Of a stretch of DNA of 64,000 bases, positions 1 to 64,000 are shown piece by piece. Positions within the stretch are counted from its first letter, which is position 1. Each line of letters starts with the position of its first letter. The notes below the pieces were generated by a model. The model was not told the origin of the DNA. It saw only the letters and a list, made by a program, of their open reading frames with translations, and did no database searches. Source of the DNA: Vitis vinifera (lineage: Eukaryota > Streptophyta > Magnoliopsida > Vitales > Vitaceae); assembly GCF_030704535.1 (NCBI RefSeq), contig NC_081806.1:4599001-4663000 (forward strand). The letters run 5' to 3'. The position numbers were made by a program, and so were the translations under genes.

Positions 1-729
1 GAATATCTAAATCCAAGCAAAAGAAAAAAAATGCAACCTCTAAGTTTGGCAACTCATCGCATACTGAATAACCAATAAGTTTATGTGCAACTTAGACTGG
101 AAAATGAAAATGAGGTTCAACAAAATTGATCTAGAGCACATACATATCTTACACAAAGCTAAAGAATCATCTGCGTAGCATATACATGAGTGGGCAGATT
201 TTTGGGACATGAGATGGACTGATTAGACAGTCAGATAAGCCCATTTAACTTTGCCATTGGTCCATCAAAAGTAGCTAAACAAATCATGGCCACCTTACAT
301 TCATATGGTATCAAAATTACCAGAGACACAAATTCAAATATAAGGCAATTCATAAAGTGCCCAATTCAGCAAACGCTATCTTATTAAAACTGCTTCATGA
401 GGATGATTAAAGTCAAGCAATAAGCATATTTTGTAAACTATCAGTCACAGACTGTACAGTGTCTAGACTATGAATAAAATCCTAAAAAAGGGAAGCAACA
501 ATTGGAAAGGCTATGTGGATGCTTCTAGCTTTCTGTTCATACAAATCGGTAATGCCCTGCAAAAACAAACCCACCAACCAAACCTAATCCATTGCAGAAC
601 ATGGTTCCTCCTTGTATAACAGTATTGCGTATGAAGATAACGGGAAAATGCAAAGATTGGCAGAGGGATAAAACCATATGCAGTCAGTATCATGACTTAG
701 GATGATTCTAGCAAACATGATGCAGAAAT
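1..729. other. Downstream flank of the epimerase gene; no gene seen
   Basis: This stretch follows the stop codon of the minus-strand epimerase gene, so its right part is probably the 3' untranslated region. No open frame has a recognisable product, and no repeat or RNA gene was seen. The short minus-strand open frames near 511-778 overlap the gene end and look like chance. Confidence 0.6.
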
Positions 730-2037
730 TCACCATGAGCTCTTTTTCTTCGATTTTGACTGGTAAGTGATGTACCACCGCACAAATTTCTTCAGCCCTG
801 ACTCAAGATCAGTTGTAGGCTTATACCCGAGCTCCCTCTGTGCCAAACTTATATTCGCATGTGTATACTGCACATCTCCATTCCTGGGCATGGGCAACAC
901 CCTCCTTTTTGCTTTCACCTTCAAAAGCTTCTCCAGTATGCTCACCAGCTTGCTCACATCCACCGGCGACGTGTTCCCCAAATTGAAAATCCGAAATTGA
1001 GCCGCCCCCTTCTTCTTACCACCAGTACCTGTACTTTTCTTCGCGGTATCCAATGATGCCAAACACCCCTTCACTATATCATCAATGTATGTAAAATCTC
1101 TAGCAACAGATCCATGATCTGGCCCTTCAAAGATCGTAATTGGCTTCCCTGTGAGAATATCTCGAGTAAAGAAGAAATATGCCATATCTGGCCTGCCCCA
1201 CGGTCCGTACACGGTGAAAAATCGCAAGCCAGTAATTGAAAGACCGTATATATGATTATATGTATGAGCAATGGCTTCACCTGCTTTCTTTGTCGCTGCG
1301 TATAGGCTCGCCGGACGGTCCGTTCGATCTTTTTCCGAGAAGGGCACCTTAGAATTAAGCCCATAAACAGAGCTCGAAGATGCCCAGACGATAGCTGGCT
1401 GCGGGTCCGCAGATTTACAAACTTCAAGAAGATTCACAAGCCCAGCAATGTTACTGTTGACATATGACTTAGGATTCTGCATTGCGTAGCGAACACCGGC
1501 CTGAGCAGCAAGGTGCATTACGTGTGTGAACGCGACCACATCGAAGAGCTTCCTAAGAAGCTCCGAGTCATTGATATCGCCTTCCACCACAAACACGCCG
1601 GCGCGCTCAAGCAGGTCGCGGCGGTGGCGCTTCAGTTCCGGGTCGTAGTAGTTGTTAAAATTGTCGAGGCCGATAACGCCATCTCCCCGCCGCTTCAGCG
1701 CTGCAGAGACGTGGCTACCGACGAAGCCGGCGCCACCGGTCACCAGCACGGTATGGCCGTGATCAGAGCGTACACGCGCCGATTGCCGCACCTTCTTTTC
1801 CCATTCGGGACCTCCCCAAGTATAGTTCGCCAGAACCCGGCGAGACCGGTCAGCGGGAGGGGACGTCGGCGACGTAGGCGATAACAGAAAGAAAAAGCAA
1901 ATGACGCTGAAGAAGAATAATGACCAGAGAATGAGCTTGGCGAGAGACGAGTGGGATCGGAATCGGTGAATGTAGTGATACTTGTCGGACTTGAATTTTC
2001 CGGGCGTGGAGGGGATGTTGTCCATGTGCTGCGACAT
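730..2037 (-). CDS. GAE: UDP-glucuronate 4-epimerase (GAE family), intact
   Basis: The 435-residue single-exon protein converts UDP-glucuronate to UDP-galacturonate, the precursor of pectin, and family members are Golgi type II membrane proteins. The N-terminus carries the family hallmark PSTPGKFK (about residues 9-16) and one membrane segment (about 33-53). A short-chain dehydrogenase fold follows, with the NAD-binding motif GGAGFVG at 101-107, the SSSVYG strand near 221-226, and the catalytic pair Y246 and K250 (YAATK). The length fits the family (about 430-460), and plant GAE genes are usually intronless. The frame is open upstream to a TTG at 2106, but 2037 is the first ATG and leaves the conserved N-terminus intact; a second ATG at 2025 is possible. 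No damage is visible. Which numbered paralog it is cannot be told from one sequence. Confidence 0.95.
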   Translation of the reverse strand: MSQHMDNIPSTPGKFKSDKYHYIHRFRSHSSLAKLILWSLFFFSVICFFFLLSPTSPTSPPADRSRRVLANYTWGGPEWEKKVRQSARVRSDHGHTVLVTGGAGFVGSHVSAALKRRGDGVIGLDNFNNYYDPELKRHRRDLLERAGVFVVEGDINDSELLRKLFDVVAFTHVMHLAAQAGVRYAMQNPKSYVNSNIAGLVNLLEVCKSADPQPAIVWASSSSVYGLNSKVPFSEKDRTDRPASLYAATKKAGEAIAHTYNHIYGLSITGLRFFTVYGPWGRPDMAYFFFTRDILTGKPITIFEGPDHGSVARDFTYIDDIVKGCLASLDTAKKSTGTGGKKKGAAQFRIFNLGNTSPVDVSKLVSILEKLLKVKAKRRVLPMPRNGDVQYTHANISLAQRELGYKPTTDLESGLKKFVRWYITYQSKSKKKSSW

Positions 2038-2310
2038 TGGCAGAAAACTGATCGGAACCTGATCAAACCCTAGTCTATTCCCTCCTCTCCTGACTCGATT
2101 CTTCAACTCAGAAATAGAAACAAAAGGGTATAGGTTTTGTGGGTCATAATGGGGTTGCGCTCTTGTTCTTCACAGACGACTATTGGCTTGATGCGTGTTG
2201 TGAAGAAACAGTGAGACCTTTTTGCTGCAACCTTCTCTCCTCACTTTTTCTTGATTTCTTGGATTCCACTCAGAACTTGAGATGGGCCGCTGGCTAGACC
2301 GTAGACCTAT

Positions 2311-2340
2311 CTATATAAATACAGGCTGGGCGGTGCCAAT
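2311..2340 (-). promoter_or_regulatory. Probable core promoter of the GAE gene
   Basis: Read on the minus strand there is a TATA-like stretch, ATTTATATAG, at 2320-2311. An inverted CCAAT box lies just upstream at 2336-2340. A start of transcription about 30 bases downstream would give a leader of roughly 250 bases before the ATG at 2037. Placement is by motif only. Confidence 0.5.
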
Positions 2341-5300
2341 TGTATATTTTGCAATTGTAGACAAAGTCCTTGGACTTATGGGCAAAATCGTCATCATGCC
2401 ATTAAAATTGTTAAACCAGCTTTGTTCGCCGGAGGGCTTTTGACCTCGTGTCATTCAAACACGATTACCTACCAAATGACCTTTATGATTTTGGGAATTG
2501 TTAAGGAAAATTTGTATCATCCAATATTTGTTTCCATTTTTTCCTTAATATTGTCGGTTTTATTATTTTTAAACCTTAAATATTAAATTATTCATCATCA
2601 TCCCACACATGACATGTGACAGGCTAGCAGGCTGATTTGGCATGAAAACTAACCAAAAAAAATATATATGCCTCTAAAATTAGGGGATGCGATTAAGGTT
2701 AGGATCATTTTTTTTTTTTTTTTTTTAATAAAGAGAAAGGTATAGAATTGTAAATTTACAACTGTAATACCCCTTTTTTAAAATTATGCGGTGTATATTA
2801 CTGTCGAATGCGTTGTATTTGGTAGGAGGTGTAACTTTCCCGGATTAATCTTACCATTCTCATACATAGCAAGTGAGATGAACCGACGCCACGTTCGGCT
2901 TATTTGGTAGGGGTGGCGTAACTTGGGTGAGTTGAACGAGTCCATAAAAAATTATTGTTAATAGTCAAATTAGACTTGAATTTAATTCGGATCGAGTTTT
3001 GACGAAGATTCAAAAAAATTTAGAGTTTGACTTGAAATTCATTTAATATTTTATAATTTATATTATTCTATATAATAATATTTATTTATTAATTTTTTTA
3101 AAAAAAATTAAATTATAATTATATCATATATTTTTTCATTTTTTCCTATATAAATCATTTTTTTCCTTTTTCTTATTGCCTTAAAATCTCTCACATTTAC
3201 TAATTTTGATATAAATATATAAAAAAAAATTTAAATACATAAAAAGTGAATTATAAATTATACATATCAGTCGATTTGAATTCAACTTAAACTTAAAAAA
3301 TATAAGGCTGAGTTGGATTTGAATTAAGTAACTCGAGTTAGATATTTGATTGATTATTTTTAAATTCTAGTGGAATTTAAGTTGGAGATTGGATTGAATT
3401 GGATTTTGAGTTGATTGTTTCTTAATTTAAGTTGAAGTCGAGTTAGGACATTTAAAGTTAGTGATTGAGTTGAGTTGAACTTGACTTAATTATTTTTTAA
3501 TACTAATACATGTATTATTTACTATATATATACATTATTTTTATATATTTAATAACTTATATAAAATTTTATTTATAAATTTAAAATATTTGAATCATAA
3601 ATATTATTAAACATAAGAGAAATTTCATTTTTTTAATCCTAAATATTGGAATACAACATAATTTTTATGTAAACAAATATCAAAAATTGAAAAATAATGT
3701 ATATTTCATTGCATTTTTTATTCATTTTTATTTTAGTTCTTCTTTTTTAACTACAAAATTATTTTTTAATAAAAAATATTTTATTTTGTAAAATAAGTAA
3801 TAAAAAAATAAAATAAAATTTAAATTTATGATAATCCGATAATACCTCAGTATAAGATTAGCATATTTTATATAGACAAAGTATAAAAAAAATAATGAAT
3901 AATGATAGGATATATGATTGGATAATTTATCATATCTTATTACCGATTAAATATAGGACATGATATGTTAATTACTCTCATATCCTATCTCATAAAGTAT
4001 CTAAACATCCAAACATGGTCTTAGGATATATGCGTGATTTCCAAAAATTTTAAAGAAAAATGCAAGGCAAAGAAATAGAGACTGCAAGTAAAATGAGAGA
4101 CAGCCAAGAAAATTTAAATAAATAAAAGTCAAAAATTTGTTTTTATATACTATTTTAAATTTATTTCACTTTTTTTTAATTCTTCTATATAAAGATTAAA
4201 TAATTTAATAATATATAATTAATTTTAATAATATTTGATTTTTTTTATGACAGAATCAAATATAAAAAAAATAATTTTAATTTTTTTTTCTTTCTCGGTA
4301 ATTTAACCGAGAATTATATAATTAATCTTTCATAACATGACTATATGGTATTTGGGTTAGCATTGCTAGTCATATACTCATATGGTAGTGTAGGTTTGAT
4401 CAATGGTGTGAAAGGGGGAGAAAGGAAAGAGCCAAACAGAGATGGTGTGGGTGATGGAGATCAGGTTGAGACACCAACCAGAAGGTGAATAGTAAAAAAG
4501 AGAAACTTGAGAAGAAAGCGAGCTTTAAAGAATACATTAATAAGATGTCTTGGTTTATAATCCAAGTCGAGTAGTTCTCTCAGCCAACCGATAGAATCAC
4601 ACAAAGCCTACCACACTAACTACTCCTTTTCGAAAAACTCATCATGAAGATTGATGTGAAAGAAATGGTTCTCATCCTTGTCACGGACTCACCATTTAGA
4701 AATTTTAATTGCACTCTTTTCATAATGAATTCTCTTATAAAATAATACCTTAATTATATCGATGGGCTTGCTTCTATCATGGAAAACCAAACTTTTTGAT
4801 AGTACAATCACCTAGTTGTCATCCATGTATTTGTGTTGGTTCCTAATTTGCAAAAAGACAAAAGAAGATTAGACCATTTTTATTTTATGGTATGTCATAA
4901 ATCTATTATAAGCTTTCGAAACATGGTATCATTTGACTTGAGTTTGCCAACGAAGACGATGTTAAAACTTCGTGATTTGATAGAGGTGATGACTAAAGTG
5001 GAATGGTGATATTTCAGTAACATAAAGATGACTATAGGATACGTATTTGTATAAATTTAGTAATATTTAAAAAATGGGCTAATTGCATGAGTGTCTTAAT
5101 GTGTAATACTTTATTTAATTTTGAATTATCTATTGAATGAATGAAATTGAGATCTTGGTTTGTGTCTAAGGAATGTTTGAATTTCTCACTCTTAGATGCG
5201 TTTTGAACATCATATGCATTTTAGAGAATGACTTGATTTGGATGAGTGTTATGGAGAAATTTGTAAATTTTCGTTGGAGGATATTAAGTGGTTTATATAA

Positions 5301-5639
5301 TCTATATTTTGTCATAAAATTGTTAAATGGAGAGATTGTTGATACATTAGGCTATATGTTATTAAAGTTGACAATTTTGCTTCAAATATTTTAGCTTAAG
5401 AACTTTATAAGATTGTATTTTACTCTCTATTAAAGACTTGAGAGTATTGTGTGATCAATCAGGATGACAAAGATAAGTATGAAAGGTCTTAAAAGGTAAA
5501 TAGGATTTAATTAAGACATTGTATGAAGTAAATATTTTTTAAAAAGGTTTTGAAAAAGGTTTTAAAACTTCTTTGAGTGCTTAAGCGCTCTTCTGTTCAA
5601 ATGCTAACACAAAGATTTCAATATTCAAGTAAAAAGTCT
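2341..5639. other. AT-rich intergenic DNA, no gene recognised
   Basis: Most of this stretch is very AT-rich (2,940-4,330 especially), with long A and T runs. The part from 4,340 to 5,500 is less AT-rich and looks like old, unclassifiable repeat or intergenic sequence. The open frame at 5,173-5,394 has no recognisable domain and is probably chance. I see no convincing RNA gene or element ends here. Confidence 0.5.
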
Positions 5640-6607
5640 AAAGTATCTCTTGAAGAGACGATTAAAAATTAAAAAATTAAAAGGAGAAACAATCTCTTCA
5701 AAAGATGATGATCTCTTAATAAATAAATAAATAAGGAAATAAATCATCTATTCGAAATATGATTTCAAAAAATCAAAGAAAACAAAATATTTTCAAGTTT
5801 TCTTATTTTTAATAATAAAATTATTATAAATATATGTATTGTAAAATTAATTGATTTTATGTTTTTTATTATTGATATACTATATATAATTATAATATTT
5901 ATAAAAGTATAAATTATGTTTAGCATCTCATATTAAAAAAAAATACTATTTTATATTAAGTTAGATATTGATTAAAACAATATTTTGTTTTTTTTATCTC
6001 CAATTTTATCTTTAAATTAATTTAATTAATTATAATTATAAATAGAAACTAATTTGATTTTATATTATTTTTATTTATAATATAAATAATGAGTATTTTA
6101 ATTTTTAAACTTTATCTATTACTTTCTTGTTCATTGAAATTTCATATTAAAAAAAAATCTATTATCAATTTTATTCTAGTTTATAAAAATAAATTTATCA
6201 TCGATTTCCTTTTTTAGTTTATTAAATAATATTTTTTATAAAATGAATAATTTTGTTTCATTTTAATTTTTAAATTAATTTTATTAGATAACTTTAAAAT
6301 TAAAAATATTATTCTTTAATTTAAATTTAACTATCTAATGTATAAAATATATAAAAATAAATTAATTTGGAATAAAAAATTCAACGGTCACAAATAATTT
6401 TTTAAGTATTAATCAATTTAAAACTAAATAATAATTTTGTTTTTTTTTTTTTTGAAGAAACGATTTTTAAGAACAAAGAAATCGTTTGTTTAAAAATCTA
6501 TTTTAGCATTTTTTTCTTATATGAGAAACTCATCTGTTAGCCTACCACGGCTGCAACGCCCACTATTGTCCCGCTGCAACACCCACTACTTTACACACTG
6601 CTCCACC
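5640..6607. repeat. Left arm of an old foldback element
   Basis: About 5,795-5,990 is an inverted copy of about 18,300-18,510, and about 5,895-6,130 is an inverted copy of about 17,960-18,200, so the right arm holds two partial copies of one left segment. Short palindromes with the core TCTCTTGAAGAGA occur near 5,645 and, diverged, near 5,690. The same core recurs in the right arm and in the hairpin array that begins at 6,811. The segment 6,535-6,607 is GC-richer and belongs to the original spacer between the arms. Confidence 0.65.
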
Positions 6608-6699
6608 GGACTTTTCTCAATAGTACAGTAGTTTAAAAAAGTTATGCTTAAATTATTGTAGTAGAAGAAGTTATTACAAATATATGGTAGTTTTTGCCA

Positions 6700-6795
6700 C
6701 ATAGGAGAGAGGAGAGAGGAGAGAGGGTGAGAGAGGAGAGAGGAGAGAGGAGAGAGGGTGAGAGAGAGGAGAGAGGAGATAGGAGATAGGGTGAA
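6700..6795. repeat. GGAGA-rich purine tract (left), mirrored at 8,640-8,730
   Basis: A run of GGAGAGA and GGGTGAGAGA units flanks the hairpin array. Its reverse complement (CTCTCCT, CTCACCCT) occurs at 8,640-8,730, so the two tracts can pair. Both are part of the foldback arms. Confidence 0.85.
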
Positions 6796-6810
6796 CGGAT
6801 ATTTAAAAAA

Positions 6811-8625
6811 GGGAACTCGTCTCTTGAAGAGACGAGTTCCATGAAAAAAAAAATATATATTTTTTTAAAAAAATTCCCATTTACTCAAGGGAACTCGTCT
6901 CTTCAAGAGACGAGTTCCATGAAAAAAGACAAGGGAAAGACGAGTTCTCAGGGAAAAAAATATTTTTTTTATTTAAAAAAAATCCTAAATTAAATAAAAA
7001 AAAATTTCCTAAAGGGAACTCGTCTCTTTGGGAAATTTTTTTTTTTAAATATATTTTTTATTTAAAAAAATCCCAAATTAAAAAAAAAAAAAAAATTCTT
7101 AAAGGGAACTCGTCTCTTCAAGAGACGAGTTCCCTAAAAAAAATATTTTTTTAAAAAAAATATATATATTAAAAAAAAAAATTTCCTAAAGGTAACTCGT
7201 CTCTTGAAGAGACGAGTTTCATGGGAAAAAAATTATTATTTTTTTTTAAATATATTTTTTGTTTAAAAAAAATCCCAAAAAAAAAAATTTCCTAAAGGGA
7301 ACTCGTCTCTTGAAGAGACGAGTTCCCATAGAAAAAACAATATTTTTTTTAAAATATATTTTTTATTTAAAAAAAATCCCAAATTAAAAAAAAAAGAAAA
7401 AAAACAATTTTTTTTTAAAATATAATTTTTTTACATGGGAACTCGTCTCTTGAAGAGACGAGTTCCCTTTAGGAATTGTTTTGTTTTTTTTTTTTTAATA
7501 ATAATAATTATTATATATATATTTAAAAAAAAAAAAAAATTTTACATGGGAACTCGTCTCTTGAAGAGACGAGTTCCCTTTGGAATTGGTTTTTGTTTTT
7601 TTTTTTTTTTTTTAATTTGGGATTTTTTTAAATAAAAAATATATTTAAAAAAAAAAAAAATTTCCTATGGGAACTCGTCTTAAAGGGAAATTTTTTTTTT
7701 TTAAATATATATATTTTTAAAAAAAAATATTTTTTTTTACATGGGAATTTGTCTCTTGAAGAGACAAGTTACCTTGAAGAATTGATTTTTTTTTTTTTAA
7801 TATATATATTTTAAAAAAAAAATATTTTTTTTACATGGGAACTCGTCTCTTCAAGAGACGAGTTCCCTTTGGAATTGTTTTTTTTTTTTTTTTTTTTTAA
7901 TTTGGGATTTTTTTAAAATAAAAAATATATTTTAAAAAAAAATATTTTTATTTAATATATATATATTTAAAAAAAATATATATTTTTTTCATGGGAATTG
8001 TTTTTTTTTTTTTTTTTTAATTTGGGATTTTTTTAAATAAAAAATATATTTAAAAAAAAAATATTTTTTTTCCCAAGGGAACTCGTCTCTTGAATTTTTT
8101 TAAAAATATATATATTTTAAAACATAATATATTTTAATTTAGGAATTTTTTTTTTTTTTTGTAATTTGGGATTTTTTTTTTAAATAAAAAATATATTTAA
8201 AAAAAAAATATTTTTTTTCCCATGGGAACTCGTCAGACGAGTTCCCTTTAGGAAATTTTTTTTTTTTTATAAATATATATATTTAAAAAAAAATTATTTT
8301 TTTTTACATGGGAACTCGTCTCTTGAAGAGACGAGTTCCTTTAAAAAAAAAAAAAAAAAATTTCCATGGGAACTCATCTCTTGAAGAGACGAGTTCCCTT
8401 TAGGAAATTTTTTTTTTTTTAATTTGGGATTTTTTTTAAATAAAAAATATATTTTAAAAAAAAATATTTTTTTTTCCCTTTAGTTCCAATTTTTTTTTTT
8501 TTTTTTTTTTTGAATTTTTTTAAAAAATATATATTTTTTTTAATGGGAACTCGTCTTTTGAAGAGACGAGTTCCCTATATATATTTTTTTTCATGGAACT
8601 CGTCTCTTCAAGAGACGAGTTCCCT
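6811..8625. repeat. Array of about 13 complete and 6 partial copies of one 30-bp palindrome
   Basis: Each full unit is a near-perfect palindrome: GGGAACT, then the core CGTCTCTTGAAGAGACG (or with TTC in the centre), then AGTTCCC. Full copies start near 6811, 6889, 7104, 7192, 7298, 7437, 7548, 7743, 7837, 8310, 8367, 8544 and 8596. Half or deleted copies lie near 6937, 7015, 7669, 7985, 8079 and 8222. Spacers are A/T homopolymer-rich. Their orientation flips near 7,430-7,600: AAATCCCAAATT-type spacers lie before it and AATTTGGGATTT-type after, so the whole array is itself a foldback. Confidence 0.95.
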
Positions 8626-9829
8626 TTTTTAATATCCGTTCACCGTCTCTCCTATCTCCTCTATCCTCTCTCTCACCCTCTCTCCTCTCTCCTCTCTCCT
8701 CTCTCACCCTATCTCCTATCTCCTCTCTCCTAGGTGGCAAACACTACCTGTGGACCCCGCATTTTGGGCTCAATGCGTTTCCCACTCGATGGCAAGCTCG
8801 ATTTTTATTTGAAAATTTGATTTTTTATTTGATTAAGAAAACTGACTTGGAGTCGCCACTTATTTTTGTTTTATTTTTAAAGGGTAAACAAAATAAGAAA
8901 GAAAAACCCTAAGTGTGACTCCTTGTTTTGGAAAAGGCGGTCTGTGAAAAACCGGATGGGTTCGGGGGTCAGGTTACTTATCGGGAAGGTACGGTAAAGA
9001 CCGTAGCACCCCTCTAAGTCCCTAAAGTCGGGTCTCTACTAATAAAATAAAGCAATCATGGCAATTGATGAGGAAATCAATGAATACTCAGAGTGATCAT
9101 GCACACGTGAGAATCTAAACATGCATACAGAAAATGACCAGAGTGGATGTGGATGCGTACCTAGGCGACGAGCCACCATGTGCTATCAAGAGAGGGGTTA
9201 GTGCATAATTAAGAAATAATAGCATGCATGTCGGAAAGCAGGATAAATAAATCATGTATGATAACCAAGTCAATCAATCGATCAATCAATCATAAAGTCA
9301 CCCATGTTGGGCCCCCACCAAAGCCTGTTTATTTAGCATGACTTAATGTCACAGATTCCATTATTCTGGAATTATGAAAAATTCGTTCACGCTTATTAAA
9401 ATCAAGAGGAATGGAAGATCGTTTGAAAACCAGAGCGGAATTAAAACTATTTGAGAGAAAATTGGACTTTTGAAATTTAATTGAAAATTTGGAATCTCGA
9501 AGATCACTAGAAAATTGGAGTTTTAGAGTTTATTTGAAGATCAGACTCTTAGAGGTTGAATGTGAGAATGTGAATTTTAGAAATCGAATTTGAAAGAGGT
9601 TGGAATTTTGAAAATGATTTGAGGGATCGGGATCTTAAGAAAAAAGATTAAGTTACGAAAATTGGGATTATGAGAGTTGAATTTTGAAAGATATCAGAAT
9701 CGTAAGTTATTTGAGAAGTATGAATTATGAAAGTTGATTTATGAAAAATGGAAGTCTCGAAAATCATTTGAAGGCAGACTTTTTAGAAATTGAACTGCGA
9801 GAACATAGACTTTTGAAAGTTGAATTTGT

Positions 9830-9866
9830 AATAATAATGATAATAAGATTTTGAAAGTTTGAATTG

Positions 9867-9903
<37 letters not shown>

Positions 9904-10135
9904 GATTTTGAAAGTTGAATTAATAATAATAATGATGATAAGATTTTGAGAGTTTGAATTAATAATAATAATAATAATAATGAGATTTTGAAAGCTTGAA
10001 TTAATAATAATAATAATAATAATAAGGTTTTGAAAGTTTGAATTAACAAAAATAATAATAATAAGATTAATAATAATAAAAAGATTTGGAAAGTTGAATT
10101 AATAATAATAATGATAATAAGAATAATAATAATAA
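9830..10135 (+). repeat. Interrupted (AAT)n microsatellite
   Basis: Blocks of AAT/ATA triplets alternate with the phrase GATTTTGAAAGTTTGAATT, giving a compound higher-order repeat of seven or so blocks. It lies inside LTR-like insertion 1, and the adjacent 9,400-9,830 holds more diverged forms of the same phrase. It creates meaningless leucine/tyrosine-rich frames on the minus strand. Confidence 0.9.
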
Positions 10136-10144
10136 GATTTTGAA

Positions 10145-10510
10145 AGTGCTTTGGGTTCCATCCCCATCATATGCCCAAGTCCATTCATTAAAAGAGCCTT
10201 GAGCTCCATCTCCATCAAGCCCAAGTCCATTCATTAAAAGAGCTTTGGGCTCCATTTACACCAAGCCCACGTCCATAAGCCCACGTCCATTCTTTAAAAG
10301 AGCTTTGGGCTCCATTCATTAAAAAAGCCTTGGGCTCCATCTCCATCTCCATCAAGCCCATGTCCATTCATTAAAAGAACCTTGGGCTCCATCTCCATCA
10401 AGCCCAAGTCCATTCATTAAAAGAGCTTTGGGCTCCATTTACACCAAGCCCACGTCCATTCTTTAAAAGAGCTTTGGGCTCCATTCATTAAAAAAGCCTT
10501 GGGCCATCCG
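10145..10510 (+). repeat. Tandem repeat with a unit of about 46 bp
   Basis: Variants of a phrase of about 46 bases, built on GTCCATTCATTAAAAGAG, GGGCTCCAT and CATCAAGCCCA, occur head to tail. Some units are shortened. Part of the block (about 10,175-10,345) is repeated at about 10,375-10,510. It is internal to LTR-like insertion 1. Confidence 0.85.
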
Positions 10511-11040
10511 GCCCAAGCTAAAAGAAAATGGCTTAAGGCCCACAAAAACAAACTTAAACCCAAACATAGGAGGTCCAAACAAACATTACCAACAAGCCTA
10601 AACTAAAAGAAAATGGCTTAAAGCCCACAAATACAAACTTAAGCCCACAAGTCAGTGTCTTGGGAGCCCACCAACAAAGCCCACTGCCTAAAATATCCAC
10701 CCAAAGATCAAAAGATGGTTTCTCTTTTTTTTTAAGAAATTTCCGGGTTGAAGACCGGTGGTGGCAGGTTGGTGGTGAAGATGGTAGAACAAAGCTCCAA
10801 TAATAAGAACCAAAATAAACTCATATCATCCTCACCCTATATATCCATCAACGAGCTTAGAAAAGAAGTTAAAAAAAACAAGCATGGAGTGGAGAAAAGA
10901 AAGTACCCGAAGATGAAAAACAAAAGAGAGAGGACGAGAGGTTAAAGAAAGGTCTATTTGGTGCCCGATTTTCTCTCTTGTCCCCAGATTTTTTTTCTTC
11001 AAAAAAAACCTCCCAGCTGCTGCCCGTTTTCTTCCTCCAC

Positions 11041-11398
11041 CTAGCTGCTGCCCCTCTTCCTCTTCAGTGCATGTGCTGCCCACAAAATCTCCTCCAATGC
11101 ATGTGCTGCCCAGAAAAAAACCAAATGCATGTGCTGCTCCCAAAATCTCCTCCAATGCATGTGCTGCCCAGAAAAAACCCAAATGCATGTGCTGCCCGGT
11201 TTTTCTTCCTTCTAGCTGCTGCCCCTCTTCCTCTTCAGTGCATGTGCTGCCCACAAAATCTCCTCCAATGCATGTGCTGCCCAGAAAAAAACCAAATGCA
11301 TGTGCTGCCCCCAAAATCTCCTCCAATGCATGTGCTGCCCAGAAAAAACCCAAATGCATGTGCTGCCCGGTTTTTCTTCCTTCTAGCTGCTGCCCCCT
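11041..11398 (+). repeat. 171-bp tandem repeat with nested 58-bp subrepeats
   Basis: The phrase CTAGCTGCTGCCCC starts at 11,041, 11,212 and 11,383, an exact 171-base period. Within each unit a 58-base subrepeat (starts at 11,083 and 11,141) is built on CTCCAATGCATGTGCTGCCC. Because the period is divisible by three and stop codons are rare in the unit, several frames on both strands stay open. The resulting ORFs are by-products of the repeat. Confidence 0.95.
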
Positions 11399-11724
11399 TT
11401 CTCCTTTTTCTCCTTTTCTTTTCTCTCTAGTCGGTTCCTACCTTCCCGGGCAAGCCATCACCTGCTTCCCTGTTTCCGCAGTCAGCAACATGGCTTCCTT
11501 CATCAGCAGCATGACATCTCTTGCAGTTGGTCCCACGCATGGAGAGGGGTCCCCCCACACCGCTCGGGTGCTGCCAGGTCCTCTAATATATATATAAAAA
11601 AAAACTCAATACCCATTGGCTCTTCAAAGGGGGTCTACACTACCGTATATTTGTAATAACTTCTTCTACTACAATAATTTAAGCATAACTTTTTTAAATT
11701 ACTGTACTATTGAGAAAGGTCCCC

Positions 11725-12046
11725 GCTCCACCACCATCCACTACTTCACACACCCCTACTTTATACACCACTCAACCGTTACATCACTTCACACACCACT
11801 GCACTACTCCGACGGTTTGACACTTCACACAGTTTGCACTCGTGCACCACTTCATACAATTTTACCATTTTAGATGGTATTGTCACTTCTAAGGTTCAAA
11901 AACACTTCAACATTATTATTATTTTTAGTAAACAAACACCCCTACCCTACACACACATAAAATATTAGATATATAATAAAATAAAATAAAACTATGAATT
12001 TATTAATTGTTATTAGCAGTAAATTATTATTTTTGCATAAAATATA
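11725..12046. other. Spacer of the outer foldback element (middle part)
   Basis: This segment lies between the hairpin element and the second LTR-like insertion. Its first part resembles 6,560-6,607 in direct orientation (CACTACTTCACACA and CACCACT phrases recur). Once the two insertions are removed it joins 6,535-6,607 on the left to 17,061 on the right. No gene is visible. Confidence 0.5.
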
Positions 12047-13242
12047 TGTGGACCCCATATTTTGGCTCATGCGTTTCCACTCGATGGTGTGCTTAATTTT
12101 TATTTGAAAAATGATTTATTTATTTATTAGAAAATGACTTGGAATCGCCACTTATTTTTGTTTTATTTTTAAAGGATAAACAAAATAAGAAATAAAAACC
12201 CTAAGTGTGACTCCTTATTTTGGAAAAGGTAGTCTGTGAAAAACCGGATCGGGTTTGGGGGTCAGATTACTTATCGGGAAGGTACGGTAAAGACCGTAGC
12301 ACCCCTTTAAGTCCCTAAGGTCGGGTCTCTACTAATGAAATGAAGCTGACATGATAATCAATGAAACAATCAATGAATATTCAAATCGATCATGCACATA
12401 TGAGTATCAGAATATGCAATAGAGAATAACCAAAGTGGAAGTGGATGCGTACCTGATCAGCAAACGATAACGCGCTATCACAAAGTGAGATTAGTGCATA
12501 GTAATGAACATAAAGTATGTCACTCATATCACCAAAACGGATAAAGAAGCACCAATAGCACACATGATATTTCATTCAAATTCATTCTTATTTTGAAGAA
12601 AATTTATTTGATGTAGGGCCCCCACCAAAGCCCATTTTATTTTGGCATGAACTAATTTCATAAATTCCATTATTTGGTATTATGAAATTTGATTCTTTAC
12701 TTACTTTAAAATATTTTGAGAATCAGAGAAAATTCGAAAACGACTTGTCGGAAAGAAAATACAACCAATTTTATTAAAAACGGAATGTTATGGGAACCTA
12801 AAAAAATGCTAAGGGTAAAAATGGAAGAATTGAAATCCGAAAATTTATTTGAAGAATATTATTTGGGAAGACAATCACTTTTAAAATTAAAGATAGTGAA
12901 CCTGAAGGTGACACATGGCCTAGAGTGACCATTCAGACCATGCCAGGGTGGATATAGGCTGTCATTAAGGAGAAAGGTCCTCAGCTGGGTGCAATTGTGT
13001 TGAGATTCCTCTATTGACGCTGGGAATGCTCTCATTTAATGAGGAGAAATCTCAATGTGAAGTCAGCTCATCTTCAATGGAAACACATCATGAAGACCTC
13101 TGGTAGCTTAGGGACCTTTTAACTGTGCGCTATCTGAAGTTCCAATCATCATCGAATGAGGCCTCATCGGAGATTCATTTGAAAATTTTGTATCACTGGT
13201 TGCATGGCCGCACATTACACGTGTCATGTCCTTCTAAAATTT

Positions 13243-13488
13243 TCAATCCGCCAGCTTGCAAGGCAATTTTCTGATGGCTATAGGCCATTGTGCCTGAGCT
13301 AGAATATTATTCTGCTCTAATTTTGCCTGTTCTCTGCCAACTAGGGCATGATGCGTTGTAGGAGTTGTATCACCTATTTTCAAGTCATGGAGCGCAGCAC
13401 AAGCAATGTCAGTCACAGCTGAATCCTTCACAGGAACTCCCTCAAACATAATCCCACCCAACGCCATCTCATTACTTGTCTCCTCAAC
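13243..13488 (-). pseudogene. Captured fragment of U2AF65 splicing factor
   Basis: The minus-strand frame reads VEETSNEMALGGIMFEGVPV, then VTDIACAALHDLKIGD, then EQNNILAQAQWPIAI. These match, in order, two separate parts of the plant U2AF large subunit: the end of RRM1 (typically VEEASNAMALDGIIFEG) and the end of RRM2 with the following helix (typically VTDIACAALNG-K-GDKTLTVRRA). The region between the two parts is missing, so this is a spliced or deleted fragment. The upstream glutamine-rich residues in the same frame are not assigned. It is not a functional gene. Confidence 0.75.
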
Positions 13489-13867
13489 ACTTATTCGGCC
13501 AAGGACCCGTCGCAGCAGCTGAAGTTGCTGCTGCTGCTGTGTTGACGTTCTCTGCCGGCTGTGCCGGAGCCGGCATAGAGCTTCAAGGAGGGCCAAGAAG
13601 TCCTCTTCCCTGTTGGTACTTGGGTCTGTCGCTGCTCATCTTCATTGGGGATTCATTTTCGAGGGTTTCTAGGTGAATCCAACTACCAGAAACTATAGAG
13701 AGCTGAAAGGAGGCTCCACAGTTAGCTCGGAGGGCCTTCCCATTGAACGGGTCACAACCTCCACTTAATCAGAGAAACAACACCCCATCTAAAGGCCATA
13801 GCTGATCAGCAATGCAACCAGGCTATCTGGGTCCTGGATCGGGTCGTGTCAAAGACCTTGTATATAA

Positions 13868-13999
13868 TTTTCCTCATGCAGCTTCGAGAGCATTTTAGGT
13901 CAAGAACAGTCAAAGTTGTTAAGCATTTAGCTGCTGCTCTTTGAGCTTTCCAACTGACATCCTCATCATCTATATATTCGGTAGCATTCTCATTATCCT
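13868..13999 (-). pseudogene. Captured fragment of CAND1
   Basis: The minus strand reads [22 protein letters not shown] and, after a one-base shift, PKMLSKLHEE. This matches the HEAT-repeat protein CAND1 (cullin-associated, NEDD8-dissociated), which in plants has [20 protein letters not shown] followed by RPEMLSKLYEE. Only about 45 residues are present. The frame is shifted and it runs directly into the IWS1-like fragment next to it. Confidence 0.75.
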
Positions 14000-14166
14000 C
14001 CTCCGCCTAAGGAATATCACCAGAGAAACGTACTTCGCGGTCACTCCCAAATCGGTCAGCAGGGTCGACACCACTATCATCTATGAAGTTAGATCCTCCA
14101 GAGTCCTTGGACCCTTGTGATCATCCTCAGAATCTCCTCTTGCAATCATATCCCAAAGCTTTTTCA
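14000..14166 (-). pseudogene. Captured fragment of IWS1-like elongation factor
   Basis: The minus strand reads KLWDMIARGDSEDDHKG and, after a one-base shift, NFIDDSGVDPADRFGSD and then P-stop-AEE. Plant IWS1 (partner of SPT6 in transcription elongation) has the acidic stretch MW-IA-GDSEDD followed by NFIDD-GVDPADRYGSD and PQAEE. The match is from memory of the family. The frameshift and the TAG in place of the glutamine codon show it is dead. Confidence 0.65.
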
Positions 14167-14290
14167 TCTCCGGTGACTCAAACAGATGCGAAACCTCACT
14201 CTGATCCACATCTATAAGCATGCCTGTCACTTTAACTACCATCTCGTGCTCCAGCTGATCCATGAGAGAGTACAAACTTTCACCTTGCAT
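14165..14290 (-). pseudogene. Captured MLLE (PABC) domain of poly(A)-binding protein
   Basis: The frame starting at the ATG at 14,290 encodes GESLYSLMDQLEHEMVVKVTG, then MLIDVDQSEVSHLFESPE. This is the C-terminal peptide-binding MLLE domain of cytoplasmic PABP, typically GE-LYPLV-QLE---AAKVTGMLLEMDQTEVLHLLESPEAL. The characteristic KVTGMLxExDQ core is conserved. The frame then runs straight into IWS1-like sequence, so the join is chimeric. Confidence 0.8.
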
Positions 14291-14800
14291 TGTTCTTTGC
14301 TATGGCCAAGGCACAGTGGGCATCATCTGAGAAATCCACATATGCCAGTCCCCTCGATTTTCCAATGAACTAGTCCTTCGATATTCGAATAGCTATGACT
14401 CCACCAAACATCACGAAAGAAAACACGAAGATGTTCATAATTTGTCTCAAAGGTCCAGGTTTAATATGAAAGCTGTGCACTGGTCCGAGTAGTTGTTCTT
14501 TTCATAGCTGGGGCCTTTCATTTGTCTCTTGCTCATATCACTTGGCTTGTCATCTTTAGCTTTGAGCTCTGGCTCTCCATTTGGTGCAACTACGTTTTCC
14601 AATTCAACTCTTCCTTTTCCACCAACTTTCTTTGGGTTTTGAGCAGAATCTTTCTGCCGCTTGGCTGGAGGTTGTTCATCAGTTCTACTGGAGCTTGACT
14701 TTTTCTTCACACGGGCATTTTTCTCATGGGGATTCTCTGTCTGATCTGTTGATGCAACTGCACTTTCTCCCTCAGTCTCACGGTATTCCAATCTGTTTCT
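14291..14800 (-). pseudogene. Captured fragment of SART3/PRP24-like U6 snRNP factor
   Basis: The minus strand encodes PPAKRQKDSAQNPKK, KGRVELENVV, MKGPSYEKN and CTAFILNLDL. In other frames it continues TNYEHLRVFFRDV, GGVIAIRISKD, then FIGKSRGLAYVDFSDDAH. This is the linker and first RRM of the SART3/PRP24 family, which recycles U6 snRNP. At least two frameshifts and one stop (after RISKD) interrupt it. It is the longest cargo piece and the first in its own reading direction. Confidence 0.75.
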
Positions 14801-16380
14801 ACGGATGCTGCAACTGACGCCATGGCCTCAGGAACACGAATGGAATCCAGTTGGCAATGGACCCAATGGAGGTCTCCCAATGGGTTTACTTTAAGAACGT
14901 CTTGAGGGCTCAAAGGATATTGTGGGACTTGGACTTGGGACGCCACCTGGAGAGAGTATCACGATGAAAAAGGAACACGCGGCAGTTATGATGGATGGGT
15001 CAAAGTTCCATGGCTTGAGGCAGCAACTGGGTGAGAGATTGATCTGACACGGGTGCATTTTGTATAGGAGCAGAAGGCAGCATGAAGTGTGATGAGCGAT
15101 ATATGGCATTGGATATGTTGGAGTGGTAACTGTGGGTATGATATTAGTATGAAGAGATGGTCAGTGGGTATGAAATAATGAAGATGGGGTGGTGAGGAAA
15201 AGAATGGGTGAGTAATGTGTCAATGCATGGGGGTATGGGTGATATAGGATATGATCAGTGGGAAGGAAAAGGGTTCAATGGGCTTAGAAATATGTGGCGG
15301 CATGCATGGCATGGGATGTATCCATAGCTGTTGCTGAGGCGCTTGTGCTTCCATCTCTTCCACATCTGGGTTGCCCAAAGAACTGCAACCCAGCTGTTTG
15401 AGGCGGGAAATCATCGGAAGCATTGGTGTACCCATCTTTCAGACTCCATTATCGACCGGCTTGAAGGCACTATTTTGGTGATGACTTGAAGAGGCTAGGG
15501 TCATTTCATCATAAAAGGAACTACATCTGAGACAAACCCAATAACGACCTTTGCAAGAGAAGCAATAGCCAAAGCTGATGAGACCTCGCCAGACGAAACC
15601 ACAAGAGCGAGAACCAACACTAGATCACTCTTGCTCGTCGCTACTGTGGGGCCATGCATGGATAAAGTAGACATAGAAAGGGGTTGGGAGTGATGGATAT
15701 GACAATCGGGTCCACTGCTGGGAGTGGGCATTAAGTGGAATTAATGGGCCTGAAGGAATAGATCCAGAGGTAATGTTTGATGAACCCGGGGGTAGTCATG
15801 GTCCATATCACATTAACCTCATGATTCTACACCAATATTCATAGTATAGCCTTGAAAATCACAGCAGCAGCTTCAAACGACAAAACGAACGTCATCTCGA
15901 ACAATGGAACCTCTCCCTCGTTTATTTGCCGCGAGAACCCGTAGTAAACTACTACAATAACGACCACGGAAGTGATCCCCAAAACGACTCGACATCACAC
16001 CATCATGCCTCGAGCGTAGAGAGAAAAGTTGTCATCACAGGCTTCTCACCGCTCTATTGTGACTAACAGCCGTATTTACTTATTGTATCATCTCATACTC
16101 TCCCTTTGATACCCAAAACTGAGCACCCCTTCAACCTGTATAACCTCTTATCTACTCACCCTAGTAACAAAGCTTTGGAGATGCCGACTGTGCAGGATAG
16201 TAATGCATGGCCTTCCCAAGATGTGAACGTCGTATTTCCGATTGGAAATCCCCATAAACTGAACCCTCAGCTCTGATATTCAGCATCATCAACGTACCAG
16301 CAACAGGGAAACAAAATGGAAGAAAAGGAGCCAAAACAAAAACGGGGGAAAGATAAACGAGGAAAGAAGTAAAAACATGA
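14801..16380. other. Unassigned part of the cargo in LTR-like insertion 2
   Basis: The stretch is more GC-rich and codon-like than the surrounding repeats and may hold more captured pieces. One plus-strand run, 14,890-15,046, reads KDIVGLGLGTPP and then MKKEHAAVMMDGSKFHGL, and looks like coding sequence. I cannot name it. Minus-strand frames at 15,220-15,435 and 15,501-15,731 have no domain I recognise. From 15,780 to 16,380 nothing is identifiable. Confidence 0.4.
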
Positions 16381-17060
16381 ATGTATTAGAGCCTCATTTC
16401 AGGTGATATCCATGGGCTAATACAAGTGAGGAGATCCCAAGCTAGAGTTACAAAATACATGAGAAACAGAGTCCCATAAACACCAAGCCAAATCATAAGG
16501 ATAACAGCAAGATCAACAACAACAACAAGAAGATGATCCAGAAAATCAACGAAAATCAACATATAATCCAACCCAAACTGATGAGCAATGCAAAGCAAAC
16601 CAAAATGAGAAGAATACGAATCAAAGTAAGCAAGAAAATCGCCTCAAACTCACCTGCGGCTGCTCTCTTCTCCTGTTCTCGCCTTCTTCAAGCTTCACTC
16701 TCAAAAAACCTCTCTGTCCTCTCCTACCGAAAACGCCCCCTTGCTCCTCAAAACTCCCCCCTTCTGGCAGCTCTTCCAGCTCCGAAAGAAACAAAACTCT
16801 CAGGAACTCCCCCCCTTCCGCAAGCCACTACCCACTCTCCTATTCGCCCCCTCAGCAAGCATGGCCTCCCAACCACCAGCATGGCTCTACAACCACCAGC
16901 ATGGCTCCCATTCTCTCCTGCCACCTGTCCTGTGCTGCTCCTTCACTTGGGAGGTGGCCCCCCCTTTCACTTCAAAGAAATGCTCAAACCAAGCTCGTCC
17001 CCGGGTGGTCCCAAAATCTAAGGAAAAACTATTATTTCCTTTGGTATTTAAGGGTCTATA

Positions 17061-17800
17061 ATATGATTTCAAAAATATTAAAATTATGAATTTATTTTAT
17101 ATATTTTTTAAAATTAATATTATTAGTAAATTGTTGAAAAAATTATTATAAAATATTGAAATTCTAAAATATTGAACATAAATTGATGACACACGTTAAT
17201 ATTTTGTTGCTTGTTGATTTATTTGTATTGATGATGCATGTTAGTTTGTATTAGTTGTTAGTGATTTATATTAGTGACATATGTTGTTAGTCTATAGTTT
17301 GCTGATATTCATGGTTGTTATTTTGTTTGTTGTTAGAATGTTTGTTGGTTTATTAGTTTATTTATATGGATAAGGTATTAATTTTTTTTTTTAATAGTAG
17401 TTGATATTTGATCATTTATCATTTGAATCCTTTCCATTGTTTAGGAACTGAACATATTAATACAAGTAATAGGGTTGATATTTTTTTGGTTGTTAGATAT
17501 ATGAAGTTATGAACAAGGTTGTTGGTTTTCTATAATTATGATAGTAGATAATTTAGTATTTAAAATATTTGATTATTAAGGATTGAACAGAAATCGATAC
17601 AAGTTATTAGTTTTTATATCTATGATGTACTGTCTTTGAATTTCAAGGCTTTTATAAGTTGGATATATGCTTTTTGAAAAGATGTTTTCTTGATTTTCTT
17701 TTTATAATTTTTTATTTGAACGATTTTCTTAAAACTTATGACATTAAAAATTGCAAATAGATAAAAAAAAAATTATATAACAAAAAAAATTTATTTTCCT
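17061..17800. other. Spacer of the outer foldback element (right part)
   Basis: AT-rich, non-coding sequence with a GT-rich patch at 17,190-17,370 (TTGTTG and GTTAG phrases). It joins 12,046 on the left once LTR-like insertion 2 is removed. No gene or RNA is seen. Confidence 0.4.
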
Positions 17801-18870
17801 CAAAATTTTTCTTAAAAATTAGAACCAAGCAAAATTATTTATTTTGTAAATAATTATTTAATTAATTAAAAAATTAAATTGATAATAACTTTATTTTTTA
17901 TAAACTCAATTTTCACATAAAATTAGTAATAGTTTTTTTTCCTTAATCTAAAAGTGAAACGAACAAAAAGTAACCGATAAAGTTTAAAAATTAAAATATT
18001 TATTATTTATCTGAGAAATAAAAAATAATATAAAACTAAAATAATTTTTATTTATAATATGAATTAATTAAATTAATTTAAAGATAAAATTGGAGATAAA
18101 AACCAAAATATTCTTAATCAATATCTAACTTAATATAAAATAGTATTTTTTTAATATCAGTTGCTAAACATAAATAATTTATGCTTTTATAAATAGATTG
18201 ATAAATAATATATCCCAATAATTATAAATATTTTTATACATTGAATTTGGTAAATAAAATTGATTAATTTTATAATAATTATATTATCTTTATACTACGT
18301 CATTTAAAAATCGAGATAAAAACCAAAATATTGTTTTAGTCAATATGAGATGGTAAATATAATTTATACTTTTATAAATATTATAATTACAAATGATATA
18401 TCGATAATAATAAACATAAAATCAATTAATTTTACAATACATATATTTATAATAATTTTATTATTACAATATGTTATTAGTTAAAATATTATTAAAAATA
18501 AGAAAACATGAAAAAATTAATTTTTTTTTAAATCGTTTCCCACATGATTTTTTTTGTTGAAAAATTAAATAAATAATTTTTACCTATAACTTTTTATAAA
18601 AAAAATAATAAAAAGAAATCGTCTCTTCAAAAGACAATTTTAACATAAAGTTTTTTTTAAAGAATTTTTAGAAATTGTTTCTTTAAGAGAGAAACGATTT
18701 TTACCTATAATTTTTTTTTTAAAAGAAAATGAATCGTCTCTTCAAAAGATGATTTTTAGGTCAAATCTAATTTTTCTTTTCCATTTGGCAAAAACTACAA
18801 TAAATTTAAAATTATTTTTTTTCAATGAATTGTTTTTTTAAATTATGTACACTTGTAAAAAATCCTCACA
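17800..18870. repeat. Right arm of the outer foldback element
   Basis: The arm is the inverse of 5,640-6,330, with a partial internal duplication (see the left arm). Palindromes with the core CGTCTCTTCAAAAGACAA or close variants lie near 18,617, 18,685 and 18,732. The end, 18,785-18,868 (TTTGGCAAAAACTACAATAA through TTTTTTAAATTATGTACA), is a diverged relative of the inner hairpin element's right terminal repeat at 11,638-11,724. Inner and outer elements therefore belong to one family. Confidence 0.6.
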
Positions 18871-18993
18871 AACTTTGTGGCCAAATTATATCGTTGTATT
18901 AAAAAAAAGCGTGCAGGCAACGCAAATTGAAAGCCTAAAACCACCTAATTTGAATGTTTCTAAGGAGAATAGAAGAGTAGGCTTTTGTTTGAT

Positions 18994-21900
18994 TGTAGAC
19001 CCTCAGTTTTGGAGATATTTTGGACCACATTTTTACCGCCTTTTAGAGATTTTGGGCAACAGGTGTGTGGAAGATAGTGGGTTGGCAAAAGACCTTTACT
19101 TGAGGGAACCAGAAGAAGAAAGAGAATGAGAGGGAAAATCAGAACAAAGAAAGGGAGGAATTCGTGAGTTTTTTTTACTAACTTTTGTTAGAGAGGAGCT
19201 CTCCTAGTGCGAGCATTGTGAATTTTCTATTCATATTACTCATTATGTTGTTCTTCATGCATGTAATGAGTACATTTGTTCTCAATACAAATACATTTGT
19301 GACCTACTAACGAAACACAATATGCTTGGTGCTAATGCAGTTTCCACCCCGATTTCCTCCAACATGTCCCTTAAGTTGCATGATGGGGCCCTTCCAACTG
19401 ATCCCACTAAATACCGTCAAGTCATTGCTTCTATACAGTACCTTTCCCTCACTCGACTTGATATATCTTTTGCAGTGAACAAGCTCTCTCAGTTCATGCA
19501 CCGCCTATCCATTACTCATTGGTCTGCAGTTAAGAGGATTTTTTGGTATCTTAAAGGCACTATTCATCTTAGCCTATTTCTTTGAAAGCACTCGCCACTC
19601 ACTCTCTATGCCTTTGCAGATGCTGATTAGGTGGGAAACTCTAATGATCGCACTTCCACATCTGCCTATGTCGTGTTTCTTAGGTGTAACCCAATTAGTT
19701 GGAGCTCTAAGAAACAAAAAATAGTGACTCGATCCTCCACTAAAGTGGAATATTGAGTTGTTGCTACCATCGTAGCTGAAATCAATTGGGTACAAAACTT
19801 ACTTTATGAACTTCATGCCCAGTCTTCCTCTACTCCAACAATTTACTGTGACAATGTGGGCGCCACATATGTGTGTGCCAATCTTGTCTTTCATTCTCGC
19901 ATGAAACACATTGCCATTGATTTCCACTTTGTTCGTGATTAAGTGTCTAAGAAATTGCTGTGTGTCTCTCATATTCATACTTTTGAACAATTCGCTGACT
20001 CTCTCACAAAGCCCTTACCTCGCCTTTGATTTTTAAATCATCGCTCTAAGATTGGCATCCAGGATGGAAGCTCAATCTTGCGGGGTCATGAAAGGAAAAC
20101 CCGTTGACCTTGACCTATATATTTTTGGTAGCAAACACTACCCATATTCTCTGTCAATCTCCTACCAATCTCGGTTGTAATATACATATTCTTTATCAAT
20201 CCCTTACCAATCTCGATTGTAATTTACAGTCCACACATATCTCTTATAACCAGTATATAATACAATGAATCACAAAGGAATAATATGTTCTCATTTTTCT
20301 ATTCTTTCTATAAACCTAATAGTTTTTGCATCTGAAAGCTCAAAGTCAGAAGCTTCAACAGCAAATTCACAAAGCTTCAAGGAACTATATCTGTCACCCA
20401 AAGAAAATCTTATGCAGTTAATGTTTTAGAGATTTCTTTGTTCATTCTAATTCTAACAGTAGAACCGATGAGAGTTTGCATGGCCACCTTCAGCATGCTA
20501 AGTCACAGTCCCATGCGAGCCATGTTCAACCTTGATTACATTGCACGAGCCTAGCCTGAAGAAGGGTTCGATCACCAGGATTTGTTGGAATAAGGTGACA
20601 ACAAAAAAGTTTATTCCCCGACCCATAGAGATAAGGTTTGGTAAGCCTAATAATTCCACTTATTTGGTCGTATACACTTCACAAGGTGAAACATGAATTG
20701 TGTATGTTTCCCATCCAACAATTTGATAATGCCTCAAGGTTGCTTGATGTTCTGTGTCTGTGCCTCTAGTCATGTAGGATGGGGTTTGTGTAACATCCAT
20801 GTTCAGGTTGGTAAATGCAACCAGTCTTTTTATACTCATTGGAGGCCATGAATGTGAAGGAAAATGTGTTTGTTTCTGGACCAAATGTTGGTGGAAAAAG
20901 TCAGTGGACACGAGTATGGGTAAGGTACTCTAGGTTGCGAACCTATTTTTTGCTGGGGCATGCAGATTTCTGTGATTGAGCTTGCTAGATTTGTTTTGGG
21001 CATGAAAAGAGTGAATGCTAAAGAGTTTTAACACCTAGACACCTGATCACATTATACTATTCATACCAGAGAGTCCAATAACACATATGGGAAACACCAT
21101 GAGACTAGGATCCCGAAGAACACTGTTCAAGACTCCTGATTTTATTACTTTAAGACTGTATCATAATTCAGAGTATGTGAGTGAACCATTAGAACTTGAG
21201 CAAAGTTAAGGGGATTTGAAGACCATATCCAGTACTCACTTCTAGCAACTGTCCGCCCATTTCCCACGTGCCTCATCTTCTTAATTCTTCATCCCTATTT
21301 TCTTCATCTTTGCTTTTGAAAATTGATTTTCAGAAGTTTGGTTTTTAGATAATTTTAATTCCTTTGTTTGCTCATTCTCAGATTTTCCTTGGGCGATAAA
21401 ATACTGATTTTAAAAAATTGTTCGCTGCCATAGTTCTCTTCCGGCATGCATTTTCATATTTTCTTTGATTTTTATTTATTTTTTCTTGATTTTAAATAAA
21501 CATGAATGAATTTTCATAGTTCCAAAATAATAAAATTTGTAGGATTAATTTATGCAAAATCAATAAGACATTGGTGGGGCCCAACATCTGTGATTGAACA
21601 TTGATTGACTTTGATTTGCTTTGTGACACATGTGATTATTTTGTATTCGTTTACTAACATTTGTTTTCCACGAAGCAATCAACTCACTACTCGAGTACAC
21701 ACCTTGTCTTTTTTATTCATTTGATTATTTCTAAATTGATATTCTTTTGGTATTCATGTTTAATCTATCAATTGCCCCACTTGTTTTAACTTAATTAGTA
21801 TAGACCTAATTCTTAGGGCTTAAAGGGGTGTTACCTAATTCTTAAGGTTTAGAAGGGTGTTACGGTCTATCACTATACCTTCCTAATAGATAATCCAATC

Positions 21901-22060
21901 CTTAAACCAGACTTGATTTTTTTACATATCAATTTTTTTTTTTAAGATAAAACAAAAATAAATGGCTACTTCAAACTTAATTTTCTTAAATAATTTTTTT
22001 AAAATAAAAATGAGTTTCATCATTCGCGTAGAAACGTATGTGTAAAAATACGGGTCCACA
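18994..22060 (-). mobile_element. LTR-like insertion 3 (3,067 bp), inverted
   Basis: On the minus strand the element begins TGTGGACCCG at 22,060 and ends GAGGGTCTACA at 18,994. The perfect pentamer TTGAT flanks it at 18,989-18,993 and 22,061-22,065. Its first 600 or so bases (22,060 down to about 21,450) are a diverged match to the 5' ends of insertions 1 and 2, including ATTTTTGTTTTAT, a GGGAAGGTA-type line, GGTCTATACTAAT and TTGGGCCCCACCAA. A copia fragment lies inside. The segment 20,300-21,450 is non-coding and unassigned. Confidence 0.75.
19311..20065 (+). pseudogene. Copia reverse transcriptase end and RNase H fragment
   Basis: The frame starts in the C-terminal part of a Ty1/copia reverse transcriptase (VSTPISSNMSLKLHDG, then RLDISFAVNKLSQFMH) and runs through RNase H ([43 protein letters not shown]). 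Stops interrupt it after LSLFL and at three later sites. Gag, protease, integrase and most of the RT are missing. The following 20,066-20,330 may be the remains of its 3' end. It sits inside LTR-like insertion 3 and is unrelated in sequence to the complete copia at 31.8 kb. Confidence 0.85.
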
Positions 22061-22222
22061 TTGATCAATGGATGTGACATGGCCGTCTAATTTCGTGGAC
22101 CACCATCCATTGCTTGGACGACTTGGCATTGAGTGGTGGTGAAATGCTGTTGTTTTCCGTGTGCCTCCTAGGCTCCTATCAACACGAAAAGAGCCAGCAC
22201 AGCCCTATTAATACAGACTTCA

Positions 22223-22608
22223 TAGTTTGATAACCGTTTTTTCTTGTGGTGGTGATAAAATAATCAAAATATAAGTTATTTATCATAAAACATTGAGAAA
22301 AATTGTCAATTTATGATAAGATTACAGAAAGTGCCAAAGCACAACTATACATCAAGAAAGAAGAAAAAGTCGAATTGCAATAAGTTTGATAGCTGTTTTT
22401 TCTTGTGGTGGTGAAGCCCTATACTCTATGGAGCGAGACCCGTTAGTTCGTAAGAGGGGATTTTCCTTTCATGGGGTGATAAAATTATCAAAATATAAGT
22501 TATTTATCATAAAACATTGAGAAAAATTGTCAATTTATGATAAGATTACAGAAAGTGCCAAAGCACAACTATACATCAAGAAAGAAGAAAAAGTCGAATT
22601 GCAATAAG
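22223..22608 (+). repeat. Tandem duplication upstream of the amine oxidase
   Basis: A segment of 160 bases at 22,223-22,382 is repeated nearly unchanged at 22,383-22,608. The second copy contains an extra 64 bases (AGCCCTATACTCTATGG onward). The pair lies 490-875 bases upstream of the amine oxidase ATG. A regulatory role is possible but not shown. Confidence 0.9.
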
Positions 22609-23097
22609 TCGGGATATTTGACAAAACATCACAATATAGTAGTTGGCTGAATTTTCTGGTGTGTTTTGCTGTCAGGTCCCAACTAAAAATCTGGGCAAAC
22701 TATCAGACTTTTCAATCGTTACTTGAAAGTAGAAATTTTGAAGAGGAGAAAATGTTACAATTGTGTTATTTTCTGCTCTCTCAAAGTTGGAATTTGGAAA
22801 TAATTTTGGCCTGCAAAGTCAATAACTCCTTTTAGCTCTAAGTACCAAACGGGTCAGAAACTGCCCACTATTGCAGTACTTTTAAGGCGATTTGAAGTGG
22901 TTGTAGGCTCGCATAACAACTTCGCATTGATATTTGTCAATAGCACATGGCGTTGGGTCCCCAAACCTTCCTCTATCTCCACTGTTGAGTGGCTTGAGAA
23001 CCCCCGTCAAAAGTTCTACCTTAAAAGGAATCCAATTTGATATCGGTCTGCCTGTATCATACAGTTCATACTCTTCTCTCTTTCTGTCGGGAGAGAG

Positions 23098-26014
23098 ATG
23101 CAAGCTACTTCATATCTACCCTTTTGTTTGATTCTCCTTGTGGTTTTGGTTCTTTTTCCATGTTCACGGTACCCTCTAGCCACACAACAGTACGTTGGCT
23201 GTTCTCTAACCACACCCTGGTGCGGTTCCCGGAACAGAAAATACTCGATCTTAGAGACCCAGAACCCCAAATCCATAGCTCACTCGGCTGAGACCACTCA
23301 TCACCCACTAGACCCACTTAGCATACAAGAAATCAACAAGGTCCGAGCCGTCCTCTCATCATATGGACCTTTCTCTTCCTCTTTCCCAGCAATCCAGTCG
23401 CTGTCACTGGATGAGCCTGAGAAGTCTGTAGTTCTGGGCTGGAAAAAAGGTGACCCTCTTCCCCCTAGAAAAGCCTTCGTGATTGCATTATTGAATGGCA
23501 AAACTCAAGTGCTCTTGGTGGACTTGGATTCAAGCCGGGTCACTAGCCATTCGACTCATCAGGGCTCAGGTTACCCGACCTTGTCCATGGACGACATCCA
23601 GGTGGCCTTACGGGTGCCATTATCTGATCCAGAATTTAATAAGTCCATCATGGCCCGAGGTGTTAAGTTATCGGATTTGGGGTGCATATCGCCTTCAAGT
23701 GGGTGGTTTGGGCCTGATGAGGAAGGAAGGAGGATCATAAAGATTCAGTGCGGCTCAATTCAAGATACGGCCAATTTCTATATGAGGCCCATTGAAGGGC
23801 TCACTGTAACGGTGGACATCGACAGGAAAGAGGTGGTGAGGATTTCAGATACAGGCAGAGAAATTCCGGTTCCGAAAGGGACAAACACCGACTACCGATA
23901 CACAGCCCAGGACAGGCCACCAGAAATGGAGCCAATCAATCCAATTTCAATGGAGCAGCCCAAGGGGCCAAGTTTTAGAGTCGAAGATGGACATATAGTG
24001 AAATGGGCTAATTGGGAGTTCCACCTCAAGGCTGACCAACGAACCGGTATGATAATTTCCCAAGCCAAGGTTCGGGACTCGGAGACTGGTGAGCTCCGGA
24101 GTGTCATGTACAAAGGGTTTGCTTCTGAAATGTTCGTGCCTTATATGGACCCAGATGAAGCTTGGTACTTCAAATCGTACATGGATGCAGGCGAGTTTGG
24201 GCTAGGGGGGACCGCACTAGCACTTGTGCCACTAAATGACTGTCCTCGAAACTCATACTACATGGACGGGGTTTTCGTGGCATCAGATGGGAAACCCTTT
24301 ATTCAGAGCAACATGATATGTGTGTTCGAGCGGTACACTGGCGATGTTGGCTGGCGACACTCTGAAACCTTCCTTCCTGGTTTTAATGTAAGTAGCAACT
24401 ATAGCAATAACAGTAGTAACAAGCTTGGGCTAGAATCAGTAACTTTGTCAAGGTTGGTGATGGGCTCCGTTGAGCCACCCCCGTAGCTTTCACGTTACAA
24501 TCATCTCTCTCCAAATTGGCTTTCACCATTGACAAATTGGAAGGTTGAATATTCCTGGTCCCCAATTGTCATGTTATTTGAAATTGAAAGGGCTTGCAGT
24601 ATCGATCACCTGTACATGGTATCTTACAGATTTAACTGATCTTGACATAATCCTACATCTCCTTCATAGTCTAAGTTTACTGCCCAACCCTCGGAAAAAC
24701 CTGACTGATTAGGCGGATCCTTGAGTCACTTAATGTATTTGTTTTCTCTGTGGTTTCAAGGTAAAAAGAACATAATTCTAATTTCTAAATTTGTTACAGA
24801 TTAGGGAAGCAAGGCCTAAGGTGACCCTTGTGGCTCGAATAGCGGCGTCAGTTGGAAACTATGACTACATCTTCGACTGGGAATTCCAAACAGATGGTCT
24901 CATTCGGGTTAAGGTCAGTACCCAATGCGTTAATCTTTTGTTTTCGGAGAGGATGGCTAAAGCATTTTATTTGTAACAGGTTGGGCTCTCTGGAATGCTG
25001 ATGGTGAAAGGAACCCCTTTGGAAAATATTCATCAAGCACCTAATCAAGATGACATGTCTGGCACTCTGGTGTCCGAAAATGTCATTGGTGTGGTTCATG
25101 ATCACTTCATCACTTTCCACCTCGATCTGGATATAGATAACACTGATAATTCCTTTGTTAAGGTCAATCTGGTGAAGGAAGAGACTCTGCCAGGCCAATC
25201 ACCCAGGAAGAGTTACTTGAAAGCCAACAGGAATGTGGCCGCGACCGAAAATGATGCGAAAATCAAGCTTAAGCTCTATGATCCATCAGAGTTTCACGTG
25301 ATCAATCCTTTGAAGCGGTCTAGGTTGGGGAATTCAGCTGGATACAAGATTGTCCCCAGTGGCACCGCGGCTAGCTTGCTGGATTTACAAGATCCTCCTC
25401 AACTAAGAAGTGCTTTCACAAATAATCAGGTATGATTTTGAATGGCTTTTGATCAAATTTTCAGTTTCTTAAATAGATGTAACCAGAATTGAAACCATCC
25501 ATCTGATATACTTCATACCTACATCGAAGTGACGCCAATTCCAGGCCTAACAACTCAAATTTTGCATGACAAGAAAAAATTAACATCTACCATTGGATTT
25601 GATAGATCTGGGTGACTCCATACAATCGGACTGAACAATGGGCTGGGGGGCTTTTCGTGTATCAGAGCAAGGGAGAGGATACTCTGGCCGTGTGGTCTGA
25701 TAGGTACAATAATGGCTCCATATAAACTACTGGCCTTCTGCATATATGATATCTTCATTGTCTTTTAGTATATGTTTGATTAATTCATTATTCTGATTGC
25801 CAGGAACCGTCCAATTGAGAACAGAGACATTGTGTTATGGTACACCTTGGGATTCCATCACATACCATGCCAAGAAGACTTTCCAATAATGCCAACAGTA
25901 TCATCAAGTTTTGATCTGAAGCCTGTTAATTTCTTTGAAAGCAATCCAGTTCTTCGGGCTGCACCCAATTTCGAAAAAGACCTTCCTGTTTGTAGACCTG
26001 CTGCATCATCTTGA
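23098..26014 (+). CDS. Copper-containing primary amine oxidase, secreted, intact (5 exons)
   Basis: The 720-residue protein oxidises primary amines (in plants mainly putrescine and related polyamines) to aldehydes, releasing H2O2 and ammonia. Exons are 23098-24387, 24800-24913, 24980-25429, 25606-25703 and 25804-26014, all with GT/AG borders; exons 1-3 are whole codons. A signal peptide (about residues 1-25, hydrophobic [11 protein letters not shown]) and no C-terminal SKL point to the apoplast rather than the peroxisome. The topaquinone tyrosine is Y451 in NYDY, the catalytic base is probably D363 in YMDAGEFG, and copper ligands are H508 and H510 (HDH) and one of H669/H670 (FHHIPC). The length is normal. 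No TATA box is obvious upstream. Exon 1 reads on past the GTAAGT donor to 24,486, but the joined product matches the family only when spliced. Confidence 0.93.
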
Positions 26015-27251
26015 CTGTTGATCGCATTTGTTCCAGTCCATTAAAAGCCCCATCCTGTGGAACTCTGGATGAAAAAATCATTAGTTTTATTTATAGTTAC
26101 CAAGGATATGTTAGGTTTGAATAGTGTTATCCAAGAGCCATTTGGGGAAATAATGTTGTTATGTCCAATTTTAAACATTTTGGATAGCTTTTAATTTGGG
26201 ATTTGTGTTTTTATGTTTATTTTGAAAAGAAATTTTTGTTGGGTGCTCAAGAAGAGTAACCCTCAAAAATGTCATTTCTATATACTTTATAAACATACCA
26301 AGTAAATCAAATGTATTAAGTTTTACATGATTTGAAGTTCGTATACCTAGTTAAAAATTCGAAGAAATATTATTGTGTAGATGAGAAATTCACATGATCG
26401 TTGTGGACTAGTTTTAATCCAATAAATTCCAGTATTAATTGGTCCAATTTTTGAGTTCTAAATTAAATTTTAAATTATTAGACTTGTTAACAAATTCCAG
26501 GGATTGAGTTTTGTTTCCGAATGAGAAAATAAAAAATAAAATAAAAATTGATGAACTTATTGAGTAAGCTACAAGTTTTTGCTCAAATAATTGAAACAAT
26601 ATATGCACATACATGAGATAGTACATGGCTAATGGCTAAATAAGGACTAGTATATGCATAAACAAATATTAGTACACACTTACATGTGTTTATTTTTATT
26701 CAATTTCTAAGTGATTTCCTTAATTTTTATTTTATTTTTTCATTAACAAACTTACTTTGAATCAATTGAGATTTAATTTATTGATTTTTTTTAAATTAGT
26801 ATATATCATACAACTATATATATTTATAATATTATAAACTAGAAACCATAATGCAACAAGGAAATATTTATTTGAATTTAGTTTTGATTTTTATTTTGAA
26901 AAAACAATCATAATGCAAATGACAATTATCAATATAATTGCAAGGGAAATAAGTAGAGAGAAGGAAGGAAGGATATAAACAAGAACATTATTATTATTCC
27001 TTAATTGTCTATATCTACTCTCCTTTACTTCTATCAAAACTTGAGATTCCTTCATAATATGAATACAATTGCGAGGAAAATAAATAGAGAGAAGAAAAGG
27101 AAGATGAAATCGGGTATTTCATAATTGTTCCTCAATTATCTATATCTCTACTCTCTTACTTCTTGGAGATTCTTTCGATTAATCCGAGGGTTTCTTCAAT
27201 CAAAGCCTTTAAGTCTTTGTATAATTAGATTTAGGATTTTGATGAACTTTT
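23608..27251 (+). repeat. Segmental duplication, copy 1 (amine oxidase block)
   Basis: The interval from ACGGGTGCCATTATCTG in exon 1 to the phrase GATTTTGATGAACTT near 27,251 recurs nearly unchanged, introns and 3' flank included, at 49,928-53,559. The conserved introns show a DNA-level duplication rather than a retrocopy. The segment 26,015-27,251 is AT-rich 3' flank without a gene. Confidence 0.92.
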
Positions 27252-27950
27252 CCAACCACTCAATTGATTAGTCACACTTGAATTAAATCTCATGCAAGAT
27301 ACACAAAAAAATTCACTCAAAGTTCTTTTTGTAGTTTACAAATCGATGCTCAAATATAAATATAAACTAGAATTAAGGTACACTAATCAAGATTAGGGAA
27401 CGTTAGGTGCACTTTTAAAAAAACTTCGTAAGACTCTTTAATGCAATGTATGAATGATTTTCCAAAGTTGATAAGCTCACAAATGAAGTGTGGGAGCCTT
27501 AAATAGGGGTAGTCGGTTGAAAGTGACCATTAGAAATGGTTTTAACTTAATTGATTGATTGGGTGGTTGATAAAAAATTAGCCATTAGAGGGACGAAACA
27601 AACAATTCAACGGATTGCACTATTGGTCAACCTATAGCTAAACCGGTTGAGATCCTCCAACAGATAGCATGGTTGTTAGCTATTACCAATATCATACTAA
27701 ATCCCTTCTTGATCGATTAACAGGTAGCCTCTTAAATTCCATTTTTTAATTTTTCCGAGCTTTGAGCTCTCCAAAAAAGTGGGGAACCAACTAAGGTACT
27801 AATCTTTTGCTGTGCATGTTAAAATTTGTGCCTCTTGTGTGATTTGATTTTGTCTTTGTATTTACAACTAAAGATACTAATGAACCTTCCACTAGTACAA
27901 CAAATATCAGGAGAACTTTCTCCAACTTTATGCTGGTACAACACAGGATC
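27252..27950. other. Intergenic spacer, dispersed non-coding repeat
   Basis: There is no gene. Phrases around 27,310-27,380 and 27,540-27,660 recur, diverged, at 42,640-42,860, just before another P450 relic, so this is part of an old repeat unit of the P450 array. Confidence 0.5.
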
Positions 27951-27954
27951 CTGA

Positions 27955-28275
27955 ACGTTGTCAAAGTGAAAGCCTTGACTTGTGTCCTTGTATTCAGTGA
28001 AATTGCACCATGTCCCAAGTCCTCAAGCTCCACAAGGCCCTCCACCTGAAAATCCTTCCTTTCTATGTTCAGTGGTGGCCACCTTTTGTAGGCTCCACTT
28101 TCATCATTTTATCAGTGATGGAATCAACAACCTGTCCGAGACAGGGAAAGCAATATCCACCATGTGAGAAAACTGATGCTGCAATGAATAAGTCACAGTT
28201 GGCTAATAAAGTGTCATGGTCGGGAACAACTTTTTTAAAAAGGGATGGTGAGCTCAATACTGTAGCAACCTGTGT
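27955..28275 (-). pseudogene. P450 relic (CYP706-like, exon 1 pieces)
   Basis: The minus strand reads SSPSLFKKVVPDHDTLLANCD, recognisably the SSPSLAKEVARDQDIIFANRD block of the intact neighbours. It jumps to QVVDSITDKMMK (intact: the DQILDRIIEQRMK region) and ends near LNTRTQVKAFTL (intact: ITRTKVKALL). Large internal deletions and stops make it a dead fragment. Confidence 0.75.
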
Positions 28276-28840
28276 CTCAATTTATGAAAATCTCAGTTCA
28301 CGGTATTGGTTCGATGTGTGAAACCACATGAAAGAATGGCATGGTCCCAACAAATAGATTGCGAAGATTTAAGGGTTTCTACTCTAAGACGTGGTAGCGG
28401 GTTATTCTCTCTATCAAACACTTTCTGTATACTACCAAAATCGTTACTTTTGCTAGGCAACAAGAGCGGAGCAGCCAAGCAATACCCACAAATCAGAGCA
28501 TGACAGTAAATGGCGAGCTCAATAGCATACCCATATGCAACAACTGTAAAAATGTAATTCTCTAATTAGACTATACTCGGGAAGAAATGGAAGAAGACTT
28601 TTTAGAATCTGATTCCTAAAAAACACACATGGAATCTCATTTGAGTGCAGCACATCTGAAGTTTCTTTGTTTGGACCAAACACAAAAATAAATCCCCTGA
28701 CTTTGATACAGAAGTATAAGGATATTATTCAAAACTACAAGTTTATATAAGAAGACCATATTCATGGAGAGTTTCAGGAGTAGATGACCAGATACAAGAC
28801 AAATATCACTGCTGTTATATCAATTTCAAAGAAATTTATA

Positions 28841-30864
28841 TTAAGCGTAGAGAGCCGAGTTGGGTAGCCTTTTGGTGGGGATGACAATGAGCGGTGTCCT
28901 CTTCTTCACGACAATTCCAAATTGCTCTGAAAGATCAAGGTCTTCACCCTTAGCGATCAATTGCCAATCAAATGAATGCAAGAGGGACGCCAACAAGTAT
29001 ATTATCATTCGCTCTGCTAAGGGGATCCCGGGACAAACCCTTCTCCCCGATCCGAAAGGAAGATATTGGAAATTGTTGCCTCTGTAGTCCCATCTGCTAG
29101 AGTCAGTTAAGAATCTCTCAGGCTTGAACTCGGAGGGATTGTCCCAATACTTTGGATCCCTATGCATTGCCCAGACATTGACGAACACCTTAGTACCCTT
29201 GGGTACAGTGTACCCACCTACAGTGCAAGATTCGCTTGGACACTTGGGGATTAAGAGTGGGACTGCCGGGTGTAACCGCAGCGTCTCCTTCATAACCGCA
29301 TCCATATATTTTAGTTTGGGCAGATGGGACTCTTCCACAATATTGGTCATCCCTACAACATCAGCTAATTCTTCTTGGGCTTTTCTCATTGTCTCTGGAT
29401 TGCTCATCATCTCTGCCATCGCCCACTCTATTGTTGTTGCTGTTGTGTCAGTCCCGCCTACCAGGATGTCCTGTCCTTACAACATGGTTAGCACAGTTTC
29501 AAAAAAGTACATAGAAATTTTATGGCAAGCAGGCTCAATTGAATATTGAATTTCAAATTAAACTAAGAGCAGAGTCAAGTGTAATGGAATGTATCGTCTC
29601 CTAATCCTGCACATTGAATTTCTATGTACTAAAAAAGTACATAGAAATTTTATGGCAAACAGGTTCAATTGAATATTGAATTTCAAATTAAACTAAGAGC
29701 AGAGTGAAGTGTAATGGAATTTATCTGCTTGATTTTTTCATCATAGTGGAGGAGCCCTCTAAAGAGAAAATCCAGAGGGTAGAAAAATAGATATCATCCT
29801 ATTAGTTTATTTTTTGCATAGGCATGATCTACTAGAGAGTATGCTAATTAAATAAAGCCAAATAAAATTACCACTAACAAGGCCTTGACTTTTGTCCTGG
29901 TGATTGGTGTTTCAGTGGCTTCCTGCTCCTTGACGTCCAAGAGGAACTGCAGAAAATCCTTCTCTTCTCTGTTGTTAGAGGTCCTCTTTTCTTTTGCGGT
30001 GTCCAGTTTCATCCTTTGTTCGATGATGCGATCCAAAATCTGATCAACAGAGAGGAAGACCTTCTTCATTTCTCTTTCCACGCCTTGTATATCAAACCTA
30101 GCAAGCACTGGAAAAAAATCAGAGATGTTTGGCTTTCCCAACCATCTCATCATTTCATTTGACAACTCCCGGAAGGAAACTGCCGTCACACTGTCCTCCA
30201 GGCCTTCAATTGTGTTGCCCCACAAAGAACGAGTCATGACATTGAGTTCAGTCTGAAATGACAATTTGCCAATTTCCATGGGTGTGCCAATCTTGTTATA
30301 CACATTTGTGATAGTCTTCCTCACCTCGTATCTCCTGTGGGCATGGCAGCGGTCAAGGATGTTGTTACTTAGCATCTCTCTTACAAATAACTTGCGCAAA
30401 TTGCGCCAATAGGAACCATAGGGAGACCATGCAATATCAAGCCTACCATATGAAGCAATTAATGCTGCAACTGGTGGGTCACGGTTAGCAAATATTATGT
30501 CTTGGTCCCGTGCCACTTCCTTGGCAAGGGATGGCGAGCTTAACACTATACACAGCCTGTTTCCAAGCCAGAGCTTGAAGATTGGACCATAGATATCAGC
30601 CAATTCTGCAAATGAATGATGCAGGTTGGAACCCAGATATGGGAGATATCCAACTATTGGCAAGCCACGAGGGCCAGGCGGCAATGGAGCTGTTCTTTTC
30701 CTCGCCCTCCGAGATGCCCATAAGTACCATAAGGTTGCAAATATGGCAATAAGAACGGTGAAAACTGCTTGATTTACATGGTCTTTCTTGCTGGTAGCCT
30801 CCCACCACCATGTCCAGTAGCTGGAAATTGTAGTAGTAGTCCTCTCTAAATGATGAGAGACCAT
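28841..30864 (-). CDS. Cytochrome P450, CYP706-like, intact (gene 1 of the array)
   Basis: A 540-residue microsomal monooxygenase from two exons, 30864-29872 and 29470-28841, joined in phase 0 at GTG|GTAATT and ACAG|GACATC. It has an N-terminal anchor (about 34-50), the proline hinge PPGPRGLP (62-69), the oxygen-binding I-helix GGTDTT (336-341), ExxR at E393 and R396, PERF near 448-451, and the haem motif FGSGRRVCPG with C477. WLGNRLCIVLSSPSLAKEV and WSPYG-YWR-LRK are typical of CYP706, whose members act on terpenoids or other specialised metabolites; the substrate cannot be read from sequence. The start at 30864 fits its paralogs and lies about 80 bases below a TATA box. The frame stays open upstream to 30,939 but without an ATG that fits. 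Confidence 0.92.
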
Positions 30865-30940
30865 ATTATTGAAACTGAATCCTGGGAAAGAAAAAGCTGG
30901 AACAACTAAAGCTTGTATAAAATCTCTACACAAAAGCACT

Positions 30941-30949
30941 CTTATATAG
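30941..30949 (-). promoter_or_regulatory. TATA box of P450 gene 1
   Basis: The minus strand reads CTATATAAG here, about 80 bases before the ATG. P450 genes 2 and 3 diverge from gene 1 right after the shared GCTTGTATAAA phrase (near 30,915 in gene 1) and lack this exact box, so gene 1 may be transcribed differently. Confidence 0.55.
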
Positions 30950-31119
30950 ACAGTCCCTGAACCTTCGAGTCCGGGGAATCACTGTAGGAACAGACAGCAC
31001 CCAATAAATATCAAATCACCTTCTGGCGCATATGTTAGACGGACCAAAATCCTGGTTACCATAGGTGAGGGTGAGGACATAATAAATATCGTTGGCCAAT
31101 TGGCCGATTCATAGATTGA

Positions 31120-31840
31120 CAACTGCTCGAGCCACATGGTCTTTCTTGTATCTATCTTCCCGCAACCATGTCCAATTGCTATAAATTGTACTAATCGCTT
31201 TCTCCAAAAGATTTTTCAATGAAACTGAATTGTCATGAAAGGGAAAAATCAGACGACTGTAGCTTATCAAATATCTATGGTGCATTCCTTATGAGGAAGG
31301 AGCTGAAAAGCTATAAAAATCAAAACAATTTATGTTTTATGTGTGAAAGCAACCAAATTGTTGGTGCATGGCAACACAAATTTTGGTGAACACATCGATG
31401 TTATTCCTAACGTCATATCTTCGAAGTAACAAGTGTCCAGGCAAATGTTACTTAGGCTTATCTTTTGACGAATATCTTATGCAAATGGTGGCATTAGGAG
31501 CCATAGGAAGATGAAGCAACGTGCATGGAGTTGTACCACAGAAGAAAACCAACACTGCAATAGGTGGGTCAAGCTTGATTCCTTTCTTTCTGAGCTAGAT
31601 CTTGATCAAGACTGGACCATAGATAGGCCAAATATGCAAATGAAACGATGTAGGTGTCTGATATACTCAAGTGGAAGATACTCAACGATTGAACATCAGG
31701 GGAACTAGTGGCGCCATTCCTTTTATGTGGAAGATACTCAACGATGGAACGTCTGGGGAACTAGTGGCCATGAGGCCATTCCTTTTATGGATAAGTGATG
31801 TAGCCACTTCATCTCTAACTTTGGTGACTGTCTCGAGTCC
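31120..31840 (-). pseudogene. P450 relic (N-terminal pieces), cut by the copia element
   Basis: The segment 31,131-31,260 resembles the first 100 bases of the intact P450 genes and their leader (CACATGGTCTTTCTTG and following). The segment 31,370-31,840 resembles the C-helix to hinge region, with matches such as TTAGGAGCCATAGGAAGA and TGGACCATAGATAGGCCAA. All frames are broken. The copia element begins at 31,846 inside this relic. Confidence 0.6.
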
Positions 31841-31845
31841 AGTTG

Positions 31846-32044
31846 TATTAAGGAAATTATATGTTAGTTATTGTATGATTATCTTGACATAATTAGCTGA
31901 TTGTATAGGAGCATAATTAGCCTTATATTTCTGATTCTGTAGCTATAATTTAGGAGAAGATTAGATCAAACATGTGTATATATATACTACATTCTGTTAA
32001 TGAGAAAAGTCTCCAATTTGAAGCCAATTTCTTTATTCTTGTTA
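31846..32044 (+). repeat. 5' LTR of the copia element
   Basis: Begins TATTAAGGAAATTATATG and ends TTCTTGTTA. It is identical to the 3' LTR except for CTCC versus ATCC near the end and CAATTTC versus CAATCTC. Confidence 0.95.
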
Positions 32045-32073
32045 TGGTATCAGAGCAAGAACAACAAACCACC

Positions 32074-33219
32074 ATGGCTGGCAGTCAGAAGGCTTCTGGA
32101 TCAGAAAACAAGACCATCGATCCTTCACATCCCCTCTATATTCATCATTCAGATCAACCAGGCCATGTTTTGGTGCCCATCAAATTAAATGGGGTCAACT
32201 ATCAATCATGGAGCAAAGCAGTTATTCATGCCCTTACTGCCAAGAAGAAGATCGGCTTTGTCGACGGGACAGTTGAAGAACCATCGCAGGAAGATGAACC
32301 CTTTATGTTTGACCAGTGGAATCAATGCAACAACATGATACTTTCTTGGCTAACTCATGCTGTTGAATCGGACATTGCTGAAGGAATTATCCATGCTAAA
32401 ACAGCACGCGAAGTGTGGGTTGATTTACGCGACCAGTTTTCTCAAAAGAATGCTCCACCGGTTTTTCAAATACAGAAATCAATCGCCACCATGTCGCAAG
32501 GAACAATGATAGTAGCTGCATATTTTACAAAGATCAAAGCCTTATGGGACGAGCTTGAGACATACCGTTCCCCGCTGACCTGCAACCAACGGCAAGCACA
32601 TCTCGAGCAAAGGGAGGAAGACCGTCTTATGCAATTTCTAATGGGTTTGAATGAGTCATATAAGGCAGTGAGATCCAATATTTTGATGATGTCGCCATTG
32701 CCCAATGTCCGTCAAGCATACTCTTTAATTGTCCAGGAAGAGATGCAATGGCAAGTTTCTTCTGAGCCAACCGAGAATTTCTCAATAGCTGCCGCAGTCC
32801 CGGGAAAAGGAGGTAATCCAAGACAGAAAATGTGTGACCATTGTAACAGATCCGGACATACCATAGATGAATGTTGGACTCTTAAATTTCACTGTAAGTT
32901 CTGTGATAAAAGAGGTCACACGGAGGATAGATGCCAACTGAAAAATGGGAGCAATAACAAAACGGAACAATTCCGAGGACAACGTCTTTTTGGTCGTGGG
33001 AATCAGCCCTCAGCAAACGCGACAGAATCCCAGGAAATGTCTGATTCGACTTCTTCTAGTACAGTCCAGGGGTTCACTACAGAACAAATACAACAGTTGG
33101 CTCAAGCAATTCGTGCATTAAATCACAGTAATTCCGGTAATATTGACGCATATGCAAATGCTGCAGGTTTGATTCCATCAACTCTTGTGTCTGTTAATTC
33201 TAGTAGTACAAGTTCTTAG
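32074..33219 (+). pseudogene. Copia gag
   Basis: From the ATG at 32,074 (another in-frame ATG spans the LTR end at 32,044) the frame encodes a copia capsid: HPLYIHHSDQPGHVLVPIKL, NYQSWSKAV and FLMGLNESY are typical. Two zinc knuckles follow, CDHCNRSGHTIDEC and CKFCDKRGHTEDRC. It ends at a TAG (33,217-33,219) directly before ILDTGATDH. In related elements a tryptophan codon (SWILDSGATDH) stands there, so the stop is probably TGG to TAG and gag-pol was once one frame. Confidence 0.85.
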
Positions 33220-33575
33220 ATTTTGGATACAGGTGCCACGGATCACATCGTTTCCCACATGTCTCTTTTCACTGATCTCAAACCTTCTAATGTCACAACT
33301 GTTAATTTACCAAATAGTGCAGCATCACCAATAACACACACTGGCACCGTTATTTTTTATTCCCAATTGACCCTTAAAGATGTTTTATGTGTCCCATCCT
33401 TTAACTTGAATTTAATTTCGGCTAGCAAAGTCGCAAAAGATCAGAATTGCTGCATCATATTCTTTCCTGACTATTGTATTTTGCAGGACTTGGTTTCGGG
33501 GAAGATGATTGGCTCGGGTAAACAGCGTGGTGGTCTATACTACATGCATCCATCAACAAATAAATCGGTTGTTGA
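33220..33575 (+). pseudogene. Copia protease
   Basis: The aspartic protease active site DTGATDH stands right after the gag stop. Copia-typical phrases follow: LTLKDVLCVPSFNLNLISASK and GLYYMHPS. The frame is then cut by the nested insertion at about 33,575. Confidence 0.85.
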
Positions 33576-35105
33576 TTACTACTCAAAAACCACATATTTT
33601 AGATACTAACTTTCATGAGTTTCACACATTTTGAGTAGTAATTATGCCTAATATGCCCAAGTAATACATTACTACCCTTGCAAGAGATTCTAATGGTTCT
33701 TTGTTGAGTTTTGGAGATATTTTAAGGTGATTTTTGAAGCATGGAGTGACAAATGGAAAATGGAATGGAGGAGGATACATAATGTGGATGAAGAGGAAGA
33801 GGAAATGCACTTGGACCAAGCTTTGGAGCTTAATTGAAGGTGGTGGAGATGGATTAAACATGAACAAATGAGAGAATTTGCAAAGAGGAACCGGAATAGC
33901 ATGATTTTCGATTTCGCATGACCATGCGAAATTTCCGCACAGTCATGCGAAATGAAACAGAGAGAGTATGGCTGCAGCATATGAGGAAATTGTGAAGAAG
34001 TGATTTCGCATGACCATGCGAAATTTTCGCACAGTCATGCGAAACGCTCCAGAAGAACGAAATTCCAGCTGATTGATTTTTCATTTCGCACCATCATGCG
34101 AGATCACTAGGGGCTCGTGCGAAAGTGCATTCTCTCCAGATTCCTTGATGAAAAAGCATTCGGAAGACCTCTAAAATGTTGCCAAGTGTCCTTTTTACCT
34201 TGGCCTATAAATAGAAACGAGATTTTCTCATTTAAGGACTTTTGATTCATTTTCTAATTGTAATAACTTTTCATACTTCTTCTCTCTATATACAATTCTC
34301 CACTTTCTTTCAGTTTCTTTTATTTTCTCGGTAGCCAAACATGTCTTGTGAGATTAAATCTCCAAGCATGAGTGGCTAAATCTCGTTTTTCTTGGAGGAG
34401 GGAGGATCTAGAGGCAAGATCTATGGTGAATTAGAGAATTGAGCTTGAATTGCTAAGGTAATTTGATCCAATTGATTGATTAATTGAAATTTGGGGATTT
34501 TTCTCTTCAAATTGTCTTGGATGATTACTACAATGCAAACTAGGTAGATTCATCAAATTCTTAATGCTAGATTTGATGAGATTGAATAGTTGCATTGTGT
34601 GAATCATTGGAAGATAATTTAAGATGAATTGAATATATGATTCAAATTGATCTCTTAGATTAGATTACCTAATTTGAAGAGAAATTAGATCTAGATCTAA
34701 AGCTAAATCAAAAATCGGTTTAGATGAAAATTTAGGTTTTCAATCTAACTTGATGAAAATTAGATCTTAACACCCATTCACCATGGAAATTGCTCTCTAG
34801 AAAATCCTAACTCCGAGAATCTCACCTCTTATAAATTTTCTTCTCTTTTAAACTTCATTTTCAATTCAATTTGAATACATTGTTAATTTGGAAGTTTATC
34901 ATGCAATTTCAAGTTGATTTCACTTTTTCACAATCATTTCTTATCATCTCATTCAAGCCTTAATCACCAAGAATAATCCATCCTTGTGGACGATACCTAA
35001 AAACCACTATGCTACAGTAGTTTGTACTAAAGCCAATTTTTGATCGGGTACAAATTGCTATAGAAGAGTGAATTAGGCTATAAATTTTGTTTTGATCCAA
35101 CAAAC
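33575..35105. mobile_element. Nested insertion in the copia pol gene (probable solo LTR of another family)
   Basis: About 1.5 kb of non-coding sequence separates the protease from the GAG-pre-integrase region. It opens with ATTACTACTCAAAA, whose inverse TTTTGAGTAGTAAT lies about 50 bases on. It contains the imperfect palindromic phrase TTTCGCATGACCATGCGAAA with variants at about 33,910-33,955, 34,000-34,045 and 34,083-34,125. A probable TATA region (TATAAATAGAAA, 34,205-34,216) and a late line TCCTTGTGGACGATACC (34,981 onward) are like many plant Ty3/gypsy LTRs. I could not fix the target duplication, so the exact ends are uncertain. Confidence 0.6.
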
Positions 35106-36957
35106 GACAAAATCTGAGCGATCAGTTGTCTTTCATGTTTCTCAACCGTCTGACTTATGACATTTACGCCTGGGTCATCCCTCTTTTTCTCGTTTTAAAT
35201 TATTATCACATTTGCTTCCAGATATTCATAAAGAATTAGGAAATCATTGTCCAATTTGCCCATAGGCTAAGCAGACACGCTTGCCCTTTCCCAAAAGTTC
35301 AATAACTACAAAATTTCCTTTTTCTCTTTTACATTGTGATGTCTGGGGTCTTCACAAAATTCCTGCACATACTGGTTCACGTTATTTCCTTACAATTGTT
35401 GACGATTTTTCTCGTTGCACATGGATTTTCCTTATGCATCATAAGTCAGAAACACAATCTTTGTTAACTAATTTTGTGCAATTCGTCAAAACTCAATTCC
35501 ACACAGATGTTCAAACGGTAAGAATGGATAATGGCACAAAATTTATTCCTCTTCGCATCTTTCTTCAAAATAAAAGAATCGAACTTCAAACCTCTTGCAT
35601 TTACACTCCGCAACAAAACGGAGTTGTAGAACGCAAACATCGACACATTTTAAATGTTGCCCGTTCTCTCATGTTTCAATCAAATGTCCCACTTGAGTTT
35701 TGGGGAGAATGTGTTTTAACAGCCGTTTATCTGATAAACCGCATTCCGACTCCATTGCTCTCAAACAAATCACCATTCGAGGTCTTATATAATCGGCCTC
35801 CTTCACTCACACATTTGCGAGTTTTTGGTTGTGAATGCTATGTAACCAATGTTCACCCCAAACAGAAATTTGACCCTCGGGCATCTATTTGTGTTTTTTT
35901 GGGGTATCCACATGGAAAAAAAGGCTATAAAGTACTCGATTTGCAAACACAAAAAATATCAGTCAGCCGAGATGTATTCTTTCGGGAAAATATTTTTCCT
36001 TTCCATTCTAGTTCTTCTCAATCTCAACAACATTCACCTTCTCTTCCTTTACCGCTTCCCATTTCTTTCGATTCCACACCTCAGCCGATATCTCTTCCTC
36101 GTTTTTCTCCAAGTTCCACTCCTCCCTTGTCGCATCACAATCCTGTATCATCTCCACCTTCCTCTAATACTGATGTTCCCGAACCTTTATCCCCAGAATC
36201 AGTTGCGTCACCCTTACCTTCTTCTCCATCTCCTTCTTCGCTTTCTTCCCCACCTTCCGTGCCCTCAGTACCCTCCAACACGTCAGCCCTTTCCCTCACC
36301 CATGAACCCCCTCTTCGACATTCCACTCGTCATATTCAGCCTCCTGCCTGGCACCACGACTATGCCATGTTTACCCAGTTTAATCATTCTTCCACGCAAT
36401 CAAGTTCTCGTCAAGGTACAAGGTATCCCCTCTCTTCTCACCTTTCTTTTTTTCGTTTTTCACCCCATCACCGTGCTTTTTTAGCTCTTTTGACAGCCCA
36501 AACCGAACCTTCATCCTTTGAACAAGCTGACTGTGATCCACGTTGGCGCCAAGCCATGTCCACCGAATTTCAGGCTCTAGAACGAAACAACACTTGGGAG
36601 ATGGTCCCTCTTCCTCCGGGACACAAACCCATTGGCTGCCGCTGGGTGTACAAGATCAAATACCATTCTGATGGAACCATTGAACGCTATAAAGCCCGTT
36701 TGGTTGCCAAGGGCTACACACAGGTCGCCGGTATCGACTATCAAGAAACCTTTTCTCCAACTGCCAAACTCACCACTCTTCGCTGTTTGCTGACTATCGC
36801 AGCTTCCAGAAATTGGTACATCCATCAGCTTGATGTGCACAACGCATTCCTTCATGGCAATTTACAAGAAGAGGTTTATATGACTCCACCTCCTGGTCTT
36901 CGCCGACAGGGGGAGAATCTGGTATGTCGGCTTCGCAAATCTATTTACGGTTTGAAA
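35105..36957 (+). pseudogene. Copia integrase and N-terminal reverse transcriptase
   Basis: The pre-integrase zinc region (HLRLGHPS, NHCPICP) is followed by the integrase core (CDVWG, IVDDFSRCTWIFLM, QQNGVVERKHRHI) and the RT start (GCRWVYKIKYHSDGTIERYK, LDVHNAFLHG). Stops replace expected codons at SDL-stop-HLRLGHPS (a tryptophan in relatives), CP-stop-AKQT, and YGLK-stop at 36,958-36,960 (normally YGLKQASR, CAG to TAG). Between them 35,281-36,957 is open. Confidence 0.9.
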
Positions 36958-36960
36958 TAG

Positions 36961-38040
36961 GCATCACGCAATTGGTTCTCAACTTTTACAGCTACTGTTA
37001 AGTCTGCGGGTTACATACAGTCCAAAGCAGATTATTCACTTTTTACTAAATCCCAAGGTAACAAATTCACTACTATTCTCATTTATGTTGATGATATCCT
37101 GTTGACTGGTAATGATTTGCATGAAATCAAGATGCTCAAGATTCATCTGCTCAAACGTTTTTTTTATTAAAGACCTCGGTGAATTGAAATATTTTTTGGG
37201 TATAGAATTCTCTCGCTCTAAAAAGGGAATCTTTATGTCTCAAAGAAAATATGCATTAGATATTTTGCAAGACACAGGATTGACAGGAGTGAAGCCCGAA
37301 AAATTTCCGATGGAGCAAAACTTGAAATTGACTAATGAAGATGGCGAGTTACTTCATGATCCAAGTAGGTATCAGAGACTGGTTGGCAGATTAATATACT
37401 TGACTGTAACCAGGCCTGACATAGTGTATTCAGTACGTACACTAAGTCAATTCATGAACACACCTCGGAAGCCGCACTGGGAAGCAGCATTACGGGTCCT
37501 CCGATATATTAAAGGATCACCAGGTCAAGGTCTTTTTCTTCCATCTGAAAATAATTTAACACTCAGCGCATTTTGCGATTCAGATTGGGGAGGATGTCGT
37601 ATGTCAAGACGTTCCGTTTCTGGTTATTGTGTTTTCCTCGGATCATCACTCATCTCTTGGAAATAAAAAAAACAAACGAATGTTTCACGTTCGTCAGCAG
37701 AAGCAGAGTACAGAGCAATGGCGAATACTTGCCTGGAATTGACTTGGTTGAGGTACATACTTAAAGATTTGAAGGTTGAATTGGACAAACCAGCACCATT
37801 GTTTTGTGATAATCAAGCAGCTTTATATATTGCGGCTAACCCAATTTTTCACTAACGTACTAAACACATTGAGATTGATTGTCATATAGTTCGAGAAAAA
37901 CTTCAAGCTGGGGTAATTCGTCCGTGTTATGTTTCTACAAAGATGCAGTTGGCGGACGTTTTTACAAAGGCACTTGGCAGGGAGCAGTTCAAATTTTTGT
38001 GCACCAAGTTGGGAGTTCTTGATTTGCACTCTCCAACTTG
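36961..38040 (+). pseudogene. Copia C-terminal reverse transcriptase and RNase H
   Basis: The RT active site YVDDILLTGND lies at about 37,085-37,117. A frameshift follows at the run of T near 37,157, then FIKDLGELKYFLGIE, and RNase H with SSAEAEYRAMA, FCDNQAALYIAANP and HIEIDCH. Further stops sit after SLISWK (usually a serine) and after NPIFH (usually glutamate). Damage is therefore spread along the whole pol gene. Confidence 0.9.
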
Positions 38041-38048
38041 AGGGGGAG

Positions 38049-38247
38049 TATTAAGGAAATTATATGTTAGTTATTGTATGATTATCTTGACATAATTAGC
38101 TGATTGTATAGGAGCATAATTAGCCTTATATTTCTGATTCTGTAGCTATAATTTAGGAGAAGATTAGATCAAACATGTGTATATATATACTACATTCTGT
38201 TAATGAGAAAAGTATCCAATTTGAAGCCAATCTCTTTATTCTTGTTA
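38049..38247 (+). repeat. 3' LTR of the copia element
   Basis: The partner of the 5' LTR, with two differences in 199 positions, preceded by the polypurine tract at 38,040-38,048 and followed by the AGTTG duplication. Confidence 0.95.
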
Positions 38248-38252
38248 AGTTG

Positions 38253-39351
38253 GCTACAAACTAATTATACTGATACCCTTCTTTGGAAGATATAAAATCA
38301 ACTTAACGATGTTGGAATTTGGGTGAAAATTTAGACTAAAGCTTATGGAACCCCCGAATATTTACTTCATTCAGAAACTAGGGGGGAAATAATATGATTA
38401 ATCAGTAAACCCTCTCACTGGTTGAGACTCAGGATGAGATATCCATAAAAGAACCAGAAGAAGAAAATCTTATTTCATAGTTTTGGGTAAACATGTGAAA
38501 CCATTTGTTTGATTTTGAGCCACACGATGGTCGGCCAAGGGAAAGAAAGGGCCGAGGTGATGTGTGAGACGCACTGACGGGGTTGCACTTAGGTGGCAAA
38601 GAACGTTTAGGTGACATGGCTAACAAGGGCAGGAGAGAAGGGTTATGTAGAAATCTGGAATTATTTTTACAATTATATTAAACCAATAATCTTACCATGC
38701 CCACCAAACTCCAAAAGATGGTGGTTGTCTAGATATGTATCATATTTGTCTAATAAAATGGATTAAATAATAAAATAAAATAGTTATAAACATGGGCCGA
38801 AATTATGGAACGCCAAGGACAATATATAAGAAGTTTATGGTCTTAAATTAACTTTTATACTTTACAATGTTTTCACTTCAAATTAGTGATTAAATCGGAA
38901 AAGTTATCAAAATTGTGGTTATGATGGTTCAACAATGATTAAATTATAATATTAGCAAGACATCATAAATATAATATTTATATATTATTAAAATTATTTA
39001 TAATTTTTTTATATTAAATCATGATAAAAATTAAATATAAATTTATTAATATTTTTAATTTTAATAAATAATTTAATTTAAAAATAAAATAAAATTTTAT
39101 TATCTAAAATTATCCATACCTTAATAATTATATATTTTATCATTTTATCGTCTTAAAAATTAATACCTTTCATTCACCCATATTAATTTTTTTTTTTTAT
39201 CATTTGCCTTAGAGGCCACTATTATTTACATTAACATAAGGTTTTTTCTTAAAAAAAATGTTATCTTGAAGAACACTATGGAATACCGGCATAGTTTCAT
39301 AGTCACAAAAAAATGTCTTATCCCAAAGATATGTTTTTGATTGACATGAGA
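38253..39351. other. Spacer between the copia and hAT elements
   Basis: The start continues the P450-array flank that the copia element interrupted. The segment 38,890-39,010 resembles the small element at 48,505 and 57,547 (TCGGAAAAGTTATC and CATCATAAATATA phrases). The segment 39,270-39,340 (AAAAATGTCTTATCCC) also recurs at 47,545 and 56,578. No gene is visible. Confidence 0.5.
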
Positions 39352-42300
39352 GGGTCTCCAACAGGCCGGGTCGGAGGAGTAAGGACCATGACCCAGCTCG
39401 GGACGGGCCATTGAGCCTGTTGACCAGTCAACGGGCTGGTCGGGTCGGGCCCTTGGTAAATCTAAGGGACCCTCAAGCTGGGCGGGCTTGGCAGGTGGGC
39501 CTACGAGCTTGGGTAAAAATTAAAATGCTTTTTGAGTTTTAAAGGGAGGAGGATTTGAACCCCTTCAAATATGGATTTCAAGGAGAGTCAGCCACCAACC
39601 GAGCTGACCCTCTTTTGTATAACTATTTTGCATTAGTTATATATATATTAGAAATGTTGTATGATTTTTGAAAAAAAATAAAAGCGAGTTGACTGTTCAA
39701 TGCAGGCCACTCACTTCAAATATTAAATTTCAAAGTATATGACCGTTGAACAGTCATCTTGGCATTTAAAAAAAAAAAATTAAATCCTAATGGTCACATA
39801 CCTCCTTATAAATATTAAATACCCTCAATTTATTCTATTCTCTCAACTCTCAAGTTCTCTCCTATTTCACAATATTTCCAATTATTGCATTTTGTTTCAA
39901 ATTATTCAATATTATTGGTGGTGAAAAACAAACATTGGTGGTTCAAAGAGTTTGAATTTGAAGGAATTTCTGATTCGGTTCTCCAATTTAGTAACATACT
40001 TCACCTTTTCTTTTATTTATTTGTTATATTTTAATTTTACATTTATTATTTTTAGCATAATATTTTATCAATAATTATAATTATGGTAAGTGGTTCTTGT
40101 TCTTCATCTAATGCATGTGATAGCAAAAAATTTACTTCAAATATATGGAATTTTTTTGATAGAATAGAAACAAATTTAGAAAAAAAAATAAAAATAAAAG
40201 CAAAATGTAAAATTTGTAACAAACTTCTTAGTGGTTGCTCAAATGCAGGTACAAGTCATTTAAAAAGGCATCATGAAAATTGTAAAACTAAAAATAATGA
40301 AGATATTAGAAATTATATGCAATTAGGTAAAAATGAAAGTGGAAATTTAAAAACATTTTCTTATGATGAATCTTATTGTCGTGAAGAAATGATTGGTTAT
40401 ATAATAAGAGTAGAACAACCTTTCAATTTCATGAAAACTTATGATTATACTGGAACAATGCAACGAGCTGTTAATCATCAGTTTCAAGGTTGTTTTGGAA
40501 ATACAGTTAAAAGAAGTCTTATAAAAAATTTTGAAACACAAAAAGAAAATTAAAATTTTTTTTTTACAAATTTTGAAGGAAGAATTTGTTTAACATATGA
40601 TATTTGGACATCTTTAACTCACAGTTGTTTTTTTTTTTTATGTATAACTGCTCATTATATTGATAATGAATGAAAATTAAATAAAAGAATTATTTCATTT
40701 AAAATAATAAATGCTCTACATAATGGTAAAAATATAGCATCTTTAATAAATGATGAAATTATAGATTTTGACATTCGTGATAAAATATTTACAATAACAT
40801 TAGATAATACTTCTAATAATGATGCAGTAGTATATAGATTAAAACGATATTGGCAAATAAAAGAAGATCAATGTAAAATATTTCATGTGCATTGTTATGC
40901 ACATATTTTAAATTTAATTGTAAAAGATGGATTAAAACACGTTGATGATGCATTATAAAAAATTAGAGGCATTGTTGCGGGTCTTAATAGTTCTCAAGCA
41001 AAACATGAATTATTTTTTTATTGTTGCAAAATGTTAAATATGAAAAAAAGAAATATAAATTTGGATATGCCCACTAGATGGAATTCCACTTATAAACTTT
41101 TACAAACTATTATAAAATATAGAAAAGTAGTAGAACTATATGAAATACAATTAATTAGCAATGATTGTGAAGAAGATATTGATGTATTAAATGATTATGA
41201 TTGGCATATTGCAGATCTTTTAAGAGATCTTTTTGAAGTATTTGATACTTCAACAAAAAAATTTTGTGGTGTATATTATCCATCTTCAAACCGAGTTGTC
41301 ATGCAAATAACTAATATTTTTATTGTACTTCAAAAATATTTAAATTTGGATATATTTAATGATGCAATATTTGCAATGATAGAAAAATTTAGAAAATATT
41401 GGGGAGAAATACCTTTAATTTTTTTTATCTTGGTTTAATTGTGGACCCTAGATTGAAATTTGAAGCTTTGGATGAATGGTTAACAATTATTTATTTTAAT
41501 GACCAAATAGAAATTGAAGAAATTAAAAATGAAATAAATTCATTATTATATAATTTATATAACTATTATAAAGAAAAATATGGTGATGATATTAGTTCTA
41601 TTAAATTACCACCTACATCTACAAGCTTTTCATCTTTTTATAAAGGAGCTCTAGAAATGTTGAAAAGTCGAAAGAATGCAACAAATAGTTCTCCAAACAA
41701 CACAACTGATTTAGATGGATATCTTAGATTTAATTTCATTTGAAAATGATGAAGATTTTGATATTTTAATATGGTGGAAATCACAACAACAAAAATATCC
41801 TGTGCTTTCTATCATTGCTCGTGATGTACTAACAGTTCTTGTGAGTACAATTGCATCAGAAGCTGCTTTTAGTGCAGGTGGAAGAGTAGTTAGTGATAAA
41901 CGATACAGTTTAGCGCCGGATTCTATTGAAGCAAATACATGTGTGAAAGACTGGGCAATAGCAAATAAAATGATTTTTGATTCTATTCAAGAAGAAAATA
42001 TGCTTGCCGATATGGAAAAACGAAAATCATCAAGATCTTCATGGATTTGCGATAGTTCGCCATCACCGCTAAAAGATAATGATTAAAATATTTTACTAAA
42101 TGTATGTCATATTTTTATTTTTATTTTTTGTGGTTGAAAAGTACAAATGATTGACAAATAAGTAGGTGTCAACCTAGTTGGGATGTACTTATTTTGTAGT
42201 GATGTAAACTTTTCCCACATTTTCAAATGTAATGTATACATTCAATGAATAAAATAGTTAGCAATGAATATTTTTATTAATGTAACATTTTCTATTTTTT

Positions 42301-42459
42301 GAATATCTTTTATTTATTTATATATATACATTTTTTTAAGTGGCGGGCCTAAATTGGGGCCCGTGGCCCGGCCCATCCAAAAATGGGCTCGGGCCTGTCG
42401 GGCTCGAGCTGAGCTTTAGCCCGCTGGGCCAGGCCGGGCCGTGGGCTTTTTGGAGACCC
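39352..42459 (+). mobile_element. hAT-superfamily DNA transposon (about 3.1 kb), decayed
   Basis: The tips are inverted: GGGTCTCCAACAGGCC on the left and, on the right, GGCTTTTTGGAGACCC. GC-rich subterminal regions full of GGCCCGGCCC and GGGCTCGGGCC phrases lie just inside both ends. The sequence CATGA occurs just outside both tips, offset by a few bases, so the expected 8-bp duplication is eroded. A broken hAT transposase lies inside. Confidence 0.85.
40083..42086 (+). pseudogene. hAT transposase (BED finger to dimerisation domain), broken
   Basis: The N-terminal BED-type zinc finger is CKICNKLL...GTSHLKRHHENC (about 40,208-40,290). The RNase-H-like catalytic region follows with YDIWTS, DNTSNNDAVV and HCYAHILNLIVKDGL. 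The C-terminal dimerisation domain is at about 41,750-41,960 (WWKSQQQKYPVLSIIARDVL, then VSTIASEAAFSAGGRV). Stops interrupt the first frame after KEN (40,551-40,553), after IDNE (probably a former tryptophan) and after VDDAL. Frameshifts occur near 41,435 and 41,735. The full length would be typical of an Ac-like transposase of about 650 residues. Confidence 0.88.
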
Positions 42460-42850
42460 CATGATGTGTTTTAATGAAAGATGGATGTTTTTAATCCTTA
42501 AGTATGAGCTTTGATGGACAATGGTTATGGTTTTTTAGTAGATGCAGGCGGTTTCTAAACCTTAAATTGGCAGAAAAATGTCATCCTTTACACATACTTT
42601 ACCTTTGTAGTTAATTGTCTTAATTTTGTAAATCATATCAATTATTCACTCAAAGTTGTCTTTATAGTTTACAACTTGAGGTTCAAATGGAAATATAAAT
42701 TAGAATTAAGGTACATTATAAATAATTTTAACTCAACCAATCAATTGGATGGTCAACCAAAAATGATTCGTTGAAGGATTTATGGGTAATCATTGAAGTA
42801 AATAGTTCAACAGATTGAATCATTTGCTGATAGCTTAATTGATCATAATT
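42460..42850. other. Array spacer after the hAT element
   Basis: Non-coding. It is similar, diverged, to 27,300-27,660 (a line beginning GAATTAAGGTACA and AATAGTTCAACAGATTG-like phrases). It forms the flank of the next P450 relic. Confidence 0.5.
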
Positions 42851-42854
42851 CTCC

Positions 42855-43200
42855 TCAACCGATGCTACAATGAGTGAGTCACAGTTGGCAAATATCGTGT
42901 CATGGTCGGGAATAGCTGGTTTATTTAAAAGGGATGGTGAGCTCAATATTACAGGCAGTTTTCTTCCCAGCTGGAGTTAGGAAGGTTGGACAGTAGAAAT
43001 GGGTTACCTCTGCAGATGAATAATGTTGGTTGGTGTGCAGAAGTGGAAGACAGCCAACCAATGGCAAGCCCATTGGCCACTCGGTCCAGAAGTAGAATAA
43101 TATGCAAGTATATATAACAATGGAAACTGTAATAACTGATCTAGCCACTTCATCTTTCTTGTTGCTGACGGCTCATCATCACGTCCAGTGACTAGGGATC
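42855..43200 (-). pseudogene. P450 relic (N-terminal part of exon 1)
   Basis: The minus strand reads WPMGLPLVGCLPLLHTNQHYS, then AEVTHFYCP, the counterpart of PRGLPIVGYLPFLGSNLHHSFAELADIYGP. It continues to LSSPSL and PDHDTIFANCDSL after a shift. The rest of the gene is missing. Confidence 0.75.
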
Positions 43201-44002
43201 ATACTATGGCCTTCGTAAAAAGCAAAAAGACAAAAAGACAAAAAAGAGATCATATTAATGAAGTTGGAATCTTGAGGAAGTCATCAGACTAAAGCTTATG
43301 AAACACTCTCATTGATTCAGACTCGGATAAGAGTTCCTTAAGGGCGAGAACAGGAAAAGACAAATGGATAAATGATTATCTAAACTGAATGTGGTGACCC
43401 GTGTCTCAATTCATGAAAATCTCAATTCACCGTATTGGTTGAATATATGAATTAAACCACATGAAAGAATGGCATCGTACCAACAAACTGGAGCCAGTTT
43501 TTTAGAGTTCTGCAGGAATAAGTATAAAACATAGATTGCGAAGATCTAAAGGGTTTCTACTCTTAGACGTGGTAGTGGGCGTTACATCTATCAAACGCTT
43601 GCTGGATACTACCAAAATCACAACTTTTGCAGGGCAACAAGAGCGGGGCAACCAAGCAATACCCACAAATCAGAGCATGATAGTAGATGGACGGCTCAAT
43701 CCGCATACCCATATACAACAACCGTAAAAAATGTAATTCTCTAATCAGACGATAGAAGAAATGGAAGAAGACCTTTTAGAATCTGATTCCTAAGAAAGAA
43801 AGACACATGGTATCTCATTTGAGTGCAGCACATCCCAAGTTTCTTTGTTTGCACCAAACACAAAAATAAATCCCCTGACTTTGACACAGAAATGTAAGAA
43901 TATTATTCAAAACTACAAATTTACATAGGAAACCATATTCATGGAGAGTTGCAGCACAAGACAAACATCACTTTTACTCTATCGATTTCAAAGTAATTTA
44001 TA

Positions 44003-47000
44003 TTAAGCATAGAGAGCCGAGTTGGGTAGCCTTTTTGTGGGGATGACAATGAGTGGTGTCCTCTTCTTTAGAACAATTTCAAATTGCTATGAAAGATCAA
44101 GGTCTTCACCCTTGGTGAGGACGCCAACAAGTATATTAGCATTCTCTCTGCTAAGGGGATCCCGGGACAAACTATTCTTCCGGATCCGAATGGAAGATAT
44201 TGGAAATTGTTGCCTCCGTAGTCCCATCTGCTAGGGTTGGTTAAGAATCTCTTAGGCTTGAACTCGGAGGGATTATCCCAATACTTTGGATCCCTATGGA
44301 TTGCCCAAACATTTATGAACACTTTAGTACCCTTGGGTACAGTGTACCCACCTACAGTGCAAGATTCGCTTGGACACTTGGAGAATATATAAGAGTGGGA
44401 CTGCCGGGTGTAACCGCAGTGTGTCTCCTTCATAACTGAATCCATATATTTTATGTAACAACTTGTACCCAACCATGTAGATATTGTCCACTTTGGGTCC
44501 AAGGAGGCCCTCACAGCTTTAAAACGCGTCTACTTAGTTAAGAAGAGCCTCTACATATATAGCGTCAGGAACTTTCTCCCCTATCCGATATGGGACATCA
44601 CAAACACCCCCCCCCCCCCCCAATGCAGACATAACGTTCTCGTTGTGTCCCATGGGATCGCGGGGTCAAACAAACAAACACCCCTTACGGAGCCAAACAA
44701 ACCCCCACACCGGGGTCGGGGATCAGCTCTGATACCATTTATAACGACCCGTGCCCAACCATATACCCAACCTTACGGAGGCAAACAAACCCCTACACTG
44801 GGGTCGAGGATTAGCTCTGATACCATTTGTAACGACCCACACCCAACCATATACCCAACCATGTAGATATGGTTGGGTGCGGATCGTTACAAATGGTATC
44901 AAAGCTGATCCCTGACCCTGGTGTGGGGGTTGTTTGTTTGGCTCCGTAAGGGGTGTTTGTTTGTTTGATCCCGCAATCTCATGGAACACAATGAGGACGT
45001 TATGTCTGCATGGGGAAGGGGGGGGGGGGGGGTGTTTGTGATGTCCCACATCGGATAGGGAGAAAGTTCCTAACGCTATATATGTAGAGACTCCTTTTAA
45101 CCAAGTAGACGCGTTTTAAAGCCGTGAGGGCTTCTTTGGGCCTAAAGTGGACAATATTTACATGGTTGGGTGTGGGTCGTTACAAATGATATCAGAACCA
45201 ATCTCCGACCCTGGTGTGGGGGTTTGTTTGGTTCCGTAAGGGGTGTTTGTCTGTTTGGCCCCGCAATCCCATGGGACACAACGACGTTGTGTCTGCATGG
45301 GGGGTGTTTGTGATGTCCCACATTGGATATGAGAGAATGTTCCTGACGCTATATATGTAGAGGTTTCTCTTAACCAAGTAGACACGTTTTAAAGCCGTGA
45401 GGGCCCCCTTGGGTCCAAAGCGGACAATATCTACATGGTTGGGTGTGGGTCGTCACAAATGGTATCAGAGCCAATCCCTGACCCCGGTGTGGGGGTTTGT
45501 TTGGCTCCGTAAGGGATGTTTATCTGTTTGGTCCCTCAATCCCATGAGACACAACGAGGATGTTGTGTTTACATGGGGGGGTGTTTGTGATGTCCCACAT
45601 CGGATAAGGGAGAATGTTCCTGACGCTATATATGTAGAGACTCCTCTTAACCAAGTAAATGCGTTTTAAAGCCGTGAGGGCCCCCTTGGGCCCAAAACGG
45701 ACAATATCTATATGGTTGGGTGCAGGTTGTTACATTTTAGTTTGGGTAGGTGGGACTCTTCCACAATGTTGGTCATCCCAACAACTTCTGCCAACTCTTC
45801 TTGGGCTTTCCTCATTATCTCTGGATTACTCATCATCTCTGCCATCGCCCACTCCGTTGTTGTTGCTGTTGTGTCAGTCCCGCCTACCAGGATGTTCTGT
45901 ATTCACTACTTTGTTAGCACAGTTTTAAATTGTTTAAAAAGAACATAGAAATTTTATGGCAATCAGATTGATTGCATGTTGAATTTTCAAATTAAACTAA
46001 GAGCATAGTCAAGTGCAATGGAATGTATCAAGTCTCCTAACCTGCACCAAAAACTGATGCTGTTTTGGGTTGGGATTTATCTAGTTAATTTTTTCACCAG
46101 TGGCAGAGCCCTTAAAAGGGAGGGAAAAAAAATCCAGAGGGTGGAATAATAGATATCATTCCATTAGTTTGTTTTTGGCATAGGCTTGATCTATTAGAAA
46201 GTACGCTAATTAAATAAAGCCAAATAAAATTACCACTAACAATGCCTTGATTTGTGTCCTGGTGATTGGTTTTTCAGCATCTTCCTGCTCCTTGACGTCC
46301 AAGAGGAGCTGCAGAAAATCCTTCTCTTCTCTGTTGTTAGAGGCCCTTTCTTCTTTTGCAGTGTTCAGTTTCATCTTTTGTTCGATGATGTGATCCATGA
46401 TCTGATCAACAAAGTGGAAGACCACCTTCATTTCTCGCTCCACGCCTTGTATATCAAACCTGGCAAGCACCGGAAAAAAATCAGAGATGTTTGGCTTTCC
46501 CAACAATCCAATCATTTCATTTGCCAACTCGCGGAAGGAAACTCCAGTCAAACTTTCCTCCTGGCCTTCAATGGTGTCGCCCCACATAGACCGTGTCATG
46601 ACATTGAGTTCAGTCTGAAATGACAATTTGCCAATGTCCATGGGTGTGCCAATCTTGTTATACACATTTGTAATCGTCTTCCTAACCTCGTATCTTCTGT
46701 GGGCATAGCAGCGGTCAAGGATATTGTCACTTAGCATCTCTGTTACGAATAACTTGCGCAAATTGAGCCAATAGGAGCCATAGGGAGACCATACAATATT
46801 CAGCCTACCATATGAAGTAATGGATGCTGCAACTGGTGGGTCACGATTAGCAAATATTATATCTTGGTCTCGTGCCACTTCCTTGGCAAGGGATGGTGAG
46901 CTTAACACTATACACAGCCTGTTTCCAAGCCAGAGCTTGAAGATTGGACCATAGATATCAGCCAATTTTGCAAATGAATGATGCAGGTGTTGGAACCCAG

Positions 47001-47225
47001 AAATGGGAGATATCCAACTATTGGCAAGCCACGAGGGCCAGGCGGCAATGGAGCTGTTCTTTTCCTAGCCCTCAGAGATGCCCATAAGTACCTTAAGATT
47101 GCAAATATGGCAATAAGAATGGTAAGAACTGCTTGATTTACTAGGTCTTTCTTGCTAGTAGCCTCCCACCACCATGTCCAGTAGCTGGAAATTGTAGTTG
47201 TAGCCCTCTCTTGATAAGATACCAT
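44003..47225 (-). pseudogene. Cytochrome P450, CYP706-like, dead (gene 2 of the array)
   Basis: The exon borders match gene 1: exon 1 is 47225-46234 and exon 2 is 45896-44003. Four faults are visible. Two extra bases in exon 1 near 46,988 (CAGGTGTTGG versus CAGGTTGG) shift the frame within the hinge-to-A-helix region. A 1,281-base TRIM array interrupts exon 2 after the codons for KLK/YMD. About 28 bases are deleted near 44,117, in the C-terminal part. The haem loop reads FGSGRIVCPG, replacing a conserved arginine. The I-helix GGTDTT and the ExxR region are still visible. The sequence is otherwise very close to genes 1 and 3. Confidence 0.92.
44454..45734. mobile_element. Head-to-head TRIM array (miniature LTR elements) in P450 gene 2
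   Basis: The 1,281-base insert has a perfect TTTTA duplication (44,449-44,453 and 45,735-45,739). In plus orientation there are three LTR-like units of 148-149 bases (45,037-45,184, 45,309-45,457, 45,586-45,734), each starting TGTGATGTCCCACAT and ending near GTTACA. They are separated by internal units of about 125 bases that start AATGGTATCAGAGCC, a Met-tRNA primer site. The left part (44,454 to about 44,860) carries the same units inverted, with a palindromic centre near 44,850-44,875 (ACCCAACCAT and ATATGGTTGGGT). G or C homopolymers of 12-14 bases lie at 44,608 and 45,019. It codes for nothing. Confidence 0.85.
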
Positions 47226-47284
47226 ATTATTGAAACTGAATCCTGGGAAAGAAAAAGCTGAAACAACAAAAGCTTATATAAAAG

Positions 47285-48120
47285 CAATCTACATGGTCTT
47301 TCTTGTATCTATCTTCCAGTCACCATCTCCTATAGCTACAAGTTGTATTGATCGCTATCTCCAAAAGAATTTTTGATCAAACTGAAAATCAAAGGGAAAA
47401 ATAAGACTGTAGCTTGTCAAATATATATGGGGCCTTCTTTTTGAGAAATCATTGTAGAAGCAGCCATAAGGTTTTCAAAAACATTGCTTATCTTTATATA
47501 TAAAGCTAGGATGTGAAATACCTCCGGAGTCTCATTAAGCACCAAAAATGTCTTATCCCGAATCAAAATGCCGTCCTTTACACATACTTCACCCATATAT
47601 TAACCATGCGATTATTGTAGATGGAGAAATTCTCCAGCCACTTGTCCTTAATTTTCCTACAAATTGCAATAATAGCTGGTTCCCCCCCCGAAAAGATTGA
47701 TAAGGGATTCTCTTTAAAGTCGTTTCTAATGAAAGTGATATAAATGAAAACTTTATAATTATGATTGCTTTCCAATGATTCTAAATTAATGGGAAAAGAA
47801 AAATCAAATAATTATGACTTGTAAAAAATCTTGGCATAGAGGCGCTCTGATATGATCAATTCATGACATTGAATTCAAACCGATAGTTTGACAATGTAAT
47901 ATTCCTGACCTCATATCTGGAAAGTAATTGGTGGCAAGACTGTTGTTGGTAGGCATCCTTCTGAAGAATATGCCATTAGGAGCCAGGAGAAGTCCAATCA
48001 ATCAATGCCCTGCCCACCATATGAGAAACCGATGATAAATGTAGCCAGGCTGATGTTTTGAAGTGGGAGCAATCGATCAATGGCAGGTCATGGGGATCCT
48101 GAATCCTGCACTTAAGCATT
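47285..48120 (-). pseudogene. P450 relic upstream of gene 2
   Basis: The segment 47,290-47,400 resembles P450 leader and start sequence (CATGGTCTTTCTTGTATC). The segment 47,865-48,110 resembles the region from GACATTGAATTC (antisense of the ELNV block) through GCCATTAGGAGCC (the WSPYGSYW block) to the hinge (CAATGGCAGGTCATGGGGATCC). No frame survives. The paralog of this relic is 56,310-57,150. Confidence 0.6.
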
Positions 48121-48499
48121 TTCTTGTGCTTAAAACTTAAAAGTACTTGATCATCAAAATGAGAGCTTGGGAAAAACTTCTACAAAGTCAAGAATATAAC
48201 AGTCATAGACTCTGGATCATCTTTACTAGTTTCTTATACACATTTGTTTACTCTTCCTAATTTGTATTTAGCAAATGACATTCTTTAGATGAACTCTATA
48301 GAATGCAAATTAAGGTTATGTTTGAGACACTTGTTATTTTCTATTTTTAAGGCTCAAAAAGAGTAAAAACTCTTAACATAAATAGTAGATTTTTTATCTA
48401 ATAATTTTTAAAAACTATTTAAAATCACAATTTTAAATGTTTATTATCCTAAATTTTAAAAATTATAATAATATTTTTTAAGAAAATAAGATAAGTAAA

Positions 48500-48950
48500 T
48501 ATCAATGTTTTCAGAATCGGATCGATCAGCAAATCGGAAAAGTTACTGGTTCACGGTTTAGTAGTTGGACCGATGGTTGAATGACGGTCGAACCAGTGAC
48601 GTCATAAATATATAATTTATATTTTATTAAAATTAAAAATATTTTTTAAAAAATATAAAAATAAATATAAATAAAATTAAAAATAAATAATATTTATTTT
48701 TTCATCTTTTATATAATTGTATTAATATTTTAAAGTTTATTAAATAAAACATATTTAATATTACAGATGGAAAATGAAAGTGTTTAAAAAAATATTAAAT
48801 ATTTGCAGTAGGTTGGTGCAATAATGCTCACCTTGAATCCTGGGTCCAAGGCTCAAGCTCAAGGTAGAGCATAAAAGTTACTTTAAAAACCTCATTCAAG
48901 TGCTTGCATCCTGATTGACGGTCTACTATAAATAATTGGTAAATATTATA
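48500..48950. repeat. Deleted copy of a small TIR element
   Basis: This is the counterpart of the element at 57,547-58,134. The left end is kept (ATGTTTTCAGAATCGGATCG), but the right part, including the right terminal repeat, is missing. Confidence 0.6.
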
Positions 48951-49220
48951 GGATTATGAGATATTTTTTAGATGATTCCCTCTACTTCACATCATAGGCT
49001 TTATTTTATATAGTCTCTCCCTTTGTCCTATTTCACATTTTAATTCTACTTTATTGATTAGTTGGGTCAATTTGTAGGTTTGGGATGAATTGTCATCTTT
49101 TTTATCCTTATTTTAGGATGATGTGATTTTGTGCACCCGGATAAGTTTTATATTTTATGTAGTAAATTACTAGAACGGAAGAGATCATAAGATCATATCC
49201 ATGTGCCACCTAAAAGTGGC

Positions 49221-49480
49221 ATCATAAAATTGCCATTAACAAGGGCTTGATTTGTGTCATGGTAATTTATGTTTCATTTTTCTCTCTACTCCTTGAGGTC
49301 CAAAAGGAACAGCCAAAATTCCTTTTCTTTGTTGGCATATGCCCCTTTTTTTCTTCTGTAGCTTCCATTTTCATCTGATGCTCAATGATGCATTCCATAG
49401 CCTGATAAGCCAAAGTGAATGCCCTCTTTGTAGATCGCTCCAAGTGCTATACATCAAACCGATCAAGCATTTAAAAGGAA
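49221..49480 (-). pseudogene. P450 relic (end of exon 1)
   Basis: The minus strand reads HLERSTKRAFTLAYQAMECII, then EHQMKMEATEEKKGAYANKE, matching intact VEREMKKVFLSVDQILDRIIEQRMK. The exon-end phrase (ITMTQIK-, donor GGTAAT replaced by GGCAAT) follows. The upstream part of this gene was removed where the amine oxidase copy joined at 49,928. The paralogous relic is at 58,540-58,790. Confidence 0.75.
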
Positions 49481-49927
49481 AAAAGAAAAAAAAGGGAAGA
49501 AGAGGAGAGATGGTTGGCTTTCCCAACCATCCAGAGTTTTATCCCACCATATGGAGTGGAATTCTAGCTTGTACCCTCCTTGGCCACGTGTTGGCTGAGA
49601 CAATCTATTTCTTAAAAAAATAGTAACAGGACTTGTTTGGCATAACTTATTTTCTCTTTTGTAAGACCCATATTTGATAATTAGAAAATTATTTTTTAAA
49701 AATAAAAAATTAGGTATTTTCAGATGATTATTTTTTAAAAATTTTTTTACTCGTTTATTAATTTTAAAATTAATTATATAAATATATATATATATATATA
49801 TAATGATTAAAAATAAAATACTATATATAAACATTATTTTTAAATTAAAAATATTTTAAGCTCTTAAACAAATTTTTATTTTACAAAATATCATATAACA
49901 ATTTTTTTTTACAAAATTTTTATTTTA

Positions 49928-52330
49928 CGGGTGCCATTATCTGATCCAGAATTTAATAAGTCCATCATGGCCCGAGGCGTTAAGTTATCGGATTTGGCGT
50001 GCATATCGCCTTCAAGTGGGTGGTTTGGGCCTGATGAGGAAGGAAGGAGGACCATAAAGATTCAGTGCGGCTCAATTCAAGATACGGCCAATTTCTATAT
50101 GAGGCCCATTGAAGGGCTCACTGTAACGGTGGACATCGACAGGAAAGAGGTGGTGAGGATTTCAGATACAGGCAGAGAAATTCCGGTTCCGAAAGGGACA
50201 AACACCGACTACCGATACACAGCCCAGGACAGGCCACCAGAAATGGAGCCAATCAATCCAATTTCAATGGAGCAGCCCAAGGGGCCAAGTTTTAGAGTCG
50301 AAGATGGACATACAGTGAAATGGGCTAATTGGGAGCTCCACCTCAAGGCTGACCAACGAGCCGGTATGATAATTTCCCAAGCCAAGGTTCGGGACTCGGA
50401 GACTGGTGAGCTCCGGAGTGTCATGTACAAAGGGTTTGCTTCTGAAATGTTCGTGCCTTATATGGACCCAGATGAAGCTTGGTACTTCAAATCGTACATG
50501 GATGCAGGCGAGTTTGGGCTAGGGGGGACCGCACTAGCACTTGTGCCACTAAATGACTGTCCTCGAAACTCATACTACATGGACGGGGTTTTCGTGGCAT
50601 CGGATGGGAAACCCCTTATTCAGAGCAACATGATATGTGTGTTCGCGCGGTACACTGGCGATGTTGGCTGGCGACACTCTGAAACCTTCCTTCCTGGTTT
50701 TAATGTAAGTAGCGACTATAGCAGTAACAGTAGTAACAAGCTTGGGCTAGAATCAGTAACTTTGTCAAGGTTGGTGATGGGCTCCGTTGAGCCACCCCCG
50801 TAGCTTTCAGGTTACAATCATCTCTCTCCGAATTGGCTGTCACCATTGACAAATTGGAAGGTTGAATATTCCTGGTCCCCAATTGTCATGTTATTTGAAA
50901 TTGAAAGGGCTTGCAGTATCGATCACCTGTACATGGTATCTTACAGATTTAACTGATCTTGACATAATCCTCATCTCCTTCATAGTCTAAGTTTACTGCC
51001 CAACCCTCGGAAAAACCTGACTGATTGGGCGGATCCTTGAGTCACTTAATGTTTTTGTTTTTTCTGTGGTTTCAAGGTAAAAAGAACATAATTCTAATTT
51101 CTAAATTTGTTACAGATTAGGGAAGCAAGGCCTAATGTGACTCTTGTGGCTCGAATAGCGGCATCAGTAGGAAACTATGACTACATCTTCGACTGGGAAT
51201 TCCAAACAGATGGTCTCATTCGGGTTAAGGTCAGTACCCAATGCGTTAATCTTTTGTTTTCGGAGAGGATGGCTAAAGCATTTTATTTGTAACAGGTTGG
51301 GCTCTCTGGAATGCTAATGGTGAAAGGAACCCCTTTGGAAAATATTCATCAAGCACCTAATCAAGATGACATGTCTGGCACTCTGGTGTCCGAAAATGTC
51401 ATTGGTGTGGTTCATGATCACTTCATCACTTTCCACCTCGATCTGGATATAGATAACACTGATAATTCCTTTGTTAAGGTCAATCTGGTGAAGGAAGAGA
51501 CTCTGACAGGCCAATCACCCAGGAAGAGTTACTTGAAAGCCAAGAGGAATGTGGCCGCGACCGAAAATGATGCGAAAATCAAGCTTAAGCTCTATGATCC
51601 ATCAGAGTTTCACGTGATCAATCCTTTGAAGCGGTCTAGGTTGGGGAATTCAGCCTGGATACAAGATTGTCCCCAGTGGCACCGCGGCTAGCTTGCTGGA
51701 TTTACAAGATCCTCCTCAACTAAGAAGTGCTTTCACAATAATCAGGTATGATTTTGAATGTCTTTTGATCAAATTTTCAGTTTCTTAAATAGATGTAACC
51801 AGAATTGAAACCATCCATCTGATATACTTCATACCTACATCAAAGTGATGCCAATTCCAGGCCTAACAACTCAAATTTTGCATGACAAGAAAAAATTAAC
51901 ATCTACCATTGGATTTGATAGATCTGGGTGACTCCATACAATCGGACTGAACAATGGGCTGGGGGGCTTTTCGTGTATCAGAGCAAGGGAGAGGATACTC
52001 TGGCCGTGTGGTCTGATAGGTACAATAATGGCTCCATATAAACTACTGGCCTTCTGCATATATGATATCTTCATTGTCTTTAAGTATATGTTTGATTAAT
52101 TCATTATTCTGATTGCCAGGAACCGTCCAATTGAGAACAGAGACATTGTGTTATGGTACACCTTGGGATTCCATCACATACCATGCCAAGAAGACTTTCC
52201 AATAATGCCAACAGTATCATCAAGTTTTGATCTGAAGCCTGTTAATTTCTTTGAAAGCAATCCAGTTCTTCGGGCTGCACCCAACTTCGAAAAAGACCTT
52301 CCTGTTTGTAGACCTGCTGCATCATCTTGA
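49928..52330 (+). pseudogene. Copper amine oxidase copy, 5'-truncated and frameshifted
   Basis: A near-identical copy of the gene at 23,098 without its first 510 coding bases and promoter. Remaining exon pieces are 49928-50704, 51116-51229, 51296-51745, 51922-52019 and 52120-52330, with all splice sites kept. An extra C near 51,655 (CAGCCTGG versus CAGCTGG) shifts exon 3 and leads to a TAG at about 51,689-51,691. A one-base loss near 51,737 would restore the frame only after that stop. The topaquinone NYDY and the HDH copper ligands are still encoded upstream of the damage. No signal peptide remains, so no secreted enzyme could be made. Confidence 0.93.
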
Positions 52331-53559
52331 CTGTTGATCGCATTTGTTCCAGTCCATTAAAAGCCCTATCCTGTGGAACTCTGGATGAAAAAATCATTAG
52401 TTTTATTTATAGTTACCAAGGATATGTTAGGTTTGAATAGTGTTATCCAAGAGCCATTTGGGGAAATAATGTTGTTATGTCCAATTTTTAACATATTGGA
52501 TAGCTTTTAATTTGGGATTTGTGTTTTTATGTTTATTTTGAAAAGAATTTTTGTTGGGTGCTCAAGAAGAGTAACCCTCAAAAATGTCATTTCCATATAC
52601 TTTATAAACATACCAAGTAAATCAAATGTATCAAGTTTTACATGATTTGAAGTTCGTTTACCTAGTTAAAAAATCAAAGAAATATTATTGTGTAGATGAG
52701 AAATTCACATAATCGTTTTGGACTAGTTTTAATCCAATAAATTCTAGTATTAATTGGTCCAATTTTTGAGTTCTAAATTAATTTTTAAATTATTAGACTT
52801 GTTAACAAATTTAAGGCATTGAGTTTTGTTTCCTAATGAGGAAATAATAAAAAAAAAAAAAATTGATGAACTTATTGAGTAAGCTACAAGTTTTTGCTCA
52901 ATAATTGAAACAACACATGCACATACATGAGATAGTACATGGCTAAATAAGGACTAGTATATGCATAAACAAATATTAGTACACACTTACATGTGTTTAT
53001 TTTTATTCAATTTCTAAGTGATTTTCTTAATTTTAATTTTAATTTTTCATTAACAAACTTACTCTGAATCAATTGAGATTTAATTTATTGATTTTTTTTT
53101 TTTTTAGTATATATCATACAACTATATATATTTATAATATTATAAACTAGAAACCATAATGCAACAAGGAAATATTTATTTGAATTTAGTTTTGATTTTT
53201 ATTTTAAAAAACAATCATAATGCAAATGATAATTATCAATACAATTGAAAGGGAAATAAATAGAAAGAAGGAAGGATATAAACAAGAATATTATTATTAT
53301 TCTTTAATTGTCTATATCTACTCTCCTTTACTTCTATCAAAACTTGAGATTCCTTCATAATATGAATACAATTGCGAGGAAAATAAATAGAGAGAAGAAA
53401 AGGAAGATGAAATCGGGTATTTCATAATTGTTCCTCAATTATCTATATCTACTCTCTCTTACTTCTATCCAGATTGGAGATTCTTTCGATTAATCCGAGG
53501 GTTTCTTCAATCAAAGTCTTTAAGTCTTTGTATAATTAGATTTAGGATTTTGATGAACT
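49928..53559 (+). repeat. Segmental duplication, copy 2 (amine oxidase block)
   Basis: The second copy of 23,608-27,251, ending at GATTTTGATGAACTT before GAGGAAGTCATATTAATG. The 5' junction lies inside AT-rich DNA that in the paralogous unit (59,150-59,200) continues differently. TTAC is shared at the breakpoint. Confidence 0.92.
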
Positions 53560-54312
53560 TGAGGAAGTCATATTAATGAAGTTGGAATCATGAGGAAGTC
53601 ATCAGACTAAAGCTTATGAAACACTCATTGATTCAGACTCGGATAAGAGTTCCTTAAGGGCCAGAACAGGAAAAGACAAATGGAGAAATGATTATCTAAA
53701 CTGAATGTGGCAACCTCTGTCTCAATTCATGAAAATCTCAGTTCATAGTATTGGTTGAATATGTGAATTATACCACATGAAAGAATGGCATGGTACCAGC
53801 AAACTGGAGCCAGTTTTGAGAGTTCTGGGATAAGTATAAAACATAGATTGCCAAGATCTAAAGGGTTTCTACTCTTAGACGTGGTAGTGGACGTTCAATC
53901 CATCAAACGCTTGCTGGATACTACCAAATCACAACTTTTGCAGGGCAACAAGAGCAGAGCAACCAAGCAATACCCACAAATCAGAGCATGACAGTAAATG
54001 GACGGCTCAATCCGCATACCCATATACAACAACCGTAAAAAATGTAATTCTCTAATAAGACGATAGAAGAAATGGAAGAAGACTTTCCAGAATCTGATTC
54101 CTAAGAAAGAAAGACACATGGAATCTCATTTGAGTGCAGCACATCCCAAGTTCTTTGTTCGCACCAAACACAAAAATAAATCCCCTGACTTTGACACAGA
54201 AGTATAAGGATATTATTCAAAACTACAAATTTACATAAGAAACCATATTCATGGATAGTTGCAGTACAAGACAAACATGACTTAAACTCTATCGATTTCA
54301 AAGTAATTTATA

Positions 54313-56259
54313 TTAAGCGTAGAGAGCCGAGTTGGGTAGCCTTTTTGTGGGGATGACAATGAGTGGTGTCCTCTTCTTTAGAACAATTCCAAATTGCTCT
54401 GAAAGATCAAGGTCTTCACCCTTGGTGATCAATTGCCAATCAAATGAATGCAAGAGGGACGCCAACAAGTATATTAGCATTCTCTCTGCTAAGGGGATCC
54501 CGGGACAAACCCTTCTCCCGGATCCGAAAGGAAGATATTGGAAATTGTTGCCTCTGTAGTCCCATCTGCTAGAGTCAGTTAAGAATCTCTCAGGCTTGAA
54601 CTCGGAGGGATTATCCCAATACTTTGGATCCCTATGCATTGCCCAGACATTGAGGAACACCTTAGTACCCTTGGGTACAGTGTATCCACCTACAGTGCAA
54701 GATTGGCTTGGACGCTTAGGGACTAAGACTGCGATTGCCGGGCGTAACCGCAGCGTCTCCTTCATAACCGCATCCATATATTTTAGTTTGGGCAGATGGG
54801 ACTCTTCCACAATATTGGTCATCCCTACAACATCAGCTAATTCTTCTTGGGCTTTTCTCATTGTCTCTGGATTGCTCATCATCTCTGCCATCGCCCACTC
54901 TATTGTTGTTGCTGTTGTGTCAGTCCCGCCTACCAGGATGTCCTGTCCTTACAACAGAGTTAGCACAGTTTCAAAAAAGTACATAGAAATTTTATGGCAA
55001 GCAGGCTCAATTGAATATTGAATTTCAAATTAAACTAAGAGCAGAGTGAAGTGTAATGGAATGTATCATCTCCTAATCCTGCACCAAAAACTGATTCTGT
55101 TTTGGGTGGGGATTTATCTGCTTGATTTTTTCACCAGAGTGGAAGAGCCCTCTAAAGAGGAAAGATCCAGAGGGTAGAAAAATGGATATCATCCTACTAG
55201 TTTATTTTTTGCATAGGCATGATCTAGTAGAGAGTATGCTAATTAAATAAAGCCAAATAAAATTACCAGTAACAAGGCCTTGATTTGTGTCCTGGTGATT
55301 GGTGTTTCGGTGGCTTCCTGCTCCTTGACGTCCAAGAGGAACTGCAGAAAATCCTTCTCTTCTCTGTTGTTAGAGGCCCTCTTTTCTTTTGCAGTGTCCA
55401 GTTTCATCCTTTGTTCGATGATGTGATCCAAAATCTGATCAACAGAGAGGAAGACCTTCTTCATTTCTCTTTCCACGCCTTGTATATCAAACCTAGCAAG
55501 CACTGGAAAAAAATCAGAGATGTTTGTCTTTCCCAACAACCTCATCACTTCATTTGACAACTCCCGGAAGGAAACTCCCGTCACACTGTCCTCCAGGCCT
55601 TCAATTGTGTTGCCCCACATAGACCATGTCATGACATTGAGTTCAGTCTGAAATGACAATTTGCCAAAGTCCATGGGTGTGCCAATCTTGTTATACACAT
55701 TTGTGATAGTCTTCCTAACCTCGTATCTCCTGTGGGCATGGCAGCGGTCAAGGATATTGTTACTTAGCATCTCTCTTACAAATAACTTGCGCAAATTGCG
55801 CCAATAGGAGCCATAGGGAGACCATACAATATCAAGCCTATCATATGAAGAAATTAATGCTGCAACTGGTGGGTCACGGTTAGCAAATATTATGTCTTGG
55901 TCCCGTGCCACTTCCTTGGCAAGGGATGGTGAGGTTAACACTATACACAGCCTGTTTCCAAGCCAGAGCTTGAAGATTGGACCATAGATATCAGCCAATT
56001 CTGCAAATGAATGATGCAGGTTGGAACCCAGAAATGGGAGATATCCAACTATTGGCAAGCCACGAGGGCCAGGCGGCAATGGAGCTGTTCTTTTCCTCGC
56101 CCTCAGAGATGCCCATAAGTACCATGAGGTTGCAAATATGGCAATAAGAACGGTGAGAACTGCTTGATTTACTTGGTCTTTCTTGCTGGTAGCCTCCCAC
56201 CACCATATCCAGTAGCTGGAAATTGCAGTAGTAGCCCTCTCTAAATGATGAGAGACCAT
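54313..56259 (-). CDS. Cytochrome P450, CYP706-like, intact (gene 3 of the array)
   Basis: A 540-residue protein from exons 56259-55267 and 54942-54313, with the same intron position and phase as gene 1 (TTACTG|GTAATT, ACAG|GACATC). All P450 marks are present: the membrane anchor, PPGPRGLP, GGTDTT, KETLR (ExxR), FKPERF and FGSGRRVCPG with C477. It is very close to gene 1. Visible differences include LRPAIAVLVPKRPSQSC in place of LHPAVPLLIPKCPSESC, just after the K-helix where substrate-recognition site 5 lies, and SSYDRLDIVW for ASYGRLDIAW in the B-C loop. Substrate use could therefore differ. The leader lacks the exact TATA segment of gene 1 but has GCTTTTATAC on the minus strand near 56,310. 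Confidence 0.92.
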
Positions 56260-56309
56260 AGTATTGAAACTGATTCCTGGGAAAGAAAAAGCTGGAACAA
56301 CTAAAGCTT

Positions 56310-57150
56310 GTATAAAAGCAATCTACATGGTCTTTCTTGTATCTTCTTCCAGTCACCATCTCCTGTAGCTACAAGTTGTATTGATCGCTATCTCCAAAAG
56401 AATTTTTCATCAAACTGAAAATCAAAGGGAAAAATAAGACTGTAGCTTGTCAAATACATATGGGGCCTTCTTTTTGAGAAATCATTGTAGAAGCAGCCAT
56501 AAGGTTTTCAAAAATATTGCTTATCTTTATATATAGAGCTAGGATGTGAAATACCTCCAGAGTCTCATTAAGCACCAAAAATGTCTTATCCCGAATCAAA
56601 ATGCCGTCCTTTACACATACTTCACCCATATATTAACCATGCAATTATTGTAGATGGAGAAATTCTCCAGCCACTTGTCCTTAATTTTCCTAATTTTCCT
56701 ACAAATTGCAATAATAGCTGGTTCCCCCCCCGAAAAGATTGATAAGGGATTCTCTTTAAAGTCGTTTCTAATGAAAGTGATATAAATGAAAACTTTATAA
56801 TTATGATTGCTTTCCAATGATTCTAAATTAATGGGAAAAGAAAAATCAAATAATTATGACTTGTAAAAAATCTTGGCATAGAGGCGCTCTGATATGATCA
56901 ATTCATGACATTGAATTCAAACCGATAGTTTGACAATGTAATATTCCTGACCTCATATCTGGAAAGTAATTGGTGGCAAGACTGTTGTTGGTAGGCATCC
57001 TTTTGAAGAATATGCCATTAGGAGCCAGGAGAAGTCCAATCAATCAATGCCCTGCCCACCATATGAGAAACTGATGATAAATGTAGCCAGGCTGGTGTTT
57101 TGAAGTGGGAGCAATCGATCAATGGCAGGTCATGGGGATCCTGAATCCTG
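56310..57150 (-). pseudogene. P450 relic upstream of gene 3
   Basis: The paralog of 47,285-48,120, with the same order of decayed leader, ELNV-block, WSPYG-block and hinge fragments. No open frame remains. Confidence 0.6.
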
Positions 57151-57546
57151 CACTTAAGCATTTTCTTGTGCTTAAAACTTAAAAGTACTTGATCATCAAA
57201 ATGAGAGCTTGGGAAAAACTTCTACAAAGTCAAGAAAATAACAGTCATAGACTCCTGATCATCTTTATTAGTTTCTTATACACATTTGTTTACTCTTCCT
57301 AATTTGTATTTAGCAAATGACATTCTTTAGATGAACTCTATAGAATGCAAATTAAGGTTATGTTTGAGACACTTGTTATTTTCTATTTTTAAGACTCAAA
57401 AAGAGTAAAAACTCTTAACATAAATAGTAGATATTTAATCTAATAATTTTTAAAAACTATTTAAAATCATAATTTTAAATGTTTATTATCCTAAATTTTA
57501 AAAATTTTAATAATATTTTTTAAGAAAATAAGATAAGTAAATATCA

Positions 57547-58134
57547 ATGATTTCAAAATCAAATCGGCGAACCGGAAAAGTTATCGATTCATGGTTTAGT
57601 AGTCGGATCGATGGTTGAACGACGGTCGAACTGATAATGTTATAAATATATAATTTATATTTTATTAAAATTAATTTTTAAAAAAAAAATAAATATAAAT
57701 AAAATTTAAAATAAATAATATTTATTTTTTCATGTTTTATATAACTATATTAATAGTTTAAAGTTTATTAAATAAAACATATATAATATTGCAGATGGAA
57801 AATGGGAGTGTTTAAAAACATATTAGATATTTGAGATGCTTTTATTATTTTTTTACAATCCTTGGCACAAACCAATTAGTAGTAGGTTGGTGTAATAATG
57901 CTCACCTTGAACCCTTGGTCCAAGGTACCCCCTCCAGTGCCGTAAATTGTGATTGACAGTCTACTATACTGGTAAAATAGCCATGCTAGGTTGGGTTGTG
58001 AATGGGTGTGTGGTCCATTGGTAATTAAAGTCTGTTTTGGTCCAAAAACCCAAATTCTTAGTTGAATCAAACCAGGGTCCGATCGATGGTTTGATTGGTT
58101 GAACCGGCCGGTCTAATCAGGTTTTTAAATCATT
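57547..58134. mobile_element. Small non-autonomous TIR element (MITE-like, about 590 bp)
   Basis: The left end ATGATTTCAAAATC and the right end GGTTTTTAAATCAT form imperfect inverted tips. Subterminal phrases such as CGGCGAACCGG and GGTTGAACCGGCCGG are also partly inverted. The flanks share GTAAATA (left AAGTAAATATC, right GGTAAATAC), a plausible eroded 7-8 base duplication. It has no coding capacity. Its copy in unit B is internally deleted. Confidence 0.55.
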
Positions 58135-58539
58135 GGTAAATACTTTTTCTATATAAGTGAACTTGTTATGATTAGCACTTCCTTATTTGATTAAATAGGC
58201 TATAGGATTATGAGATCTTTTTTAGATGATTCCCTTTACTTCACATCATAGGCTTTATTTTATATAGTCTCTCCCTTTGTCGTTACTTCACACTTTAATT
58301 CTACTTTATTGATTTTAAGGTACATGGGGACCAGAGTGGTTGATATCAACTTTTTAAGTCAGGTTGATTAGTTGGGTCAATTTGTAGGTTCGGGATGAGT
58401 TGTCATCTTTTTTTATCCTTATTTTAGGATGAGGTGATTTTATGCACCCGAATAAGTTTTATATTTTATGTAGTAAATTACTAGAACGGAAGAGCTCATA
58501 AGATCATATCCATGTGCCGCCTAAAAGTGGCATCATAAA

Positions 58540-60465
58540 ATTGCCATTAACAAGGGCTTGATTTATGTCATGGTAATTTATGTTTCATTTTTCTCTCTAC
58601 TCCTTGAGGTCCAAAAGGAACAGCCAAAATTCTTTTTCTTTGTTGGCATATGCCCCTTTTTTTCTTCTGTAGCTTCCATTTTCATCTGATGCTCAATGAT
58701 GCATTCCATAGCCTGATAAGCCAAAGTGAATGCCCTCTTTGTAGATCGCTCCAAGTGCTATACATCAAACCGATCAAGCATTTAAAAGGAAAAAAAAAGG
58801 GGGGAAGAAGAGGAGAGATGGTTGGCTTTCCCAACCATCCATTGATTTATCCCACCATATGGAGTGAGATTCTAGCTTGCACCCTCCTTGGCCACGTGTT
58901 GGCTGAGAGAATCTATTTCTTTAAAAAATAGTAACAGGGCTTGTTTGGCATAAGTTATTTTCTGTTTTGTAAGACCCATATTTGATAATGAGAAAATTAT
59001 TTTTTAAAAATAAAAAATTAGGTATTTTCAGATGATTTTTTTTTACTTGTTTATTGATTTAAAAAATAATTATACAAATATATAAAATGATTAAAAATAA
59101 AATACTATATATAAATATTATTTTTAAATTAGAAATAGGCTTAAAATATTTTAAGCTCTTAAACAAATTTTTATTTTACAAAATATCATATAACAGTTTT
59201 TAAAAATTAACTTTTCTAATTATTTTTTAAAATAATTAACAAATAGGACTATAACAGTTCACAATCTTAAAAATGTGAAAAAATACAACCCTTCTCTATA
59301 TATTTGAAGAAAACAAGGACTATTGTTTTATAATAGGTAAATAAAATTTAAATTTTATCTACATAACCATCTGATGTACAAAACAGATTAGATTAAGAAT
59401 TATTTGAAAATTTAATCTAAAATTCATTCTTCTTAAATAATTATTTTGATCCAAAACACTATCATACAAGTATTAGCAATATTGAATTTAGTTTGAAATG
59501 ATAATTTGCCAACTTCCCTAAGTTGTCTATACATTTATCAAGTCTTCCTAACCTTTTATCACTTTTTATCTTTTGTGAGTGTAACAATGTTAAGTCATTA
59601 CTGCTTAGCATGGTAAAAAATCATGACAAAAAAGAAATAATAAAAATAAGAAAATAAGAAAGTTGAAATAAAAAATAGTCGAAACATTGAATGATTTGCG
59701 ACTAATAAAAAAAAAATCATTTACCATTAGAACATATTCTAATTTTAGTACTTTCTAGTCTCACAACCCAAAAAATGAGAGCCATAAGGGGGATCGCGTT
59801 ATATCAGTCCACTATGAGACTATGAGTTGATCAATATTACAATTGGTGGATTATGGTTAGAAAATATTAGGGTGGTGTTTTTTTTTTACTAATTGAAAAA
59901 ATCAAAATATTTAACTTTTTTAATTCAGTTAAAAATATCTTGTTGATATTAATTAATATAACTAAAATAAACTTATTATCAATAAATTTAATTTAATTAT
60001 GTTGATTGATGTCAATGAATTACTTTTAACTTAATGAAAAAAGTAAAATATTTTGATTTTTTTTATTTAACCAAAACACAAATACCACCTCTGTCATGGT
60101 CATGAATCGCTTCTTCTTCTAGGTGTGGTGAGTTGAAAACAAAATATAGCTCATCCCCCAGCTAGAGCCTAAAGATTAGACCCTAGAGCTCCGAAGAGCT
60201 GAGCCAATTCTACAAATGAATAACGTAAGATTGAACCCGAAAAGAAAGATTTCCATCTAATGGAAAGCCACGGGGGCCCATGCCAATGGGACTATTCCTT
60301 TTCTCAACTGGGCAGATGCCCATGAGTGCCATAAGAATATAATACAGCCATAGAAATTGTAAGATTAATTATAGCTTCCCACGCACGACCTTGTCCAGTA
60401 GCCAGAGTCATTAAAAGAGGTGTGACCCTTATACCACCTCAACTGAAAGCACCATGTTCATTGAC
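58540..60465 (-). pseudogene. P450 relic, full exon 1 in scattered pieces
   Basis: Read on the minus strand, the pieces follow P450 order. First, 60,465-60,090 is the start, anchor, hinge and A-helix region (GAGCCAATTCTACAAATGAAT antisense of AELA). Then 59,870-59,770 is the ANRD to WSPYG region, 59,620-59,480 is the ELNV block, and 58,790-58,540 is the exon end with QAMECIIEHQMKMEATEE. AT-rich inserts of about 210 and 690 bases separate the pieces. Exon 2 is absent. Confidence 0.7.
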
Positions 60466-60883
60466 GCCACAGTGACAACAAGACTACACAGATTGATAAA
60501 GAATCATGATCTTTTGATGGTACATCTGAATCTACTAGAAAAAAGTGGGAGGATGATATAAAATACTTTTGCAACCCCAGGGATAAGGAAATATATTCTA
60601 TCAAACCCTATCTGAAAGAGACCTATGATCCCATCAAATCTCAAACCATATCTTAAAGGAGCTTAAAAGGGCACGCAAAGGACGTAACCTAACCTTAACT
60701 CAACACTCCTCAAAATATAATACGTGAAACCCCTGTGGATCAATTTCTAATGCCTATGCGCAACCAATTTAAGTGATACAAGTTCATATAAGAGATGTAC
60801 CTTATTCATTGAGACTTGCAAGACTGGATGAGCGGATACAAAATAAACAACAATTTTATTCCTTCAATTCGAACCACTTTCCA

Positions 60884-62711
60884 TTAAAGATAGAGATCTG
60901 AGCTGGAAAGCCTTTTTGTGGGGATAGCAACTAGTGGTGTTCTCTTCTTTAGGACAATCCCAAACTTCTCTGAAAGGTCAAGGTCTTCACCTTCCGGCAA
61001 CTGCCAATTGAATGAATGCAGAAGTGATGCCAACAAGTATATTATCATTCTTTCTGCCAGAGGGATCCCTGCGCATATTCTTCTCCCTGATCCAAATGGA
61101 AGATATTGGAAATTGTTGCCTGTGTAGTCCCATCTACCAGGCTCACTCAAGAACCTCTCTGGCTTGAACTCAGAAGGACTATCCCAAATCTGTGGATCCC
61201 TATGTATTGCCCAGACATTTAAAAATACCTTAGTACCTTTTGCTATAGTGTACCCACCCACTGTGCAATCTTGGCTTGGACACTTGGGGACCAGGAGTGG
61301 GAGTGCTGGGTGTAATCGGAGTGACTCCTTGATAACTGCATCCATGTACTGTAATTTAGGCAGATGTGACTCTTCCACAATGCTGCCCATCCCTACAACA
61401 TTTGTTAATTCTTCTTGTGCCCTTGTCATTATCACCGGATTTCGAATCATCTCCGCCATCACCCACTCGACCATTGTGGCTGTTGTGTCTGTTCCGCCTA
61501 CCAAGATGTCCTGTTATCCGCAATTGTTAGCATAAGTTCGAGTTCATGAAAGCAAATTTACATGAAATTAAATTGAAATCTCAAAACTAGGAAAAATTTA
61601 TATTTAGGGAAGAAACCAAAGTTCAATCTAAAGTAAACATCAAATATTGGTCAGTGGGGTTTGGAATATGAGATCTCAAGACTTATCAAAGAGTAGGCGA
61701 ATTAAAGTTGGGAAATAAAATTACCATCAACAAGGCCTTGATTTGTGTCATGGTGATCGGTGTTTCAGTGTCTTCCTGCACCTTGAGATCTAAAAGGAAC
61801 TGCAGAAAATCCTTCTTTTCTCCGTTGTCAGATGCCCCCTCTTCTTTAGCAGTACTTTTTTTCATCTTTCGATCGATGATGGAATCGATAACCTGTTCAG
61901 CCGAGAGGAAGGCTCTCTTCATTTGCCGCTCCACCCCTTGTATATCAAACCCAGCAAGCGTCGGGAAAAAATCGGAGATGTTTGGTTTTCCCAACAATTC
62001 AGTGATTTCAGACGCCGCCTCCCGAAACTCGGCTCCAATTTTACCATCGTTGTGGGCTTCAGGGGTGTTGCCCCACAAGGAACTCAGCGTGACATTAACA
62101 ACAGTTTGGAACGACAATTGGCCAATGTCCATAGGTGTGCCAATTTTGGAATACGCATTGGTAATAGCCTTTCTGACTTCGGACCTTTGAAGTGGGTAAC
62201 AAGCTTCAAGGCTAGTGTTACTCAGCATTTCTCTCACAAACACCTTTCGCAGATTGCGCCAGTAGGAGCCATAGGGAGACCATGCAATGTCGAGTCCACC
62301 ATATGTGTAGGCGAATGCTGCAACTGGCGGATCACGGTTAGCGAATATGATGTCTTGGTCGCGGACCACTTGTTTTGCTAGGGACGGGGAACTCAACACA
62401 ACACAAAGCTTGTTTCCAAGCCAGAGCTTGAAGATTGGGCCATAGAGATGAGCCAATTCTGCAAATGAATGATGAAGGTTGCTGCCCAGAAAAGGGAGAT
62501 ATCCAACAACCGGCAAGCCACGAGGACCCGGCGGCCATGGAGCTGTTCCTTTCCTTGATGTACGTAAGTACCATAAGATTGCAAGTACAGCAACAGAAAC
62601 TGTGAGAACTGCTCCATCTACTACATCTAATTTCTTGTTGCTACCTGCCCACCACCATGACCAGAGACTGCAAATTGTTTCTGTAGCCTTATTCAAATGG
62701 TATGATATCAT
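60884..62711 (-). CDS. Cytochrome P450, CYP706-like, intact (gene 4 of the array)
   Basis: A 537-residue protein from exons 62711-61725 and 61510-60884, with the shared intron (TTGATG|GTAATT, ACAG|GACATC). Anchor segment, PPGPRGLPVVG, GGTDTT, KESLR (ExxR), FKPERF and FGSGRRICAG (haem cysteine about 475) are all present. It is the most diverged of the array: WSNTSLEACYPLQRSEVRK-type changes in exon 1, and a one-residue shorter C-terminal segment (PEGEDLDL). The start at 62,711 (MISYHL) aligns with MVSHHL of genes 1 and 3. An in-frame ATG at 62,798 would add 29 residues but would place charged and polar sequence before the anchor. The CYP706-like fold is sure; the substrate is unknown. Confidence 0.92.
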
Positions 62712-62863
62712 GGTCGTGGAATTGAAAAGGAAAAGTTCAAACAGCTGTGGCTTGAATAAATTTCCTAAATGCAAAACACTCTTATACAGACGGTCCATGA
62801 GGGTTTTCCCTTTTTTTTTTTAATACTCCCTATAAAACATGAAAATAATTTGTGTGATTTATA

Positions 62864-62869
62864 CACGTG
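62864..62869. promoter_or_regulatory. G-box upstream of P450 gene 4
   Basis: A CACGTG palindrome (context ATACACGTGGCAG) lies about 150 bases upstream of the ATG at 62,711. A TATA-like TTTTATAGG on the minus strand lies at about 62,829-62,838. G-boxes bind bZIP and bHLH factors, so ABA, light or jasmonate control is possible but not shown. Confidence 0.4.
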
Positions 62870-64000
62870 GCAGAAACCAAACATATATGACAAAACATAG
62901 AGTAATATTTGAATGCAATTTTGAGCAGCCGATTGAAATGCATGTGAGCAGTGCGCAGTCCTCTGGGTAAAGTCACTTGGGTGCTCTGCTGAATGGTATA
63001 ATGATGTACGAGTATTTTAAAAATAAAAAATAAAATATGAGGTCCAGATAAACCCAACCTTGAAAAAGTCAAAGATTCAGAAATTTTAAAAAATAAAAAT
63101 AAAAAACACATGTCACGCCAAGGCTTAGTTTATGTCGATGACCATTAAAATAACCAAGAAAAACACCGACAAGGGCCAGACATGGCATGTCACACCATAA
63201 GATAAGTTTAACATATGATTTTTTATTTTTTATTTTTATGAAAATGTAACGTTTCACATGATGCAATTCTTATATCAACATAAAATATGCATATGCCACG
63301 CCACCAAGTATCCACTAGAGGAACTACTTTTTTTTTTTCATCATTATGTTACTCCAAAATTGTGAATCTGAGGGCATATAAAAAACGTATAAAATATTTG
63401 TAAAAAAAATGGTTGTTATATAAATAATTTAAAGATTTATAGTAATTAAAAAAATATTTTTAAATTTTCTATAGTTTATAAAATTATAATCTCACAAATT
63501 TAATGTAATTACGTCATATTAAAATTGTATTTTCAAAATCAATTTTGATATAATTTAAATTTTCAAATTATTTTTCAAAATTCAATATTTTCATCGAAAT
63601 GATCCCTTTAAAGAAAATTTTCTATTTATCTTCTCACAAATCATCATATATTTGATCCTATTCTTACAAAAACACATAAATGTTTGTCAATCCAAGTGAT
63701 GATGGCCCAACATGGTCAAAGATTAAATTATGGAGAAAATGTATGCAATCTTATCTACAAGCAATAATAACAATAGTTCCTATATGTGGTTGAATACCTC
63801 TTAACTGTTGGTCCCTACACGTACGCTGGAGTGAGTAGACATGGATGAATAATTGTTGCAACTTGCAAACAAGAGATACCAAAAGCCATTTGTTTGGAAC
63901 GGTCGCCATTTTCATTTTTCATTTTAACCCATATGATAGGAAAATACTAGTTTGGACAACATTCTCATTGGTACCCTAAGATGTATGATTTTATTTTATT
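62870..64000. other. AT-rich upstream DNA to the window end; no gene
   Basis: This is promoter-distal sequence of P450 gene 4 and then very AT-rich intergenic DNA (63,370-63,620). The open frames at 62,830-63,266 on the minus strand have no recognisable product. No element ends were seen. Confidence 0.5.

Follow-up and report, generated by a model that had tools for sequence, protein, structure and literature searches.

Fragments of several cellular genes within a single LTR-like unit in plant nuclear DNA

Helitrons and Pack-MULEs carry multi-gene cargo, and insertion 2, the unit described here, resembles them in that pieces of host genes have been captured and chimerically joined. Those elements have, however, other ends and another target duplication, and such ends were not found in our scans of the insertion 2 cargo. 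Among elements of LTR type, maize Bs1 has paired LTRs with its cargo between them, whereas insertion 2 is a single LTR-like unit with its cargo within. Both are LTR-type and bear pieces of several host genes, Bs1 fewer, namely three (PMC13317346). In the barley element BARE-2, abnormal template switching put foreign sequence into the LTR itself, but the donor was the retrotransposon Wis-2, while insertion 2 drew on a series of cellular genes (PMC13317346). A maize survey reports 425 intact LTR elements with gene fragments, representing at least 189 independent captures; under the survey's own conditions, no single one of them combined fragments from two or more standard nuclear genes (PMC2774510). 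The surveyed elements are like insertion 2 in having gene fragments inside, and differ from it in this absence of multi-gene cargo. A literature search, thin on subscription journals, found no report announcing multi-gene cargo inside a plant LTR.

Three LTR-like units and their ends

The window, that is, the whole stretch of 64,000 nucleotides analyzed, was judged by eye from its ORF translations to be plant nuclear DNA, in which we read a putative P450 cluster along with a copia element and a gene of hAT type. Its 5.8–22 kb portion is nested mobile DNA with many rearrangements. A fold-back element here, self-complementary over 6686–8748 and with a short terminal repeat (6608–6691 against 11722–11639, 96%), is the host of insertion 1. 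An Rfam search of 5500–22500 gave 28 matches at E up to 1, none reaching gathering scores; 27 of them lie inside the fold-back element, at 6800–8631.

Insertion 1 (8749–11639, minus strand) serves as the reference sister unit. It starts with TGTGGACCCC and ends with GGGGTCTACA, in the TG...CA form, with CTACC on either side. When its flanks are joined without the insert and one duplication, they align with the opposite arm of the fold-back element in a single match (228 columns, 95%) that spans the junction, and insertion 1 is therefore one clean insertion. No second LTR copy was found within it, nor any recognizable gene cargo: among the 60 ORFs overlapping 9450–11640, no NCBIfam family matched up to E 0.1 and Pfam gave one match, at E 0.068. 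A bacterial promoter scan was also run on this unit and was uninformative.

Insertion 2 (12047–17060; the minus strand assigned to it refers to the sense of its cargo alone) has the ends in common with insertion 1 that an earlier note on this DNA had described. On the left, 12047–12687 matches 8749–9379 at 78% over 652 columns, beginning at the first base, exactly at TGTGGACCCC; the match continues at 71% to about 12741, where it fades. A three-way alignment shows this part (12047–12741, minus strand) to be conserved in all three units. The right LTR part (16814–17060, minus strand) is colinear with the right end of insertion 1, 16814–16883 matching 11441–11513 at 70% over 74 columns (E 8e-6), a weaker relation than that on the left. 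The termini, TG...TA, are one base off TG...CA, and the target duplication, ATATA/ATATG, is imperfect; moving the ends by one base makes it exact, AATAT/AATAT. The earlier note had called this an LTR-like element: the LTR-type ends with multi-gene cargo stand, but no LTR pair or second LTR was found inside, and the insertion is more exactly described as a single-LTR unit.

A third copy, absent from the earlier note, strengthens the association of LTR-type ends with multi-gene cargo, since it carries captured pieces of its own. Insertion 3 (18994–22060, plus strand) lies in reversed orientation, runs from TGTAGACCC to GGGTCCACA with TG...CA termini and a TTGAT duplication, and shares the conserved LTR block with insertions 1 and 2. 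The window contains three end pairs of this type, two with exact duplication; 100 simulated windows averaged 0.02 such pairs per window and none with exact duplication, for an end-pair motif taken, after the fact, from the insertion ends themselves. No internal region, PBS, PPT, or gag–pol linked to the insertion ends was recognized, the PBS and PPT being sought by eye. Folding z-scores, tried as a guide to LTR direction, were similar on the two strands (−2.15 and −2.03), and scanning for coding potential likewise failed to tell one strand from the other.

Gene pieces inside insertions 2 and 3

Five minus-strand gene pieces had been proposed in insertion 2. Databases identify three of them, and the names of the other two, SART3-like and IWS1-like, are putative and given largely by eye. 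In minus-strand order, the cargo opens with a presumed SART3/PRP24-like piece (14797–14290), comprising a linker and the first RRM: the ORF at 14283–14369 matches Pfam RRM_1 at E 0.05, and the best PDB match is nucleolin (E 6.9e-6), with SART3 itself at E 0.49; the ORF at 14326–14460 had no PDB match. The MLLE domain of PABP follows (14299–14165; Pfam PF00658, 4.8e-11; PDB 2dyd, 1.1e-13; NCBIfam PABP, 4.2e-9), and then a piece that we take by eye, against plant IWS1, to be IWS1-like and N-terminal (14167–13998), for which a search of the PDB returned no hits. A three-frame view bears out the claim that the MLLE frame continues into the IWS1-like piece. The CAND1 piece (14000–13870) matches PDB 1u6g residues 331–360 at E 2.3e-5 and no Pfam family; it was extended by eye from 13911 to 13870, past a frameshift.

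The last piece, U2AF65 (13494–13238, its final 32 bp assigned by eye), matches NCBIfam TIGR01642 at E 1.9e-8 (profile 346–399) and no Pfam family. Against PDB 2yh0 it gives two weak stretches, 59–81 and 164–197, so that the reported loss of sequence between two RRM parts is seen as 82 absent chain residues, in a match that is itself weak (E 0.27). A later deletion could be the source of this gap.

The assigned pieces make up 1185 of the approximately 3511 bp of cargo, or about one third. From the SART3-like piece to CAND1 (14797–13870, about 930 bp), the pieces are contiguous as read by eye, with no space for introns or intergenic DNA. The description of all five as directly joined holds for this stretch but not for U2AF65, which is separated from CAND1 by some 375 bp without an assigned gene; about 1.6 kb more lies beyond the SART3-like piece. 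Outside the named pieces, which leave 14820–16400 (minus strand) as cargo without an assigned gene, no family matched below E 0.05 on either strand, and the 57 ORFs on the opposite strand of the cargo gave nothing up to E 0.1 in Pfam and nothing below 0.059 in NCBIfam. A weak Phosducin match (E 0.03; ORF 14447–14827) was not taken up as an identity. The three-frame view shows stops and frameshifts in the cargo, and we therefore suggest no working protein from it. Neighboring pieces overlap by several bases compatible with both genes, which would suit microhomology joining; this is offered as a lead only.

Insertion 3 carries, on the plus strand, a 5′-truncated copia-type RT/RNase H (pol) fragment, assigned by eye at 19208–20086 (Pfam RVT_2, E 0.082, at 19208–19582), and a CTP synthase fragment at 20948–21185. 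The latter is colinear with residues 398–424 and 428–476 of human CTP synthase chains (PDB 7mip, E 1.8e-6; 2w7t, E 0.0068) and with NCBIfam PyrG (E 2.6e-4, profile 379–405; 0.0063, 411–453), and matched no Pfam family. Its two adjacent ORFs place about 79 colinear residues in 238 bases, so that there is no intron-sized insert between them. The family scan of this insertion took 53 of 55 ORFs, all but two short ones that lie on the minus strand near 21.4 kb; one of the 53 matched NADH dehydrogenase subunit A weakly (E 0.012), an assignment not taken up. The earlier emphasis on RNA processing and transcription is weakened by this cargo of CTP synthase and copia sequence in a sister insertion, and a functional enrichment for RNA processing was set aside on that account.

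All seven identified pieces, five in insertion 2 and two in insertion 3, have the same direction relative to the ends, the TGTAGACCC-type end lying on their 5′ side and the GGTCCACA end on their 3′ side. If orientation were random, agreement of all seven would have a chance of 1 in 64; the SART3-like, IWS1-like, and copia pieces, three in all, were named by eye.

Proposed template switching and its rivals

The three units have common ends, target duplications, and a single-LTR structure, and the pieces are coding-derived and lie in one orientation. We lean toward the reading that all three are solo LTRs and that serial template switching into a variable part of the LTR put pieces of mRNA into insertions 2 and 3. 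Switching among packaged mRNAs would fit the coding pieces, their single orientation, the directly joined stretch, the single LTR, and the occurrence of such cargo in two copies. The units would belong to one plant LTR retrotransposon family whose LTRs are long and variable. In the ancestor of insertion 2 and, separately, in that of insertion 3, reverse transcriptase would, during synthesis of the variable LTR part, have quit the element RNA, jumped among co-packaged spliced cellular mRNAs by way of short matching stretches, and afterwards come back to the element RNA; normal LTR synthesis would then have duplicated the chimeric LTR to both ends of a full-length ancestor, which inserted, and recombination between the LTRs would have left a single copy. 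The RNA templates, the switching, the full-length ancestor, and solo-LTR formation are what we infer here. Several points count against this explanation: the target duplication of insertion 2, exact only after a one-base shift of its ends; the lack of any recognized internal region, PBS, PPT, or gag–pol linked to the insertion ends; the similar folding of the two strands; the two thirds of the cargo to which no gene is assigned; the putative standing of two of the five names; and an inverted repeat around much of the cargo, described below.

Capture through RNA is plausible. Of 113 plant U2AF65A sequences, more than 80 have 12 exons, and a few plant copies lack introns (PMC8635922); U2AF65B genes mostly contain over 10 exons (PMC12027700), and introns are also present in Arabidopsis CTPS2 (PMC8082242). 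By these published structures, the parent of the U2AF65 fragment likely had introns.

A gene-capturing DNA element, whether Helitron or Pack-MULE, might instead be nested in a solo LTR, its own ends decayed or missed. The cargo does occupy the middle of the LTR, and maize figures give 1194 captures for Helitrons and 462 for other DNA transposons, against at least 189 independent captures for LTR elements (PMC2774510). The earlier note had named a nested TIR or Helitron boundary around the cargo as one observation that would tell against its reading, and none was found in the ranges scanned. No TIR pair with target duplication surrounds the cargo (none arose in five shuffles either) among left ends at 12650–14300 and right ends at 15000–16900 with the first three bases matching and at most 3 mismatches in 14, a search that degenerate TIRs may escape. 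A hairpin–CTRRT Helitron end was likewise absent from both strands of 12600–17100 (shuffles averaged 0.2), although degenerate ends may escape here too. The TIR scan also gave imperfect 18-base inverted repeats. One of these, spanning 13201–15658, encloses the five named pieces with 13 of 14 outer bases matching, as a nested element would; it has no target duplication, its flanks do not match, and by a rough estimate such a repeat is near chance level in 4.4 kb. Moreover, insertion 3 has similar cargo in equal relative orientation, which would require two independent nestings. We regard a nested DNA element as unlikely.

Two further histories would rearrange the LTR itself. The cargo may once have been internal to a full element, later deletion of the inner LTR halves having brought it between the outer ones. 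LTR elements usually capture host pieces internally, as in Bs1, but matching deletions would be needed in both insertions 2 and 3, and no trace of a PBS or PPT was recognized by eye; we find this history quite improbable. Alternatively, a double-strand break in an old solo LTR may have been patched with filler DNA from several loci. Short, directly joined pieces in a rearrangement-rich locus are compatible with filler, and the remaining two thirds of the cargo could hold such genomic DNA. Genomic filler is expected, however, to bring mixed orientations, introns, and intergenic DNA, whereas the identified pieces are coding-derived and share one orientation in both elements, seven of seven with three named by eye; this origin, too, seems to us quite improbable.

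Implications for plant gene shuffling

Beyond the history of these particular copies, template switching among packaged mRNAs would allow a broader and more tentative suggestion: that in this family scraps of spliced mRNA are gathered time and again into a long, variable part of the LTR, so that the LTRs themselves may be multi-gene chimeras, present at both ends of each new element through copying. Helitrons and Pack-MULEs receive most of the credit for transposon-driven gene shuffling in plants. If the suggestion is true, an LTR family joining pieces of mRNA in series within its LTRs would constitute a second route to multi-gene chimeras. It would bring host exons next to LTR promoters or under their control, and the chimeric LTRs would be a record of reverse transcriptase hopping between packaged mRNAs.

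The LTR-like family and its cargo

The conserved LTR block occupies 12047-12741 in insertion 2 (the LTR-like unit with multi-gene cargo), 8749-9430 in insertion 1 and 21484-22060 in insertion 3, and a potential hairpin within it is common to all three; outside this block, the insertions are mostly without relation to one another. Insertion 3 (18994-22060), the family's third element in the window, is reversed in orientation, has the target duplication TTGAT, and carries a truncated copia pol piece together with a CTP synthase piece. Near its end lies a 135-bp direct repeat (22251-22385 and 22475-22609; 99% identity).

Within insertion 2, the named gene pieces are bracketed by an inverted repeat at 13201-15658 (13 of 14 bases matching), at which no target duplication was found.

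Fold-back element and nest borders

Insertion 1 splits a fold-back element (6608-11722) whose terminal repeat (6608-6691 versus 11722-11639) is 96% identical and whose self-complementary part spans 6686-8748. Rfam matches in this element are many, all sub-threshold and mostly to miRNA-precursor families. The nest that insertions 1 and 2 belong to is enclosed in its entirety by an AT-rich inverted repeat (5812-6282 and 17802-18287; 79% identity).

Other repeats in the window

Inside a repeated P450-like gene cluster, a 3.65 kb direct duplication (23608-27249 and 49925-53560) retains 97.4% identity. The element at 31845-38247, assigned by eye to the copia type, is probably young, because its 200-bp repeats (31845-32044 and 38048-38247) are 99% alike.
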